Part shown: positions 1-33,368 of the stretch, piece after piece
How positions within the stretch are numbered: position 1 is the first letter of the stretch
Layout of the letters: each line of letters starts with the position of its first letter
DNA from: a virus
Reading direction: 5' to 3' (one strand)
IMG/VR virus record: IMGVR_UViG_3300027833_000137
Span: 1 to 33,368 of that record
Length of the DNA stretch: 33,368 nt
Notes under the pieces: model-generated
The model's database searches: none
The model's input: the letters and a program-made list of their open reading frames with translations, nothing else
What the model was told of the DNA's origin: nothing
Made by a program: the position numbers and the translations under genes

Positions 1-26
1 TTATATGGTTCGTTTGGATTACTCAT
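1..26 (-). CDS. Start of a gene running off the left edge
   Basis: Only the first eight codons (MSNPNEPY) are inside the window. The ATG overlaps the TGA of the preceding 70-aa gene in an ATGA junction, the same coupling used throughout this minus-strand operon, which is the only support for calling it a gene. Nothing can be said about function. Confidence 0.4.
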
Positions 27-235
27 ACGTTCCACTCCAATTCATCTTCTATTGCCGTTTGAACAAATTGATAATAGTCTCTGTTTTCATCGTCCATGTG
101 AGCAAAGTATATACCAGCTCGATCCATTAAATAATGAATATTACTATTTTCTTCGAGGTGAGCACGTGGATGGCTTTCCATCAATTCTTGGATTTGATCC
201 ATGTATCCTTTAAGTGCTGCTTGGATTTTATTCAT
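23..235 (-). CDS. Hypothetical protein, 70 aa
   Basis: Small acidic, probably helical protein of unknown function. The start is set at the ATG giving MNKIQAALKGYMD because a strong GGAGGAG ribosome-binding site lies a few bases upstream; the reading frame stays open further upstream but that part overlaps the previous gene. It overlaps the end of the 98-aa membrane protein by 8 nt (ATGAATAA junction), so translation is probably coupled, and it overlaps the next gene by an ATGA. No recognised domain. Its place downstream of a consensus early promoter suggests early expression. Confidence 0.6.
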   Translation of the reverse strand: MNKIQAALKGYMDQIQELMESHPRAHLEENSNIHYLMDRAGIYFAHMDDENRDYYQFVQTAIEDELEWNV

Positions 236-524
236 GCTCTCCTCCGTTTGCACGACCGCTATAGTTACCAAATACTTGTGGTGAACGCTTAGCTGTTTCA
301 AATGTTGCTACAGTAATAAAAATTGCACCAAGTAAAATTACGTGGAGTACCATACTAAAAATACCTGCCCACATACTACCTACAATAATACCAAATACGA
401 TACACCACATCCATGCTAATACTTGCATGACCATATGGCGTACTGCTAAATTAGTAATATTACTAAGGGGATTATGGCTGGAATCCATTACTACATTCCA
501 GCTGCTAACTACGAAATCTTTCAT
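228..524 (-). CDS. Small membrane protein, 98 aa
   Basis: Unknown function; predicted inner-membrane protein. Two hydrophobic segments are visible at about residues 33-53 and 57-78, with a polar C-terminus ending in GGEHE. Similar two-helix proteins with a motif like IFITVATFETA occur in marine T4-like phages (from memory, not searched). The ATG is preceded by AGGAAAATAAT. The gene is first in a short transcription unit that starts from a perfect sigma70-type promoter at 559..587 and follows the hsp20 terminator. Confidence 0.7.
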   Translation of the reverse strand: MKDFVVSSWNVVMDSSHNPLSNITNLAVRHMVMQVLAWMWCIVFGIIVGSMWAGIFSMVLHVILLGAIFITVATFETAKRSPQVFGNYSGRANGGEHE

Positions 525-558
525 ATTATTTTCCTATTATACATTGTGTTATGATTCT

Positions 559-587
559 ATTATATACCATATTTATAGGTATGTCAA
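559..587 (-). promoter_or_regulatory. Consensus sigma70-type promoter
   Basis: On the minus strand TTGACA (587-582), a 17-nt spacer and TATAAT (564-559), so both boxes and spacing match consensus. It reads into the 98-aa membrane protein gene at 524. The extended -35 context is CTATTGACAT. The spacer also contains TATAAATA, the T4 late box, at 577-570, but this could be chance in AT-rich DNA. Confidence 0.85.
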
Positions 588-590
588 TAG

Positions 591-615
591 AAAAATGGAG
601 GGGCTTTCACCCTCC
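591..615 (-). terminator. Rho-independent terminator after hsp20
   Basis: On the minus strand GGAGGG, a 7-nt loop (TGAAAGC) and CCCTCC are followed by ATTTTT. It lies 8 nt after the hsp20 stop codon and only 3 nt before the -35 box of the next promoter, so one transcription unit ends where the next begins. Confidence 0.75.
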
Positions 616-622
616 TGCATGT

Positions 623-1072
623 TTATCCTTTAAGTAGCTCTTGCTCACCGCGATTGATTTCAATCTTTTGTGCCTTCTTCTCTTCTGGGATAACATTTTC
701 TAAATGCACAGTTAAAATACCTGCATTTAAATCAGCTCCATGGATTTCAATAGTATCCATTAATGTAAATTCTCTTTTGAAGCTTCGTGCTGAAATACCT
801 TTATGAAGATAGTTTTTATCATCATCGGTATCTTTATTACCAGCAATAGTTAATACACCTAACTTACGTGAAATGTCTAAATCATCGTAATCAAAACCAG
901 CGATAGCTAATTGAAGTTCATAGCGATCATCATCTAGTTTGACGACATTGTAAGGTGGATATTTTGGGGATGTGGTTGGTAGCGTTGTTGATGTCATTCT
1001 GTCTAACATTCGGTCAAAGCCGATAAAGAATGGATCATTAATCATATTCGCATTAAATGTGCGTGTGTTCAT
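623..1072 (-). CDS. hsp20: Small heat shock protein (Hsp20 / alpha-crystallin family)
   Basis: ATP-independent holdase chaperone that binds unfolding proteins in the cytoplasm. The 149-aa length and domain order are typical of the IbpA/Hsp20 family: a short variable N-terminus with the FDRMLDRM segment (residues about 19-26), an alpha-crystallin beta-sandwich from about residue 40 to 140 including the ELQLAIAGFDYDDLDI strand region, the ARSFKREFTL segment, and the diagnostic AGILTVHLENVIPEE near the end. Hsp20 genes are frequent in cyanophages and other marine T4-like phages, where they are thought to help virion or host protein folding. It has its own promoter (1132..1161), a good AGGAGAA ribosome-binding site and its own terminator, so it is a single-gene unit. 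Confidence 0.95.
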   Translation of the reverse strand: MNTRTFNANMINDPFFIGFDRMLDRMTSTTLPTTSPKYPPYNVVKLDDDRYELQLAIAGFDYDDLDISRKLGVLTIAGNKDTDDDKNYLHKGISARSFKREFTLMDTIEIHGADLNAGILTVHLENVIPEEKKAQKIEINRGEQELLKG

Positions 1073-1131
1073 TTTAGTTCTCCTATTATAGCGAGTTTAA
1101 TGTAAGGAACCCATTATGGCATTCCTATATC

Positions 1132-1161
1132 TATATATAATACTTTTTATTTAAATGTCAA
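1132..1161 (-). promoter_or_regulatory. Sigma70-type promoter of hsp20
   Basis: TTGACA at 1161-1156 on the minus strand with AGCTATTGACATTT context; the -10 is TATATA at a spacing of 16 or 18 nt (the AT repeat makes the register ambiguous). It lies about 60 nt upstream of the hsp20 ATG and just inside the tail end of the preceding gene. Confidence 0.7.
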
Positions 1162-1175
1162 TAGCTAAATAACAT

Positions 1176-1493
1176 TTAATCAACATATGGTTCAAATTTT
1201 GTACCATTTGCTACAAGACAAGCGATATTCCCTGGGAAAAGTGCCAATAATGACCATGTCCCTGTGTCTTGGTTAGTAGTGAATACCATCTTGGCAGGTA
1301 CGATTTGACCGTTGATATGACGCTGAATAACATCACCTTTAAATAACATTTCTTCGCTCTTGTCTTGTATAACAGGGGCAACAGTCATAAAATCAGCACA
1401 CGGTTGTGATGCCATAAAAGGTTGGTTAAAAGGTTGTTCTTGAGCTACTAACGGGGTGGTAAGCAGGGTTAATGGTATTAGATATTTAAACAT
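1176..1493 (-). CDS. Predicted secreted protein, 105 aa
   Basis: Unknown function. The N-terminus MFKYLIPLTLLTTPLVAQEQP has the charge, hydrophobic core and A-Q cleavage site of a Sec signal peptide, so the mature protein of about 87 residues should reach the periplasm. Two cysteines in the mature part could form a disulfide. No recognised domain. The ATG lies 9 nt after the dUTPase stop, with AGGA upstream, so it belongs to the same operon. An exported protein in a replication operon suggests host-envelope modification or exclusion of other phages, but that is inference. Confidence 0.65.
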   Translation of the reverse strand: MFKYLIPLTLLTTPLVAQEQPFNQPFMASQPCADFMTVAPVIQDKSEEMLFKGDVIQRHINGQIVPAKMVFTTNQDTGTWSLLALFPGNIACLVANGTKFEPYVD

Positions 1494-1502
1494 ATCATTG
1501 TC

Positions 1503-2012
1503 CTATTCTCCAGTGCTTCCAAACCCTCCGTCTCTATCGGTCTTTTGCCCTGGCGCGGTTTTGGTTTCTGTTAACTTAATGTTGATAGTTTTTTCAACAA
1601 TACATTGTGCTAGACGTTCACCGTTGGAAATATTGGCTAATGAATCTGTTTCATTAACTAACATTATATAGGTTTGGTCTACATAATCTGAATCAATAAT
1701 TCCAGTACCATTTGCTAAGGTTAAACCTCTTTTTAATGCGACGCTTGACCTAATAAACATTTTCATTACGTGTTTATCTGGTACATCAAAGATTAAACCT
1801 GTTGGAACAAGCACTCTTGTATCAGGCGGTAATTGGAATGTATCAGGATTAGTACCTACACCCTTTACTACGATGTGTAGGCGTTTATTCCAGTTATTAA
1901 ACGCTTCGAGTCTATCACCTTGTTTAAAACATGATTTAATATCAAATGCAGCCGAACCGTCTGTAGCGTATTCGGGTAACTCAGCATTTTCATTCATTTT
2001 ATAAATTTTCAT
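1503..2012 (-). CDS. dut: dUTP diphosphatase (trimeric dUTPase)
   Basis: Hydrolyses dUTP to dUMP and pyrophosphate, keeping uracil out of DNA and feeding thymidylate synthesis. All five motifs of the trimeric family are visible in order: GSAAFDIK (motif 1), RSSVALKRGL (motif 2), NGTGIIDSDYVDQ with the catalytic aspartate (motif 3), GERLAQCIV (motif 4) and the C-terminal glycine-rich RDGGFGSTG (motif 5). An insertion after motif 1 makes it (169 aa) slightly longer than the usual 140-155 aa. The ATG at 2012 is chosen over an in-frame GTG two codons upstream that overlaps the regA stop. It sits between regA and the secreted protein gene. Confidence 0.95.
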   Translation of the reverse strand: MKIYKMNENAELPEYATDGSAAFDIKSCFKQGDRLEAFNNWNKRLHIVVKGVGTNPDTFQLPPDTRVLVPTGLIFDVPDKHVMKMFIRSSVALKRGLTLANGTGIIDSDYVDQTYIMLVNETDSLANISNGERLAQCIVEKTINIKLTETKTAPGQKTDRDGGFGSTGE

Positions 2013-2014
2013 TA

Positions 2015-2419
2015 TCACTTCTTTCCAATATTATATTTTGCTTCTAGCGTCCAATTTGTTTTTTCTTTATGAGATATAATCTTAATCTGATTTAGTTGAG
2101 CAAAAGGCTCTTTACTACTATCAGGATTAACAATAGCAACTAATCCCCATTCTTCTAATAAGTTAACAATGGTATTTCTTCGAGCTTCATCTTCTTCTGC
2201 AAATGTATCTACTTTACCATCTAGGATAAATAATTCCTTAAAATGCAATATAGAATATCTACCTTGCTTATGTAAAATATGACATGTTTGATAAAGCTTT
2301 TTCTCTTTACGAGACGAAATACCAATTCGAGTTAAAGTTTCTTTTACTTTTAAGAAACTGTCTGGAGAAGGAAGAGTAACCTCGATTCCCACTCCTTTAA
2401 AAATATCTTCTGAGTTCAT
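2015..2419 (-). CDS. regA: RegA-like translational repressor
   Basis: Binds AU-rich sequences around the start codons of early mRNAs and blocks ribosome loading, controlling replication proteins including the clamp and loader. At 134 aa it matches T4 RegA (122 aa) along the whole length; the stretches FLKVKETLTRIGI, YQTCHILHKQG and HFKELF are very close to the T4 protein, and KTNWTLEAKYNIG matches its C-terminus. The true start is the ATG at 2419, preceded by AAAAAAGG; an in-frame GTG two codons earlier is less likely. The order 44, 62, regA is the T4 order, here with a zinc-finger ORF inserted between 44 and 62 and with dut downstream. Confidence 0.93.
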   Translation of the reverse strand: MNSEDIFKGVGIEVTLPSPDSFLKVKETLTRIGISSRKEKKLYQTCHILHKQGRYSILHFKELFILDGKVDTFAEEDEARRNTIVNLLEEWGLVAIVNPDSSKEPFAQLNQIKIISHKEKTNWTLEAKYNIGKK

Positions 2420-2453
2420 AACCACAGCACCTTTTTTAATTATTAATTATATG

Positions 2454-2467
2454 GTGTGGTCTCACAC
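2454..2467 (-). promoter_or_regulatory. Small hairpin in the gp62-regA gap
   Basis: GTGTG and CACAC flank a 4-nt loop in the 83-nt gap between the gp62 stop and the regA start, about 35 nt before the regA ATG. There is no T-run, so it is not a simple terminator; it is followed by AT-rich leader containing TATAATTAAT. It could affect regA translation or mRNA processing. Weak evidence. Confidence 0.3.
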
Positions 2468-2502
2468 GGTGACCATCAGTGATATTTATTATTTTAAGTA
2501 TC

Positions 2503-2907
2503 TTACCTTGTAACACCGCCCGTTTCTAACCTCGCTTTAATATTTTTCATATCATCAGAAGAAAGTGCTTTGAGATATAGTTTTGCTATTGTCCTGTTGC
2601 ATTGATATACTTCTTGTATCATATCAAGGTCGTCACTCTTTGCGGCCTTTGGCCATTTACTAAATCTTTTGCGTTTTCTAAAAGCTGCTCGGTAATAATC
2701 AAATTGAGCTTTATATGGTAAATGAGCACGCATATTCATTTCATTAGCATGTAGGATCGTATCTTCAAAGTTTACGAACCCTTTGTTAATAATGTATGGC
2801 ACATATAATTTTTCTGCCATATCTGGATTTTCATGGTTACCAATCAAGTCTTCCTTAGAGAAAGATGCGGCATTCATAAAATCAAAAGGTGTTATTTCTT
2901 TCGGCAA
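2503..2907 (-). CDS. 62: Clamp loader small subunit (gp62-like)
   Basis: Partner of gp44 in the 4:1 clamp loader that opens the gp45 ring and places it on primed DNA. Identification rests on position (between gp44 and regA) and on similarity to the middle of T4 gp62: HLPYKAQFDYYRAAFRKRKRF followed by SKWPKAA corresponds to the T4 segment with FNYLMAAVPRGKRYGKWAK. At 134 aa it is shorter than T4 gp62 (187 aa), as in other marine T4-like phages. The start appears to be TTG at 2907, because GGAGG lies about 6 nt upstream and no ATG is near; a weak start could help keep gp62 below gp44. Confidence 0.85.
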   Translation of the reverse strand: MPKEITPFDFMNAASFSKEDLIGNHENPDMAEKLYVPYIINKGFVNFEDTILHANEMNMRAHLPYKAQFDYYRAAFRKRKRFSKWPKAAKSDDLDMIQEVYQCNRTIAKLYLKALSSDDMKNIKARLETGGVTR

Positions 2908-3088
2908 TTGTTTCCTCCAAATCTTTTAACATATCATCAACGTCTTTAGCGCATTTTTGGCACATCTTTAAATTGAGTGGTCCATCAGCTGTATCAACGT
3001 CAACGCTATATATTTGTTTTTTATTCATCTTCGTTTGGCAATTCCAGCACGTGTGCATGCCTATGAGTTTGTCCATCCACCGACTCAT
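2882..3088 (-). CDS. Small zinc-ribbon protein, 68 aa
   Basis: Unknown function. Two CxxC pairs (CWNC at about residues 14-17 and CQKC at about 43-46), 25 residues apart, form a likely zinc ribbon, followed by a helical acidic tail. It is wedged between the two clamp-loader genes, sharing an ATGA junction with the gp44 stop and overlapping the start of gp62 by 26 nt, so all three are probably translated together. T4 has no equivalent here. A DNA-, RNA- or loader-binding accessory role is possible but unproven. Confidence 0.75.
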   Translation of the reverse strand: MSRWMDKLIGMHTCWNCQTKMNKKQIYSVDVDTADGPLNLKMCQKCAKDVDDMLKDLEETIAERNNTF

Positions 3089-4038
3089 TTGTATTCGGCT
3101 TCAATCATTACTTCTGTAAGGAAAGCAACCATATTGACTTCAAGGTCTGCAACAAAATTAGCCTTATACATATAGTCAGCCATTGTTACAATAAAACCTG
3201 GAAGAGAACGCATTTCAACTTTATCAGACGCCATATCATAGATCCGACGAAACATTTCATTCATATCCTGATCTGAGTTATTAGCAACCCATTTACGCAT
3301 ATTAGTAAAGTCTTTTGTTTTTAATAAACGAAACACTTCATCAAGCGACTCTTGCTTTAGATTAACAAAAATACCTTCATCAATTTTACCTGAGGCAGCG
3401 TATGATTGCAATTCAGTTAATACACGACGGAAATCTGGAAAGTGTTTTTGGATTACCTTGGCTACTACAGCCTTATCATAATCAACGTTTTCCATACCTA
3501 GAATTGTTTCAACTCTTTTCATAAACTGCATAGCTAGCTTAGGACGGTCACTGGTTTCAATACTAAAATCAACTTCAGACAATCGAGATCGTAGAGGTTG
3601 AATAATACGGTTTTTAAAGTTACATGTGAATATAAATCCACAGTTAGAGGAATATTCTTCAATAAAGTTACGTAAAGCTGGTTGAACGTTTGCAGCGTTT
3701 AGGTAATCGGCTTCATCAAAGATAACATATTTACGACCACCACTAAGGGATACGGCCGATGCATATGTTGAAATATCATAACGAAGAGTATCAATGTTAA
3801 CATTCAATGAACCATTCTTTACGATATAGTCACAACCCATTTCTTCAAGCATAGCTTTTGCGATGGTTGTTTTGCCTACGCCTGGACCACCAGACAATAA
3901 TAAGTTTGGTACACTATCATCGGTAACAAACTTTTTAAACATTGCTTTGGTTTTGGCTGGTAGGATAGTGTCGTCAATTCTCTGTGGTCTATACTTTTCA
4001 ACCCAGAGTACTTCGTTTGCTTTTGCATCAATAGACAT
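3085..4038 (-). CDS. 44: Clamp loader large subunit (gp44), AAA+ ATPase
   Basis: Motor subunit of the sliding clamp loader; ATP binding opens the gp45 ring and hydrolysis closes it on DNA. The 317-aa length matches T4 gp44 (319 aa). Visible motifs are the N-terminal WVEKYRPQ box, Walker A GGPGVGKTT (residues 50-58), Walker B VIFDEADYL, sensor 1 FTCNFKNRI and the SRL arginine-finger motif (usually SRC). The C-terminal helical collar domain follows. The gene follows gp45 and an 85-aa ORF, with a possible attenuating hairpin in the gap at 4058..4093. Confidence 0.97.
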   Translation of the reverse strand: MSIDAKANEVLWVEKYRPQRIDDTILPAKTKAMFKKFVTDDSVPNLLLSGGPGVGKTTIAKAMLEEMGCDYIVKNGSLNVNIDTLRYDISTYASAVSLSGGRKYVIFDEADYLNAANVQPALRNFIEEYSSNCGFIFTCNFKNRIIQPLRSRLSEVDFSIETSDRPKLAMQFMKRVETILGMENVDYDKAVVAKVIQKHFPDFRRVLTELQSYAASGKIDEGIFVNLKQESLDEVFRLLKTKDFTNMRKWVANNSDQDMNEMFRRIYDMASDKVEMRSLPGFIVTMADYMYKANFVADLEVNMVAFLTEVMIEAEYK

Positions 4039-4057
4039 ATAATCACCATTTCATAAT

Positions 4058-4093
4058 ATAAAAATAAAGTGCGGGTTTATAACGAGAGCCCGC
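4058..4093 (-). terminator. Possible attenuator or terminator between gp45 unit and gp44
   Basis: On the minus strand GCGGG and CCCGC form a GC-rich stem around a 13-nt loop, followed by ACTTTATTTTTATA. The U-run is interrupted, so termination may be partial. It sits between the stop of the 85-aa ORF and the gp44 ATG, where it could make clamp mRNA more abundant than loader mRNA. Confidence 0.45.
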
Positions 4094-4104
4094 GTCGTTT
4101 AGTA

Positions 4105-4362
4105 TTACTGAACCTTGTCAGCTAATGGTGCGTCTTCTGGTACATTTGCCGGTGCTTCCATTGGCATATTACCTTGAGGCTGTTCACCTTGTGGTGCATT
4201 TTGTTGTAGAAACATTTCAAATTTATTTCGTAACATTCCAATGCCTGCAAGCTCATTACCTGCAATGCCGCCACGCCGACTGACTACGTCAATCATTTGG
4301 ACTACGGTTGCAATGTCTTGCAACGATAGGTTAATTTGTTCTGGTTGTTCTTGTTCGCTCAT
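4105..4362 (-). CDS. Hypothetical protein, 85 aa, Gln/Pro-rich tail
   Basis: Unknown function. The N-terminal half (LSLQDIATVVQMIDVVSRRGG, then AGNELAGIGMLRNKFEMFL) looks helical and structured; the C-terminal third is rich in Q, P, E and A and probably disordered. The ATG at 4362 has AAGGAAATTGAAC upstream; an in-frame TTG two codons earlier is ignored. It lies directly after gp45 and before gp44. Similar short ORFs sit next to clamp genes in other marine T4-like phages as far as I recall. Confidence 0.7.
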   Translation of the reverse strand: MSEQEQPEQINLSLQDIATVVQMIDVVSRRGGIAGNELAGIGMLRNKFEMFLQQNAPQGEQPQGNMPMEAPANVPEDAPLADKVQ

Positions 4363-4364
4363 GT

Positions 4365-5030
4365 TCAATTTCCTTTATTATAAGTCGACTTAGTATCAAT
4401 CGCCACATAGTATGTAGCGTCGGATCCCTTAAACTCAGAGATACCCTTTGCGCAAAGAGTAACATGGTAATCCTGAGCTAAGAGTTTAAGATTATCTGTT
4501 TTGATGATAACCTTAAATTCATCTTGGGTTTGGCCAATCTCTACACCATAATCATCAGCACCTTGGTCGGCACTATCAATAGCTTTGAGATAAACTTTAC
4601 CCTCACTACCAACGAATGCAATTTCTTTGAATTGAAGTACGCCGGCAGCTTTAATTACTGATTGCATATCATCCCAAGACACGTCGACAACCACATCCTT
4701 GGTAGGAAGGTCAATCTCTTTTTCTGGTGCCGCGTGGATCATTGAAATGTCAGCAAACGCGTATTTCGTACGTTGTTTGCCTTCAGCAATCGTAAAGTAT
4801 TTATCGTGGAATTCTACATCAGGGTCTTTATATAGACCTAGAATTGATAGAAAACGTGATAGATCGTAGATACATGCCTGTGATGGAATGTTATCTGTAA
4901 TCGTGGCTTGTGCCACAAGTGTTTTTTCTGGTGTAATAGTCTTTAGGACATTGCCTTCCTTCATAAGGATAGACTTGTTGATGGTGGAAAAACTCTTTAG
5001 AATAGTAAGAGTGCGTTCAGAAAATTTCAT
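4365..5030 (-). CDS. 45: Sliding clamp, DNA polymerase processivity factor (gp45)
   Basis: Trimeric ring that tethers DNA polymerase to DNA and, in T4, also activates late transcription together with gp33 and gp55. The 221-aa product (T4: 228 aa) starts MKFSERTLTILKSFSTINKS, matching the family N-terminus (T4 MKLSKDTTALLKNFATINSG), and ends with a HVTLCAKGISEFKG segment like the T4 C-terminal repeat. The longer open frame was rejected because the ATG at 5030 has GGAG 10 nt upstream and the homology begins there. Promoter at 5066..5094. Confidence 0.96.
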   Translation of the reverse strand: MKFSERTLTILKSFSTINKSILMKEGNVLKTITPEKTLVAQATITDNIPSQACIYDLSRFLSILGLYKDPDVEFHDKYFTIAEGKQRTKYAFADISMIHAAPEKEIDLPTKDVVVDVSWDDMQSVIKAAGVLQFKEIAFVGSEGKVYLKAIDSADQGADDYGVEIGQTQDEFKVIIKTDNLKLLAQDYHVTLCAKGISEFKGSDATYYVAIDTKSTYNKGN

Positions 5031-5065
5031 TATGTAAGTGCTCCATTGGTTTTTGTATATTATTA

Positions 5066-5094
5066 ATTGTATCACTATTATTGCGATATGTCAA
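5066..5094 (-). promoter_or_regulatory. Sigma70-type promoter of gp45
   Basis: TTGACA (5094-5089), 17-nt spacer, TACAAT (5071-5066) on the minus strand, in a TAGTTGACAT context. The -35 box begins immediately after the stop codon of the upstream glycosyltransferase gene, and the gp45 ATG is about 36 nt beyond the -10. Confidence 0.85.
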
Positions 5095-5958
5095 CTACTT
5101 TTTACCTTTATTATATGATTTTTGATTTGAAGATTTATCTGCTGTTGCTGATAGACCTAGTGATCCAATTGCTCCCATATTACCTTTAAAGATATATGAG
5201 CCAATATGATTGATTTGCATCCAAGGACACATCCATACCTTCATTCCAGCCTGACGCGCTTTTTGACAGAAGAAGTAATCTTCACTCAAGTAGCGTTTAG
5301 TTTTTGGATCAATGATACAGTCAAAGTAAGCCATAATCTCGTTAGATCCGTCAAACTTTTCAGTTCTTGCATGATCTGGTTTATAACTATACTCTGGATA
5401 TGCTGCTTTGTATTTTTCAAATGTTTCCCGAGGAATACACATAAAGCCTGTACCACCTTCACCAATTTCTAATGGCTGTGATAGTTGAAAGCTTGACATT
5501 TTATCCACTGGATTAAAAACATAATCAGCAGTATATTGGTCTAATTGAAATGGGTTTTCTTTGGCTTTACCAAGTTCAGCTGCTCTAGCAACCTTTTCCC
5601 ATGCAATTGTTTTCTTAGGGTATGGACCTGTAACGATGTTGTATTTTTCTGGGTCGGATATTTGTACTGCAATTAAACCAAAAATATCTCTTGGATCAAA
5701 GGCAATATCTGAATCAATAAACACCAAGTGAGTACAATCAGATCTCATAAACTCATCAGCAACATAGTTACGCGCACGTTGAATTAAACTCTCGTTAAAC
5801 AAATAGTAAAACTTTACAGTAATACCATTGGCTGCGCACATCATAGCTAAATCGGTACATGATTTAGTAAACGATCCACTACAGTTTCCTCCATACATTG
5901 GCGTCCCAATAAAGATTTTATATTGTTTTAGTTCGTCAACGCTGATTTCTATTTTCAT
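5095..5958 (-). CDS. GT-A fold glycosyltransferase, 287 aa
   Basis: Predicted to transfer a sugar from a nucleotide donor; acceptor unknown. The N-terminal part has alternating beta strands and helices (KIFIGTPMYGGN, then FIDSDIAFDPRDIF), with the DSD metal-binding motif at residues 82-84 as in GT2-like GT-A enzymes. A second conserved area (GEGGTGFMCIPRETF, then YLSEDYFFCQKARQAG) matches the acceptor and ED catalytic region of this family. Such enzymes are common in marine T4-like phages. It ends the modification island and shares an ATGA junction with the dexA-like gene. It could act on DNA (hydroxymethylcytosine) or on cell surface or virion glycans. Confidence 0.8.
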   Translation of the reverse strand: MKIEISVDELKQYKIFIGTPMYGGNCSGSFTKSCTDLAMMCAANGITVKFYYLFNESLIQRARNYVADEFMRSDCTHLVFIDSDIAFDPRDIFGLIAVQISDPEKYNIVTGPYPKKTIAWEKVARAAELGKAKENPFQLDQYTADYVFNPVDKMSSFQLSQPLEIGEGGTGFMCIPRETFEKYKAAYPEYSYKPDHARTEKFDGSNEIMAYFDCIIDPKTKRYLSEDYFFCQKARQAGMKVWMCPWMQINHIGSYIFKGNMGAIGSLGLSATADKSSNQKSYNKGKK

Positions 5959-6590
5959 ATTTCAATTTGCTCCAAATCGTTTTCTGCGCGGGTAATGGCT
6001 TGAAGTCTTAGAACGTCTGCCGCCACGTCATGTTTACTATCATGTGCTTTAAAATTGTATTCCCATTTAGCAGTATCTGATACGGGAACAAATGCGTTTA
6101 GTTTAGGGAAATCAAACTTAGCATCAATAAATGTACGAGTATCACGTACAGACCAATACTTAAGGTAGTTACCCATAAGAGAAGTCTTGTTTGCGTATTG
6201 CGCCAATCTTTCTAGTATTACCGGATCAAAAGAGTTAGACCTTGACCACCATCGTTCAATTTTATCAGCTGAACGTAGATAATCAATTAACTTTTCCATA
6301 AATTGAGCAGGTGTAAGATCGTTTGCTGATGGTTTTAGATTAACTCTTAATTCAGGTGGTTGGTCAAGCCACCATTGTAAATCACGTTCGTTATATTTAC
6401 ATCCGTGATTAGTCATTTGGTCTTTAATATCAAACTTAGCTTGGTTCATGCCAAGTACCAACTCTTTAAAAGAATATGGATTTTCTGTAAACCTACTCCA
6501 ATCAAAGGTCGTGTACGAGCAATCAATTGCAGGTACCTCACGTGAGTTTTGACCAATGGTTTCAAAGTCAATAATAAAGTGTGTGCTCAT
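5955..6590 (-). CDS. dexA: DexA-like 3'-5' exonuclease (DEDD family)
   Basis: Predicted 3'-5' exonuclease of the DnaQ-like fold. The N-terminal FIIDFETIG carries the D-x-E of motif I; RNAse-T-like motif II (SNSFDPVILERL) and motif III (HDSKHDVAADVLRL) follow in order. The stretches FDIKDQ, LQWWLDQPPELRVNLKP and the YWSVRDTRTFIDA region align well with T4 DexA (227 aa). T4 DexA degrades DNA and removes non-templated ends; it is not essential. The gene overlaps both neighbours by 1-4 nt and has an intragenic promoter 57 nt upstream, inside the C5-methyltransferase-like gene. Confidence 0.88.
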   Translation of the reverse strand: MSTHFIIDFETIGQNSREVPAIDCSYTTFDWSRFTENPYSFKELVLGMNQAKFDIKDQMTNHGCKYNERDLQWWLDQPPELRVNLKPSANDLTPAQFMEKLIDYLRSADKIERWWSRSNSFDPVILERLAQYANKTSLMGNYLKYWSVRDTRTFIDAKFDFPKLNAFVPVSDTAKWEYNFKAHDSKHDVAADVLRLQAITRAENDLEQIEI

Positions 6591-7792
6591 TATATAAATG
6601 CCTCAAGCGTATCTGCTTTTGTAAGGTAATCTGCCTTTTGGCTATGATTATACTGTACAACGTAGTCTGTGTCAACCATAGTTAGTTCACCATTTAAATA
6701 TTTTTTAACCTCACCCGCCATGTCAGCAGCAGTTTGAACAGGTACATTTTGACATATATGATTAGCATTCTTAGTAGGATTAAGTAGCTCAAAGTCTCCT
6801 GGCAATCCCATAATAGTCATAGCTTCTCTATATGTAATAAACCGATCCTCGTCTGGGTGAGTAAGCTTGGTTGGATAATGTCCAACAAAAGCACCAATAT
6901 AATCTTTTGGAATAGTTACGCCACGCTTCATAATGTTACCGCCAGATTTTAGCTTTTCATATTTACGCATAGCTGAGGCTGCAGCTCTTTCGTGGCCTTT
7001 TTCTGTCATCCATTCAGAAACTTGTTTATATGTATATCCTTTTTTCTCAATATGAGTAAATACACATTGGCCAGATTTAGCAACATCAGGACTAAGTTCT
7101 TCTGAATATTCTTTATGGGTCTTGCCACCTGCGTCGTGTTCAAGTAAGAATTGATACCATGGATCTTCAGATGGTTTATTTGAATTGATTGTTTCCATTT
7201 GGAAGTTTGACTTTACGTCACGTATTACTTTTTCAATAGGATCGCCGCGTTTACTGAAATAATTAAGAAGAGGTGTTTGTTTATTTTGCCAGAAGAAATA
7301 GAACGAACGTTCACGTACTTGTGGTCCACCATGTAATAGAGACCTTGTTCTATATACAGACATTGTATATCCGTTATCTTGTCCAATTTTTCTTAATTGT
7401 TCTCTAACATTTTTACCAATTTTTCCAGCAAATCCTGGAGCATTCTCACCCCAGAATACTTTTGGCTTATATTCACCAAGAACATATTCTGCAGTCTTTC
7501 CCATCCATTGATTATTTGGATTGTGGTCACCATAACCATGTGACATCATAGATAAACCAGCACAAGGACAAACAGACGATACCACATCAGCTCGTTCATT
7601 TGCTGGTGGTTTTTGGTCTTTATCTAAAACATAATAAGGTATTTCATTATTATAATAGTTTAAAATATGACTATCATTTGAAGCGAATGGTTCATATGAC
7701 ATAAAATGTAATGGTGGAACGCCAAACGCTTGCTGAGATCCAATAGTTTCACCACCAATTAATGGAACGATGGATGCATGTGTATAAGTCAT
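6590..7792 (-). CDS. C5-cytosine DNA methyltransferase-like protein
   Basis: By family, transfers a methyl group from S-adenosylmethionine to carbon 5 of cytosine. Conserved motifs in order: a divergent SAM-binding motif I (PLIGGETIG, residues 10-18, instead of FAGIGG), motif II-like SYEPF, the catalytic PC in SVCPCAGLS (Cys77), motif VI as ENA (116-118, usually ENV), motif VIII QVRER (158-162), a target-recognition-like middle region, motif IX-like TYREAMTIMGLP and motif X NHICQNVPVQTAADM. The active-site residues are intact. It lies in the same operon as a dCMP hydroxymethylase, which should already occupy C5, so its substrate or role is puzzling (see findings). Overlaps both neighbours by 3-4 nt. 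Confidence 0.88.
   Translation of the reverse strand: MTYTHASIVPLIGGETIGSQQAFGVPPLHFMSYEPFASNDSHILNYYNNEIPYYVLDKDQKPPANERADVVSSVCPCAGLSMMSHGYGDHNPNNQWMGKTAEYVLGEYKPKVFWGENAPGFAGKIGKNVREQLRKIGQDNGYTMSVYRTRSLLHGGPQVRERSFYFFWQNKQTPLLNYFSKRGDPIEKVIRDVKSNFQMETINSNKPSEDPWYQFLLEHDAGGKTHKEYSEELSPDVAKSGQCVFTHIEKKGYTYKQVSEWMTEKGHERAAASAMRKYEKLKSGGNIMKRGVTIPKDYIGAFVGHYPTKLTHPDEDRFITYREAMTIMGLPGDFELLNPTKNANHICQNVPVQTAADMAGEVKKYLNGELTMVDTDYVVQYNHSQKADYLTKADTLEAFI
6647..6675 (-). promoter_or_regulatory. Intragenic consensus promoter before dexA
   Basis: TTGACA (6675-6670), 17-nt spacer, TATAAT (6652-6647) on the minus strand, inside the last 30 codons of the C5-methyltransferase-like gene. It points at the dexA-like gene whose ATG is 57 nt beyond the -10. 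A perfect 12/12 match at ideal spacing is unlikely by chance. Confidence 0.75.
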
Positions 7793-8235
7793 TTATTTTT
7801 CTCCTTAGCATTTTGTACTACACGATTCCTTAAATCTGTAGATGAAAATGAGTGTTTACGTTTATTATAATGAATAGGACATAACCCAATACCCGTATGA
7901 TCTGTGCCTTCATATTCTTCACCAACAATTCTAATATCTGGTTGAATGGTTAAAATCATGTCAACGATTTCTTGTTCTGTGCTGAATGGTATAACTTCGT
8001 CTACATATCTGCATCCAGATAATTGGATATACCTTTCAAACGTGCTTTGGACCGGCTTGTTTTTTCCATCAGGTCTATCCACTGTAGGATCTATTAATAA
8101 ACCAACAATTAAGTAATCACATAATGATTTGGCTTCTTGTAACATTACGACATGGCCAGCATGAAATAAGTCAAAAGCTGAACAAGTAAATCCAACTTTT
8201 GCTTCTTGTGGTAATTTAGTTTTATCTAGGAACAT
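7789..8235 (-). CDS. Cytidylyltransferase-like nucleotidyltransferase
   Basis: Predicted to couple a phosphorylated alcohol or sugar to a nucleotide (CTP or ATP), releasing pyrophosphate; closest in look to glycerol-3-phosphate cytidylyltransferase (TagD) and the RfaE C-terminal domain. The whole 148-aa chain is one Rossmann-like domain with the HAGH signature (residues 25-28, in FDLFHAGH) and the C-terminal FSSTDLR (130-136), which corresponds to the ISSTxxR nucleotide-binding motif. Upstream lie a glycosyltransferase and a phosphatase-kinase fusion; together they could make and use an activated sugar or polyol. Substrate cannot be read from sequence. Overlaps both neighbouring genes. Confidence 0.88.
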   Translation of the reverse strand: MFLDKTKLPQEAKVGFTCSAFDLFHAGHVVMLQEAKSLCDYLIVGLLIDPTVDRPDGKNKPVQSTFERYIQLSGCRYVDEVIPFSTEQEIVDMILTIQPDIRIVGEEYEGTDHTGIGLCPIHYNKRKHSFSSTDLRNRVVQNAKEKNK

Positions 8236-9139
8236 TCACTTCTCCATTAATTATTCTGTCAATTTGTTTTGCGTATATTTCATATAACGGTGTTTTATCC
8301 GTTGGAAGGTAATGTATATATTTTGGTAATTTTTTTACTCTAGAAATATCAAAAGGTTTTAAAAGAGTTTCTTTAACTTTTACTTCTGGACCAAATTTGG
8401 CCACATCATAACCATTCTCAGATAACCATTTGTAATAGATAGAATATATGTTTTGTTCTAAAACCCAAAACTTACCACCTATACTTCTTTTGTTATTACT
8501 ATTTATGAAGCCAGTCTTAGCTTTATATTTTTCTACTGCAAAAATTAATAGATTATATACATCCGGGTGGAAAGCTTTATTTAAAAAAGTCATTAACATA
8601 TCATTGTCTTTATGAATAAGCTGTCCTGAGTTTAAACAGAACACTGGCTTTTCTCTCATTTTAGTAATATCAACATATTCGCTATATAATGGTTTTAGTG
8701 CCTTTTCTACACCTTTTGACATAACTCCTAATACTGTCTCGTTATGATAAACATAATCTTTTTTAAAGTATTCATCTATTGGTTGAAGCAAAAATACGTC
8801 GTCGTCCATCATCATTGCTTTTTCAATGTTTAATATTTTATGTACATAAGGAAACACAAGCCATTTAATAGCAACTCCATATATGTCTAGTATTTTATCA
8901 ACCATATCTGGATTATCAAAATTATTAAGTAATGGTTTTACCTTTTCTAACATATCTTTTGTATAGTGAATATTAAAGGTATCACGTATTTCACTTACGT
9001 CAAAATCTTGTTTCCTATTATCTATTATGACATTTAGTCTTGTGTTTGTATCGCAATTAAATATATTATAGTATTTTTTGAATTGTACTAATCTCTCTAT
9101 TTTATCACTTATTACAAAAATCTCATTGTTTGTTGACAT
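8222..9139 (-). CDS. Putative GT-A glycosyltransferase, 305 aa
   Basis: Predicted glycosyltransferase. The clearest motif is DDDVFLLQP at residues 112-120, a GT8/GT-A-like DxD metal site after a hydrophobic strand (KAMMMDDDVFL), preceded by an FPYVHKIL helix and followed by an FCLNSGQLIHKDND segment that resembles the acceptor side of such enzymes. No family member is named with confidence. It starts 17 nt inside the end of the HAD-kinase fusion and overlaps the cytidylyltransferase by 14 nt, so it most likely uses the donor those enzymes make. An alternative is transfer to a surface glycan. Confidence 0.65.
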   Translation of the reverse strand: MSTNNEIFVISDKIERLVQFKKYYNIFNCDTNTRLNVIIDNRKQDFDVSEIRDTFNIHYTKDMLEKVKPLLNNFDNPDMVDKILDIYGVAIKWLVFPYVHKILNIEKAMMMDDDVFLLQPIDEYFKKDYVYHNETVLGVMSKGVEKALKPLYSEYVDITKMREKPVFCLNSGQLIHKDNDMLMTFLNKAFHPDVYNLLIFAVEKYKAKTGFINSNNKRSIGGKFWVLEQNIYSIYYKWLSENGYDVAKFGPEVKVKETLLKPFDISRVKKLPKYIHYLPTDKTPLYEIYAKQIDRIINGEVNVPR

Positions 9140-10145
9140 TGTCTATACACTCCATAATAAACTCTTTGTTAGGGTGGTATTTATAGACACGAGTCACCTC
9201 TGCTGATACCAATAACACCAACATATCTTTGTTTATATCATTTGCAAGAGCCAAATAATCTAATGATTGTTTAAACAATTTAATAGGGTATTCATTAATA
9301 AGTAAGCTTGCACAAAACTTTGCGGCATCCAATTCAGTACATCCAAATACTCCACAAATTGGATCAATTAAATGCATATCACAATTATTAAATAACATGT
9401 TTTTAATACCAAAATCACCGTGAGAATAACTACGTGATAATTCGTATTTTGTTAATTCTGAAGCTATTTCAATTAGCTTTGTTTGACCAGAATTATTAGC
9501 ATGTTCTTTAATGCGATCAATATAATCAATAAACTTTAAATCGTCTTGCGGTGATGCTGTTTTCATTTTATCTAACTGTGTTTGAACAGTAGCTAAAGCC
9601 ATCCAAAAGTTATTTGAGAAAAAGTCTTCGTCATGCTCAATATAATCCATAGTAATTGTTTCACCAACAACTCTATGAATAATAGGTGTTTGAATACCGA
9701 TACGTTCAGCGTTAGCAAACCATTTGCGTGTTTGATGCGCATTTTCATCTTGCTTATGTACTACTTTACCATCAGTATAAATTTCACCACCAGATAATCC
9801 ACCTTCGAGTTCGCGAATATCAACTTCGAGAAAGTCTTCAGGCATAATACCTTTATCGTCAATATAATAGGCCGCCAATGGTTTATCAAACGAGAGCATA
9901 TTAAATCTTACATTATGTTTATTAAGCCAACCAAGCATGCTTTCTTCGTATTTTTTACGGGCATCGTTTCGAGTTTTACACGATATAGAACCACGCGCAG
10001 TAAATATATCAATAATCCAATCCTCGGCATGCAACTTATTCAGCTTTTCAATAAGAGGTTTGTTTGGTAAAGCTTCATCAAATTTACGGTTTTGATGGAA
10101 CGCTAAAGTGTCGTCAAAATCGACTACGATACGTTTATGGTACAT
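9123..10145 (-). CDS. HAD phosphatase / APH-like kinase fusion
   Basis: Two-domain protein. Residues 1 to about 110 form a small HAD-type phosphatase: DFDDTL (9-14) with the nucleophile and acid aspartates, FTARG (48-52) and the IDDKG loop (95-99), like phosphatases of capsule gene clusters. Residues about 115-340 look like an aminoglycoside/choline-kinase-fold phosphotransferase: a glycine-rich GGLSGGEIYTDG loop followed by a VVHK lysine, catalytic HGDFGIKN (242-249) and metal-binding LIDP (259-262). Similar domains serve sugar-phosphate metabolism in polysaccharide clusters. With the cytidylyltransferase next door it may prepare a sugar or polyol phosphate. The start overlaps the Agt-like stop (TAATG). 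Confidence 0.82.
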   Translation of the reverse strand: MYHKRIVVDFDDTLAFHQNRKFDEALPNKPLIEKLNKLHAEDWIIDIFTARGSISCKTRNDARKKYEESMLGWLNKHNVRFNMLSFDKPLAAYYIDDKGIMPEDFLEVDIRELEGGLSGGEIYTDGKVVHKQDENAHQTRKWFANAERIGIQTPIIHRVVGETITMDYIEHDEDFFSNNFWMALATVQTQLDKMKTASPQDDLKFIDYIDRIKEHANNSGQTKLIEIASELTKYELSRSYSHGDFGIKNMLFNNCDMHLIDPICGVFGCTELDAAKFCASLLINEYPIKLFKQSLDYLALANDINKDMLVLLVSAEVTRVYKYHPNKEFIMECIDNVNKQ

Positions 10146-11584
10146 TAGAAAAATTCCTCAAGGGTGGCGCCTGTTTCTTCTGGTTCTTTGATTTCGTTTT
10201 GTTTGCCATCTACTAATGTATACGGTTTTTCATTTAAAACACTTCCTGGCGTTGATATAATAATCTCACCAGCTTCACGTCTTTGTCGTGCACTTGGAAA
10301 ATAGCTTGAAATCCTGTCTATAAAATCTACTTTATCATGTCTTTTGCCTTTTGTCAATACAAAATTTAAAAACTTAGGACCAAGCACTTCAATATCATTA
10401 AAGTTGTAAACTAATTCTTGGCAAGCCTTTGTACGCGCTTCCCATTCTTCTTTGTTATTATAAATTCTATTTAATTCTGCTGATAACTCTTCTTCGCATC
10501 CTGCTTTGGATACAAGTGGTCCATAATATTCACCCCACTTTTTACCTTCAGGAGATACTGCATTTTCAGCAAAGTCCTTACTAATAATAGGAAGAGATAG
10601 AAGAAATGATTCGATTACAGTATATTCCATACGATTGCCATACTCTTTTGGCTCACGTAGACGATATCCACACCATGCTGCCGTAGAACTACCAAGCTGA
10701 TTCATTCCAAAATCATATTTGTATTGATCGTATGCTACGATGGTTGTACCAGTTTTTAGTTTTTCTGCGGGTGGCAAGTAATGCTCACCTTTAGAATTTT
10801 GAAAAATGAACAAAATCTTTGGTTTATATGTTATATGATAAGGGTATGGATCAGTCGCAAGTGTTTTAGACTCTGGGCTTCCAACAGATTGTATTGAACG
10901 TTCACAACCCATCAAAGTTAAATCCCAATCATTCTTCATATATGGTTCAATACGACAAATCATTGCTGGATCTTTTAAGGTAGACATGCGACCCATGTAC
11001 ATAAGGTGTTTCTTGCGGTCTTCAAATGATACACGGTGCTTATCGTATTCTTTTGTGTGAACCCATATTGGATTTTCTACTAAACGACCTTTAAGGCCTG
11101 GATCAGCGTGCAAATAACAATCATTAGCATAACCTTCAAATGATTGTGTAACACCAATGTCTGCTAAAGAAAATAACTCAACAGCCTGTGTTTGTCTATT
11201 GATAGTATTCTTTGTAATAGCGTGGTCATGTATTACAATGATTGGATCACTGATGTTTTCAACAAATTCACGGAAACGATCTATGTATTTTCCATTTTTA
11301 CGAGTTGGGTATGAATGTATGATTGCAATATCACAAGTATTTACTTCATCAATTACTGGTTGAGCGTCTTTAATTTCATGCTCTTTTTCAACTCGATGAA
11401 TCGTACTTTTCCAGTCAGTATTTTTTGCACGATTAAATTTCTGCTTATTATCAAAATCAATTAATATTGTTTCGTGCCCTTGGGATACTAACCACTCTTC
11501 AAAAATGTTTGCACCTTTAGTAACACCACATCCTTCAATTCCTTTACCGAATATGAAAGCTATTTTCAATTTTTCTTTTATCAT
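10145..11584 (-). CDS. agt: Alpha-glucosyltransferase-like (Agt) DNA glycosyltransferase
   Basis: Predicted to glycosylate 5-hydroxymethylcytosine in phage DNA, shielding it from restriction. The N-terminus KIAFIFGKGIEGCGVTK (residues 7-23) is nearly the same as in T4 Agt (RICIFMARGLEGCGVTK), and further similarity is visible in EVNTCDIAIIHSYPT and IIVIHDHAI (T4 has DCDILIINSVPAT and VVVYQHDHSV). Later RMSTLKDPA and the YTVIESFLLSLPII region are the donor-binding half of a GT-B enzyme. It is 479 aa, longer than T4 Agt (400 aa), with about 80 extra C-terminal residues. The sugar need not be glucose. It overlaps the methyltransferase-like gene by 41 nt and the fusion gene by 1 nt. Confidence 0.87.
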   Translation of the reverse strand: MIKEKLKIAFIFGKGIEGCGVTKGANIFEEWLVSQGHETILIDFDNKQKFNRAKNTDWKSTIHRVEKEHEIKDAQPVIDEVNTCDIAIIHSYPTRKNGKYIDRFREFVENISDPIIVIHDHAITKNTINRQTQAVELFSLADIGVTQSFEGYANDCYLHADPGLKGRLVENPIWVHTKEYDKHRVSFEDRKKHLMYMGRMSTLKDPAMICRIEPYMKNDWDLTLMGCERSIQSVGSPESKTLATDPYPYHITYKPKILFIFQNSKGEHYLPPAEKLKTGTTIVAYDQYKYDFGMNQLGSSTAAWCGYRLREPKEYGNRMEYTVIESFLLSLPIISKDFAENAVSPEGKKWGEYYGPLVSKAGCEEELSAELNRIYNNKEEWEARTKACQELVYNFNDIEVLGPKFLNFVLTKGKRHDKVDFIDRISSYFPSARQRREAGEIIISTPGSVLNEKPYTLVDGKQNEIKEPEETGATLEEFF

Positions 11585-12215
11585 AATTTAATCTCCATTC
11601 ACTATATTCATCATCTAACATCGCCCACTGGCAACGGGTGTATTTATGTTTTGCTGTCTTGTCCCATATGATCCACATATAAGCAATCATACCACCAATT
11701 TGTTCTGTTTTGTCGACAGGTTCCAATATTTTAGAATCAAATTTAACTCTGTCTGATAGATATATTATATCACTAGGTGGGTTGTTTGTAAACAGTTTAT
11801 TTCGCTTTTTACCTTCTAAAAAAGTTAAACGCAAAAACATTGCAGTGTAATCGTATTCCTCTGTCCATTTTTCTGCCAGTTTATGTGGCAAATTTTTATG
11901 GTATGGAGGATTGGTAATTACACCTTTAACGTCTTTATCTTTTGGTAACTCTAATGCGTCATATGGCGTATTTATGTCAACTAGACTATCCGGATATACA
12001 TTAAGGTCGTAGGATATAACATCGTGACCATTTCTTAATAGCTCTGATGAAATATGCCCACGACCAGCGCATGGCTCTATAACTTTATGTGGTACATTAC
12101 CGTATTTACAGAGAATGTATGTTGCTAAGGGAGGGGTAGGATAAAAATCATTCGCCGTTCTATTAGGGTCGTTCTTTTTAACACCAACATATATGTCTGT
12201 TAAGTTATTCGCCAC
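11544..12215 (-). CDS. N6-adenine methyltransferase-like protein
   Basis: Predicted SAM-dependent DNA methyltransferase, about 223 aa. It shows the DFYPTPP segment common in phage adenine methylases, motif I IEPCAGRGHIS, an acidic loop (SYDLNVYPD) and the catalytic NPPY. There is no clear separate target-recognition domain, so it could be a small solitary methylase or modify another substrate. There is no ATG near the start; GTG at 12215 has GGTGA upstream and is preferred, but TTG at 12233 is possible. The gene begins inside the dCMP deaminase end and finishes 41 nt inside the Agt-like gene, an unusually long overlap. Confidence 0.82.
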   Translation of the reverse strand: MANNLTDIYVGVKKNDPNRTANDFYPTPPLATYILCKYGNVPHKVIEPCAGRGHISSELLRNGHDVISYDLNVYPDSLVDINTPYDALELPKDKDVKGVITNPPYHKNLPHKLAEKWTEEYDYTAMFLRLTFLEGKKRNKLFTNNPPSDIIYLSDRVKFDSKILEPVDKTEQIGGMIAYMWIIWDKTAKHKYTRCQWAMLDDEYSEWRLNYDKRKIENSFHIR

Positions 12216-12765
12216 TTGAGGGATCACCAACAATAGAGACTATAACGCCAGCTTCCTTAAACATTGGAGCTGATTGAGTATCCCATAGGTCAACCCATGT
12301 TTGTGGAGTCATTGGTGTATTTGGTTTAATTACAACTCGACGAATACCTGCTTGAATAATAAGCTTTGTACACTCAGGACAAACTGGTAAACCATAAACA
12401 TAAATTGTAGCATCTTTAACAGATACACCAGAATAAAGCGCATTCATTAATGCATTCGTCTCAGCGTGTACAATTAAAGGATATTTTAATTCTCGGTTAT
12501 TAAGACGTTCTTCAGTATCATCAATACCTTTAGGAAAACCATTATAGCCAGTAGCTAGGATACGTCGTTCATCATTAACAACAATGGCACCAATTTGACT
12601 TGACGGATCTTTGCTCCAGCATGCCATAAGGGAAGCCATTGTCATAAATCGCTTATCCCATTTTAGTTGTTTAGCATCTTCTTCTCTCATACGTCTTCCC
12701 ATAAAATTGTGATATGACTCTTGTTTCCTATCAGTTGCATCATCCGGATGCACCCAAATACTCAT
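12205..12765 (-). CDS. cd: dCMP deaminase
   Basis: Converts dCMP to dUMP, supplying precursor for dTMP. The 186-aa product (T4 Cd: 193 aa) has the zinc site of the cytidine-deaminase fold: HAE (His100, catalytic Glu102) and PVCPEC (Cys129, Cys132), plus SSQIGAIVVND and the ATGYNGFPKG substrate loop typical of dCMP deaminases. It overlaps the hydroxymethylase stop by TAATG, so the two enzymes competing for dCMP are made from the same mRNA. Confidence 0.95.
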   Translation of the reverse strand: MSIWVHPDDATDRKQESYHNFMGRRMREEDAKQLKWDKRFMTMASLMACWSKDPSSQIGAIVVNDERRILATGYNGFPKGIDDTEERLNNRELKYPLIVHAETNALMNALYSGVSVKDATIYVYGLPVCPECTKLIIQAGIRRVVIKPNTPMTPQTWVDLWDTQSAPMFKEAGVIVSIVGDPSSGE

Positions 12766-13442
12766 TACAACTTGACCAAATCAAAGTGGCGGCTATACAC
12801 GTGCAAGTTCATTACTTGCCATGTAAGGTTACCTTTAACGATTGATTGTTCAGTTTCAAAGTTATAATCTTCAACAAATCTATCCATAAGATATTGTGCC
12901 CAAGCGTAATCATTCTTATAACCAAATACAACATCATTAGAACGCATCTGCGATACCATGTGTAGTTTACCATCACGAATATAAACAGTTTGTGCATTAG
13001 TACAAATGAAGTCTGACTTACCATTCTCGTTGTATTCAACCCAGATAGATGGACGGTTATAAACCATTTGAGCGCGACGGCTGTCTGGATTTTCAATCAA
13101 TTCAAATAGTGCACTATCATATTGTTGGAAATACTTAGGAGAAAATACAAGGTGACCATAGTTTGAATTGATTTCACCGTTTTCATTAGAAGCATATTGC
13201 CACGCAGCAGGTGGATCTTTTTCAAGACCATGAATATCCATAATATTAGTAGAACCGCTTTCATACCAAGCTAGCTCTGCATCAATATAAGATTTAACTG
13301 GTGTACCAAAGATAGCAGGTTCATCAGCAATAAATGATGCACCTAACATTTCAATAGTTTTTGCACCAGTTTTATCAGTAGTAAATCGTTCAGCTTTTAG
13401 TTCTTCAATAAAGTACTCGCGAATATCCCATACATTATTCAT
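12765..13442 (-). CDS. 42: dCMP hydroxymethylase (gp42)
   Basis: Uses methylene-tetrahydrofolate to turn dCMP into 5-hydroxymethyl-dCMP, the precursor for hydroxymethylcytosine DNA. The 225-aa protein is of the thymidylate-synthase fold and closely follows T4 gp42 (246 aa): KTGAKTIEMLGASFIADEP, GEINSNYG, ENPDSRRAQMVYNRPS and MRSNDVVFGYKNDYAW. The catalytic cysteine is in ICTN (Cys147), and Asp178 in KNDYAW is the residue that selects dCMP over the dUMP of true thymidylate synthases, which have Asn. The C-terminus ends shortly after HVYSRHFDLV. The ATG at 13442 has AAGGAGA upstream; a longer open frame overlaps the preceding gene. Confidence 0.95.
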   Translation of the reverse strand: MNNVWDIREYFIEELKAERFTTDKTGAKTIEMLGASFIADEPAIFGTPVKSYIDAELAWYESGSTNIMDIHGLEKDPPAAWQYASNENGEINSNYGHLVFSPKYFQQYDSALFELIENPDSRRAQMVYNRPSIWVEYNENGKSDFICTNAQTVYIRDGKLHMVSQMRSNDVVFGYKNDYAWAQYLMDRFVEDYNFETEQSIVKGNLTWQVMNLHVYSRHFDLVKL

Positions 13443-13758
13443 CGTCTTCTCCTTTAAATCTATCATCAGTATCAATTGGATCAGATTGCATTTCACACAT
13501 AACCATAATAATCATTTGAGTCAATGCGTGATGTGTGTGAGGTAAACCACTTTCAGGATCTAGGTCTTCGCCTGAATGGAATGCCAATAGGTGTCTCATA
13601 ATAGAAGCATAGTGACGTGAATATGGAAACTTATCGAGGTCCATGCGCCAATTGTTTTCGCCATATTTTTGAGCACCAAATCCAAAAACCTGAGCAGCCG
13701 CGATGATTGCTTCAGGTGGAACTAAATTAATAGGTGGTTTGTCATTATCAAATTTCAT
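13435..13758 (-). CDS. dATP/dGTP diphosphohydrolase-like (DUF5664) protein
   Basis: 107 aa. The sequence pattern KPPINLVPPEAI, FGAQKYGENNWR and PESGLPHTHHALTQMIIMV is typical of the phage DUF5664 family, annotated as dATP/dGTP diphosphohydrolase N-terminal domain and related to all-alpha NTP pyrophosphohydrolases. The substrate is not certain. It overlaps the start of the dCMP hydroxymethylase by 8 nt. T4 needs the dCTPase gp56 to make dCMP for gp42 and to keep dCTP out of DNA; I see no gp56 here, so this gene or the MazG-like gene at 17268 may fill that role. That is inference. Confidence 0.75.
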   Translation of the reverse strand: MKFDNDKPPINLVPPEAIIAAAQVFGFGAQKYGENNWRMDLDKFPYSRHYASIMRHLLAFHSGEDLDPESGLPHTHHALTQMIIMVMCEMQSDPIDTDDRFKGEDDE

Positions 13759-13770
13759 ATACTCATTTCC

Positions 13771-14394
13771 TTAAACATTGTTATTATATATTGTGCGATC
13801 ATCGCCACGTGTATTATAGAAATACTTTATACGTCGTACACCATCATGGTCGGTTGTCCAGTTATTAGAAAACTTTTCTTGGCATGGTCGTAGGTTTTGA
13901 CGTATAGTATCAAAAGGTACAACAGCACGCCAACGAACGTCAAAAGTATTATGTGTTAGTTTATTATAACATCCAAAGATGATAATGTCAACACATTTTG
14001 GGTACAATCTTCGATTTCTTACTAATTTATTTGCCATATAGTTTGGTATGGTTAACCATTTCTTTTCCATCGATGTTGGTAATTTTCCAGGATCTTGTGT
14101 GTTTTTAACCTCAGCTCTCCAATTACTCCAATCAACATCCCAATTATGAGTTTCAGGTTTAGTGTAATCAAATTCAGCAGGGTTCATAGTAGCACCTTGG
14201 CGAGCCAAAGCAAACTCTAATATAACGCCTGCATATGTATGTGCTAGAACAGTTAAATGACTTCTTCCACGTCGACGGTGTGGACACTCAAACATTTCTC
14301 TTGCCATAGTTTTAATGTGAAACTCCTCACCCTCGGTTAATTCGAGGATAAGGGGTTCTGGGAGTTTTAGCGGTGTTTGTAAAGAGTCAGACAT
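13771..14394 (-). CDS. Hypothetical protein, possible PD-(D/E)XK nuclease
   Basis: 207 aa, unrecognised. An arrangement compatible with a PD-(D/E)XK nuclease core is visible: Glu60 in YAGVILEFALA, Asp86/Asp88 in NWDVDW and the E-V-K of RAEVKNT (95-97), followed by a strand (VDIIIFGCYN). A basic CPHRRRGRSHLT segment near residue 38 could bind nucleic acid. This is pattern reading only. It precedes the gp42 operon, and its coding sequence contains the consensus promoter at 13963..13991 that probably drives that operon. It overlaps the 79-aa gene by 8 nt. Confidence 0.7.
   Translation of the reverse strand: MSDSLQTPLKLPEPLILELTEGEEFHIKTMAREMFECPHRRRGRSHLTVLAHTYAGVILEFALARQGATMNPAEFDYTKPETHNWDVDWSNWRAEVKNTQDPGKLPTSMEKKWLTIPNYMANKLVRNRRLYPKCVDIIIFGCYNKLTHNTFDVRWRAVVPFDTIRQNLRPCQEKFSNNWTTDHDGVRRIKYFYNTRGDDRTIYNNNV
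13963..13991 (-). promoter_or_regulatory. Intragenic consensus promoter before the gp42 operon
   Basis: TTGACA (13991-13986), 17-nt spacer, TATAAT (13968-13963) on the minus strand, inside the 207-aa gene. It points at the DUF5664 gene (ATG 13758), gp42, dCMP deaminase and the modification genes beyond. Full match to consensus in both boxes and spacing. Confidence 0.75.
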
Positions 14395-14626
14395 TGTTAT
14401 AATGTTTCTTCCAAGTTGAACCTATGGTACCATAACCTGAACCAGACATATATACTTGCCACATAATGCGTGATACCTCACGTGAATTTTTGGCTTTATC
14501 TAAATCGTAAATAAGTCTGTTATGTACGACCTTTTTTGTTTTCTTTACATCGATAAGAGAGTTGGCTGCTTCTCGAGCCGCAGACAATTCCATCTTATCT
14601 AATTTTTGAAGTATTTCTAAATCCAT
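14387..14626 (-). CDS. Hypothetical protein, 79 aa
   Basis: Unknown function. Helical N-terminus, then SREVSRIMWQVYMSGSGYGTIG, a stretch that I believe recurs in small proteins of T4-like marine phages. Slightly basic. It starts at an ATG overlapping the stop of the 98-aa gene by one base and overlaps the next gene by 8 nt, so it is part of one translationally coupled series from 14922 downwards. Confidence 0.65.
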   Translation of the reverse strand: MDLEILQKLDKMELSAAREAANSLIDVKKTKKVVHNRLIYDLDKAKNSREVSRIMWQVYMSGSGYGTIGSTWKKHYNNV

Positions 14627-14922
14627 TATCTATCCCATACATTATTATAACGATTGCGAATATATACATACACATCAGCATGAGTAGCTAATGGAAGAGG
14701 CAAACCTTGGTTATACATACGACCATTATGGCCTCTTGGTCCACGACCTTGAAGCTTTACATATCTTTGTTTATCATCAGGGAATGCTGTATTATTGAGC
14801 TTAACAACGGTTCTAAGCCCATCTACGGCCGCTTGGTCCTCTGCGATAGGTTTACCTTCAACCATTCTAACTGTGAACTGGTATGAATCTGAATTTCTAT
14901 TTTTTGTAGTATATGTTGTCAT
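14626..14922 (-). CDS. Hypothetical protein, 98 aa
   Basis: Unknown function; basic protein with a KLQGRGPRGHNGRMYNQG segment that could contact nucleic acid, and a C-terminal beta-like ATHADVYVYIRNRY. First gene of the unit transcribed from the duplicated promoter cassette at 14930..14988; the leader carries AAGGAAA about 8 nt before the ATG. Confidence 0.65.
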   Translation of the reverse strand: MTTYTTKNRNSDSYQFTVRMVEGKPIAEDQAAVDGLRTVVKLNNTAFPDDKQRYVKLQGRGPRGHNGRMYNQGLPLPLATHADVYVYIRNRYNNVWDR

Positions 14923-14929
14923 AATATAG

Positions 14930-14988
14930 TTTCCTTATTTGTTGATTCTAATATAACCGATTCGACATCAAATGTCAATAGCTAATTT
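14930..14988 (-). repeat. 59-nt promoter-leader repeat, copy 1
   Basis: This block is identical over 59 nt to 31182..31240 on the plus strand. It contains upstream AT-rich sequence, -35, spacer, -10, transcription start region and the AAGGAAA ribosome-binding site, so a complete promoter plus leader has been copied. It starts at the stop codon of the upstream gene. Confidence 0.95.
14950..14978 (-). promoter_or_regulatory. Sigma70-type promoter with inverted repeat over -35
   Basis: TTGACA (14978-14973), 17-nt spacer, TATATT (14955-14950) on the minus strand. GACAT-TTG-ATGTC (14964..14976) forms an inverted repeat that covers part of the -35 box and the start of the spacer, as in two plus-strand copies. 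Drives the 98-aa gene at 14922. Confidence 0.85.
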
Positions 14989-15350
14989 CAAATTAAATCA
15001 ACTTTTTTCTTAAATACCTTTTCAGCTTCATTCCACGAAGCAAATGAATTACTTGATAATCCATCTAAGTCTTTTACATCTTTAACATAGTTTTCACCAT
15101 TGGCATATATCATTTCGCCATACATGTATGAATTTTTATTAAAGCCTTCATCATCTTCGTATAATTCATTTATACAAACATAACCTTTATACTGACAAAT
15201 AAATTCATCAAAACTGGTAAGTTTTCTTATATTACTTACGTGATTACCTACTTCGCCACCAATAGTACTACACATAGCAAGCGCGTCTTCTATTCGAGAA
15301 GCAATTCCAACAGTTTCTGAAGGAAATGTATTTGATTTAACTGTAAACAT
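14988..15350 (-). CDS. Hypothetical protein, 120 aa
   Basis: Unknown function. Mixed alpha/beta composition; FTVKSNTFPSETVGIASRIEDALAMC suggests a small globular fold, and the C-terminal SFASWNEAEKVFKKKV is helical. The ATG at 15350 is preferred because it lies one base after the stop of the 84-aa gene; an in-frame TTG upstream would overlap that gene. It ends exactly at the duplicated promoter cassette. Confidence 0.65.
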   Translation of the reverse strand: MFTVKSNTFPSETVGIASRIEDALAMCSTIGGEVGNHVSNIRKLTSFDEFICQYKGYVCINELYEDDEGFNKNSYMYGEMIYANGENYVKDVKDLDGLSSNSFASWNEAEKVFKKKVDLI

Positions 15351-15351
15351 A

Positions 15352-15606
15352 TTATACGCTTTCAAATTCTTCTACTTCGCGACCTTCTGCGAACAACATT
15401 AATTCAACTGCCAACTCTCGAGCTTGCTCACGAGTCAATTGCAAATTGTTGAAGAACCCATCTGATGTAGTAGGTTGGCTAAAACCACGAGCTTTTTTCT
15501 GTGTTATTTGAACACACTGCATGCGATCTTGTCCACCCCAAAAACGAGTTTGGTTTAATTCATTAGTTGAAGATAAGTTTGGTACGTTTCGTAAATCTGT
15601 TGACAT
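15352..15606 (-). CDS. Hypothetical protein, 84 aa
   Basis: Unknown function. The middle is beta-like (RMQCVQITQKKARGFSQ) and the C-terminus is a helix (TREQARELAVELMLFAEG). No recognised domain. The ATG is preceded by AAAAAAGGAATCATCAA and by a promoter of the repeated family at 15639..15667. It is coupled to the downstream 120-aa gene by a one-base gap. Confidence 0.65.
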   Translation of the reverse strand: MSTDLRNVPNLSSTNELNQTRFWGGQDRMQCVQITQKKARGFSQPTTSDGFFNNLQLTREQARELAVELMLFAEGREVEEFESV

Positions 15607-15628
15607 TTGATGATTCCTTTTTTATATT
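15600..15628 (+). promoter_or_regulatory. Possible antisense promoter over the 84-aa start codon
   Basis: On the plus strand TTGACA (15600-15605), 17-nt spacer, TATATT (15623-15628). The -35 overlaps the first codons of the minus-strand 84-aa gene and the site faces the minus-strand promoter at 15639..15667. It has the same TTGACATTTGAT start as the repeated promoters. Could be accidental. Confidence 0.35.
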
Positions 15629-15638
15629 TGTTAATACT

Positions 15639-15667
15639 AATATAACCGATTCTATATCAAATGTCAA
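15639..15667 (-). promoter_or_regulatory. Sigma70-type promoter, diverged copy of the repeat family
   Basis: TTGACA (15667-15662), 17-nt spacer, TATATT (15644-15639) on the minus strand, within a sequence sharing the AATCGGTTATATTAG core with the copies at 14950, 31192 and 31759. In this copy the downstream arm of the inverted repeat is changed to ATATA, so the hairpin is lost. Drives the 84-aa gene. Confidence 0.82.
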
Positions 15668-15691
15668 TAGTTAATTTGATTTAATTTCAAA

Positions 15692-15937
15692 TTAATCGTA
15701 ACCTAAATGTGCTACATTTTTCATTTCTTCTGTAAGTATTTCTTGTACACGATATTCATATGCTTCATCGAAACCTTCGTCAGCATATTGGGATCTTTCG
15801 TGATTGCCCCATAATCTTTTAAAATAACTATCATAAAGGTATTCAACTACAGAGTCAGGCTCTGCTTTATCAATTAATTGACCTTTTACCATCCAATTCA
15901 AACGGTTGGCTTCTTTACGTACCTCTGGTGAGCACAT
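15692..15937 (-). CDS. Hypothetical protein, 81 aa
   Basis: Unknown function; acidic, helical, with aromatic patches (SVVEYLYDSYFKRLWG). The N-terminus MCSPEVRKEANRLNWMVKGQL looks helical. Good GGAGG ribosome-binding site 7 nt before the ATG. The leader contains CATAAATA, one base off the T4 late box, and a 14-bp perfect palindrome further upstream (16004..16017). Confidence 0.65.
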   Translation of the reverse strand: MCSPEVRKEANRLNWMVKGQLIDKAEPDSVVEYLYDSYFKRLWGNHERSQYADEGFDEAYEYRVQEILTEEMKNVAHLGYD

Positions 15938-16003
15938 GGTGGGACCTCCAAATATTAAACAATGTAATATTATTTATGTCATAGGAGATCCCTAGATTGG
16001 CAG

Positions 16004-16017
16004 TGTTACCGGTAACA
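16004..16017. promoter_or_regulatory. 14-bp perfect palindrome TGTTACCGGTAACA
   Basis: Perfect dyad in the 102-nt gap between the phosphate transporter stop and the 81-aa gene. No T-run follows on either strand, so it is not a terminator. It resembles operators of LacI-family regulators; from memory the gluconate repressor GntR recognises a site of this type. Function unproven. Confidence 0.5.
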
Positions 16018-16039
16018 GCTGAAAATAATTAATTTATTT

Positions 16040-16999
16040 TTAAAAACCGTTTGGTACTAATACATAATGAATAAGTAATACGATACCAAGTGAGGCACCT
16101 AATCCAATCATCATCTTAAAGAAGTCTCTACCAATTAATGGAAACACTGTTTTAAACTTTTGTTTACCAGTAAAGGAAGCAATAGCTAATTCGCGTCCAC
16201 ATAACAAACCAACAAATACCCATGTAGTACTCATAGGAATATCGTTAAGTTCTTTAAAGAAGTATAGAATAACGAAGTAAACTAAATCAATAATTGTAGC
16301 ACTTCTAACGTAACGAGTGTTATGTTTTTCTAATACGATTTGTTGGATTTTACCTCCACCACTTTTTAACATAATACCAAGTCCACCAACGAATACAACA
16401 CTAATCATAATCATTAGTGATACGTCAAGTTGTCTTGGTAAAAATACAGCGATGTTAGCCATATCATGTGACAACCAAGTCCACCACAAAAATCCAGTAG
16501 TAACCCACTGAGCTACTCGCCACATAACTTTGTGATTATCTTTAACAGGTTTTGCTTCATCTAAAAGCCGGCTTACGACTATCCAAATTACATACGCTGC
16601 TACTGCAGCCACTGCATAACCCATCATTGATTTCATTAACATTTTTTCTAATACGAATGTACTAGCAAATGCTGATAAGACTAAGAATGAAGTTGATACT
16701 GGAACACCGACTCGTGTCAATGCTAATAGTACTGCCGGTGCCAAAGCGTGGTACCATTGTACTTCTTGGAATGGTATTTTGTTTAGTCGTCCATAACTAA
16801 TATCTCCGCTATAGGTATACCATCCATACCAAATAGCAAATAGCAGTACGGAACTTGCCGCTGCCCACATTGTTGTCCAATGAAATTTCTCGTTGTTTGA
16901 TGCAATCCAAGTACCGAGAGTTTGTACTGAATCGTTTGCGATAACCGCATAGGCAGCGAATATAAATCCTACTACCATCCATAGAGTGAGTTGGTCCAT
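16040..16999 (-). CDS. PiT-family inorganic phosphate transporter (PHO4)
   Basis: Predicted cation-coupled phosphate permease of the host inner membrane. The 319-aa protein has about nine hydrophobic segments and the internal inverted repeat of the family: AVIANDSVQTLGT (residues about 18-30) is the GANDxxNxxGT signature and VGVPVSTSF the PVSTT loop in the first half; WLSHDMANIAVFLP and DIPMSTTWVFVG are the second-half counterparts. It is shorter than bacterial PitA (about 500 aa), lacking most of the central loop. As an auxiliary metabolic gene it could raise phosphate uptake for DNA synthesis. It stands alone with a TATAAATA late box at 17088..17095 and a strong AAAGGAGA ribosome-binding site. 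Confidence 0.88.
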   Translation of the reverse strand: MDQLTLWMVVGFIFAAYAVIANDSVQTLGTWIASNNEKFHWTTMWAAASSVLLFAIWYGWYTYSGDISYGRLNKIPFQEVQWYHALAPAVLLALTRVGVPVSTSFLVLSAFASTFVLEKMLMKSMMGYAVAAVAAYVIWIVVSRLLDEAKPVKDNHKVMWRVAQWVTTGFLWWTWLSHDMANIAVFLPRQLDVSLMIMISVVFVGGLGIMLKSGGGKIQQIVLEKHNTRYVRSATIIDLVYFVILYFFKELNDIPMSTTWVFVGLLCGRELAIASFTGKQKFKTVFPLIGRDFFKMMIGLGASLGIVLLIHYVLVPNGF

Positions 17000-17087
17000 T
17001 TGTTTCTCCTTTGTTTGACAGCTTTACCCTGTCGCTCACATTAAAATGTCGCTATCATATGACTTTACATCATTCTAATAACGACAT

Positions 17088-17095
17088 TATTTATA
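17088..17095 (-). promoter_or_regulatory. T4-type late promoter box before the phosphate transporter
   Basis: TATAAATA on the minus strand in the non-coding gap, about 90 nt upstream of the transporter ATG. T4 late promoters consist of just this -10-like box, read by the gp55-containing polymerase, and gp55 is encoded in this window. The octamer is expected several times by chance in AT-rich DNA, so position is the main support. Confidence 0.5.
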
Positions 17096-17112
17096 AGGTA
17101 TAAGTGGTACTT

Positions 17113-17268
17113 TTAATCTTTTCCTACCCACAAGTTGATAGTTATTAGGTTTTTGTCTTTTTTACTTATTGCATATTCTATATCTAAATCAAATAGCGCT
17201 TTTCTTAATGCAACTAACTTATCAGGTTCTTTAGGTTTTATCCATTGTTTTATCGGATGTTCGTCCAT
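17113..17268 (-). CDS. Hypothetical protein, 51 aa
   Basis: Short ORF starting MDEHPIKQWIKPKEPDKLV and ending NLITINLWVGKD. Its ATG overlaps the stop of the MazG-like gene in a TAATG junction and it fills the gap up to the transporter leader, so it is probably translated by coupling. The central segment LRKALFDLDIEYAISKKDKN suggests a helix then a strand. Function unknown. Confidence 0.6.
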   Translation of the reverse strand: MDEHPIKQWIKPKEPDKLVALRKALFDLDIEYAISKKDKNLITINLWVGKD

Positions 17269-17675
17269 TATAAAGCTTTCTCTAAATCACCGTGGTTACC
17301 TTCGTGAGATGGAGCTACCCAACCTTCAGGTTTAATCAAATCAGGCAAACCAAATGGATTTACTCGGCCTTCTTTAACACCTACATCTTTGGCAGCGTTT
17401 GCTTCATAAACTTTATTCCAAGCCATATTTGCATCAACGCCAAATACGTCGAGTGTACCTAAAGCGAATACACACATATCAATTAGACCATCAACGATTT
17501 CTTCAGGATCTTTGGCTTCAATAGCATCCATCGTTTCGTCTAGTTCCTCTTTACACATTGATAATCGAAACTTTAGGTATTTGTCCATTAAGTCTTTGTT
17601 ATCTTTGTTGGCTTCAAACCATTCACGTACGCCAAACTTGTTATGCATCATATACATGTCGTTAGAAAAGTCACT
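17268..17675 (-). CDS. MazG-like NTP pyrophosphohydrolase
   Basis: Predicted all-alpha nucleoside triphosphate pyrophosphohydrolase (MazG / phosphoribosyl-ATP pyrophosphohydrolase superfamily), 135 aa. The metal-binding pattern is visible: CKEELDETMDAI supplies the ExxE helix and EIVDGLIDMCVFALG the following ExxD helix, with EANAAKDVGVKEGR after it. Marine phages often carry such genes, proposed to clean nucleotide pools or alter ppGpp. Here it may also act as the dCTP/dUTP hydrolase needed by a hydroxymethylcytosine phage, since T4 gp56 belongs to the same superfamily. ATG at 17675 has AAAGGA upstream. Confidence 0.85.
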   Translation of the reverse strand, partial: SDFSNDMYMMHNKFGVREWFEANKDNKDLMDKYLKFRLSMCKEELDETMDAIEAKDPEEIVDGLIDMCVFALGTLDVFGVDANMAWNKVYEANAAKDVGVKEGRVNPFGLPDLIKPEGWVAPSHEGNHGDLEKAL

Positions 17676-17707
17676 CATATTATAATCCTTTATTAGTTGT
17701 TGATTAG

Positions 17708-17736
17708 ATATTATCACACAGCATCACATTTGTCAA
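17708..17736 (-). promoter_or_regulatory. Sigma70-type promoter of the MazG-like gene
   Basis: TTGACA (17736-17731), 17-nt spacer, TAATAT (17713-17708) on the minus strand. The -35 box overlaps the stop of the 61-aa gene. The start codon of the MazG-like gene lies 33 nt past the -10. Confidence 0.78.
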
Positions 17737-17918
17737 CCGATTTTTAAATTTGACAAATATTCTATTTCATCTTTAAGTTTAAGCTTTTTAACCTTGGCAG
17801 CTTTAACATGTTTGTCTGGTGCCTTTTCAGCTTCCAAGGCTTCGACCATTTTATGTTGTTTAGCATGTTCCTTAGTAATTAAATTAAGTCTGTATTCTAC
17901 GTCTGCAGTAGTTTTCAA
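17733..17918 (-). CDS. Small DUF465/YdcH-like coiled-coil protein, 61 aa
   Basis: Unknown function. The pattern RLNLITKEHAKQHKMVEALE then VKKLKLKDEIEYLSNL strongly resembles the DUF465 (YdcH) family of short helical hairpins, with its typical LKKxKLxLKDEI ending. The start appears to be TTG at 17918, preceded by AAGGGAG; no ATG is available. It follows the DNA polymerase stop by 11 nt. Confidence 0.7.
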   Translation of the reverse strand: MKTTADVEYRLNLITKEHAKQHKMVEALEAEKAPDKHVKAAKVKKLKLKDEIEYLSNLKIG

Positions 17919-17929
17919 TTTATTCTCCC

Positions 17930-20473
17930 TTATACAAAAAAGTTATCAATAGTGTTTACCTTTTCAGTTGTCCAACCAACCGCATCAAGGATTGCTTCTA
18001 ATGGACTCAGGAATACTTTCTCAAACTGTTTTTCATAATCAATGTATTTGGCCAAATCCATTTCAGGAGGTAATACGCCTGGGAAAGAAATAATATTTTC
18101 TTTAATTGGATTTGGTGTTTTAAGGTAAACGAACTTGATTTTGTCGCCACCACTAATTTCATTATATCGTTTTTGAAGCTTGGCTTGTTTCATATAATGA
18201 TTATATAGAATAGCACCACGTACGTGCATAGGACAACCTTTCTTGTAAAGGGATCCACTCTCGCGATACTTATCAATGTTATCAGTACCAGAGTTTTTAG
18301 CAACATCTTCTGGTCCAAGTTGAAAGAACTTATCTTTAAAGTCTGCAATAAACTTTTGTGTGGCTTCTTCGCCATCATTCATAATAACCTTGAACGATTT
18401 CTTTAACTCTTCGCGACATACTTCTGGAGTTGATGATCGTACTGATTCTAAACCAGTTACTGATACCTTAGGCTCATCATAGTGAACACCTTCGGAATTG
18501 AGAGTATTCATAATGTAACGTTTCTTCGCAATGAATACAGATTTGTCGGTAATCTTTTCTCGCTTCATACCCATCGCTTGACGGTAAGCACCCATCTTTT
18601 TAGCTAGCTCTTCGTAACCAGCTTCGAGCACTGGTTCAATTTTCATTTGACAAACTTTGTCAAGGAACTCTTCGCCTTTCTTGCGATCAACATCAACAGT
18701 ACCAAAAGCGTTTTTAACTATAGGAGCCATATCAACATAGATTGAATCAGTGTCAATATAAACAATATAGTCTTTATCGGTTTTCAATATTCTGTTGAGG
18801 TAATCGTTTACAGATTTTTGAGCCCATCGAATTGATAATTGACCAGATGTAGTAATTGCTTCAGCCATATCGTTAATATAATATAGGAAGTAAATATTTG
18901 CCATGGCGCCATATAATGAGTTCATACTAATTTTAATAGCCATCTGAGCATTATGTAATTGGTTTGCTTCACGTTTCAATCGTTTGATTTCACTTGGCTC
19001 TGTCGCATCTTCAAGTTGTTGCTCAACCTTCAACATATTCTGTTTAATTACGGTACGATTACCATAGTACTCATCAATGATAGATGGGATAATACCTTTG
19101 AACTCGTTAGTAAAACAGGCACCATTGGCTGCTACTGACATTTTAGTATGCTCAGATTGATACGTACCTTTTAATACCATATCTTGGTTGACGAAATCTC
19201 GTTCTTCAGATAAGTAAGTTTCGGGTGACATATTATATTGTAACATAAGGTGTGGATACAGAGAGTTCAAATCAAAAGATACAATCCAAGGATGCATACC
19301 AACTTTTGGATCCTTAACATAACCACCAACAAGATCGCCAGCACGTTGACCAGGGCCACCTTTAATTGGTGGTACACGACCATCAAGTATTAGTTTACGA
19401 TATAGGGTTGTTTCCCAAATACCAACTGTACCAAACGCATCATTATAGTTTACACCACCGCCATAGGCGACAGTCATAACCAACTGAAGTAGTGATGTTT
19501 CATCTTCAAATCTTTGAATTAACCATGTATCTTTAAGATTATAGTCCAAATATAATTGAGGGTTTTGTTCGTATAATGCATTAAGGTTACCATACTCAGA
19601 GTAATCTAATTTCTTTTCACCAAGTACAACATATGAAATATGGTCAAGTTTCCACGACTCTTGTGGTCCATACTTATAACCAAACTTTTTAAAGCAATCC
19701 ATATAGTCAACAACAGCCATGCCACCAATCTGATATGTGTTTTGCATTTTACCAAAGAACTCTCTACCAGTTTGACGTATGTTGCGCCAAGGAGATAAAT
19801 CCTTTACCCATTCCTCACCAAATAGATTTTTCATACGAGTAATAATATATTGAATGTCGAAGTACTCTACGTTCCAACCTGTAACAATGTCAGGATAATC
19901 GTTAATCCATAACTCTTTAAATCGTTTGAGCAAAGCATGCTCAGTATCAAACTTCATAAAGTGAATGTTGTCTGGATCAATATCAAGTAGAGTTTTAGAC
20001 TTATCATAATCTTTACGACCGAGTAGGTGATAGTCAGAAGACTTTGAAGATTTATAAGCGATGGATGTAATTTCTTTATCAGCAAAATCAACATCAGGAT
20101 AACCGTCCGCGATGTCAACCTCAATATCAAATGATACGATATTGATTTTGGATGGATCAAACGTTACATTGTTTGGATATTCTTGTTGAATAAACTGTGC
20201 AACATAATTTGAACTACCAGCAATAGTCATACCATGTACGTCTTTGTAACGTTCGATAAACTCTTTGGCATCTCTCATGCTGTCTTGTTTCATTGGCATC
20301 AAAGGTACGTCACCTTGTAGCGAACGGAAGTTGCTTGGTGCGTTGTCTTTAGTATTACAATATAATGTAGGCTCAAAATGAACCTTCTTAGAAAACCGTT
20401 TACCGTTGGCATCATAACCACGCCAGAGAATGTTTTGGCCGAAACGCTCGACAGACGTATAAAATTTAGACAT
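17930..20473 (-). CDS. 43: DNA polymerase (gp43), family B
   Basis: Replicative DNA polymerase with 3'-5' proofreading. The 847-aa protein (T4: 898 aa) has exonuclease motifs SFDIEVD (about residue 110), GWNVEYFDIQY and the YNLKDTWLI helix, then polymerase motif A SFDLNSLYPHLM, motif B KISMNSLYGAM and motif C YIDTDSIYVD with both catalytic aspartates. The C-terminus ends in IDNFFV, suited to clamp (gp45) binding. It should use hydroxymethyl-dCTP given the gp42 gene. It has its own promoter at 20501..20529 and an AAGGA ribosome-binding site. Uninterrupted: no intron or split as in some relatives. Confidence 0.98.
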   Translation of the reverse strand: MSKFYTSVERFGQNILWRGYDANGKRFSKKVHFEPTLYCNTKDNAPSNFRSLQGDVPLMPMKQDSMRDAKEFIERYKDVHGMTIAGSSNYVAQFIQQEYPNNVTFDPSKINIVSFDIEVDIADGYPDVDFADKEITSIAYKSSKSSDYHLLGRKDYDKSKTLLDIDPDNIHFMKFDTEHALLKRFKELWINDYPDIVTGWNVEYFDIQYIITRMKNLFGEEWVKDLSPWRNIRQTGREFFGKMQNTYQIGGMAVVDYMDCFKKFGYKYGPQESWKLDHISYVVLGEKKLDYSEYGNLNALYEQNPQLYLDYNLKDTWLIQRFEDETSLLQLVMTVAYGGGVNYNDAFGTVGIWETTLYRKLILDGRVPPIKGGPGQRAGDLVGGYVKDPKVGMHPWIVSFDLNSLYPHLMLQYNMSPETYLSEERDFVNQDMVLKGTYQSEHTKMSVAANGACFTNEFKGIIPSIIDEYYGNRTVIKQNMLKVEQQLEDATEPSEIKRLKREANQLHNAQMAIKISMNSLYGAMANIYFLYYINDMAEAITTSGQLSIRWAQKSVNDYLNRILKTDKDYIVYIDTDSIYVDMAPIVKNAFGTVDVDRKKGEEFLDKVCQMKIEPVLEAGYEELAKKMGAYRQAMGMKREKITDKSVFIAKKRYIMNTLNSEGVHYDEPKVSVTGLESVRSSTPEVCREELKKSFKVIMNDGEEATQKFIADFKDKFFQLGPEDVAKNSGTDNIDKYRESGSLYKKGCPMHVRGAILYNHYMKQAKLQKRYNEISGGDKIKFVYLKTPNPIKENIISFPGVLPPEMDLAKYIDYEKQFEKVFLSPLEAILDAVGWTTEKVNTIDNFFV

Positions 20474-20500
20474 TTGTATCCTTAAACATAATATAAATTA

Positions 20501-20529
20501 ATAGTAACACAATTTGTTAGTATTGTCAA
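20501..20529 (-). promoter_or_regulatory. Sigma70-type promoter of DNA polymerase
   Basis: TTGACA (20529-20524), 17-nt spacer, TACTAT (20506-20501) on the minus strand, in the 61-nt gap between the 73-aa ORF and gp43. Confidence 0.8.
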
Positions 20530-20534
20530 CCTTT

Positions 20535-20756
20535 TTATTTCCAAGAATCCATCTCGGTAATAATTTCATCGCCCTCTTTATCATTGGCAATTCCTAGCGC
20601 CATAGCTTGAATATCATCAATAAGGTTTTGGCAGGCAGCCTTGTCATATTGTTTATAAGAGATTTCAGAAAACTCGTTACGAACTCGATGTAACAAAATT
20701 GCTTTGTCTTTCATCACCTCTAATCTTTTAATTAAATCTTCTATGCTATGACGCAT
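20535..20756 (-). CDS. Hypothetical protein, 73 aa
   Basis: Unknown function; all-helical appearance (HSIEDLIKRLEVMKDKAILL, then AACQNLIDDIQAMALGIA). It lies 9 nt after the gp46 stop and before gp43, so it is co-transcribed with the gp47-gp46 recombination genes. No recognised domain. Confidence 0.65.
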   Translation of the reverse strand: MRHSIEDLIKRLEVMKDKAILLHRVRNEFSEISYKQYDKAACQNLIDDIQAMALGIANDKEGDEIITEMDSWK

Positions 20757-20765
20757 TAGTGACTC

Positions 20766-22478
20766 CTAAGCTGTTATCTCGCTAAAGTTCTTTACCTTTT
20801 TAAAGCGAATATGATTGTCGAATTTATCACCAAACTGGTGACCACGATGTGAGATAACAAAGATGTTATCGTCTGCATTAAGGTTATGTAATGTATCAAT
20901 CAAACTTTCAATGCCAACACCATCAAGTGCTCCATCCAAAGTTTCATCAAGTAATAATAAATTAGTTGATACAGAGTTACGAAGCTTAGCAACTGAACGC
21001 CAAGCCAACATAATTGCTAGAGTGATTCTAAGTTTTTCACCTTCTGAAAACGAAGCGTATGAAAAGGCATCACGGAAACGAGATTTGATTACTTCATTAA
21101 AGTTTTCATCTAATTGGAAGTCAACAAACAAATCAAACGATCCAAGATACTTATTGATTAGCTTATTCATTACAGGTATATATTGTCGAATAATACGAGT
21201 TTTAATACCACCATCACGTAACATAGCTTGAACAACAGTAAGTACTTCTTTGCTTTCAAATAACTCTTGCTGTTCAACTTCAGTACTCTTAAGTCTATCA
21301 CTAATTTCTTGTAACTTAGTAGTATCAACAGCTTCAACTTGTTCTTCAGCAGACACTAACTCATTCCTATATGATACCAATGCATTTTTGGAAACTTTAA
21401 CAGTAGCTCGTTGATCGCCAATACGTAAGTTAACATCTCGGATTTGGTCTTCTATACCAGAGATAACTTCTAAACGATCTTCATATTCTTTTGATTTAAC
21501 AGCAAGCTTTTCCAAACCATTTATCAGTTCAGCAACCTTACCATCCTTTTCACTTATAATACCGGCTTTAAACTCATGTTCAATACCTTGCTTACATGTT
21601 GGGCAATCATCGTGGTCTTTATAGAAAGATAACTCTTTTTGGTGAGCACGCATTTGACCTTCAATATCTCGACGTAATGATTTAGCTTTTTCAGATTTAT
21701 TTTTTGTTTCGCCTTTATCACCGATTTCGTTTGCGTAACCTTCAATAACATCTTGTTCTTTATCCATAACTATCTTGGCATCTTCAATTTCTTTGATATG
21801 AACAGCCATCTTTTCACGGATTTTTTCAACTTCATCCTCACGAATTTTACGAATAGACGCATTATGTTCTTTAGCAGAAGTTAGTTTTGATTCCATTAAA
21901 TCAATCTGATAACTATTTTCAGTGATTGATTCTCTATTACCAGATACACGATCCTTAAGTAAGGTATTCATCGTACTAAATACTTGAATATCTAACAAAT
22001 CTTCAATGATTTCTCTACGTGAGTGAGCAGGTAATTCCATAAACGGAACATACGTTGCACTACCAAGAATAACGATTTGATTAAAAGATTTATAATTTAA
22101 ATTAAGAATGTTTTGCTCAAGGTAAGCTTGATAATCCTTGGCTGCGGCATCTTGGTTTATCATTACATTATCTTTCCAAATCTCAAAAATATTTGGTTTG
22201 ATACCACGGCGTATTAGATAATTAGAAGTTCCAACAGAGAATGTTATCTCAACCAGAGCTTCACGTGAGTTGACGGTATTAATTAATTGATTTTTATTAA
22301 TTTTACGAAATGCTCTACCATATAATGCAAAAACAATAGCGTCAAGCAAAGTAGACTTTCCACTGCCGTTTGTACCACTGATAAGAGTAGTTCTGAATTG
22401 ATCCAATCGTACTTCGGACCAAGCGTTACCTGATGATAACAGGTTTTTGTATTTTATTGTTTTAAATGTTATTTTCAT
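20766..22478 (-). CDS. 46: Recombination endonuclease subunit gp46 (SbcC/Rad50-like)
   Basis: ABC-type ATPase that with gp47 resects DNA ends for recombination-dependent replication and degrades host DNA. The 570-aa protein (T4: 560 aa) has the N-terminal Walker A GTNGSGKST (35-43), a Q-loop region, two coiled-coil arms around the zinc hook CPTC, and the C-terminal signature FSEGEKLRI, Walker B LLLLDETLDGALD and switch histidine VISHRG. Its ATG overlaps the gp47 stop (TAATG), and a perfect promoter lies inside gp47 about 680 nt upstream. Confidence 0.97.
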   Translation of the reverse strand: MKITFKTIKYKNLLSSGNAWSEVRLDQFRTTLISGTNGSGKSTLLDAIVFALYGRAFRKINKNQLINTVNSREALVEITFSVGTSNYLIRRGIKPNIFEIWKDNVMINQDAAAKDYQAYLEQNILNLNYKSFNQIVILGSATYVPFMELPAHSRREIIEDLLDIQVFSTMNTLLKDRVSGNRESITENSYQIDLMESKLTSAKEHNASIRKIREDEVEKIREKMAVHIKEIEDAKIVMDKEQDVIEGYANEIGDKGETKNKSEKAKSLRRDIEGQMRAHQKELSFYKDHDDCPTCKQGIEHEFKAGIISEKDGKVAELINGLEKLAVKSKEYEDRLEVISGIEDQIRDVNLRIGDQRATVKVSKNALVSYRNELVSAEEQVEAVDTTKLQEISDRLKSTEVEQQELFESKEVLTVVQAMLRDGGIKTRIIRQYIPVMNKLINKYLGSFDLFVDFQLDENFNEVIKSRFRDAFSYASFSEGEKLRITLAIMLAWRSVAKLRNSVSTNLLLLDETLDGALDGVGIESLIDTLHNLNADDNIFVISHRGHQFGDKFDNHIRFKKVKNFSEITA

Positions 22479-23539
22479 TAAATGCTCTGTGCTTCCAAAT
22501 ATAGTTCATCAATCAATTCCTTAATCTTTTGCTTATTAGATTTTGTATCAATAGATTCAATATAATCATGTAATATATCTTTAGTATCTTTTGTTTCATC
22601 AAGTATTTCATCAACGCCAGCATCACCCAAGTTAAGCGAGTCTTCAATCGACTTAACGTCAGTTGCACCAGCATCAGTAAGTTTATTTAAAAACAAATCA
22701 TATATGTATGGATTACTTCTATTCTTAACAATAACCTTAATGTACGAGTCTTTAATATTAGTCAAATCTAAATGAGCAATATCCTCAATAGTCATATCAG
22801 CATCATCATAATCAATTTTATGGTAAATACAGAAAGGGTTTAAAATCCATTCCAACTCACGTGTTTCAGTATCTAAAATACGAAAGCCACGTTTACCTTG
22901 ATAATCAGACCATGTCATTTCATATGGAGCACCAAGATAGTTGATGTTACCATATTCAGATGGATGGTGGAAATGACCAGAATAAACTTGTTCATAACTA
23001 CCAAACAATTCTTTAGTTAGACCATGGTCACAGATCGCACCCTTCAACATTTCAAAACCAATAATATCAAAGTGACCCATACATATATGAGCATTTGATT
23101 TACGAATAGCTTCCAAACATACCTCAGAATTTGTTTTTGTAATCCATGGTACCATTATAACATTGGTTGACCCAAATGTCAACTCGACAGGTTCATCGCG
23201 ATATATATTAAAGTTTGTATACTCTTGGAGCAACAAGTTCATCGAGTTAACTTCATTTGTGTTTGTATAATAAACGGAGTGATTACCTACGACTGCATGG
23301 TATTCAATGTTACGTTTTTGTAGTTCATCAAAGAAAAACTTTTTAGCTCTATCAAGCGTAACATAGTTGATGTATTTACGGCGGTCAAACGTATCGCCTA
23401 AATCCAATACTGTTTTAATGTTGTGCTCATCCAAATGAGGAAAGAACACTTCATTAAAAAACTTTTCTTGGTGATCTAGAAATACTTTAGAATCGCCACG
23501 CACACCAAGATGCATGTCTGTAATTATAGCAACCTTCAC
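22478..23539 (-). CDS. 47: Recombination endonuclease subunit gp47 (SbcD/Mre11-like)
   Basis: Mn-dependent nuclease partner of gp46. The 353-aa protein (T4: 339 aa) carries the calcineurin-like phosphoesterase motifs in order: DMHLG (residues 8-12), LGDTFDRR, VGNHSVYY (GNHD-type, here GNHS), GHFDI and GHFHHP. The start codon is GTG, overlapping the gp55 stop as GTGA; no upstream alternative fits and homology begins at MKVAIITDMHLG. Confidence 0.97.
   Translation of the reverse strand: MKVAIITDMHLGVRGDSKVFLDHQEKFFNEVFFPHLDEHNIKTVLDLGDTFDRRKYINYVTLDRAKKFFFDELQKRNIEYHAVVGNHSVYYTNTNEVNSMNLLLQEYTNFNIYRDEPVELTFGSTNVIMVPWITKTNSEVCLEAIRKSNAHICMGHFDIIGFEMLKGAICDHGLTKELFGSYEQVYSGHFHHPSEYGNINYLGAPYEMTWSDYQGKRGFRILDTETRELEWILNPFCIYHKIDYDDADMTIEDIAHLDLTNIKDSYIKVIVKNRSNPYIYDLFLNKLTDAGATDVKSIEDSLNLGDAGVDEILDETKDTKDILHDYIESIDTKSNKQKIKELIDELYLEAQSI
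23154..23182 (-). promoter_or_regulatory. Intragenic consensus promoter in gp47
   Basis: TTGACA (23182-23177), 17-nt spacer, TATAAT (23159-23154) on the minus strand, inside gp47 coding sequence with AGTTGACA context. It would give a transcript starting inside gp47 and covering gp46. Both boxes and the spacing match consensus fully. Confidence 0.7.
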
Positions 23540-24093
23540 TCTTTAGCATCCTCGTCCTTAGCGGCTGCCTCAGCTGCCTCAATCGACTCTTTCTTTTTTG
23601 CTTTATCTCTAGCAATCTTATCCTCATAATCTTGTACGAACGAATTCATATAATCAACATTGGTATTGAGATTAAGGTTTATGTCTTCGCCACCGGTATA
23701 AGTACCACCAGTAGGAACCATAACTTGAGATGATTTGAAACGGATATACATCTGCTTTTTCTCTTTTTGAATACGACGTAGGAATGCGTACCAAATAATT
23801 TGAGTAAAGTATGCAAATGGATTAGATGATTTTTCTGAGTTGAAGTTGCCCATATATAATAGACAATTTTCAATACCATCTGAAATCATATCCTCTTTGT
23901 AAGAGTATCCACTAAAGTTTGGTTTGGTTGCGAGTCTAGTCGCAATTTGATAGATGCAACTACCAATGTAATCTGGGCATCTTGGTTTTTCGTCACCAGC
24001 ATCTTCTGCTTCGGTACACGCTTTTTTGTACGCTATTAATGCTTCTAAAAAGTCTTTATTATTAACGTAATTTTTCTTAGCTCTTTTTGCCAT
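23536..24093 (-). CDS. 55: Late transcription sigma factor gp55
   Basis: Small sigma factor that directs host RNA polymerase to TATAAATA late promoters with gp33 and the gp45 clamp. The 185-aa protein (T4 gp55: 185 aa) matches in the N-terminal half: KKNYVNNKDFLEALI, then NFSGYSYKEDMISDGIENCL and NPFAYFTQIIWYAFLRRIQKEKK, which is the sigma region 2-like core-binding and -10 recognition part. The C-terminus is acidic and alanine-rich. Own promoter at 24155..24183. Confidence 0.96.
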   Translation of the reverse strand: MAKRAKKNYVNNKDFLEALIAYKKACTEAEDAGDEKPRCPDYIGSCIYQIATRLATKPNFSGYSYKEDMISDGIENCLLYMGNFNSEKSSNPFAYFTQIIWYAFLRRIQKEKKQMYIRFKSSQVMVPTGGTYTGGEDINLNLNTNVDYMNSFVQDYEDKIARDKAKKKESIEAAEAAAKDEDAKE

Positions 24094-24154
24094 ATGGTCA
24101 GCCAGCCTCCTGTTTTAAATTTGGAATTCTAATATTTCTATTGGATTCTATATA

Positions 24155-24183
24155 ATAATAACATAATAGTCAAGGATTGTCAA
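24155..24183 (-). promoter_or_regulatory. Sigma70-type promoter of gp55
   Basis: TTGACA (24183-24178), 17-nt spacer, TATTAT (24160-24155) on the minus strand, with AGTTGACAATCC context shared with the uvsY promoter. It lies back to back with the plus-strand promoter at 24227..24255; GTCAACTAA (24180-24188) and TTAGTTGAC (24223-24231) form a 9-bp inverted repeat. Confidence 0.82.
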
Positions 24184-24226
24184 CTAATATTTTTTCATAT
24201 TTTTTCTCCGTTGATGCATTTTTTAG

Positions 24227-24255
24227 TTGACACAGTATTCAATGTATGGTATAAT
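24227..24255 (+). promoter_or_regulatory. Consensus promoter pointing antisense into uvsW
   Basis: On the plus strand TTGACA (24227-24232), 17-nt spacer, TATAAT (24250-24255): a full consensus match in the gap between uvsW and gp55. No plus-strand gene follows; transcription would run opposite to uvsW from its 3' end (stop at 24280). Confidence 0.75.
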
Positions 24256-24279
24256 AGATTTATCTACTATAAAATAATA

Positions 24280-25776
24280 CTATATATTGACTGTATAAAT
24301 CTTCACAGAGAATTGTTCAGATCCGTAAATTTCTATTCGTTTTCTGAAATGTTGTAATGTATAATTCTGGTAGGCACCAACACTCAAATCATCAGCAATA
24401 TCGTAAAGCGTAGCTTTATCGGCATCGTTGCCCTTTCTTAGGGCACGACCGATTGATTGAAGTACTTTGACTTCTGATTTAGATCCAGATGCAAAGATAA
24501 CATTATCAAGTTTCTTTAAATTAATTCCGGTTGAAAATGTACCAAATGATGCGAGGATGTCATGTTGTTTAATAGGATCATTCTCAATCATATGCCTGAT
24601 TCTTTCACGTTCTTCGCCTTTGGTAGCACCATATATAAAATGTAATTGTCGACCATCTTTATGTAACATTGGCTCTAATATTTTACCATGCTTCTCAACT
24701 AAATCAAATAAAACCAAATTATTCTGACCTTCGAGTGACCACAATAAATTTCGTATGAATACATTACGTTTATTATTATTCGTTATATATTCTCGTTCAG
24801 CGGGATATTTTTGGCTGGTATTTTGTACTTTACCTATCGCCTTCTTAAACGCTTTTCTGTTTTCAATACTATGAGATAATACAATTGCTTTTATGTTAAA
24901 GTCAGCAATAGTACCATCATCCATAAGATCCTTAGTAGATACATGCTTACGAACAGAACCAAAACAACCCTCCAGTACAAGCCTATGAGTTTTGCTCTCT
25001 TCTGATTTTAACGTACCGGTAAATCCGTGTCGATAATAACATTCGTCGAGTCCTTCCATAATTTTTTGTAATGATTTAGCTTGGAATAAATGGGCTTCAT
25101 CACCAAGCACTACTTTAAATTGGCTGAACCAATCTTTATTAAGTCCTTTTATTAAAGACTGCCAAGTAGATATAACAATTGGTGCATCTGTATTTTTATC
25201 AATACCACCTTGAATTTTATATATGTGAGATGGGTCGCAGCCATAGTCAACAAAATCACCAGCCATCTGATGTACTAATGATATTGTCGGAACAATAATC
25301 AAAGTACGATGTTCAAACGCTCTATAATAATGTTGTTGAATTAAATAAATGATAAGTGATTTACCAGAAGATGTTGGCGATAGAGATAAAGAACGACTAT
25401 CTCGTATAGCGTCTACAATATATTTGTTTTGATAATCACGAGGTTCAAACTTACAATTAACTTCTTTGGCAATCTCATATCCATAATCGTCAGGAACTTT
25501 TTCGCCATTCATTAAATGGTCTGGTGCGTTTAATTCATATCCACGGTCTTCGCAAAACTTTCTCAGCTTAGCAAATAATCCTACATATAATACCGGTTGC
25601 ATTGGTTTGAAAATACGGATCCAACCATCCCAAACTCTATTTTTGTAACTTGGGTTAAACTGATAGCCGGCGGGCTGGAATTTAAAATATGCCTCGAGCT
25701 CAAACTTTACGCTTGACTCTGTATTAATCTTTAAATAAATTGCATTGATTTGTTCAACATTAATTATATCTGGCAT
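24280..25776 (-). CDS. uvsW: UvsW-like SF2 helicase
   Basis: Superfamily 2 helicase that unwinds R-loops, reverses forks and branch-migrates, shifting T4 from origin- to recombination-dependent replication. The 498-aa protein (T4: 503 aa) has Walker A SPTSSGKSLI (near residue 135), GDEAHLF (DEAH-type motif II), FTGTLK (motif III), motif V GINLKKLD and motif VI QSIGRALRKG, with an N-terminal DNA-binding region containing YQFNPSYKNRVWDGWI. A TATAAATA late box lies at 25804..25811, agreeing with late expression of T4 uvsW. Confidence 0.97.
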   Translation of the reverse strand: MPDIINVEQINAIYLKINTESSVKFELEAYFKFQPAGYQFNPSYKNRVWDGWIRIFKPMQPVLYVGLFAKLRKFCEDRGYELNAPDHLMNGEKVPDDYGYEIAKEVNCKFEPRDYQNKYIVDAIRDSRSLSLSPTSSGKSLIIYLIQQHYYRAFEHRTLIIVPTISLVHQMAGDFVDYGCDPSHIYKIQGGIDKNTDAPIVISTWQSLIKGLNKDWFSQFKVVLGDEAHLFQAKSLQKIMEGLDECYYRHGFTGTLKSEESKTHRLVLEGCFGSVRKHVSTKDLMDDGTIADFNIKAIVLSHSIENRKAFKKAIGKVQNTSQKYPAEREYITNNNKRNVFIRNLLWSLEGQNNLVLFDLVEKHGKILEPMLHKDGRQLHFIYGATKGEERERIRHMIENDPIKQHDILASFGTFSTGINLKKLDNVIFASGSKSEVKVLQSIGRALRKGNDADKATLYDIADDLSVGAYQNYTLQHFRKRIEIYGSEQFSVKIYTVNI

Positions 25777-25803
25777 AATATCACCTTCTCATTATATATG
25801 TAC

Positions 25804-25811
25804 TATTTATA
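25804..25811 (-). promoter_or_regulatory. T4-type late promoter box before uvsW
   Basis: TATAAATA on the minus strand in the 44-nt gap between uvsY and uvsW, about 30 nt before the uvsW ATG. uvsW is a known late gene in T4, and gp55 is encoded next door, which supports the call. Confidence 0.7.
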
Positions 25812-25820
25812 ATAAAAGCT

Positions 25821-26258
25821 TTAGTAATCGCCAGCTTGAAACTTCATCACTGCTATGATGTTATTAATAATGAAGTTACGACTGTGGATTGTTTTGACAA
25901 TATCTTCAAGGTAATTTGCCCTGCAACTATGATAATCAATCTTTAAACTCAATTTAATAATATCAGGATCGGCTTGAATATATTGGTTAATGTCTTGGCG
26001 TATAACTTTTTTCTGATAAGGCTTCCATCCAAACTCACGCAAATCCTCTTCGGCCATGGATCCATCAATCCATTCTCGTTTATTTAACTCGAGTGTCTTA
26101 TAATCGTATCTAAGCTTTTTAACTTTAAGCGCTTCTTTATAATACATGTTATAGTATTTTGAATGAAGCTGTGGTATCTTTTTTGCTTCTTGCGCTAATT
26201 GGGTTTCATCAATTTTAGAATCGCCAGCCCAAATTTCACTAATATCGTCAGTACTCAT
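25821..26258 (-). CDS. uvsY: UvsY-like recombination mediator
   Basis: Loads UvsX recombinase onto gp32-coated single-stranded DNA. Sequence identity with T4 UvsY (137 aa) is low, but the C-terminus is characteristic: IKLSLKIDYHSCRANYLEDI, then KTIHSRNFIINNIIAVMKFQAG, against T4 IKSRGFAIKHIQDMRAFEAG. The 145-aa length, KYYNMYYKEALKVKKLRYDY helix and position directly upstream of uvsW, as in T4, support it. A perfect promoter lies at 26287..26315. Confidence 0.88.
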   Translation of the reverse strand: MSTDDISEIWAGDSKIDETQLAQEAKKIPQLHSKYYNMYYKEALKVKKLRYDYKTLELNKREWIDGSMAEEDLREFGWKPYQKKVIRQDINQYIQADPDIIKLSLKIDYHSCRANYLEDIVKTIHSRNFIINNIIAVMKFQAGDY

Positions 26259-26286
26259 GTTAACCTCTCATTGTGCATATAATACT

Positions 26287-26315
26287 ATTATATCACACTT
26301 ATAATGGATTGTCAA
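26287..26315 (-). promoter_or_regulatory. Consensus promoter of uvsY
   Basis: TTGACA (26315-26310), 17-nt spacer, TATAAT (26292-26287) on the minus strand. The -35 box overlaps the stop codon of the tail-tube-like gene; the uvsY ATG is 29 nt past the -10. Confidence 0.88.
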
Positions 26316-26800
26316 CTGATTCTATTATGTGTAAACCTGTCATATCTGAATACCATTGATGCTTCTGGGTATTGAATATCAGATTGTGTTACGTCCAAAG
26401 TAATCTGACTTAATGATACTGGGAAACAATTTAAGAATGTAAATGATATGTTTGGATTTTTATTGCTATTTAATATAGTAATAGAAATATCAGAAACAAT
26501 ACCATCGTCTGTTTTCTCTAATCTGCCAAACTGAGCAAGTTCTACAGGCGAAGTGATAGCCTCAAGCCAGTCTAAACATTCAAAATAATTGGCCATGTTT
26601 TCGTCAACAATAAAACTCAAATCTAATTCTTGGTATAATAACTTGTCAGGCGTATTATATAGAGTACTTAGTGGGTTTGGTGTTTCAACGGCACCGGCGC
26701 TTACTCCAGGAACTTGCATCCTTTGAGTATAAAATTCTACGTTTGGTAATCGCTTTACATTGACTGTAAAACCGATAGGAGACAAAAAATTTGTGTTCAT
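26312..26800 (-). CDS. Putative tail tube / gp19-like structural protein
   Basis: 162 aa, likely virion protein. The pattern GFTVNVKRLPNVEFYTQRMQVPG, LDLSFIVDENMANYFECLDWL and FLNCFPVSLSQITLD resembles small tail-tube-fold proteins (T4 gp19 type) of marine T4-like phages, where an LPxxxF strand opens the beta barrel. The assignment is from memory of that pattern; it could be another baseplate or tube-initiator component of the same fold. It is the last minus-strand gene before the divergence point, upstream of uvsY. No clean sigma70-type site was seen ahead of it, and the nearest late-like boxes are imperfect. Confidence 0.6.
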   Translation of the reverse strand: MNTNFLSPIGFTVNVKRLPNVEFYTQRMQVPGVSAGAVETPNPLSTLYNTPDKLLYQELDLSFIVDENMANYFECLDWLEAITSPVELAQFGRLEKTDDGIVSDISITILNSNKNPNISFTFLNCFPVSLSQITLDVTQSDIQYPEASMVFRYDRFTHNRIS

Positions 26801-26917
26801 TATGCATTTTCCTATTTACATCTGCTCAAAACTGTGATATTATTTATTTAAATTAGGTTTACTGATTCTAAATAAATAGTATTCCTTGCAATAAATGACT
26901 ATATAATGGAGCTTTAA

Positions 26918-28741
26918 ATGAGTAACGACTTTAGAATTTTGACAGCACGTCAACACGTTAGAGAAAGAATCGGTATGTACCTCGGTTCAAGTTCTCAGGA
27001 ATCAGTTGAACGTTTTGTAAAAGGTGAATGGAAAACATCTAAGTATGTTCCTGCACTTTCTAAGATGATTGACGAAATACTTGACAACTCGATTGACGAG
27101 GCAATTCGTACTAATTTCAAATATGCAAATAAAATTGATGTATCTATCAATATGGATATGGTAACTGTTTCTGATAACGGTCGTGGTATTCCACAAGATA
27201 AAATATACGATGAAACTAGTAAAGAACAAATCCTTCGACCTGTAGCTGCTTGGACTCGAGTAAATGCCGGTACATCTTTTGATGATGAACGTGTAACGAT
27301 TGGTACTAACGGTGTTGGTTCAGCTGCTACTAATTTCCTTTCATCAAAATTTACTGGTAAAACATGGTCAAATGGTAATCAAATTATGGTTACTTGTAAA
27401 AATGGCGGCGAAGACGTTAAAGTTACTACGCGAGACAAAAATGGCTCTGGTACTGAGGTATCATTTGTAGCAGACTTTGATTGTTTTGAAACTGATTGCC
27501 TTGCCAACTTGGATACTATTGAATTACTTGAAGATCGTTTGATGAGTTTACAAATGGCCTTTCCTGAAATTAAATTCTCTTTTAATAAGAAAAAGATTTC
27601 AGTATCTGATATGAAAAAGTATTCGGCATTATTTAATCCGAACGTTGTAATTGAGAAAACTGAAAATGTTTCATTCTTCTTTACAACATCAGAGGATGGT
27701 TTCCGAACTAACTCATTCGTTAATGGTGTAAACACTCGAATGGGTGGTACATATGTTGATTACGTTGTAAACGGTATCGTTGATGAATTAGTAACAATGG
27801 TCAAACGTAAATATAAAGTTGAAGTTGCTAAGAATACTATTAAAGGTGGATTAACCTTTGTATTATTTGCTCGTAATTTCGTCAATCCAAAATTTGACTC
27901 ACAAACCAAAGAACGTCTGACCAATCCAATGACCAATGTTCGTGAGCATTTTCAAGCTGCCGATTGTAAAGACTTCCAGTTTTACGCTCGTAAGATTATT
28001 AATAATCCTGAAATTATTGATCCAATCATTGAAGCTCAATTGGCTAAAAAGATTGCAGCTGATAAGAGAGCAGCCACAATGGCTCAGAAAAAACTTCAAC
28101 GAGTTAAGGTTGCTAAACACATCTCAGCAAATCGTGCTGATGCCACATTGAAAATCGTTGAAGGTGATTCAGCGATGGGTTTCTTATTGAAAGTAAGAGA
28201 TGCTAATAAGGTTGGTGCATATCCACTTCGTGGTGTGATTATGAATACGTGGGATATGAAACCTGCTGATGTACTTAAGAATAAAGAGTTATCAGAATTG
28301 GTTAATGTTCTTGGATTGAATATCAACGATCCAAATAGCATTGATGATATGACTTATCAGCATATTGCCACACTAACAGATGCTGACCACGATGGCATTG
28401 GCCACATCAGTCCATTACTTATTGCTTTCTTCTATAAATTCTGGCCACGATTATTAACTGAAAAACATGTAAAGATTACTCGTACACCGATTATGATTTC
28501 ATCTAAAGGCGACAAGGTTGAATGGTTCTATGATTATAAAGCCGCTTCAAAATTTAAGACTGATAATCAAGCAGGTTGGAAACATCGTTATATCAAAGGT
28601 CTTGGTTCACTTACAGAAGACGAATATGATGTTATTATTAATAAGCCACAATACGATACGGTTACGGTTGACGACGCATCTATATTCCAAATGATGTTTG
28701 GTAAAGACTCAGGATTACGTAAAGAATACATGTTTGGATAA
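26918..28741 (+). CDS. 39: DNA topoisomerase II large subunit (gp39 with gp60 part)
   Basis: ATPase and TOPRIM subunit of the phage type II topoisomerase. GHKL ATPase motifs EILDNSIDEA, VSDNGRGIP and GTNGVGSAATNF occupy the N-terminal third; a transducer domain follows; the TOPRIM part has VEGDSAMG and DADHDG with the metal-binding residues. At 607 aa it contains both T4 gp39 (516 aa) and gp60 (160 aa) parts in a single frame, with no split and no translational bypass. First plus-strand gene after the divergence point; GGAG precedes the ATG, and a TATAAT lies about 20 nt upstream without a convincing -35. Confidence 0.97.
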   Translation: MSNDFRILTARQHVRERIGMYLGSSSQESVERFVKGEWKTSKYVPALSKMIDEILDNSIDEAIRTNFKYANKIDVSINMDMVTVSDNGRGIPQDKIYDETSKEQILRPVAAWTRVNAGTSFDDERVTIGTNGVGSAATNFLSSKFTGKTWSNGNQIMVTCKNGGEDVKVTTRDKNGSGTEVSFVADFDCFETDCLANLDTIELLEDRLMSLQMAFPEIKFSFNKKKISVSDMKKYSALFNPNVVIEKTENVSFFFTTSEDGFRTNSFVNGVNTRMGGTYVDYVVNGIVDELVTMVKRKYKVEVAKNTIKGGLTFVLFARNFVNPKFDSQTKERLTNPMTNVREHFQAADCKDFQFYARKIINNPEIIDPIIEAQLAKKIAADKRAATMAQKKLQRVKVAKHISANRADATLKIVEGDSAMGFLLKVRDANKVGAYPLRGVIMNTWDMKPADVLKNKELSELVNVLGLNINDPNSIDDMTYQHIATLTDADHDGIGHISPLLIAFFYKFWPRLLTEKHVKITRTPIMISSKGDKVEWFYDYKAASKFKTDNQAGWKHRYIKGLGSLTEDEYDVIINKPQYDTVTVDDASIFQMMFGKDSGLRKEYMFG

Positions 28742-28748
28742 TTGGCTA

Positions 28749-28777
28749 TTGACATTTAATTAAAAGTATTATATAAT
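28749..28777 (+). promoter_or_regulatory. Consensus promoter of gp52
   Basis: TTGACA (28749-28754), 17-nt spacer, TATAAT (28772-28777) on the plus strand, context GCTATTGACATTTAAT. It lies in the 64-nt gap between the two topoisomerase genes, so gp52 can be transcribed separately from gp39. Confidence 0.88.
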
Positions 28778-28805
28778 AGTATAGAATCAAAAAGGACAAT
28801 ACTTT

Positions 28806-30155
28806 ATGAGTATATTAGAATTTACAAAAGATAACGTTGGAACTAATGATTATCCAATTAGTCACGTAGCAAAAAACGAATGGCTATCATTTGCCATGTA
28901 CACAGTTGAGTCACGTGCTATTCCAAACATGATTGATGGTTTAAAACCAGTTCAACGATTTTATCTTTATTCATCATTGCTAAATTCAAAGCGTGATTTC
29001 AAAAAAGTATCTGCTGTTGCTGGTATCATTTCAGATTATGGATATAATCACGGTGAAGCATCGGCCGCAGGAGCAGGTCAATTAATGGCCGCTACATGGA
29101 ATAACAATGTTTGTTTAATTGAAGGCAGAGGTTCATTCGGTACTCGATTAGTACAAGAACCTGGTGCTCCACGTTATGTATACAGTAGGGTTCATAATAA
29201 CTTTGAGAAATATATTAAGGACATGGATCTATCACCAGTACATGACGATCCTGAGCATGAGCCTCCTTCATATTATTTACCAGTGATTCCTTTGGTTTTA
29301 GCTAACGGAACCAAGGGTATTGCCACTGGTTTTGCTACTAACATACTTCCACGGTGCCCAAATGATCTCTCTCGCTGTGTTCGTGAATATTTGTTGAGTG
29401 GTACTATAACCAAGAAGCTTCCTGTGACCTTTCCTGAATTTAGCGGTTCTGTCACCTATGATATTGAAAATAAACGATTTATTGTCAATGGAACCTTTGA
29501 ACGTAATAGTAAAACAGTTTTAACAATAACAGAAGTACCATACGGGTATGACCGAGAGTCTTATGTTAAAGTACTTAATAAACTAGAAGATGATAACGAC
29601 ATTGTTTCTTATGAGGATAAATGCGATAAGCAAGGATTTAGATTTGAAATTAAATTAAAATTAGCTTCAGCAAATGCTTGGACTGATGAGCGTATCATTC
29701 GTAAGTTTAAATTAACTAAACCATTATCTGAAAACCTTACAGTAATTGACCAACATGGTAAACTTCGCGAATATGATGATGAACGAGATTTAATTAAAGA
29801 CTTCTGCGAATTCCGTATGAGCATATTACAAAAACGAATTGAATTGAGATTGGTTGAAGCCGCTGAACAAATTCGTTGGTTAAAAGTCAAAATGGAATTT
29901 ATTCAAGCTATACTTAATGATAATATTATATTTAAGGATCGTAAAAAGAAAGATGTGGGTAATCAAATCCTTGAAAATACATCTGCTACCAGTGATGATG
30001 TTGATCGTTTATTACGTATTAACATTATGAGTTTGACCAATGAAATGGTAAAAGAGCTATCAAAAGATATTGTTAAAGCAGAAAAAGACGTAAAATACTG
30101 GACTGCTACAACGCCGAAGAAACAATTTATGTTAGACTTAGAGGAAATACAATGA
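28806..30155 (+). CDS. 52: DNA topoisomerase II medium subunit (gp52)
   Basis: GyrA/ParC-like DNA cleavage subunit. The 449-aa protein (T4: 442 aa) has the winged-helix region with HGEASAAGAGQ, the catalytic tyrosine in PRYVYSR, the tower-domain segment PVIPLVLANGTKGIATGFAT and a C-terminal coiled coil. Preceded by AAAGGACAATACTTT and its own promoter; the stop overlaps the next ATG (ATGA). Confidence 0.97.
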   Translation: MSILEFTKDNVGTNDYPISHVAKNEWLSFAMYTVESRAIPNMIDGLKPVQRFYLYSSLLNSKRDFKKVSAVAGIISDYGYNHGEASAAGAGQLMAATWNNNVCLIEGRGSFGTRLVQEPGAPRYVYSRVHNNFEKYIKDMDLSPVHDDPEHEPPSYYLPVIPLVLANGTKGIATGFATNILPRCPNDLSRCVREYLLSGTITKKLPVTFPEFSGSVTYDIENKRFIVNGTFERNSKTVLTITEVPYGYDRESYVKVLNKLEDDNDIVSYEDKCDKQGFRFEIKLKLASANAWTDERIIRKFKLTKPLSENLTVIDQHGKLREYDDERDLIKDFCEFRMSILQKRIELRLVEAAEQIRWLKVKMEFIQAILNDNIIFKDRKKKDVGNQILENTSATSDDVDRLLRINIMSLTNEMVKELSKDIVKAEKDVKYWTATTPKKQFMLDLEEIQ

Positions 30156-30379
30156 TTAGTACATTTAGAACATGGTTTAGACCTGTTGCCAAATTAGAAG
30201 AAACACCTAAAAAGCCTTGGGATAATATTTTAGAAACAGATGAGTTTAAAGAAACTGCAATGGCTGATAACTATATTCCTCAGGATTTTGAAATCGTTGA
30301 TTGGTCACAAGAAGAAATGTTTGACCATATTTTAAAGCGCCTTGAGGAATTAGAATTTAAAATTGATAAGCTATTATAA
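30152..30379 (+). CDS. Hypothetical protein, 75 aa
   Basis: Unknown function; acidic, with a tryptophan-containing middle (KKPWDNILETDEF, then EIVDWSQEEMF) and a C-terminal helix (HILKRLEELEFKIDKLL) that could be a coiled coil. Coupled to gp52 by an ATGA and to the next gene by TAATG. Confidence 0.65.
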   Translation: MISTFRTWFRPVAKLEETPKKPWDNILETDEFKETAMADNYIPQDFEIVDWSQEEMFDHILKRLEELEFKIDKLL

Positions 30380-30798
30380 TGTATTACTCAACCTATGGTA
30401 AACCAAAGAAAGTATCAAATCCATTAATGGATAAGATGGTAGTATTTGCAGCCGATTTCCTAGAGATTAATGAAACGATTGAAATTGATTTTGAGGATGA
30501 CTTTGACGAAGAGTGTGGTTATTGTAATTACGATAAAGAAGGTATTACTATAGGGATTAATCCAACATTGAGTAGAACTGAAATATGTAAAACTCTATTC
30601 CACGAAATGGTTCATGCCAAACAATATATTAAAGGTGAACTTGTTTCTGGTGTTGGACGTAAACCTTCACGTTGGTTTGGTAAACCAGTTAAAGGCGATA
30701 ACTATTGGGATCTACCTTGGGAACGAGAAGCGTACGAAACTGAAGCTGCCATGTGGTCAATTTTTTCAACTGAAATATTAAAGAAAAGACTTAGATGA
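30379..30798 (+). CDS. HExxH zinc-metallopeptidase-like protein 1, 139 aa
   Basis: Predicted small zinc metalloprotease-like protein of the SprT/gluzincin look. The zinc motif is LFHEMVHAKQYIKGEL, with a candidate third ligand in WEREAYETEAA about 40 residues later. An acidic stretch (DFEDDFDEECGYCNYD) precedes it. The next gene encodes a similar protein with the same HEM(V/I)HxKQY motif, so the two look like a tandem duplication. Target unknown. Starts at a TAATG junction. Confidence 0.78.
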   Translation: MYYSTYGKPKKVSNPLMDKMVVFAADFLEINETIEIDFEDDFDEECGYCNYDKEGITIGINPTLSRTEICKTLFHEMVHAKQYIKGELVSGVGRKPSRWFGKPVKGDNYWDLPWEREAYETEAAMWSIFSTEILKKRLR

Positions 30799-31178
30799 TT
30801 ATTGATGTTTATATTTCTGAAGACTCTGCTTTAAACGAACTCGCAGAAAAGTTTGTTAAATGGATATGCAAAGAATATGGAATACTACCAAGAAAAGTTT
30901 CTATTGAGGCACATGATTTAGTTGGAAACAATGGAATGTGCTTTGACGAACCTGATGGCAAGTTTACGATATTGGTAAAAGACAACAGAGATCTTGGACA
31001 TATGTTTACTACGATTGCTCACGAAATGATTCATGTTAAACAATACATGACTCAAAACCTTGGAAAACTATTAGATGACAACAAGGATTTACCATATGCT
31101 GATCGTTGGTGGGAAGAGGAAGCGTTTTCAAATGCAATTCCATTAGTAACAAGATTTAGTAATTTAATTTCACTTTAA
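30795..31178 (+). CDS. HExxH zinc-metallopeptidase-like protein 2, 127 aa
   Basis: Second member of the tandem pair. Zinc motif IAHEMIHVKQYMTQNLG, possible third ligand in WWEEEAFSNAI. It shares with its neighbour the motif, an acidic substrate-side region and the W(W)E-EA segment, but the N-terminus differs (VYISEDSALNELAEKFVKW). Coupled by ATGA. Whether it is an active peptidase or a degraded fold cannot be told. Confidence 0.76.
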   Translation: MIIDVYISEDSALNELAEKFVKWICKEYGILPRKVSIEAHDLVGNNGMCFDEPDGKFTILVKDNRDLGHMFTTIAHEMIHVKQYMTQNLGKLLDDNKDLPYADRWWEEEAFSNAIPLVTRFSNLISL

Positions 31179-31181
31179 TTC

Positions 31182-31240
31182 AAATTAGCTATTGACATTT
31201 GATGTCGAATCGGTTATATTAGAATCAACAAATAAGGAAA
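31182..31240 (+). repeat. 59-nt promoter-leader repeat, copy 2
   Basis: Identical over all 59 nt to the minus-strand copy at 14930..14988. It covers the promoter, start region and ribosome-binding site of the 106-aa gene. The next bases before the ATG differ. Confidence 0.95.
31192..31220 (+). promoter_or_regulatory. Sigma70-type promoter with inverted repeat over -35
   Basis: TTGACA (31192-31197), 17-nt spacer, TATATT (31215-31220). GACAT-TTG-ATGTC at 31194..31206 forms a perfect 5-bp inverted repeat that begins inside the -35 box. Drives the 106-aa gene. Confidence 0.87.
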
Positions 31241-31247
31241 TATACTA

Positions 31248-31568
31248 ATGACTATCGAATTTAATACTAAAACACCACTTACAAATATAAACGAATTGAT
31301 CGCTTTATACCATTCATATGTTAAAGATAACGATGAGTTTTCTGAAATGTACGACGAAGATGCAAATGACTTTATGCAAGCTCTTTCTTATTTCCGTCAA
31401 AACGATACTGAAGCACTTGCAAAACATGTTATGGTTATGGATACTTCACCTCGTGAAAGAATCATTGAAGCATTTTATTTTGATTGTGGTAATGATTTCG
31501 TTGAAAACGTTCTTGGTTATACAATGAGTCAATCTTGGATTGATTTTCAAGCACAAAGGAGTGCATAA
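31248..31568 (+). CDS. Hypothetical protein, 106 aa
   Basis: Unknown function; acidic and helical (INELIALYHSYVKDNDEF, then EDANDFMQALSYFRQND), with a C-terminal FVENVLGYTMSQSWIDFQ. First gene behind the duplicated promoter cassette, with AAGGAAA upstream of the ATG. The stop overlaps the next ATG (TAATG). Confidence 0.68.
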   Translation: MTIEFNTKTPLTNINELIALYHSYVKDNDEFSEMYDEDANDFMQALSYFRQNDTEALAKHVMVMDTSPRERIIEAFYFDCGNDFVENVLGYTMSQSWIDFQAQRSA

Positions 31569-31729
31569 TGTTTTTTATAATAGTAGTTACATTCATGTTA
31601 ATTTTTGGATATATCGGAACTTTGTTTAACGATATGGAAAAATCTGAAGGTGAACTTGGCGCTCTAGCGTGGTCCTTATTTGGTGTCATAGTAGGTTGTG
31701 GAGTTACAACTTACTTTGGTATTATTTAA
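31568..31729 (+). CDS. Small membrane protein, 53 aa
   Basis: Short ORF starting MFFIIVVTFMLIFGYIGTLF and ending VGCGVTTYFGII: two hydrophobic segments (about residues 2-19 and 34-53) around a short charged loop (NDMEKSEGE). Translation is coupled to the 106-aa gene by TAATG. Probably sits in the host inner membrane; function unknown. Confidence 0.65.
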   Translation: MFFIIVVTFMLIFGYIGTLFNDMEKSEGELGALAWSLFGVIVGCGVTTYFGII

Positions 31730-31758
31730 TTTTTATTGAAATTAAATGAAATTAACTA

Positions 31759-31787
31759 TTGACATTCCATGTCGAATCGGTTATATT
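31759..31787 (+). promoter_or_regulatory. Sigma70-type promoter, third inverted-repeat copy
   Basis: TTGACA (31759-31764), 17-nt spacer, TATATT (31782-31787). The inverted repeat GACAT-TCC-ATGTC (31761..31773) keeps both arms while the loop differs from the other copies. Drives the 77-aa gene. Confidence 0.86.
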
Positions 31788-31818
31788 AGTATTATAAACA
31801 AAACGAAAGAGAATCACT

Positions 31819-32052
31819 ATGGCTTCAATTAATCTAACATTCTTCGAACAAACTAATCAGCAACAAATTATTGCTTCATTTGGTCGTAAAATGATAAACT
31901 TTTCTGAAAGTGGATTAAATATGCACGTACCTTTGGAAATCTTAAATGCTTTCTCACGTGTTGGCGAAGAAATGGCTGAAACAGGTTCAATGAAAGACCT
32001 ATTACCTGTTGATATGCAAGTTGTGAAATATGCAAGGAAAGTAATGAAATGA
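31819..32052 (+). CDS. Hypothetical protein, 77 aa
   Basis: Unknown function. The N-terminus MASINLTFFEQTNQQQII is strand-like and the rest helical (LEILNAFSRVGEEMAETG). Preceded by AAAGAGAATCACT and its own promoter. The stop overlaps the next ATG (ATGA). Confidence 0.65.
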   Translation: MASINLTFFEQTNQQQIIASFGRKMINFSESGLNMHVPLEILNAFSRVGEEMAETGSMKDLLPVDMQVVKYARKVMK

Positions 32053-32297
32053 TTAACATGGATAAAATGTACGAACCGTCTTTTGAAGACATCTTAGTAT
32101 CTCAGATTAGAGACTGGGGTATTGATAACGTTGAAAACAGTTTTGCTATATCCCTAAGTGATTTAACAGATAAATACTGGGAGAGCAACTTAACTCACGG
32201 CCTTGAAGGCAATGAGCTTGAGCTAACATTAGAGGCCGAAGGTTCAGAACCGATCATGGATTTAGAAAATACATATGGAGAACAGCCCTATGTTTAA
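32049..32297 (+). CDS. Hypothetical protein, 82 aa
   Basis: Unknown function; strongly acidic (about pI 4 from the E and D content), starting MINMDKMYEPSFEDILVSQ. Coupled to the preceding gene by ATGA and overlapping the start of the glycine-zipper gene by 8 nt. An inner ATG (MDKMYEP) is an alternative start. Confidence 0.6.
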   Translation: MINMDKMYEPSFEDILVSQIRDWGIDNVENSFAISLSDLTDKYWESNLTHGLEGNELELTLEAEGSEPIMDLENTYGEQPYV

Positions 32298-32778
32298 CAA
32301 TTTTAAGAATACCAGTGTAGCAATTGCTCCATTGGTTGTAATGGCCGCACTGGCCGTGCCCACCAGTTCTATGGCGCAACCACGAAATGCTCGTGTTGTT
32401 GACTACGATAAGACCATAGTAACTGAAATACCAAAGACAATACAGGTCTGTGAAAACGTTAAAGTGCCTATCTACTCCTCTGTGCAAGTACAGGGTGATG
32501 CAGGTGGCGGCGCCTTACTTGGTATGATTCTCGGAGGTATCCTTGGTAAAGGGGTAACAGGAGATGATGGTGGAGCAGCGGCTGGTGCGGTCCTGGGCGG
32601 AGTTATTGGTGCTGATAAAAACCAATCCCGAACAGAACAACGAATCGTTGGTTATGAGAATGAGCGTCAATGTGGAGACAGAACCACATACGTATCATCA
32701 ACACGTGACGTTTATAGTCACTCAATTATGTTTTTTAAATTAGATAATCTTAATTATGAATTGAGGTTTCAACGTTGA
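32290..32778 (+). CDS. Exported glycine-zipper (2TM) envelope protein, 162 aa
   Basis: Looks like the bacterial glycine-zipper 2TM / SlyB-like outer-envelope proteins. A Sec signal peptide (residues about 1-28, ending TSSMAQ) precedes a conserved VVDYDKTIVTEIPKTIQVCENV region, then a glycine zipper (GGGALLGMILGGILGKG, then GAAAGAVLGGVIGA), and a RIVGYE / Cys pattern as in cellular members. The ATG at 32290 is chosen over an in-frame one at 32275 because GGAG lies between them and the signal peptide starts there. The 5' two thirds use more GC-rich codons than neighbours, suggesting recent acquisition from a host. Confidence 0.78.
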   Translation: MFNNFKNTSVAIAPLVVMAALAVPTSSMAQPRNARVVDYDKTIVTEIPKTIQVCENVKVPIYSSVQVQGDAGGGALLGMILGGILGKGVTGDDGGAAAGAVLGGVIGADKNQSRTEQRIVGYENERQCGDRTTYVSSTRDVYSHSIMFFKLDNLNYELRFQR

Positions 32779-32876
32779 GTGAAATTATAGTTTGGAATAT
32801 ATTTTTCTGGTCAACCTATATTGGTATAGGTAACCTCCCTTATCACTTAATTCAGAAAGCAATAGACGATGTTTAA
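32775..32876 (+). CDS. Possible 33-aa peptide with a TTG start
   Basis: Short frame read as MSEIIVWNIFFWSTYIGIGNL and ending KAIDDV, which would be one short hydrophobic helix. The TTG overlaps the previous stop (TTGA) and has GAGG 8 nt upstream; the stop overlaps the next ATG by 8 nt. It fits the tight packing here, but there is no other support. Confidence 0.4.
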   Translation: MSEIIVWNIFFWSTYIGIGNLPYHLIQKAIDDV

Positions 32877-33051
32877 GTTAACGAGAGATGGCAAAATAGT
32901 AAAACATATTATAATGGTCGGACCTGCGAATAATAATTTTAAAACGCCAAAAGTAATTGACTTAGAGTTTAAAACTCTTAACGCAGCTAACGAAGTAGCA
33001 GAGGTTTTAAAAGCCGATGTAATTGATACTCAATCTAAAAAGGCTGCATAA
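32869..33051 (+). CDS. Hypothetical protein, 60 aa
   Basis: Unknown function; basic, beta-then-helix pattern (KLTRDGKIVKHIIMVGP, then LNAANEVAEVLKADVI). Might be a small nucleic-acid-binding or modifier protein. It ends 7 nt before the tRNA gene. Confidence 0.6.
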   Translation: MFKLTRDGKIVKHIIMVGPANNNFKTPKVIDLEFKTLNAANEVAEVLKADVIDTQSKKAA

Positions 33052-33058
33052 AGAATTA

Positions 33059-33135
33059 GGTTCCTTAGCTCAGCAGGATAGAGCAAGTGCCTTCTAAGCA
33101 CTAGGTCGTAGGTTCGAATCCTACAGGAATCGCCA
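33059..33135 (+). tRNA. tRNA-Arg (anticodon UCU)
   Basis: Complete cloverleaf: acceptor GGTTCCT with AGGAATC (one G-U pair), D stem GCTC/GAGC, anticodon stem AGTGC/GCACT with loop CTTCTAA (anticodon TCT), T stem GTAGG/CCTAC with TTCGAAT loop, discriminator G and encoded CCA. It would read AGA/AGG, codons used by the phage and often rare in hosts. Confidence 0.95.
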
Positions 33136-33149
33136 GAAAAGGATACAAA

Positions 33150-33332
33150 ATGTGGATTTTAGTTTTTATATATTTTTATGACGCTACAGCATATGTAGAA
33201 ACTTATGATGTTTATAATTCAATGTCTGAATGCTTTAATGGTAGAGATGTATTAGCATCAGATGTTGGTAAAGGTGATGGATATTTTAAAGCTGGCCAAC
33301 AAGCAGTTTGTATAAACCTTCAGTCGACATAG
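33150..33332 (+). CDS. Hypothetical protein, 60 aa
   Basis: Unknown function. The hydrophobic N-terminus (MWILVFIYFYDATAYVETYD) resembles a short signal or anchor, followed by two cysteines (SECFNG, then AVCINL) that could pair in the periplasm. The AAAGGA ribosome-binding site lies 5 nt before the ATG, between two tRNA genes. Confidence 0.6.
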   Translation: MWILVFIYFYDATAYVETYDVYNSMSECFNGRDVLASDVGKGDGYFKAGQQAVCINLQST

Positions 33333-33339
33333 ACTGTTA

Positions 33340-33368
33340 GCCCGCGTGGTGGAATGGTATACACAACA
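33340..33368 (+). tRNA. Start of a probable tRNA-Leu, cut by the window edge
   Basis: GCCCGCGTGGTGGAATGG followed by TATACACAAC closely matches the 5' acceptor and D arm of bacterial tRNA-Leu. The anticodon lies outside the window, so the identity is a best guess; the 7-nt acceptor strand cannot be paired yet. Confidence 0.65.

Follow-up and report, generated by a model that had tools for sequence, protein, structure and literature searches.

The window analyzed here, a stretch of 33,368 nucleotides from a T4-like bacteriophage (IMG/VR record IMGVR_UViG_3300027833_000137), carries a group of minus-strand genes that probably constitutes a cytosine-hypermodification cassette. In this cassette, 5-hydroxymethylcytosine (hmC) would be combined with a phage-activated sugar through a gp42-type hydroxymethylase, a HAD phosphatase/kinase fusion (HADkin), a HIGH-type nucleotidyltransferase (CT), and an AGT-like DNA glycosyltransferase. 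The sugar on hmC is probably not glucose, and arabinose is our leading guess. We establish the gene identities, the folds, the catalytic residues, and a conserved arrangement with mutually exclusive transferases. An earlier note on this DNA had proposed a DNA-modification island, and a conserved core containing gp42 and a DNA transferase supports that proposal.

The hydroxymethylase locus and its relatives

From position 5095 to 13496, all adjacent genes on the minus strand overlap, by 1-41 bases. The six genes named in the earlier note were recovered as open minus-strand reading frames where it had placed them, although its list omitted a C5-cytosine DNA methyltransferase (C5-MTase), an exonuclease, an N6-adenine methyltransferase-like gene, and a dCMP deaminase. 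The T4 gp42-type dCMP hydroxymethylase (12765..13442, minus strand; the frame is open to 13496, with 13442 the likely start) matches Pfam Thymidylat_synt at 2.6e-14 and is assigned by its catalytic register and its hydroxymethylase-type motif, MRSNDVVFGYKND, in which Cys and Asp stand in the T4 gp42 register. The catalytic residues cited previously, Cys147 and Asp178, are Cys165 and Asp196 of the longest frame, whose residue 19 is the Met at which the lower numbering starts; both align with those of T4 gp42. Asp in place of the thymidylate synthase (TS) Asn marks dCMP hydroxymethylases, and this Asp was found in 12/12 phage sequences aligned with T4 gp42, which were drawn from 67 loci that gave a match.

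The hydroxymethylase gene adjoins those of a dCMP deaminase (12205..12765, minus; dCMP_cyt_deam_1, 2.6e-22) and, within a nucleotide-pool block, a dATP/dGTP diphosphohydrolase-like protein (13435..13758, minus; PF18909, 1.5e-27). A gp56-type dCTPase was detected neither in eight records with a T4 gp56 query, run without a control, nor in seven viral records with PF08761, for which the T4 control matched only partially; in both cases the records are possibly fragments. The gp1-type dNMP kinase model PF21448 matched 2/7 related viral records, just above cut-off, and a T4 gp1 query matched 0/8 records, the window itself being a fragment.

Relatives were sampled as 81 contigs in 29 clusters, from the best 80 of 140 matches plus one further search, and per-gene counts exclude contigs too short to show the gene concerned. 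Across the 29 clusters of this sample (best 80 of 140 matches), a core of gp42, a DNA transferase, HADkin, CT, and C5-MTase is conserved in a recurrent order. Where the flank sufficed, gp42 was present in 40/41 relatives (17/18 clusters), CT in 70/70 (26/26 clusters), and C5-MTase, downstream of HADkin, in 49/50 (20/21 clusters), again among the best 80 of 140 matches. The C5-MTase (6590..7792, minus; DNA_methylase, 1.4e-17) has its catalytic motifs (PC / EN / QxRxR) in 43-44 of 44 sequences, and such an enzyme would make little sense if all cytosine were hmC. The N6-adenine methyltransferase-like protein (11544..12233, minus; PHROG 799, DNA methyltransferase, 1.3e-38) is optional, occurring in 2/81 relatives (best 80 of 140 matches), and an Rv2179c-like exonuclease (5955..6590, minus; PF16473, 4.4e-13) is a neighbor outside the core. 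The 20 window frames scanned with Pfam gave no match to Tet_JBP, the TET/JBP dioxygenase family.

No near-identical DNA to positions 5000-13800 was found in phage records, and no report on this cassette was found in the part of the literature searched. Searching with HADkin returned at least three loci on bacterial genome contigs; among the matches listed, a contig in a Rhodobacteraceae bin carries the full core, a gut contig has HADkin and CT adjoining terminase genes with no TS gene detected in the stretch, and the third is a HAD-only match. A further fragment (L155) combines HADkin and CT with a distant AGT-like gene, with no TS in its 29-kb record, and like the gut contig it counts against the cassette reading. 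In favor of that reading, four CT-only phage loci (L014-L017, of 131 records matched) showed no gp42 or HADkin match in the stretches fetched.

Transferases in and around the core

The predicted T4 Agt-like glycosyltransferase was borne out. The GT-B protein encoded at 10145..11584 (minus) scores 34.3 bits against Pfam AGT (cut-off 25), and its profile aligns with T4 AGT in hhalign at 98.5% and 2.6e-15 over 308 columns, with T4 left out of the query. Equivalents of the T4 contacts H114, D115, H116, R204, K209, E306, and E311 are kept, so that the phosphate, ribose, and two of the three glucose contacts are retained. The third glucose contact, H140, is replaced by Q147 in the window and by Gln in 50/51 sequences. 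The transferase slot is filled by an AGT-like protein in 16 clusters and by another GT-B-like protein (GT2) in 12, never by both; by contig, the counts are 41 AGT-like, 38 GT2, 0 with both, and 2 with neither, both of the latter being cut by contig ends (best 80 of 140 matches). Homology of GT2 to T4 beta-GT was considered but found no support (profile alignment probability 1.5%, p 0.033), and we therefore label it GT-B-like only. Its Pfam matches to Glyco_trans_1_2 and GT10 both fall below cut-off, and a PDB profile search gave nothing usable.

For the gene at 8222..9139 (minus), here GTA1, a GT-A enzyme had been claimed. This holds insofar as a moderate structure model (pLDDT 73) shows GT8-like matches to WbbM, glycogenin, LARGE1, and LgtC, making GTA1 a putative second glycosyltransferase, but no sequence family was found in Pfam or NCBIfam and the gene is optional. 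It has a low GC content (0.275); a protein search against phages gave no match, and PDB profiles gave nothing usable. In four relatives (L018-L021), including the closest among the matches listed, the GTA1 slot is instead occupied by a gene of the TET-associated glycosyltransferase (TAGT) family, with PF20691 above cut-off in L020. According to PMC13390438, TAGT is presumed to be responsible for the second sugar in T6-like phages, and a second sugar step, which had been presented as new, is thus of a kind already ascribed to that enzyme.

The claim of a second GT-A enzyme at 5095..5958 (minus; GTA2) fared less well. This neighbor lies outside the core and belongs to PHROG 1574 (2.6e-60), of unknown function. 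As it has only weak matches, to Glyco_transf_21 below cut-off (0.0015) and to a single glycosyltransferase in a PDB profile search (E 0.92), its status as a GT-A-like protein is putative and not established.

Sugar activation and competing explanations

HADkin proved to be the HAD phosphatase/kinase fusion that had been predicted, with an AF2 model of pLDDT 86.4 and pTM 0.70. Its N-terminal domain (9804..10145, minus) has a HAD fold, matching 1xpj and 9iqw by Foldseek and by hmmsearch (5.1e-21 and 1.2e-18, respectively), and aligns with RB69 ORF051c in hhalign at 99.3% and 5e-20. By its PDB title, 9iqw is AfhF of HY126, although the hmmsearch listing calls it a capsule biosynthesis protein. 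AfhF is the arabinose-bisphosphate phosphatase of RB69-type phages, and given the relatedness of the HAD domain to it, kinase, phosphatase, and CT could plausibly together convert a sugar phosphate into an NDP-sugar. The C-terminal domain (9123..9803, minus) is a small-molecule kinase of the APH/choline-kinase fold (VIA-align Z up to 16.8, for 3dxq, with rmsd 3.4 over 239 aligned residues), in which HGD....N and D261 are invariant (28/28). It aligns weakly with RB69 ORF052c (probability 24%, p 8e-4).

CT (7789..8235, minus) belongs to the HldE-C/TagD/ECT superfamily and matches CTP_transf_like above cut-off (2.9e-14). Its best NCBIfam model is rfaE_dom_II, the heptose-1-P adenylyltransferase domain of HldE (2.8e-23), but with 82.4 bits against a curated cut-off of 181.5, CT is on its sequence an HldE superfamily member and not an HldE equivalog. 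Among solved structures, ethanolamine-P cytidylyltransferase (3elb) ranks first and glycerol-3-P cytidylyltransferase next, with the LPS-core enzyme 3glv lower. The designation as a cytidylyltransferase stands for the domain, whereas the nucleotide may be CTP or ATP, the best NCBIfam model being an adenylyltransferase and the best PDB matches cytidylyltransferases. Of the "sugar or polyol" previously suggested to be activated, the HldE-type ranking favors a sugar, and a polyol less so.

When these assignments are placed into a pathway, we infer the chemical steps, the sugar, the nucleotide, and the delivery of NDP-sugar to the AGT-like enzyme as follows. As is typical of its family, gp42 would make 5-hydroxymethyl-dCMP, which would then be polymerized into DNA. 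The kinase domain of HADkin may phosphorylate C1 of a host sugar phosphate, with a pentose-5-phosphate such as D-arabinose-5-P the leading guess, and the HAD domain would remove the terminal phosphate to leave a sugar-1-phosphate. CT could couple this to CTP or ATP, and the AGT-like enzyme, or GT2 in other relatives, would transfer the sugar to hydroxymethylcytosine in DNA. A second sugar may then come from GTA1 or, in sister phages, from TAGT. The earlier idea of a phage-made donor gains from the co-travel of these genes with gp42 and a DNA transferase and from the parallel arabinose-activation cluster of RB69-type phages, but not in its choice of nucleotide or its polyol.

HADkin and CT would argue against host UDP-glucose as the sole, T4-type donor. 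It could nevertheless be proposed that the AGT-like enzyme glucosylates hmC with UDP-glucose as in T4, with the donor from HADkin and CT serving GTA1, GTA2, or a cell-surface polymer. The retained donor contacts, including two glucose-contacting histidines, would suit UDP-glucose, and GT8-type transferases of pelagimyophages are interpreted as LPS modifying in PMC7029224. We consider this unlikely, as HADkin was present in 46/46 AGT loci with room (58 were found, many on contigs also present in the sample of 81), whereas GTA1, TAGT, and GTA2 occurred in 18, 4, and 34 of the 81 relatives (best 80 of 140 matches, some contigs ending too early to tell), and as H140 is almost always Gln. TagF uses CDP-glycerol, and CT might similarly be a CTP:alcohol-phosphate enzyme, with HADkin an ethanolamine, choline, or polyol kinase and the GT-B enzyme placing a phosphodiester-linked alcohol on hmC. 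The solved relatives of CT point this way, as do the top VIA match of the kinase model, a choline/ethanolamine kinase family protein, and a weak Pfam Choline_kinase match at locus L012. However, APH-fold matches whose Z scores lie within 1 of each other rank equally, rfaE_dom_II ranks above glycerol-3-P cytidylyltransferase in NCBIfam, and the HAD domain, related to a sugar-bisphosphate phosphatase, would have no role in a Kennedy-type route, which makes this explanation quite unlikely.

Modification of host LPS or virion proteins, with the sugar genes next to gp42 by chance, appears very unlikely. CT homologues do occur in surface-sugar-like neighborhoods, such as that of S-H68 with dTDP-glucose genes, the HAD domain matches the EcbF-BcbF capsule phosphatase model below cut-off, and HADkin and CT adjoin terminase genes without TS in the gut contig (L096). 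Against this, the genes are consistently linked to gp42 and to either GT2 or a homologue of T4 AGT throughout the 29 clusters (best 80 of 140 matches), and in two distant gut phages they neighbor a TS that carries the hydroxymethylase-type Asp. Highly improbable, in our view, is an RB69-type arabinosyl-5-hydroxycytosine, in which the TS-like enzyme would make 5-hydroxy-dCMP and the sugar would sit directly on C5. HAD, kinase-type, and TS-like genes are indeed common to RB69 and the window, but the transferase here is AGT-like, and the TS-like enzymes of RB69, Acj61, and IME08 (3/3) share MRSQNCA-VMQLD, which may mark the 5-hydroxy-dCMP-synthase type. This motif is absent from the window's gp42, which reads MRS(N/C)D...G at that place, as do 9/9 compared relatives and T4.

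Known systems and wider meaning

The preferred reading, hmC bearing a phage-activated sugar, combines elements of several known systems. With the glucosyl-hmC system of T4 (Tequatrovirus), the cassette shares the hydroxymethylase and an AGT homologue with most donor contacts; it differs in the constant HADkin with CT beside it, the H140 replacement, the built-in C5-MTase, and the use of GT2 instead of AGT in other lineages. With the arabinosyl-cytosine system of RB69/HY126 (Mosigvirus), where HAD, kinase-type, nucleotidyltransferase-type, and TS-like genes lie in one cluster, it shares the AfhF/ORF051c homologue, an APH-type kinase, and a TS-like gene. Here, in contrast, the TS is of the hydroxymethylase type, the transferase is AGT-like, the nucleotidyltransferase is HIGH-type, and HAD is fused to the kinase, whereas RB69-type phages fuse the nucleotidyltransferase to the kinase (ORF053c/052c, whose equivalents are one frame in Acj61 and IME08). 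An SIS isomerase (arabinose-5-phosphate isomerase) was found in RB69 but in 0/7 related viral records, which are possibly fragments, and not in the Agathobaculum record; arabinose is therefore not compelled. The comparison with RB69 made earlier was right as to arabinose in place of glucose but not as to the base, which is now reported as 5-hydroxycytosine and not hmC in PMC13390438, which cites Lee 2025, Mahler 2025, and He 2026 as primary reports.

Agathobaculum phage AB434P2 and the faecal phage record MT837767 share HADkin and CT (28-54% identity to the window's), a GT2-like gene, and the TS with hydroxymethylase-type Asp; they have a thymidylate-kinase-type (dNMP-kinase-like) gene in the block, just before these genes, and no C5-MTase or AGT match in the stretches fetched. 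The heptose-activation chain of GmhB/HldE is of the same kind, with kinase, HAD phosphatase, and HldE-C-like nucleotidyltransferase, but its kinase is PfkB-type where that of HADkin is APH-type, and the target here would be DNA rather than LPS.

It can be tentatively suggested, with somewhat less than even confidence, that these phages carry hmC with a phage-made non-glucose sugar (e.g., arabinosyl-hmC via arabinose-1,5-bisphosphate), that some of them add a further, exchangeable sugar or a sulfate, and that C5-MTase is built into the pathway, so that a modular donor cassette is paired with interchangeable DNA transferases. If so, T4-type hmC chemistry and RB69-type phage-made donors would be separable, recombining modules, a variation on the known trick of hiding phage DNA from bacterial defenses. 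The conserved C5-MTase raises the question of the role of such an enzyme on hmC DNA. As the phages concerned recur in many metagenomic viral contigs, HADkin and CT beside gp42 may serve as a sequence signature of candidate non-glucose cytosine glycosylation in advance of mass spectrometry.

Composition and conservation of the cassette

The minus-strand cassette at 5095-13758 is real and conserved, and the 33,368-base record in which it lies also carries T4-type replication genes, with a sliding clamp at 4365-5075 (Pfam gp45) and a DNA polymerase at 17930-20473 (from ORF reading). Its genes encode, in minus-strand order, a dGTP-diphosphohydrolase-like protein, a gp42-type TS, a dCMP deaminase, an N6-MTase-like protein, a T4 AGT homologue (AGT-like), and a HAD-phosphatase/APH-type-kinase fusion (HADkin), followed by a GT8-like protein (GTA1, at 8222), a HIGH-type nucleotidyltransferase (CT, CTP_transf_like), a C5-MTase, an exonuclease, and a putative transferase (GTA2, at 5095). 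Every gene named in the earlier note was found among the window's ORFs; its list lacked the C5-MTase, N6-MTase, deaminase, and exonuclease. Elsewhere in the window lie two adjacent SprT/metallopeptidase-like ORFs (30379-31178; the first supported by Pfam, the second by eye) and a multi-pass membrane protein of 319 aa that matches no Pfam model and is phosphate-transporter-like by eye (16040-16999).

With the AGT-like protein as query, 10 viral loci were recovered, all 10 carrying gp42, AGT, HADkin, CT, and C5-MTase, each at least in part, in the same order, and none carrying GTA1. A HADkin profile search found 140 loci, and the best 80 of these, together with the loci from the AGT search, yielded 81 distinct contigs with HADkin (re-fetched copies excluded), which fall into 29 clusters when grouped at 95% nucleotide identity. 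Among those with sufficient flank, gp42 lies upstream in 40/41 contigs (17/18 clusters; exception L047), CT follows HADkin in 70/70 (26/26 clusters), and C5-MTase is present in 49/50 (20/21 clusters; exception L041). Of the 81, 41 have an AGT-like transferase and 38 a different GT-B-like protein, GT2; no contig has both, and the two with neither are truncated by the contig end. GT2 lies ahead of HADkin in the L059 group and behind CT in the L048 group. The AGT/GT2 label needs two changes on the HADkin tree, but the starred branches by themselves require one, which makes a single switch possible. A search starting from AGT gave 58 loci, many of them contigs already counted, and HADkin is in the locus of all 46 with >400 bases downstream.

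In the related loci L004-L009, identity to the window is 74-84% for AGT, HADkin, and CT, against 60% for gp42 and, for complete genes only, ~50% for C5-MTase and 44% for DNA polymerase; on these identities, AGT, HADkin, and CT seem to have been transferred between phages together, as a single block. Three relatives (L033, at 5489-6286; L034; L035) have a class-I fructose-bisphosphate aldolase-like gene between gp42 and AGT, its Pfam score in L033 barely over the cut-off. In five others (L084, at 2105-2863; L085; L087; L091; L092), a HADkin neighbour is sulfotransferase-like by eye, with no match for the L084 gene in a Pfam scan; it could decorate the sugar.

More distant support for the linkage comes from two gut phage records, Agathobaculum phage AB434P2 and the faecal record MT837767, where HADkin (identity to the window 33 and 28%, respectively), CT (52 and 54%), a GT2-like gene (split over two ORFs in the faecal record), and a TS with Asp at the dCMP-hydroxymethylase position occur together, preceded by a thymidylate-kinase-like gene. 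In gut contig L096, by contrast, the neighbours of HADkin and CT are terminase genes and a transferase that is family-2-like by eye. In relative L155, HADkin lies upstream of an AGT only 26% identical; its 1-6422 stretch holds HADkin, CT, and this distant AGT-like gene, along with others that by eye are glycosyltransferase-, nucleotidase-, and FkbM-methyltransferase-like. As no TS was found in the fetched stretch of L096 or the 29-kb record of L155, the HADkin and CT pair can exist without a visible hydroxymethylase.

Predicted acceptor base and glycosyltransferases

The window gp42 and 9/9 compared relatives carry the T4-type motif MRS(N/C)D...G ahead of the Asp, where the RB69, Acj61, and IME08 homologues (3/3) have MRSQNCA-VMQLD instead. 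According to PMC13390438, RB69-type enzymes make 5-hydroxy-dCMP, the sugar is bonded to C5 itself, and the assignment of ara-hmC to RB69 in earlier work (PMC6024577) was mistaken. We infer that the motif distinguishes the hydroxymethylase from RB69-type chemistry; because the window gp42 carries the T4-type form and groups with T4, 5-hydroxymethylcytosine (hmC) is the base to expect. Weak tests found no dCTPase in related records, and a DNMK (gp1-type kinase) model matches 2/7 related viral records.

The C5-MTase (6590-7792) is almost as constant as CT, and its catalytic motifs are intact (PC 43/44, EN 44/44, QxRxR 44/44). Were hmC to replace all C, as this cassette would predict, a fixed C5-MTase would have no obvious role; partial replacement of C, host-DNA sites, or an unusual reaction may account for it. 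A Pfam scan of 20 window ORFs showed no TET dioxygenase.

With T4 absent from the query, profile alignment matches the AGT family to T4 AGT across 308 columns (98.5%, 2.6e-15). Of the contact residues given for T4 AGT in PMC6024577, the equivalents of Gly15, Arg204, and Glu311 are retained in all 51 sequences compared, many of them near-copies. His114 and His116 are each retained in 50/51 (the exceptions being L155 and another sequence, respectively), and His140 is replaced by Gln in 50/51, again except L155. Lys209 and Glu306 (51/51) and Asp115 (50/51), which we take to be positions with roles in T4 AGT, are also kept. This pattern is consistent with a DNA glycosyltransferase whose sugar site has changed and for which UDP-glucose is a possible donor.

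GTA1 was modeled as a GT8-like GT-A protein with moderate confidence (pLDDT 73; 6u4b Z 14.4, glycogenin about 13). The window's nearest row on the HADkin tree, L020, is 92-93% identical on both flanks, with the match interrupted from 8268 to 9136; the slot in L020 is filled by a TET-associated glycosyltransferase (TAGT; PF20691 above cut-off). The GC content of GTA1 is 0.275, versus 0.335-0.383 in the other island genes. Among the 81 HADkin contigs, GTA1 occurs in 18, of which 17 have GT2, one (L077) is cut by the contig end at this point, and none has AGT; in this set the window alone combines AGT and GTA1. Since TAGT is thought to add the second glucose in T6-like phages (PMC13390438), the second sugar step, proposed as new in the earlier note, would not be new in kind.

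Proposed sugar activation and overall reading

The HADkin model is good (pLDDT 86.4, pTM 0.70) and least confident at the domain joint, 114-121. Its C-terminal part has an APH/choline-kinase fold in the model (3dxq Z 16.8, rmsd 3.4, 239 aligned; 3dxq ties with many other kinases of the APH type), and HGD....N and a later Asp are invariant (28/28), as are D9, D11, T13, K88, D96, and D97 of the N-terminal HAD phosphatase (28/28). Among solved structures, the HAD domain is related to 1xpj and to 9iqw, which bears the title phage HY126 D-arabinose 1,5-diphosphate phosphatase AfhF and whose printed stretch is identical by eye to RB69 ORF051c. The RB69 set comprises ORF051c, 053c (annotated as similar to mannose-1-P guanyltransferase), 052c, arabinose-5-P isomerase 055c, and TS-like 048c; PMC12838424 assigns a phosphotransferase domain to a homologue of 053c/052c. 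The HAD domain aligns with ORF051c (99.3%, 5e-20), and the match of the kinase domain to ORF052c is weak (probability 24%, p 8e-4, against p 0.027 for the best unrelated control).

For CT, NCBIfam ranks rfaE_dom_II (2.8e-23) above glycerol-3-P cytidylyltransferase (2.4e-14), both below curated cut-offs, and the PDB reverses this ranking (ethanolamine-P cytidylyltransferase 1.4e-20, glycerol-3-P cytidylyltransferase 4.8e-16, LPS-core enzyme 8.7e-9). In the simplest chain, the kinase domain would convert a sugar-phosphate to a bisphosphate, the HAD domain would convert this to a sugar-1-phosphate, and CT would yield an NDP-sugar. Arabinose is favoured by the link to AfhF but not compelled, because a SIS isomerase was found in 0/7 related viral records.

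Taken together, the cassette most likely hypermodifies DNA. Its predicted chemistry is most likely hmC synthesis and an AGT, both T4-type, joined to a sugar-activation pair that resembles that of RB69 but is built differently.

Follow-up and report, generated by a model that had tools for sequence, protein, structure and literature searches.

A dispersed family of PeSL-like, putative early-promoter cassettes before small accessory genes of uncultured T4-like phages

An identical 59-nt block with a sigma70-type promoter was found in opposite orientations before two unrelated genes of the window, that is, the whole analysed stretch of 33,368 bases (IMG/VR record IMGVR_UViG_3300027833_000137), which is a fragment of a virus genome. 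This block and its relatives are probably (at a probability of roughly 0.7) early promoter paralogues that short-tract homologous recombination has spread and kept uniform, and this would enable the exchange of modules.

The 59 nt at 14988-14930 (minus strand) were identical over 59 of 59 positions to those at 31182-31240 (plus strand), and the exact run stopped precisely at these coordinates; the initial annotation had described the repeat in just these terms, including the identity through promoter, leader and ribosome-binding site, and is upheld on both points. At about 92% identity, the match widened to 75 nt (14930-15004 and 31166-31240). The 59-nt match was the longest repeat of the window, whereas 20 Markov shuffles of the window yielded longest exact repeats of 14-19 nt. 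The layout of the block was AAATTAGCTA-TTGACA-TTTGATGTCGAATCGGT-TATATT-AGAATCAACAAATAAGGAAA, followed by the start codon, and it comprised an upstream stretch rich in AT, a promoter of sigma70 type (TTGACA-17-TATATT, with 11 of 12 sigma70 consensus matches in a promoter scan), a leader and a ribosome-binding site. In copy 1 (14930-14988, minus), the -35 element TTGACA was located at 14978-14973 and, after the 17-nt spacer, the -10 element TATATT at 14955-14950, with the AT-rich end upstream and the leader and ribosome-binding site behind; the promoter core of copy 2 (31182-31240, plus) was located at 31192-31220, with the leader and ribosome-binding site following. Two diverged copies, correctly placed at 15639-15667 and 31759-31787 by the earlier reading, each differed from the main copy at 2 of the 29 core promoter positions, and their similarity outran these 29 nt, forming direct repeats of 69 nt (83%) and 66 nt (82%). 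Copy 3 (15614-15695, minus; core 15667-15639) had an upstream AT inverted repeat and a leader, and copy 4 (31737-31811, plus; core 31759-31787) an upstream AT stretch and a leader. All four window copies had -35 TTGACA, a 17-nt spacer and TATATT, then a ribosome-binding site and ATG, and AATCGGTTATATTAG occurred in the window exactly four times, at 14948-14962 (minus), 15637-15651 (minus), 31208-31222 (plus) and 31775-31789 (plus).

The genes behind the four copies encoded proteins of 98 aa (MTTYTT...; 14626-14922, minus; copy 1), 84 aa (MSTDLR...; 15352-15606, minus; copy 3), 106 aa (MTIEF...; 31248-31568, plus; copy 2) and 77 aa (MASINL...; 31819-32052, plus; copy 4), and no known function was found for any of them. 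There was no mutual blastp match among these four proteins even at E < 10; therefore, a larger gene duplication as the source of the 59-nt repeat was ruled out, and the claim that the genes behind the copies are unrelated stands. The 98-aa protein was without a family match, but in the related contig G021 a homologue of its gene lay at the equivalent position downstream of a family promoter, and G020 had a weak counterpart there (30% identity), while the homologue of the 84-aa gene was displaced in G021.

The window contained a T4-type replication set, namely, gp43 DNA polymerase (43% identical to cyanophage gp43), gp44, gp45, SbcCD-like gp46/47, a helicase and the large and medium subunits of topoisomerase II; the nearest isolates by the large subunit were Vibrio and Shewanella T4-like phages (about 50%). 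The core genes of the long IMG/VR contigs G020 (221 kb) and G021 (201 kb) had mostly 47-89% amino-acid identity to those of the window. On the basis of this replication set and the relatedness to G020 and G021, the window is read as belonging to a clade of T4-like phages that is uncultured and probably marine. Recombination genes were represented by gp46/gp47 in the window and by RecA/UvsX-family matches in G020 and G021. Genes lay on the minus strand up to about 26.8 kb and on the plus strand beyond; thus, of the initial description of the two main copies as lying in divergent halves of the genome, the two divergent transcription blocks are retained, whereas the halves of the whole genome are beyond the judgement of a fragment. 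An alpha-glucosyltransferase homologue and two DNA-methyltransferase-like ORFs (10145-11584, 6590-7792 and 11544-12233, minus) may point to modified phage DNA. The window also carried a tRNA-Arg with anticodon TCT (33059-33135, plus). An ORF of 319 aa (16040-16999, minus, within 15977-17111) had no Pfam or PHROG match and was absent in several close relatives that were colinear on either side; its 69% homologue in G020 (138954-139916) adjoined the same 81-aa neighbour.

A search of relatives for the promoter core, proposed in the initial annotation, yielded about a dozen family copies each in G020 and G021, as well as copies in other viral stretches. The family pattern in relatives, CTATTGACATT-N5-TAGAATC(A/G)GTTATATT, occurred in over 100 viral stretches and preceded about 33 unrelated gene families in the analysed set. 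In pattern scans of viral contigs, the strict motif was found in 19 stretches, the looser motif in 31 and CTATTGACATTNNNNNNNGAATNNGTTATANT in at least 118. When 76 copies that differ in their downstream sequence were aligned, AAATTA-CTA was kept before the -35 element, as was TTGACATT, followed by approximately five variable positions and then conserved GAATC(A/G)GTTATATT; it should be noted that the family loci were collected by pattern, and the conservation of the patterned letters is therefore partly built in. G020 and G021 also had other early promoters, without the GAATC(A/G)G spacer element. Family promoters mostly preceded genes of 53-171 aa (two of about 317 aa), whereas other promoters were often found before larger genes. 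No match to the family promoter with up to three mismatches was found in four complete records, namely, KVP40, nt-1, RB49 and 1.081.O, the last being the nearest isolate, and comparison of the cassette with phage GenBank records gave no convincing match in named phages; the suggestion of an independent family associated with small accessory genes agrees with these results. In host genomes, the same promoter gave 16 matches, nearly all of them scattered singles in gut Firmicutes MAGs, which were taken as chance or unrelated promoters. An interpretation of some contigs as divergent phages sharing only the cassette was corrected, since G002, G004 and others proved to be other genome regions of the same clade, and the block they share is therefore a dispersed repeat. 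Apart from this, the leader of one gene (MGTSS; G004 40675-40740, with orthologues in G005, G020 and G021), GATTCTATAAGGTAAAACAAAAGGAATCAAT, was almost invariant, while the promoter spacer and the protein diverged, which may indicate that an RNA element (GATTC...GAATC) surrounds the ribosome-binding site.

Whether the copies reflect copying or convergence was judged from the spacers. If ordinary early promoters had converged on one consensus without any copying, through selection for strength or for binding of the spacer by an unknown factor, and the 59-nt identity were a product of selection and chance, then the free spacer positions would be random, and exact sharing above the shuffled level indicates copying. 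One promoter was drawn per downstream protein family (33 families, 500 draws), and the spacers were compared with column-shuffled ones. Exact 17-nt spacer matches between unrelated families amounted to a mean of 9.9 pairs versus 0.32 after shuffling (about 30-fold; observed minimum 4, shuffled maximum 4 over the 500 draws). The window allele TTTGATGTCGAATCGGT preceded five unrelated genes, and TTTCGTTTAGAATCAGT preceded six. Spacer similarity tracked leader and upstream similarity (r of about 0.22-0.25, median p 0.03). The -35, -10 and GAATC(A/G)G blocks stayed at orthologous sites while the adjoining spacer positions changed, which argues for selection on those blocks and, to that extent, for convergence; however, convergence explains neither the excess of exact spacer sharing between unrelated genes, nor the 59-nt identity that includes the leader, nor the presence or absence of a whole cassette (see below), and this explanation is considered unlikely. 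Another explanation, in which the palindrome GACAT-NNN-ATGTC over the -35 element is an operator and the copies are controlled together as the regulon of a repressor encoded by phage or host, agrees with three alleles that keep the palindrome whole although their loops differ (TTTG, TTCC and TTCT before ATGTC), but at orthologous sites the palindrome is lost (ATATA, ATGCC or ATGTA instead) and most family alleles of G020 and G021 do not have it, making such a regulon highly improbable.

The spacer element differed between clades: GAATCGG was found mostly in the clade of the window, whereas GAATCAG occupied nearly all sites in G020 and G021, orthologous ones included. Such a distribution has the pattern of concerted evolution, and a changed recognising factor would give the same pattern. 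It is possible, though doubtful, that GAATC(A/G)G is a separate promoter element for a phage or host factor, rewritten lineage-wide by gene conversion among dispersed copies; if this were true, the accessory-gene promoters of a lytic phage would form a regulon that co-evolves with the regulator. Local replacement of spacers was seen in two comparisons, which are the most extreme among many pairs, with p-values uncorrected for that choice. At an orthologous promoter of G002 and G003, the spacer differed at 10 of 17 positions, the upstream sequence at 1 of 45 and the third-codon positions at 35 of 284 (p = 2e-5). At the MGTSS gene of G004 and G005, the spacer differed at 8 of 17 positions versus 38 of 498 in the flanks (p = 3e-5), the contrast with third-codon positions being modest (p = 0.013). 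In G004, the MGTSS core matched the window allele exactly; G005 and G020, the latter serving as outgroup, had other cores with AAATAGT before the -10 element, a difference which suggests that the window allele was the incoming one. A spacer switch in G016 (S1; 7 of 17 positions) was dropped as proof of gene conversion because third-codon divergence was equally high (35 of 98).

The check proposed in the initial annotation, whether copies coincide with gene gain or loss, was followed up at the level of junctions and gene order. The window genes at 31248-31568 and 31568-31729 overlap (TAATG) at a cassette-free junction (31560-31575, plus), whereas in the close relative G001 a complete 74-nt cassette lies between the orthologues; the difference is unpolarised, i.e., a gain in G001 or a loss in the window. 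The 53-aa gene at this junction (MFF...; 31568-31729, plus) was 53% identical in G001, with much better conserved flanks, and is probably a swapped module. Identity between G001 and the window was about 60% in this gene and rose to nearly 100% across the leader of the next cassette, copy 4, which marks a module boundary relative to G001. The end of the 53-aa gene contained a terminator-like hairpin (31690-31715, plus), the sole one near a window copy, and in the equivalent place G001 had a different hairpin sequence and then a run of T. The 106-aa gene had its own promoter in all loci read, yet different genes followed it in different phages; in G020 it was located near 203.8 kb and the homologues of its window neighbours near 122 kb. 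Similarly, the G004 genes at 34557 and 34994 were found elsewhere in G020, each again behind a family promoter. Across the compared contigs, adjacent genes separated by a family promoter were no longer neighbours in G020 or G021 for 7 of 11 pairs versus 62 of 341 for promoterless pairs (p = 0.0014) and 5 of 37 for pairs with another promoter (p = 0.002), and with restriction to small, size-matched downstream genes p was about 0.002-0.003; the test was small and post hoc, with some junctions counted from both genomes. The accessory genes behind family promoters may also lie in volatile regions for other reasons.

In the explanation preferred here, that of paralogous promoters homogenised by recombination, each copy would be a complete early-expression cassette with a UP-like stretch rich in AT, a strong promoter of sigma70 type (its strength being inferred from the form of the sequence), a short leader and a ribosome-binding site. 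The promoter would be recognised by host RNA polymerase, and the small accessory gene behind it switched on early in infection; transcription of the cassette units by host RNA polymerase at this stage is most likely, given the sigma70 form and T4-type biology. The copies would be paralogues. Short-tract homologous recombination, within a phage or among phages infecting the same cell, would spread and homogenise them, the conserved blocks AAATTANCTATTGACATT and GAATC(A/G)GTTATATT providing the patches of homology. It would also lead to the exchange or relocation of promoter-plus-gene modules in accessory regions, as proposed for the promoter-early stem-loop (PeSL) cassettes of T4-type phages. 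The agent is probably the phage's own recombination system (gp46/47 and the RecA/UvsX-family protein), which would use the repeats so that cores are overwritten, cassettes added and promoter-gene units moved. No transposase, own recombinase, target-site duplication or circular form was found that would point to a vehicle for the cassettes. The data fit homologous recombination between copies, and "mobile" is strong wording for them; of the initial proposal of a PeSL-like mobile cassette, dispersal and copying between unrelated genes are retained, while a stem-loop terminator is missing from nearly all copies.

PeSLs occur as near-identical copies among the non-essential genes of hyperplastic regions, and insertions, deletions and replacements between relatives end at these cassettes; mini-circles arising through exchange between neighbouring copies are a further trait ascribed to them. 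On the evidence of a few cultured phages, such cassettes were proposed to be the joints at which T4-type genomes swap accessory genes. The stem-loop is reportedly a terminator, going by the title of the later of two studies on these cassettes. PeSLs of T4-type phages were described by Arbiol et al. (2010) and Comeau et al. (2014), and other papers present them as promoter stem-loops mediating the shuffling of T4-type genomes (PMC4503421, PMC3950731). A separate sequence family appears to act in a PeSL-like manner in an uncultured marine clade present in many metagenomes, mostly without a terminator, which suggests that the promoter alone, by offering homology at many sites, may suffice for accessory-gene swapping. 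The named alleles and the clean junction with and without a cassette make the shuffling idea directly testable on complete genomes and isolates.

The early promoters of the T4-like phages RB69, RB49, 44RR, RB43 and Aeh1 have phage-specific consensus logos (PMC1524935, as far as consulted). The window family resembles them in the sigma70-type -35 and -10 elements, the A-rich UP-like upstream sequence and the place before novel ORFs, but differs from the promoters as described in the consulted part of that paper in exact-spacer copying and in the presence or absence of whole cassettes. MotA-dependent middle promoters of T4, by the consensus in the same source, have a MotA box 11-13 nt before the -10 element and no -35 element; this class was rejected for the cassette, which has a perfect -35 element, the TGCTTTA-like stretch of some alleles lying just 8 nt before the -10 element. 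A MotA search of G020 and G021 gave no match, with the control likewise silent. A repeated promoter/inverted-repeat motif with a proposed role in regulation and shuffling is described for the haloarchaeal virus HGTV-1 (PMC3950731). This tailed virus likewise has a conserved promoter-like motif ahead of many ORFs; unlike that of the window family, the motif is an archaeal TATA-type promoter with an inverted repeat, and the two are likened by description, not by sequence.

The closest comparison is that with PeSLs. The family shares with them the sigma70-like early promoter form (TTGACA-17-TATATT, with a ribosome-binding site and ATG behind), the near-identical copies among small accessory genes (four in the window and about a dozen in each of the contigs G020 and G021), and gene-order breaks and module exchange at copies, exemplified by the 74-nt cassette of G001 and by the small sample of broken junctions (7/11 versus 62/341). 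It differs from PeSLs in the AT-rich upstream stretches, in some copies with a weak AT inverted repeat, in the conserved spacer element GAATC(A/G)G, in that its sequence was not found in the complete records of RB49, KVP40 or nt-1 at up to three mismatches, and in that nearly all copies are missing an effective terminator hairpin. With the hairpin script, 4 of 24 promoters in the positive control RB49 showed strong hairpins ending in a T-rich tail, whereas an upstream hairpin of -7 kcal/mol or lower was found in 2 of 44 family copies, both being orthologues of one position; within the window, a terminator-like site lay just upstream only at copy 31759. The AT inverted repeat (AATTTGA-N7-TCAAATT) was rejected as a terminator, its fold being weak, without a T tail and missing in some copies. 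Several RB49 early promoters had GC-rich inverted repeats in the -35/-10 spacer, e.g., TTGACAGGGGATCGGTGATCCCCTATACT (L218, 43031, minus; L219, 8916, minus; L220, 28970 and 4550, minus). That the cassettes are true PeSLs, combining a promoter with an effective terminator hairpin and moving like those of RB49 and phi1, is favoured by the same kind of phage, the similar promoter type, the accessory-gene location, the module boundaries and the hairpin at copy 31759, but is improbable in view of the hairpin counts. Since the promoter, dispersal and shuffling features of PeSLs are present and the terminator feature is not, the cassette is, on these sequence features, a PeSL-like variant and not a member of the PeSLs.
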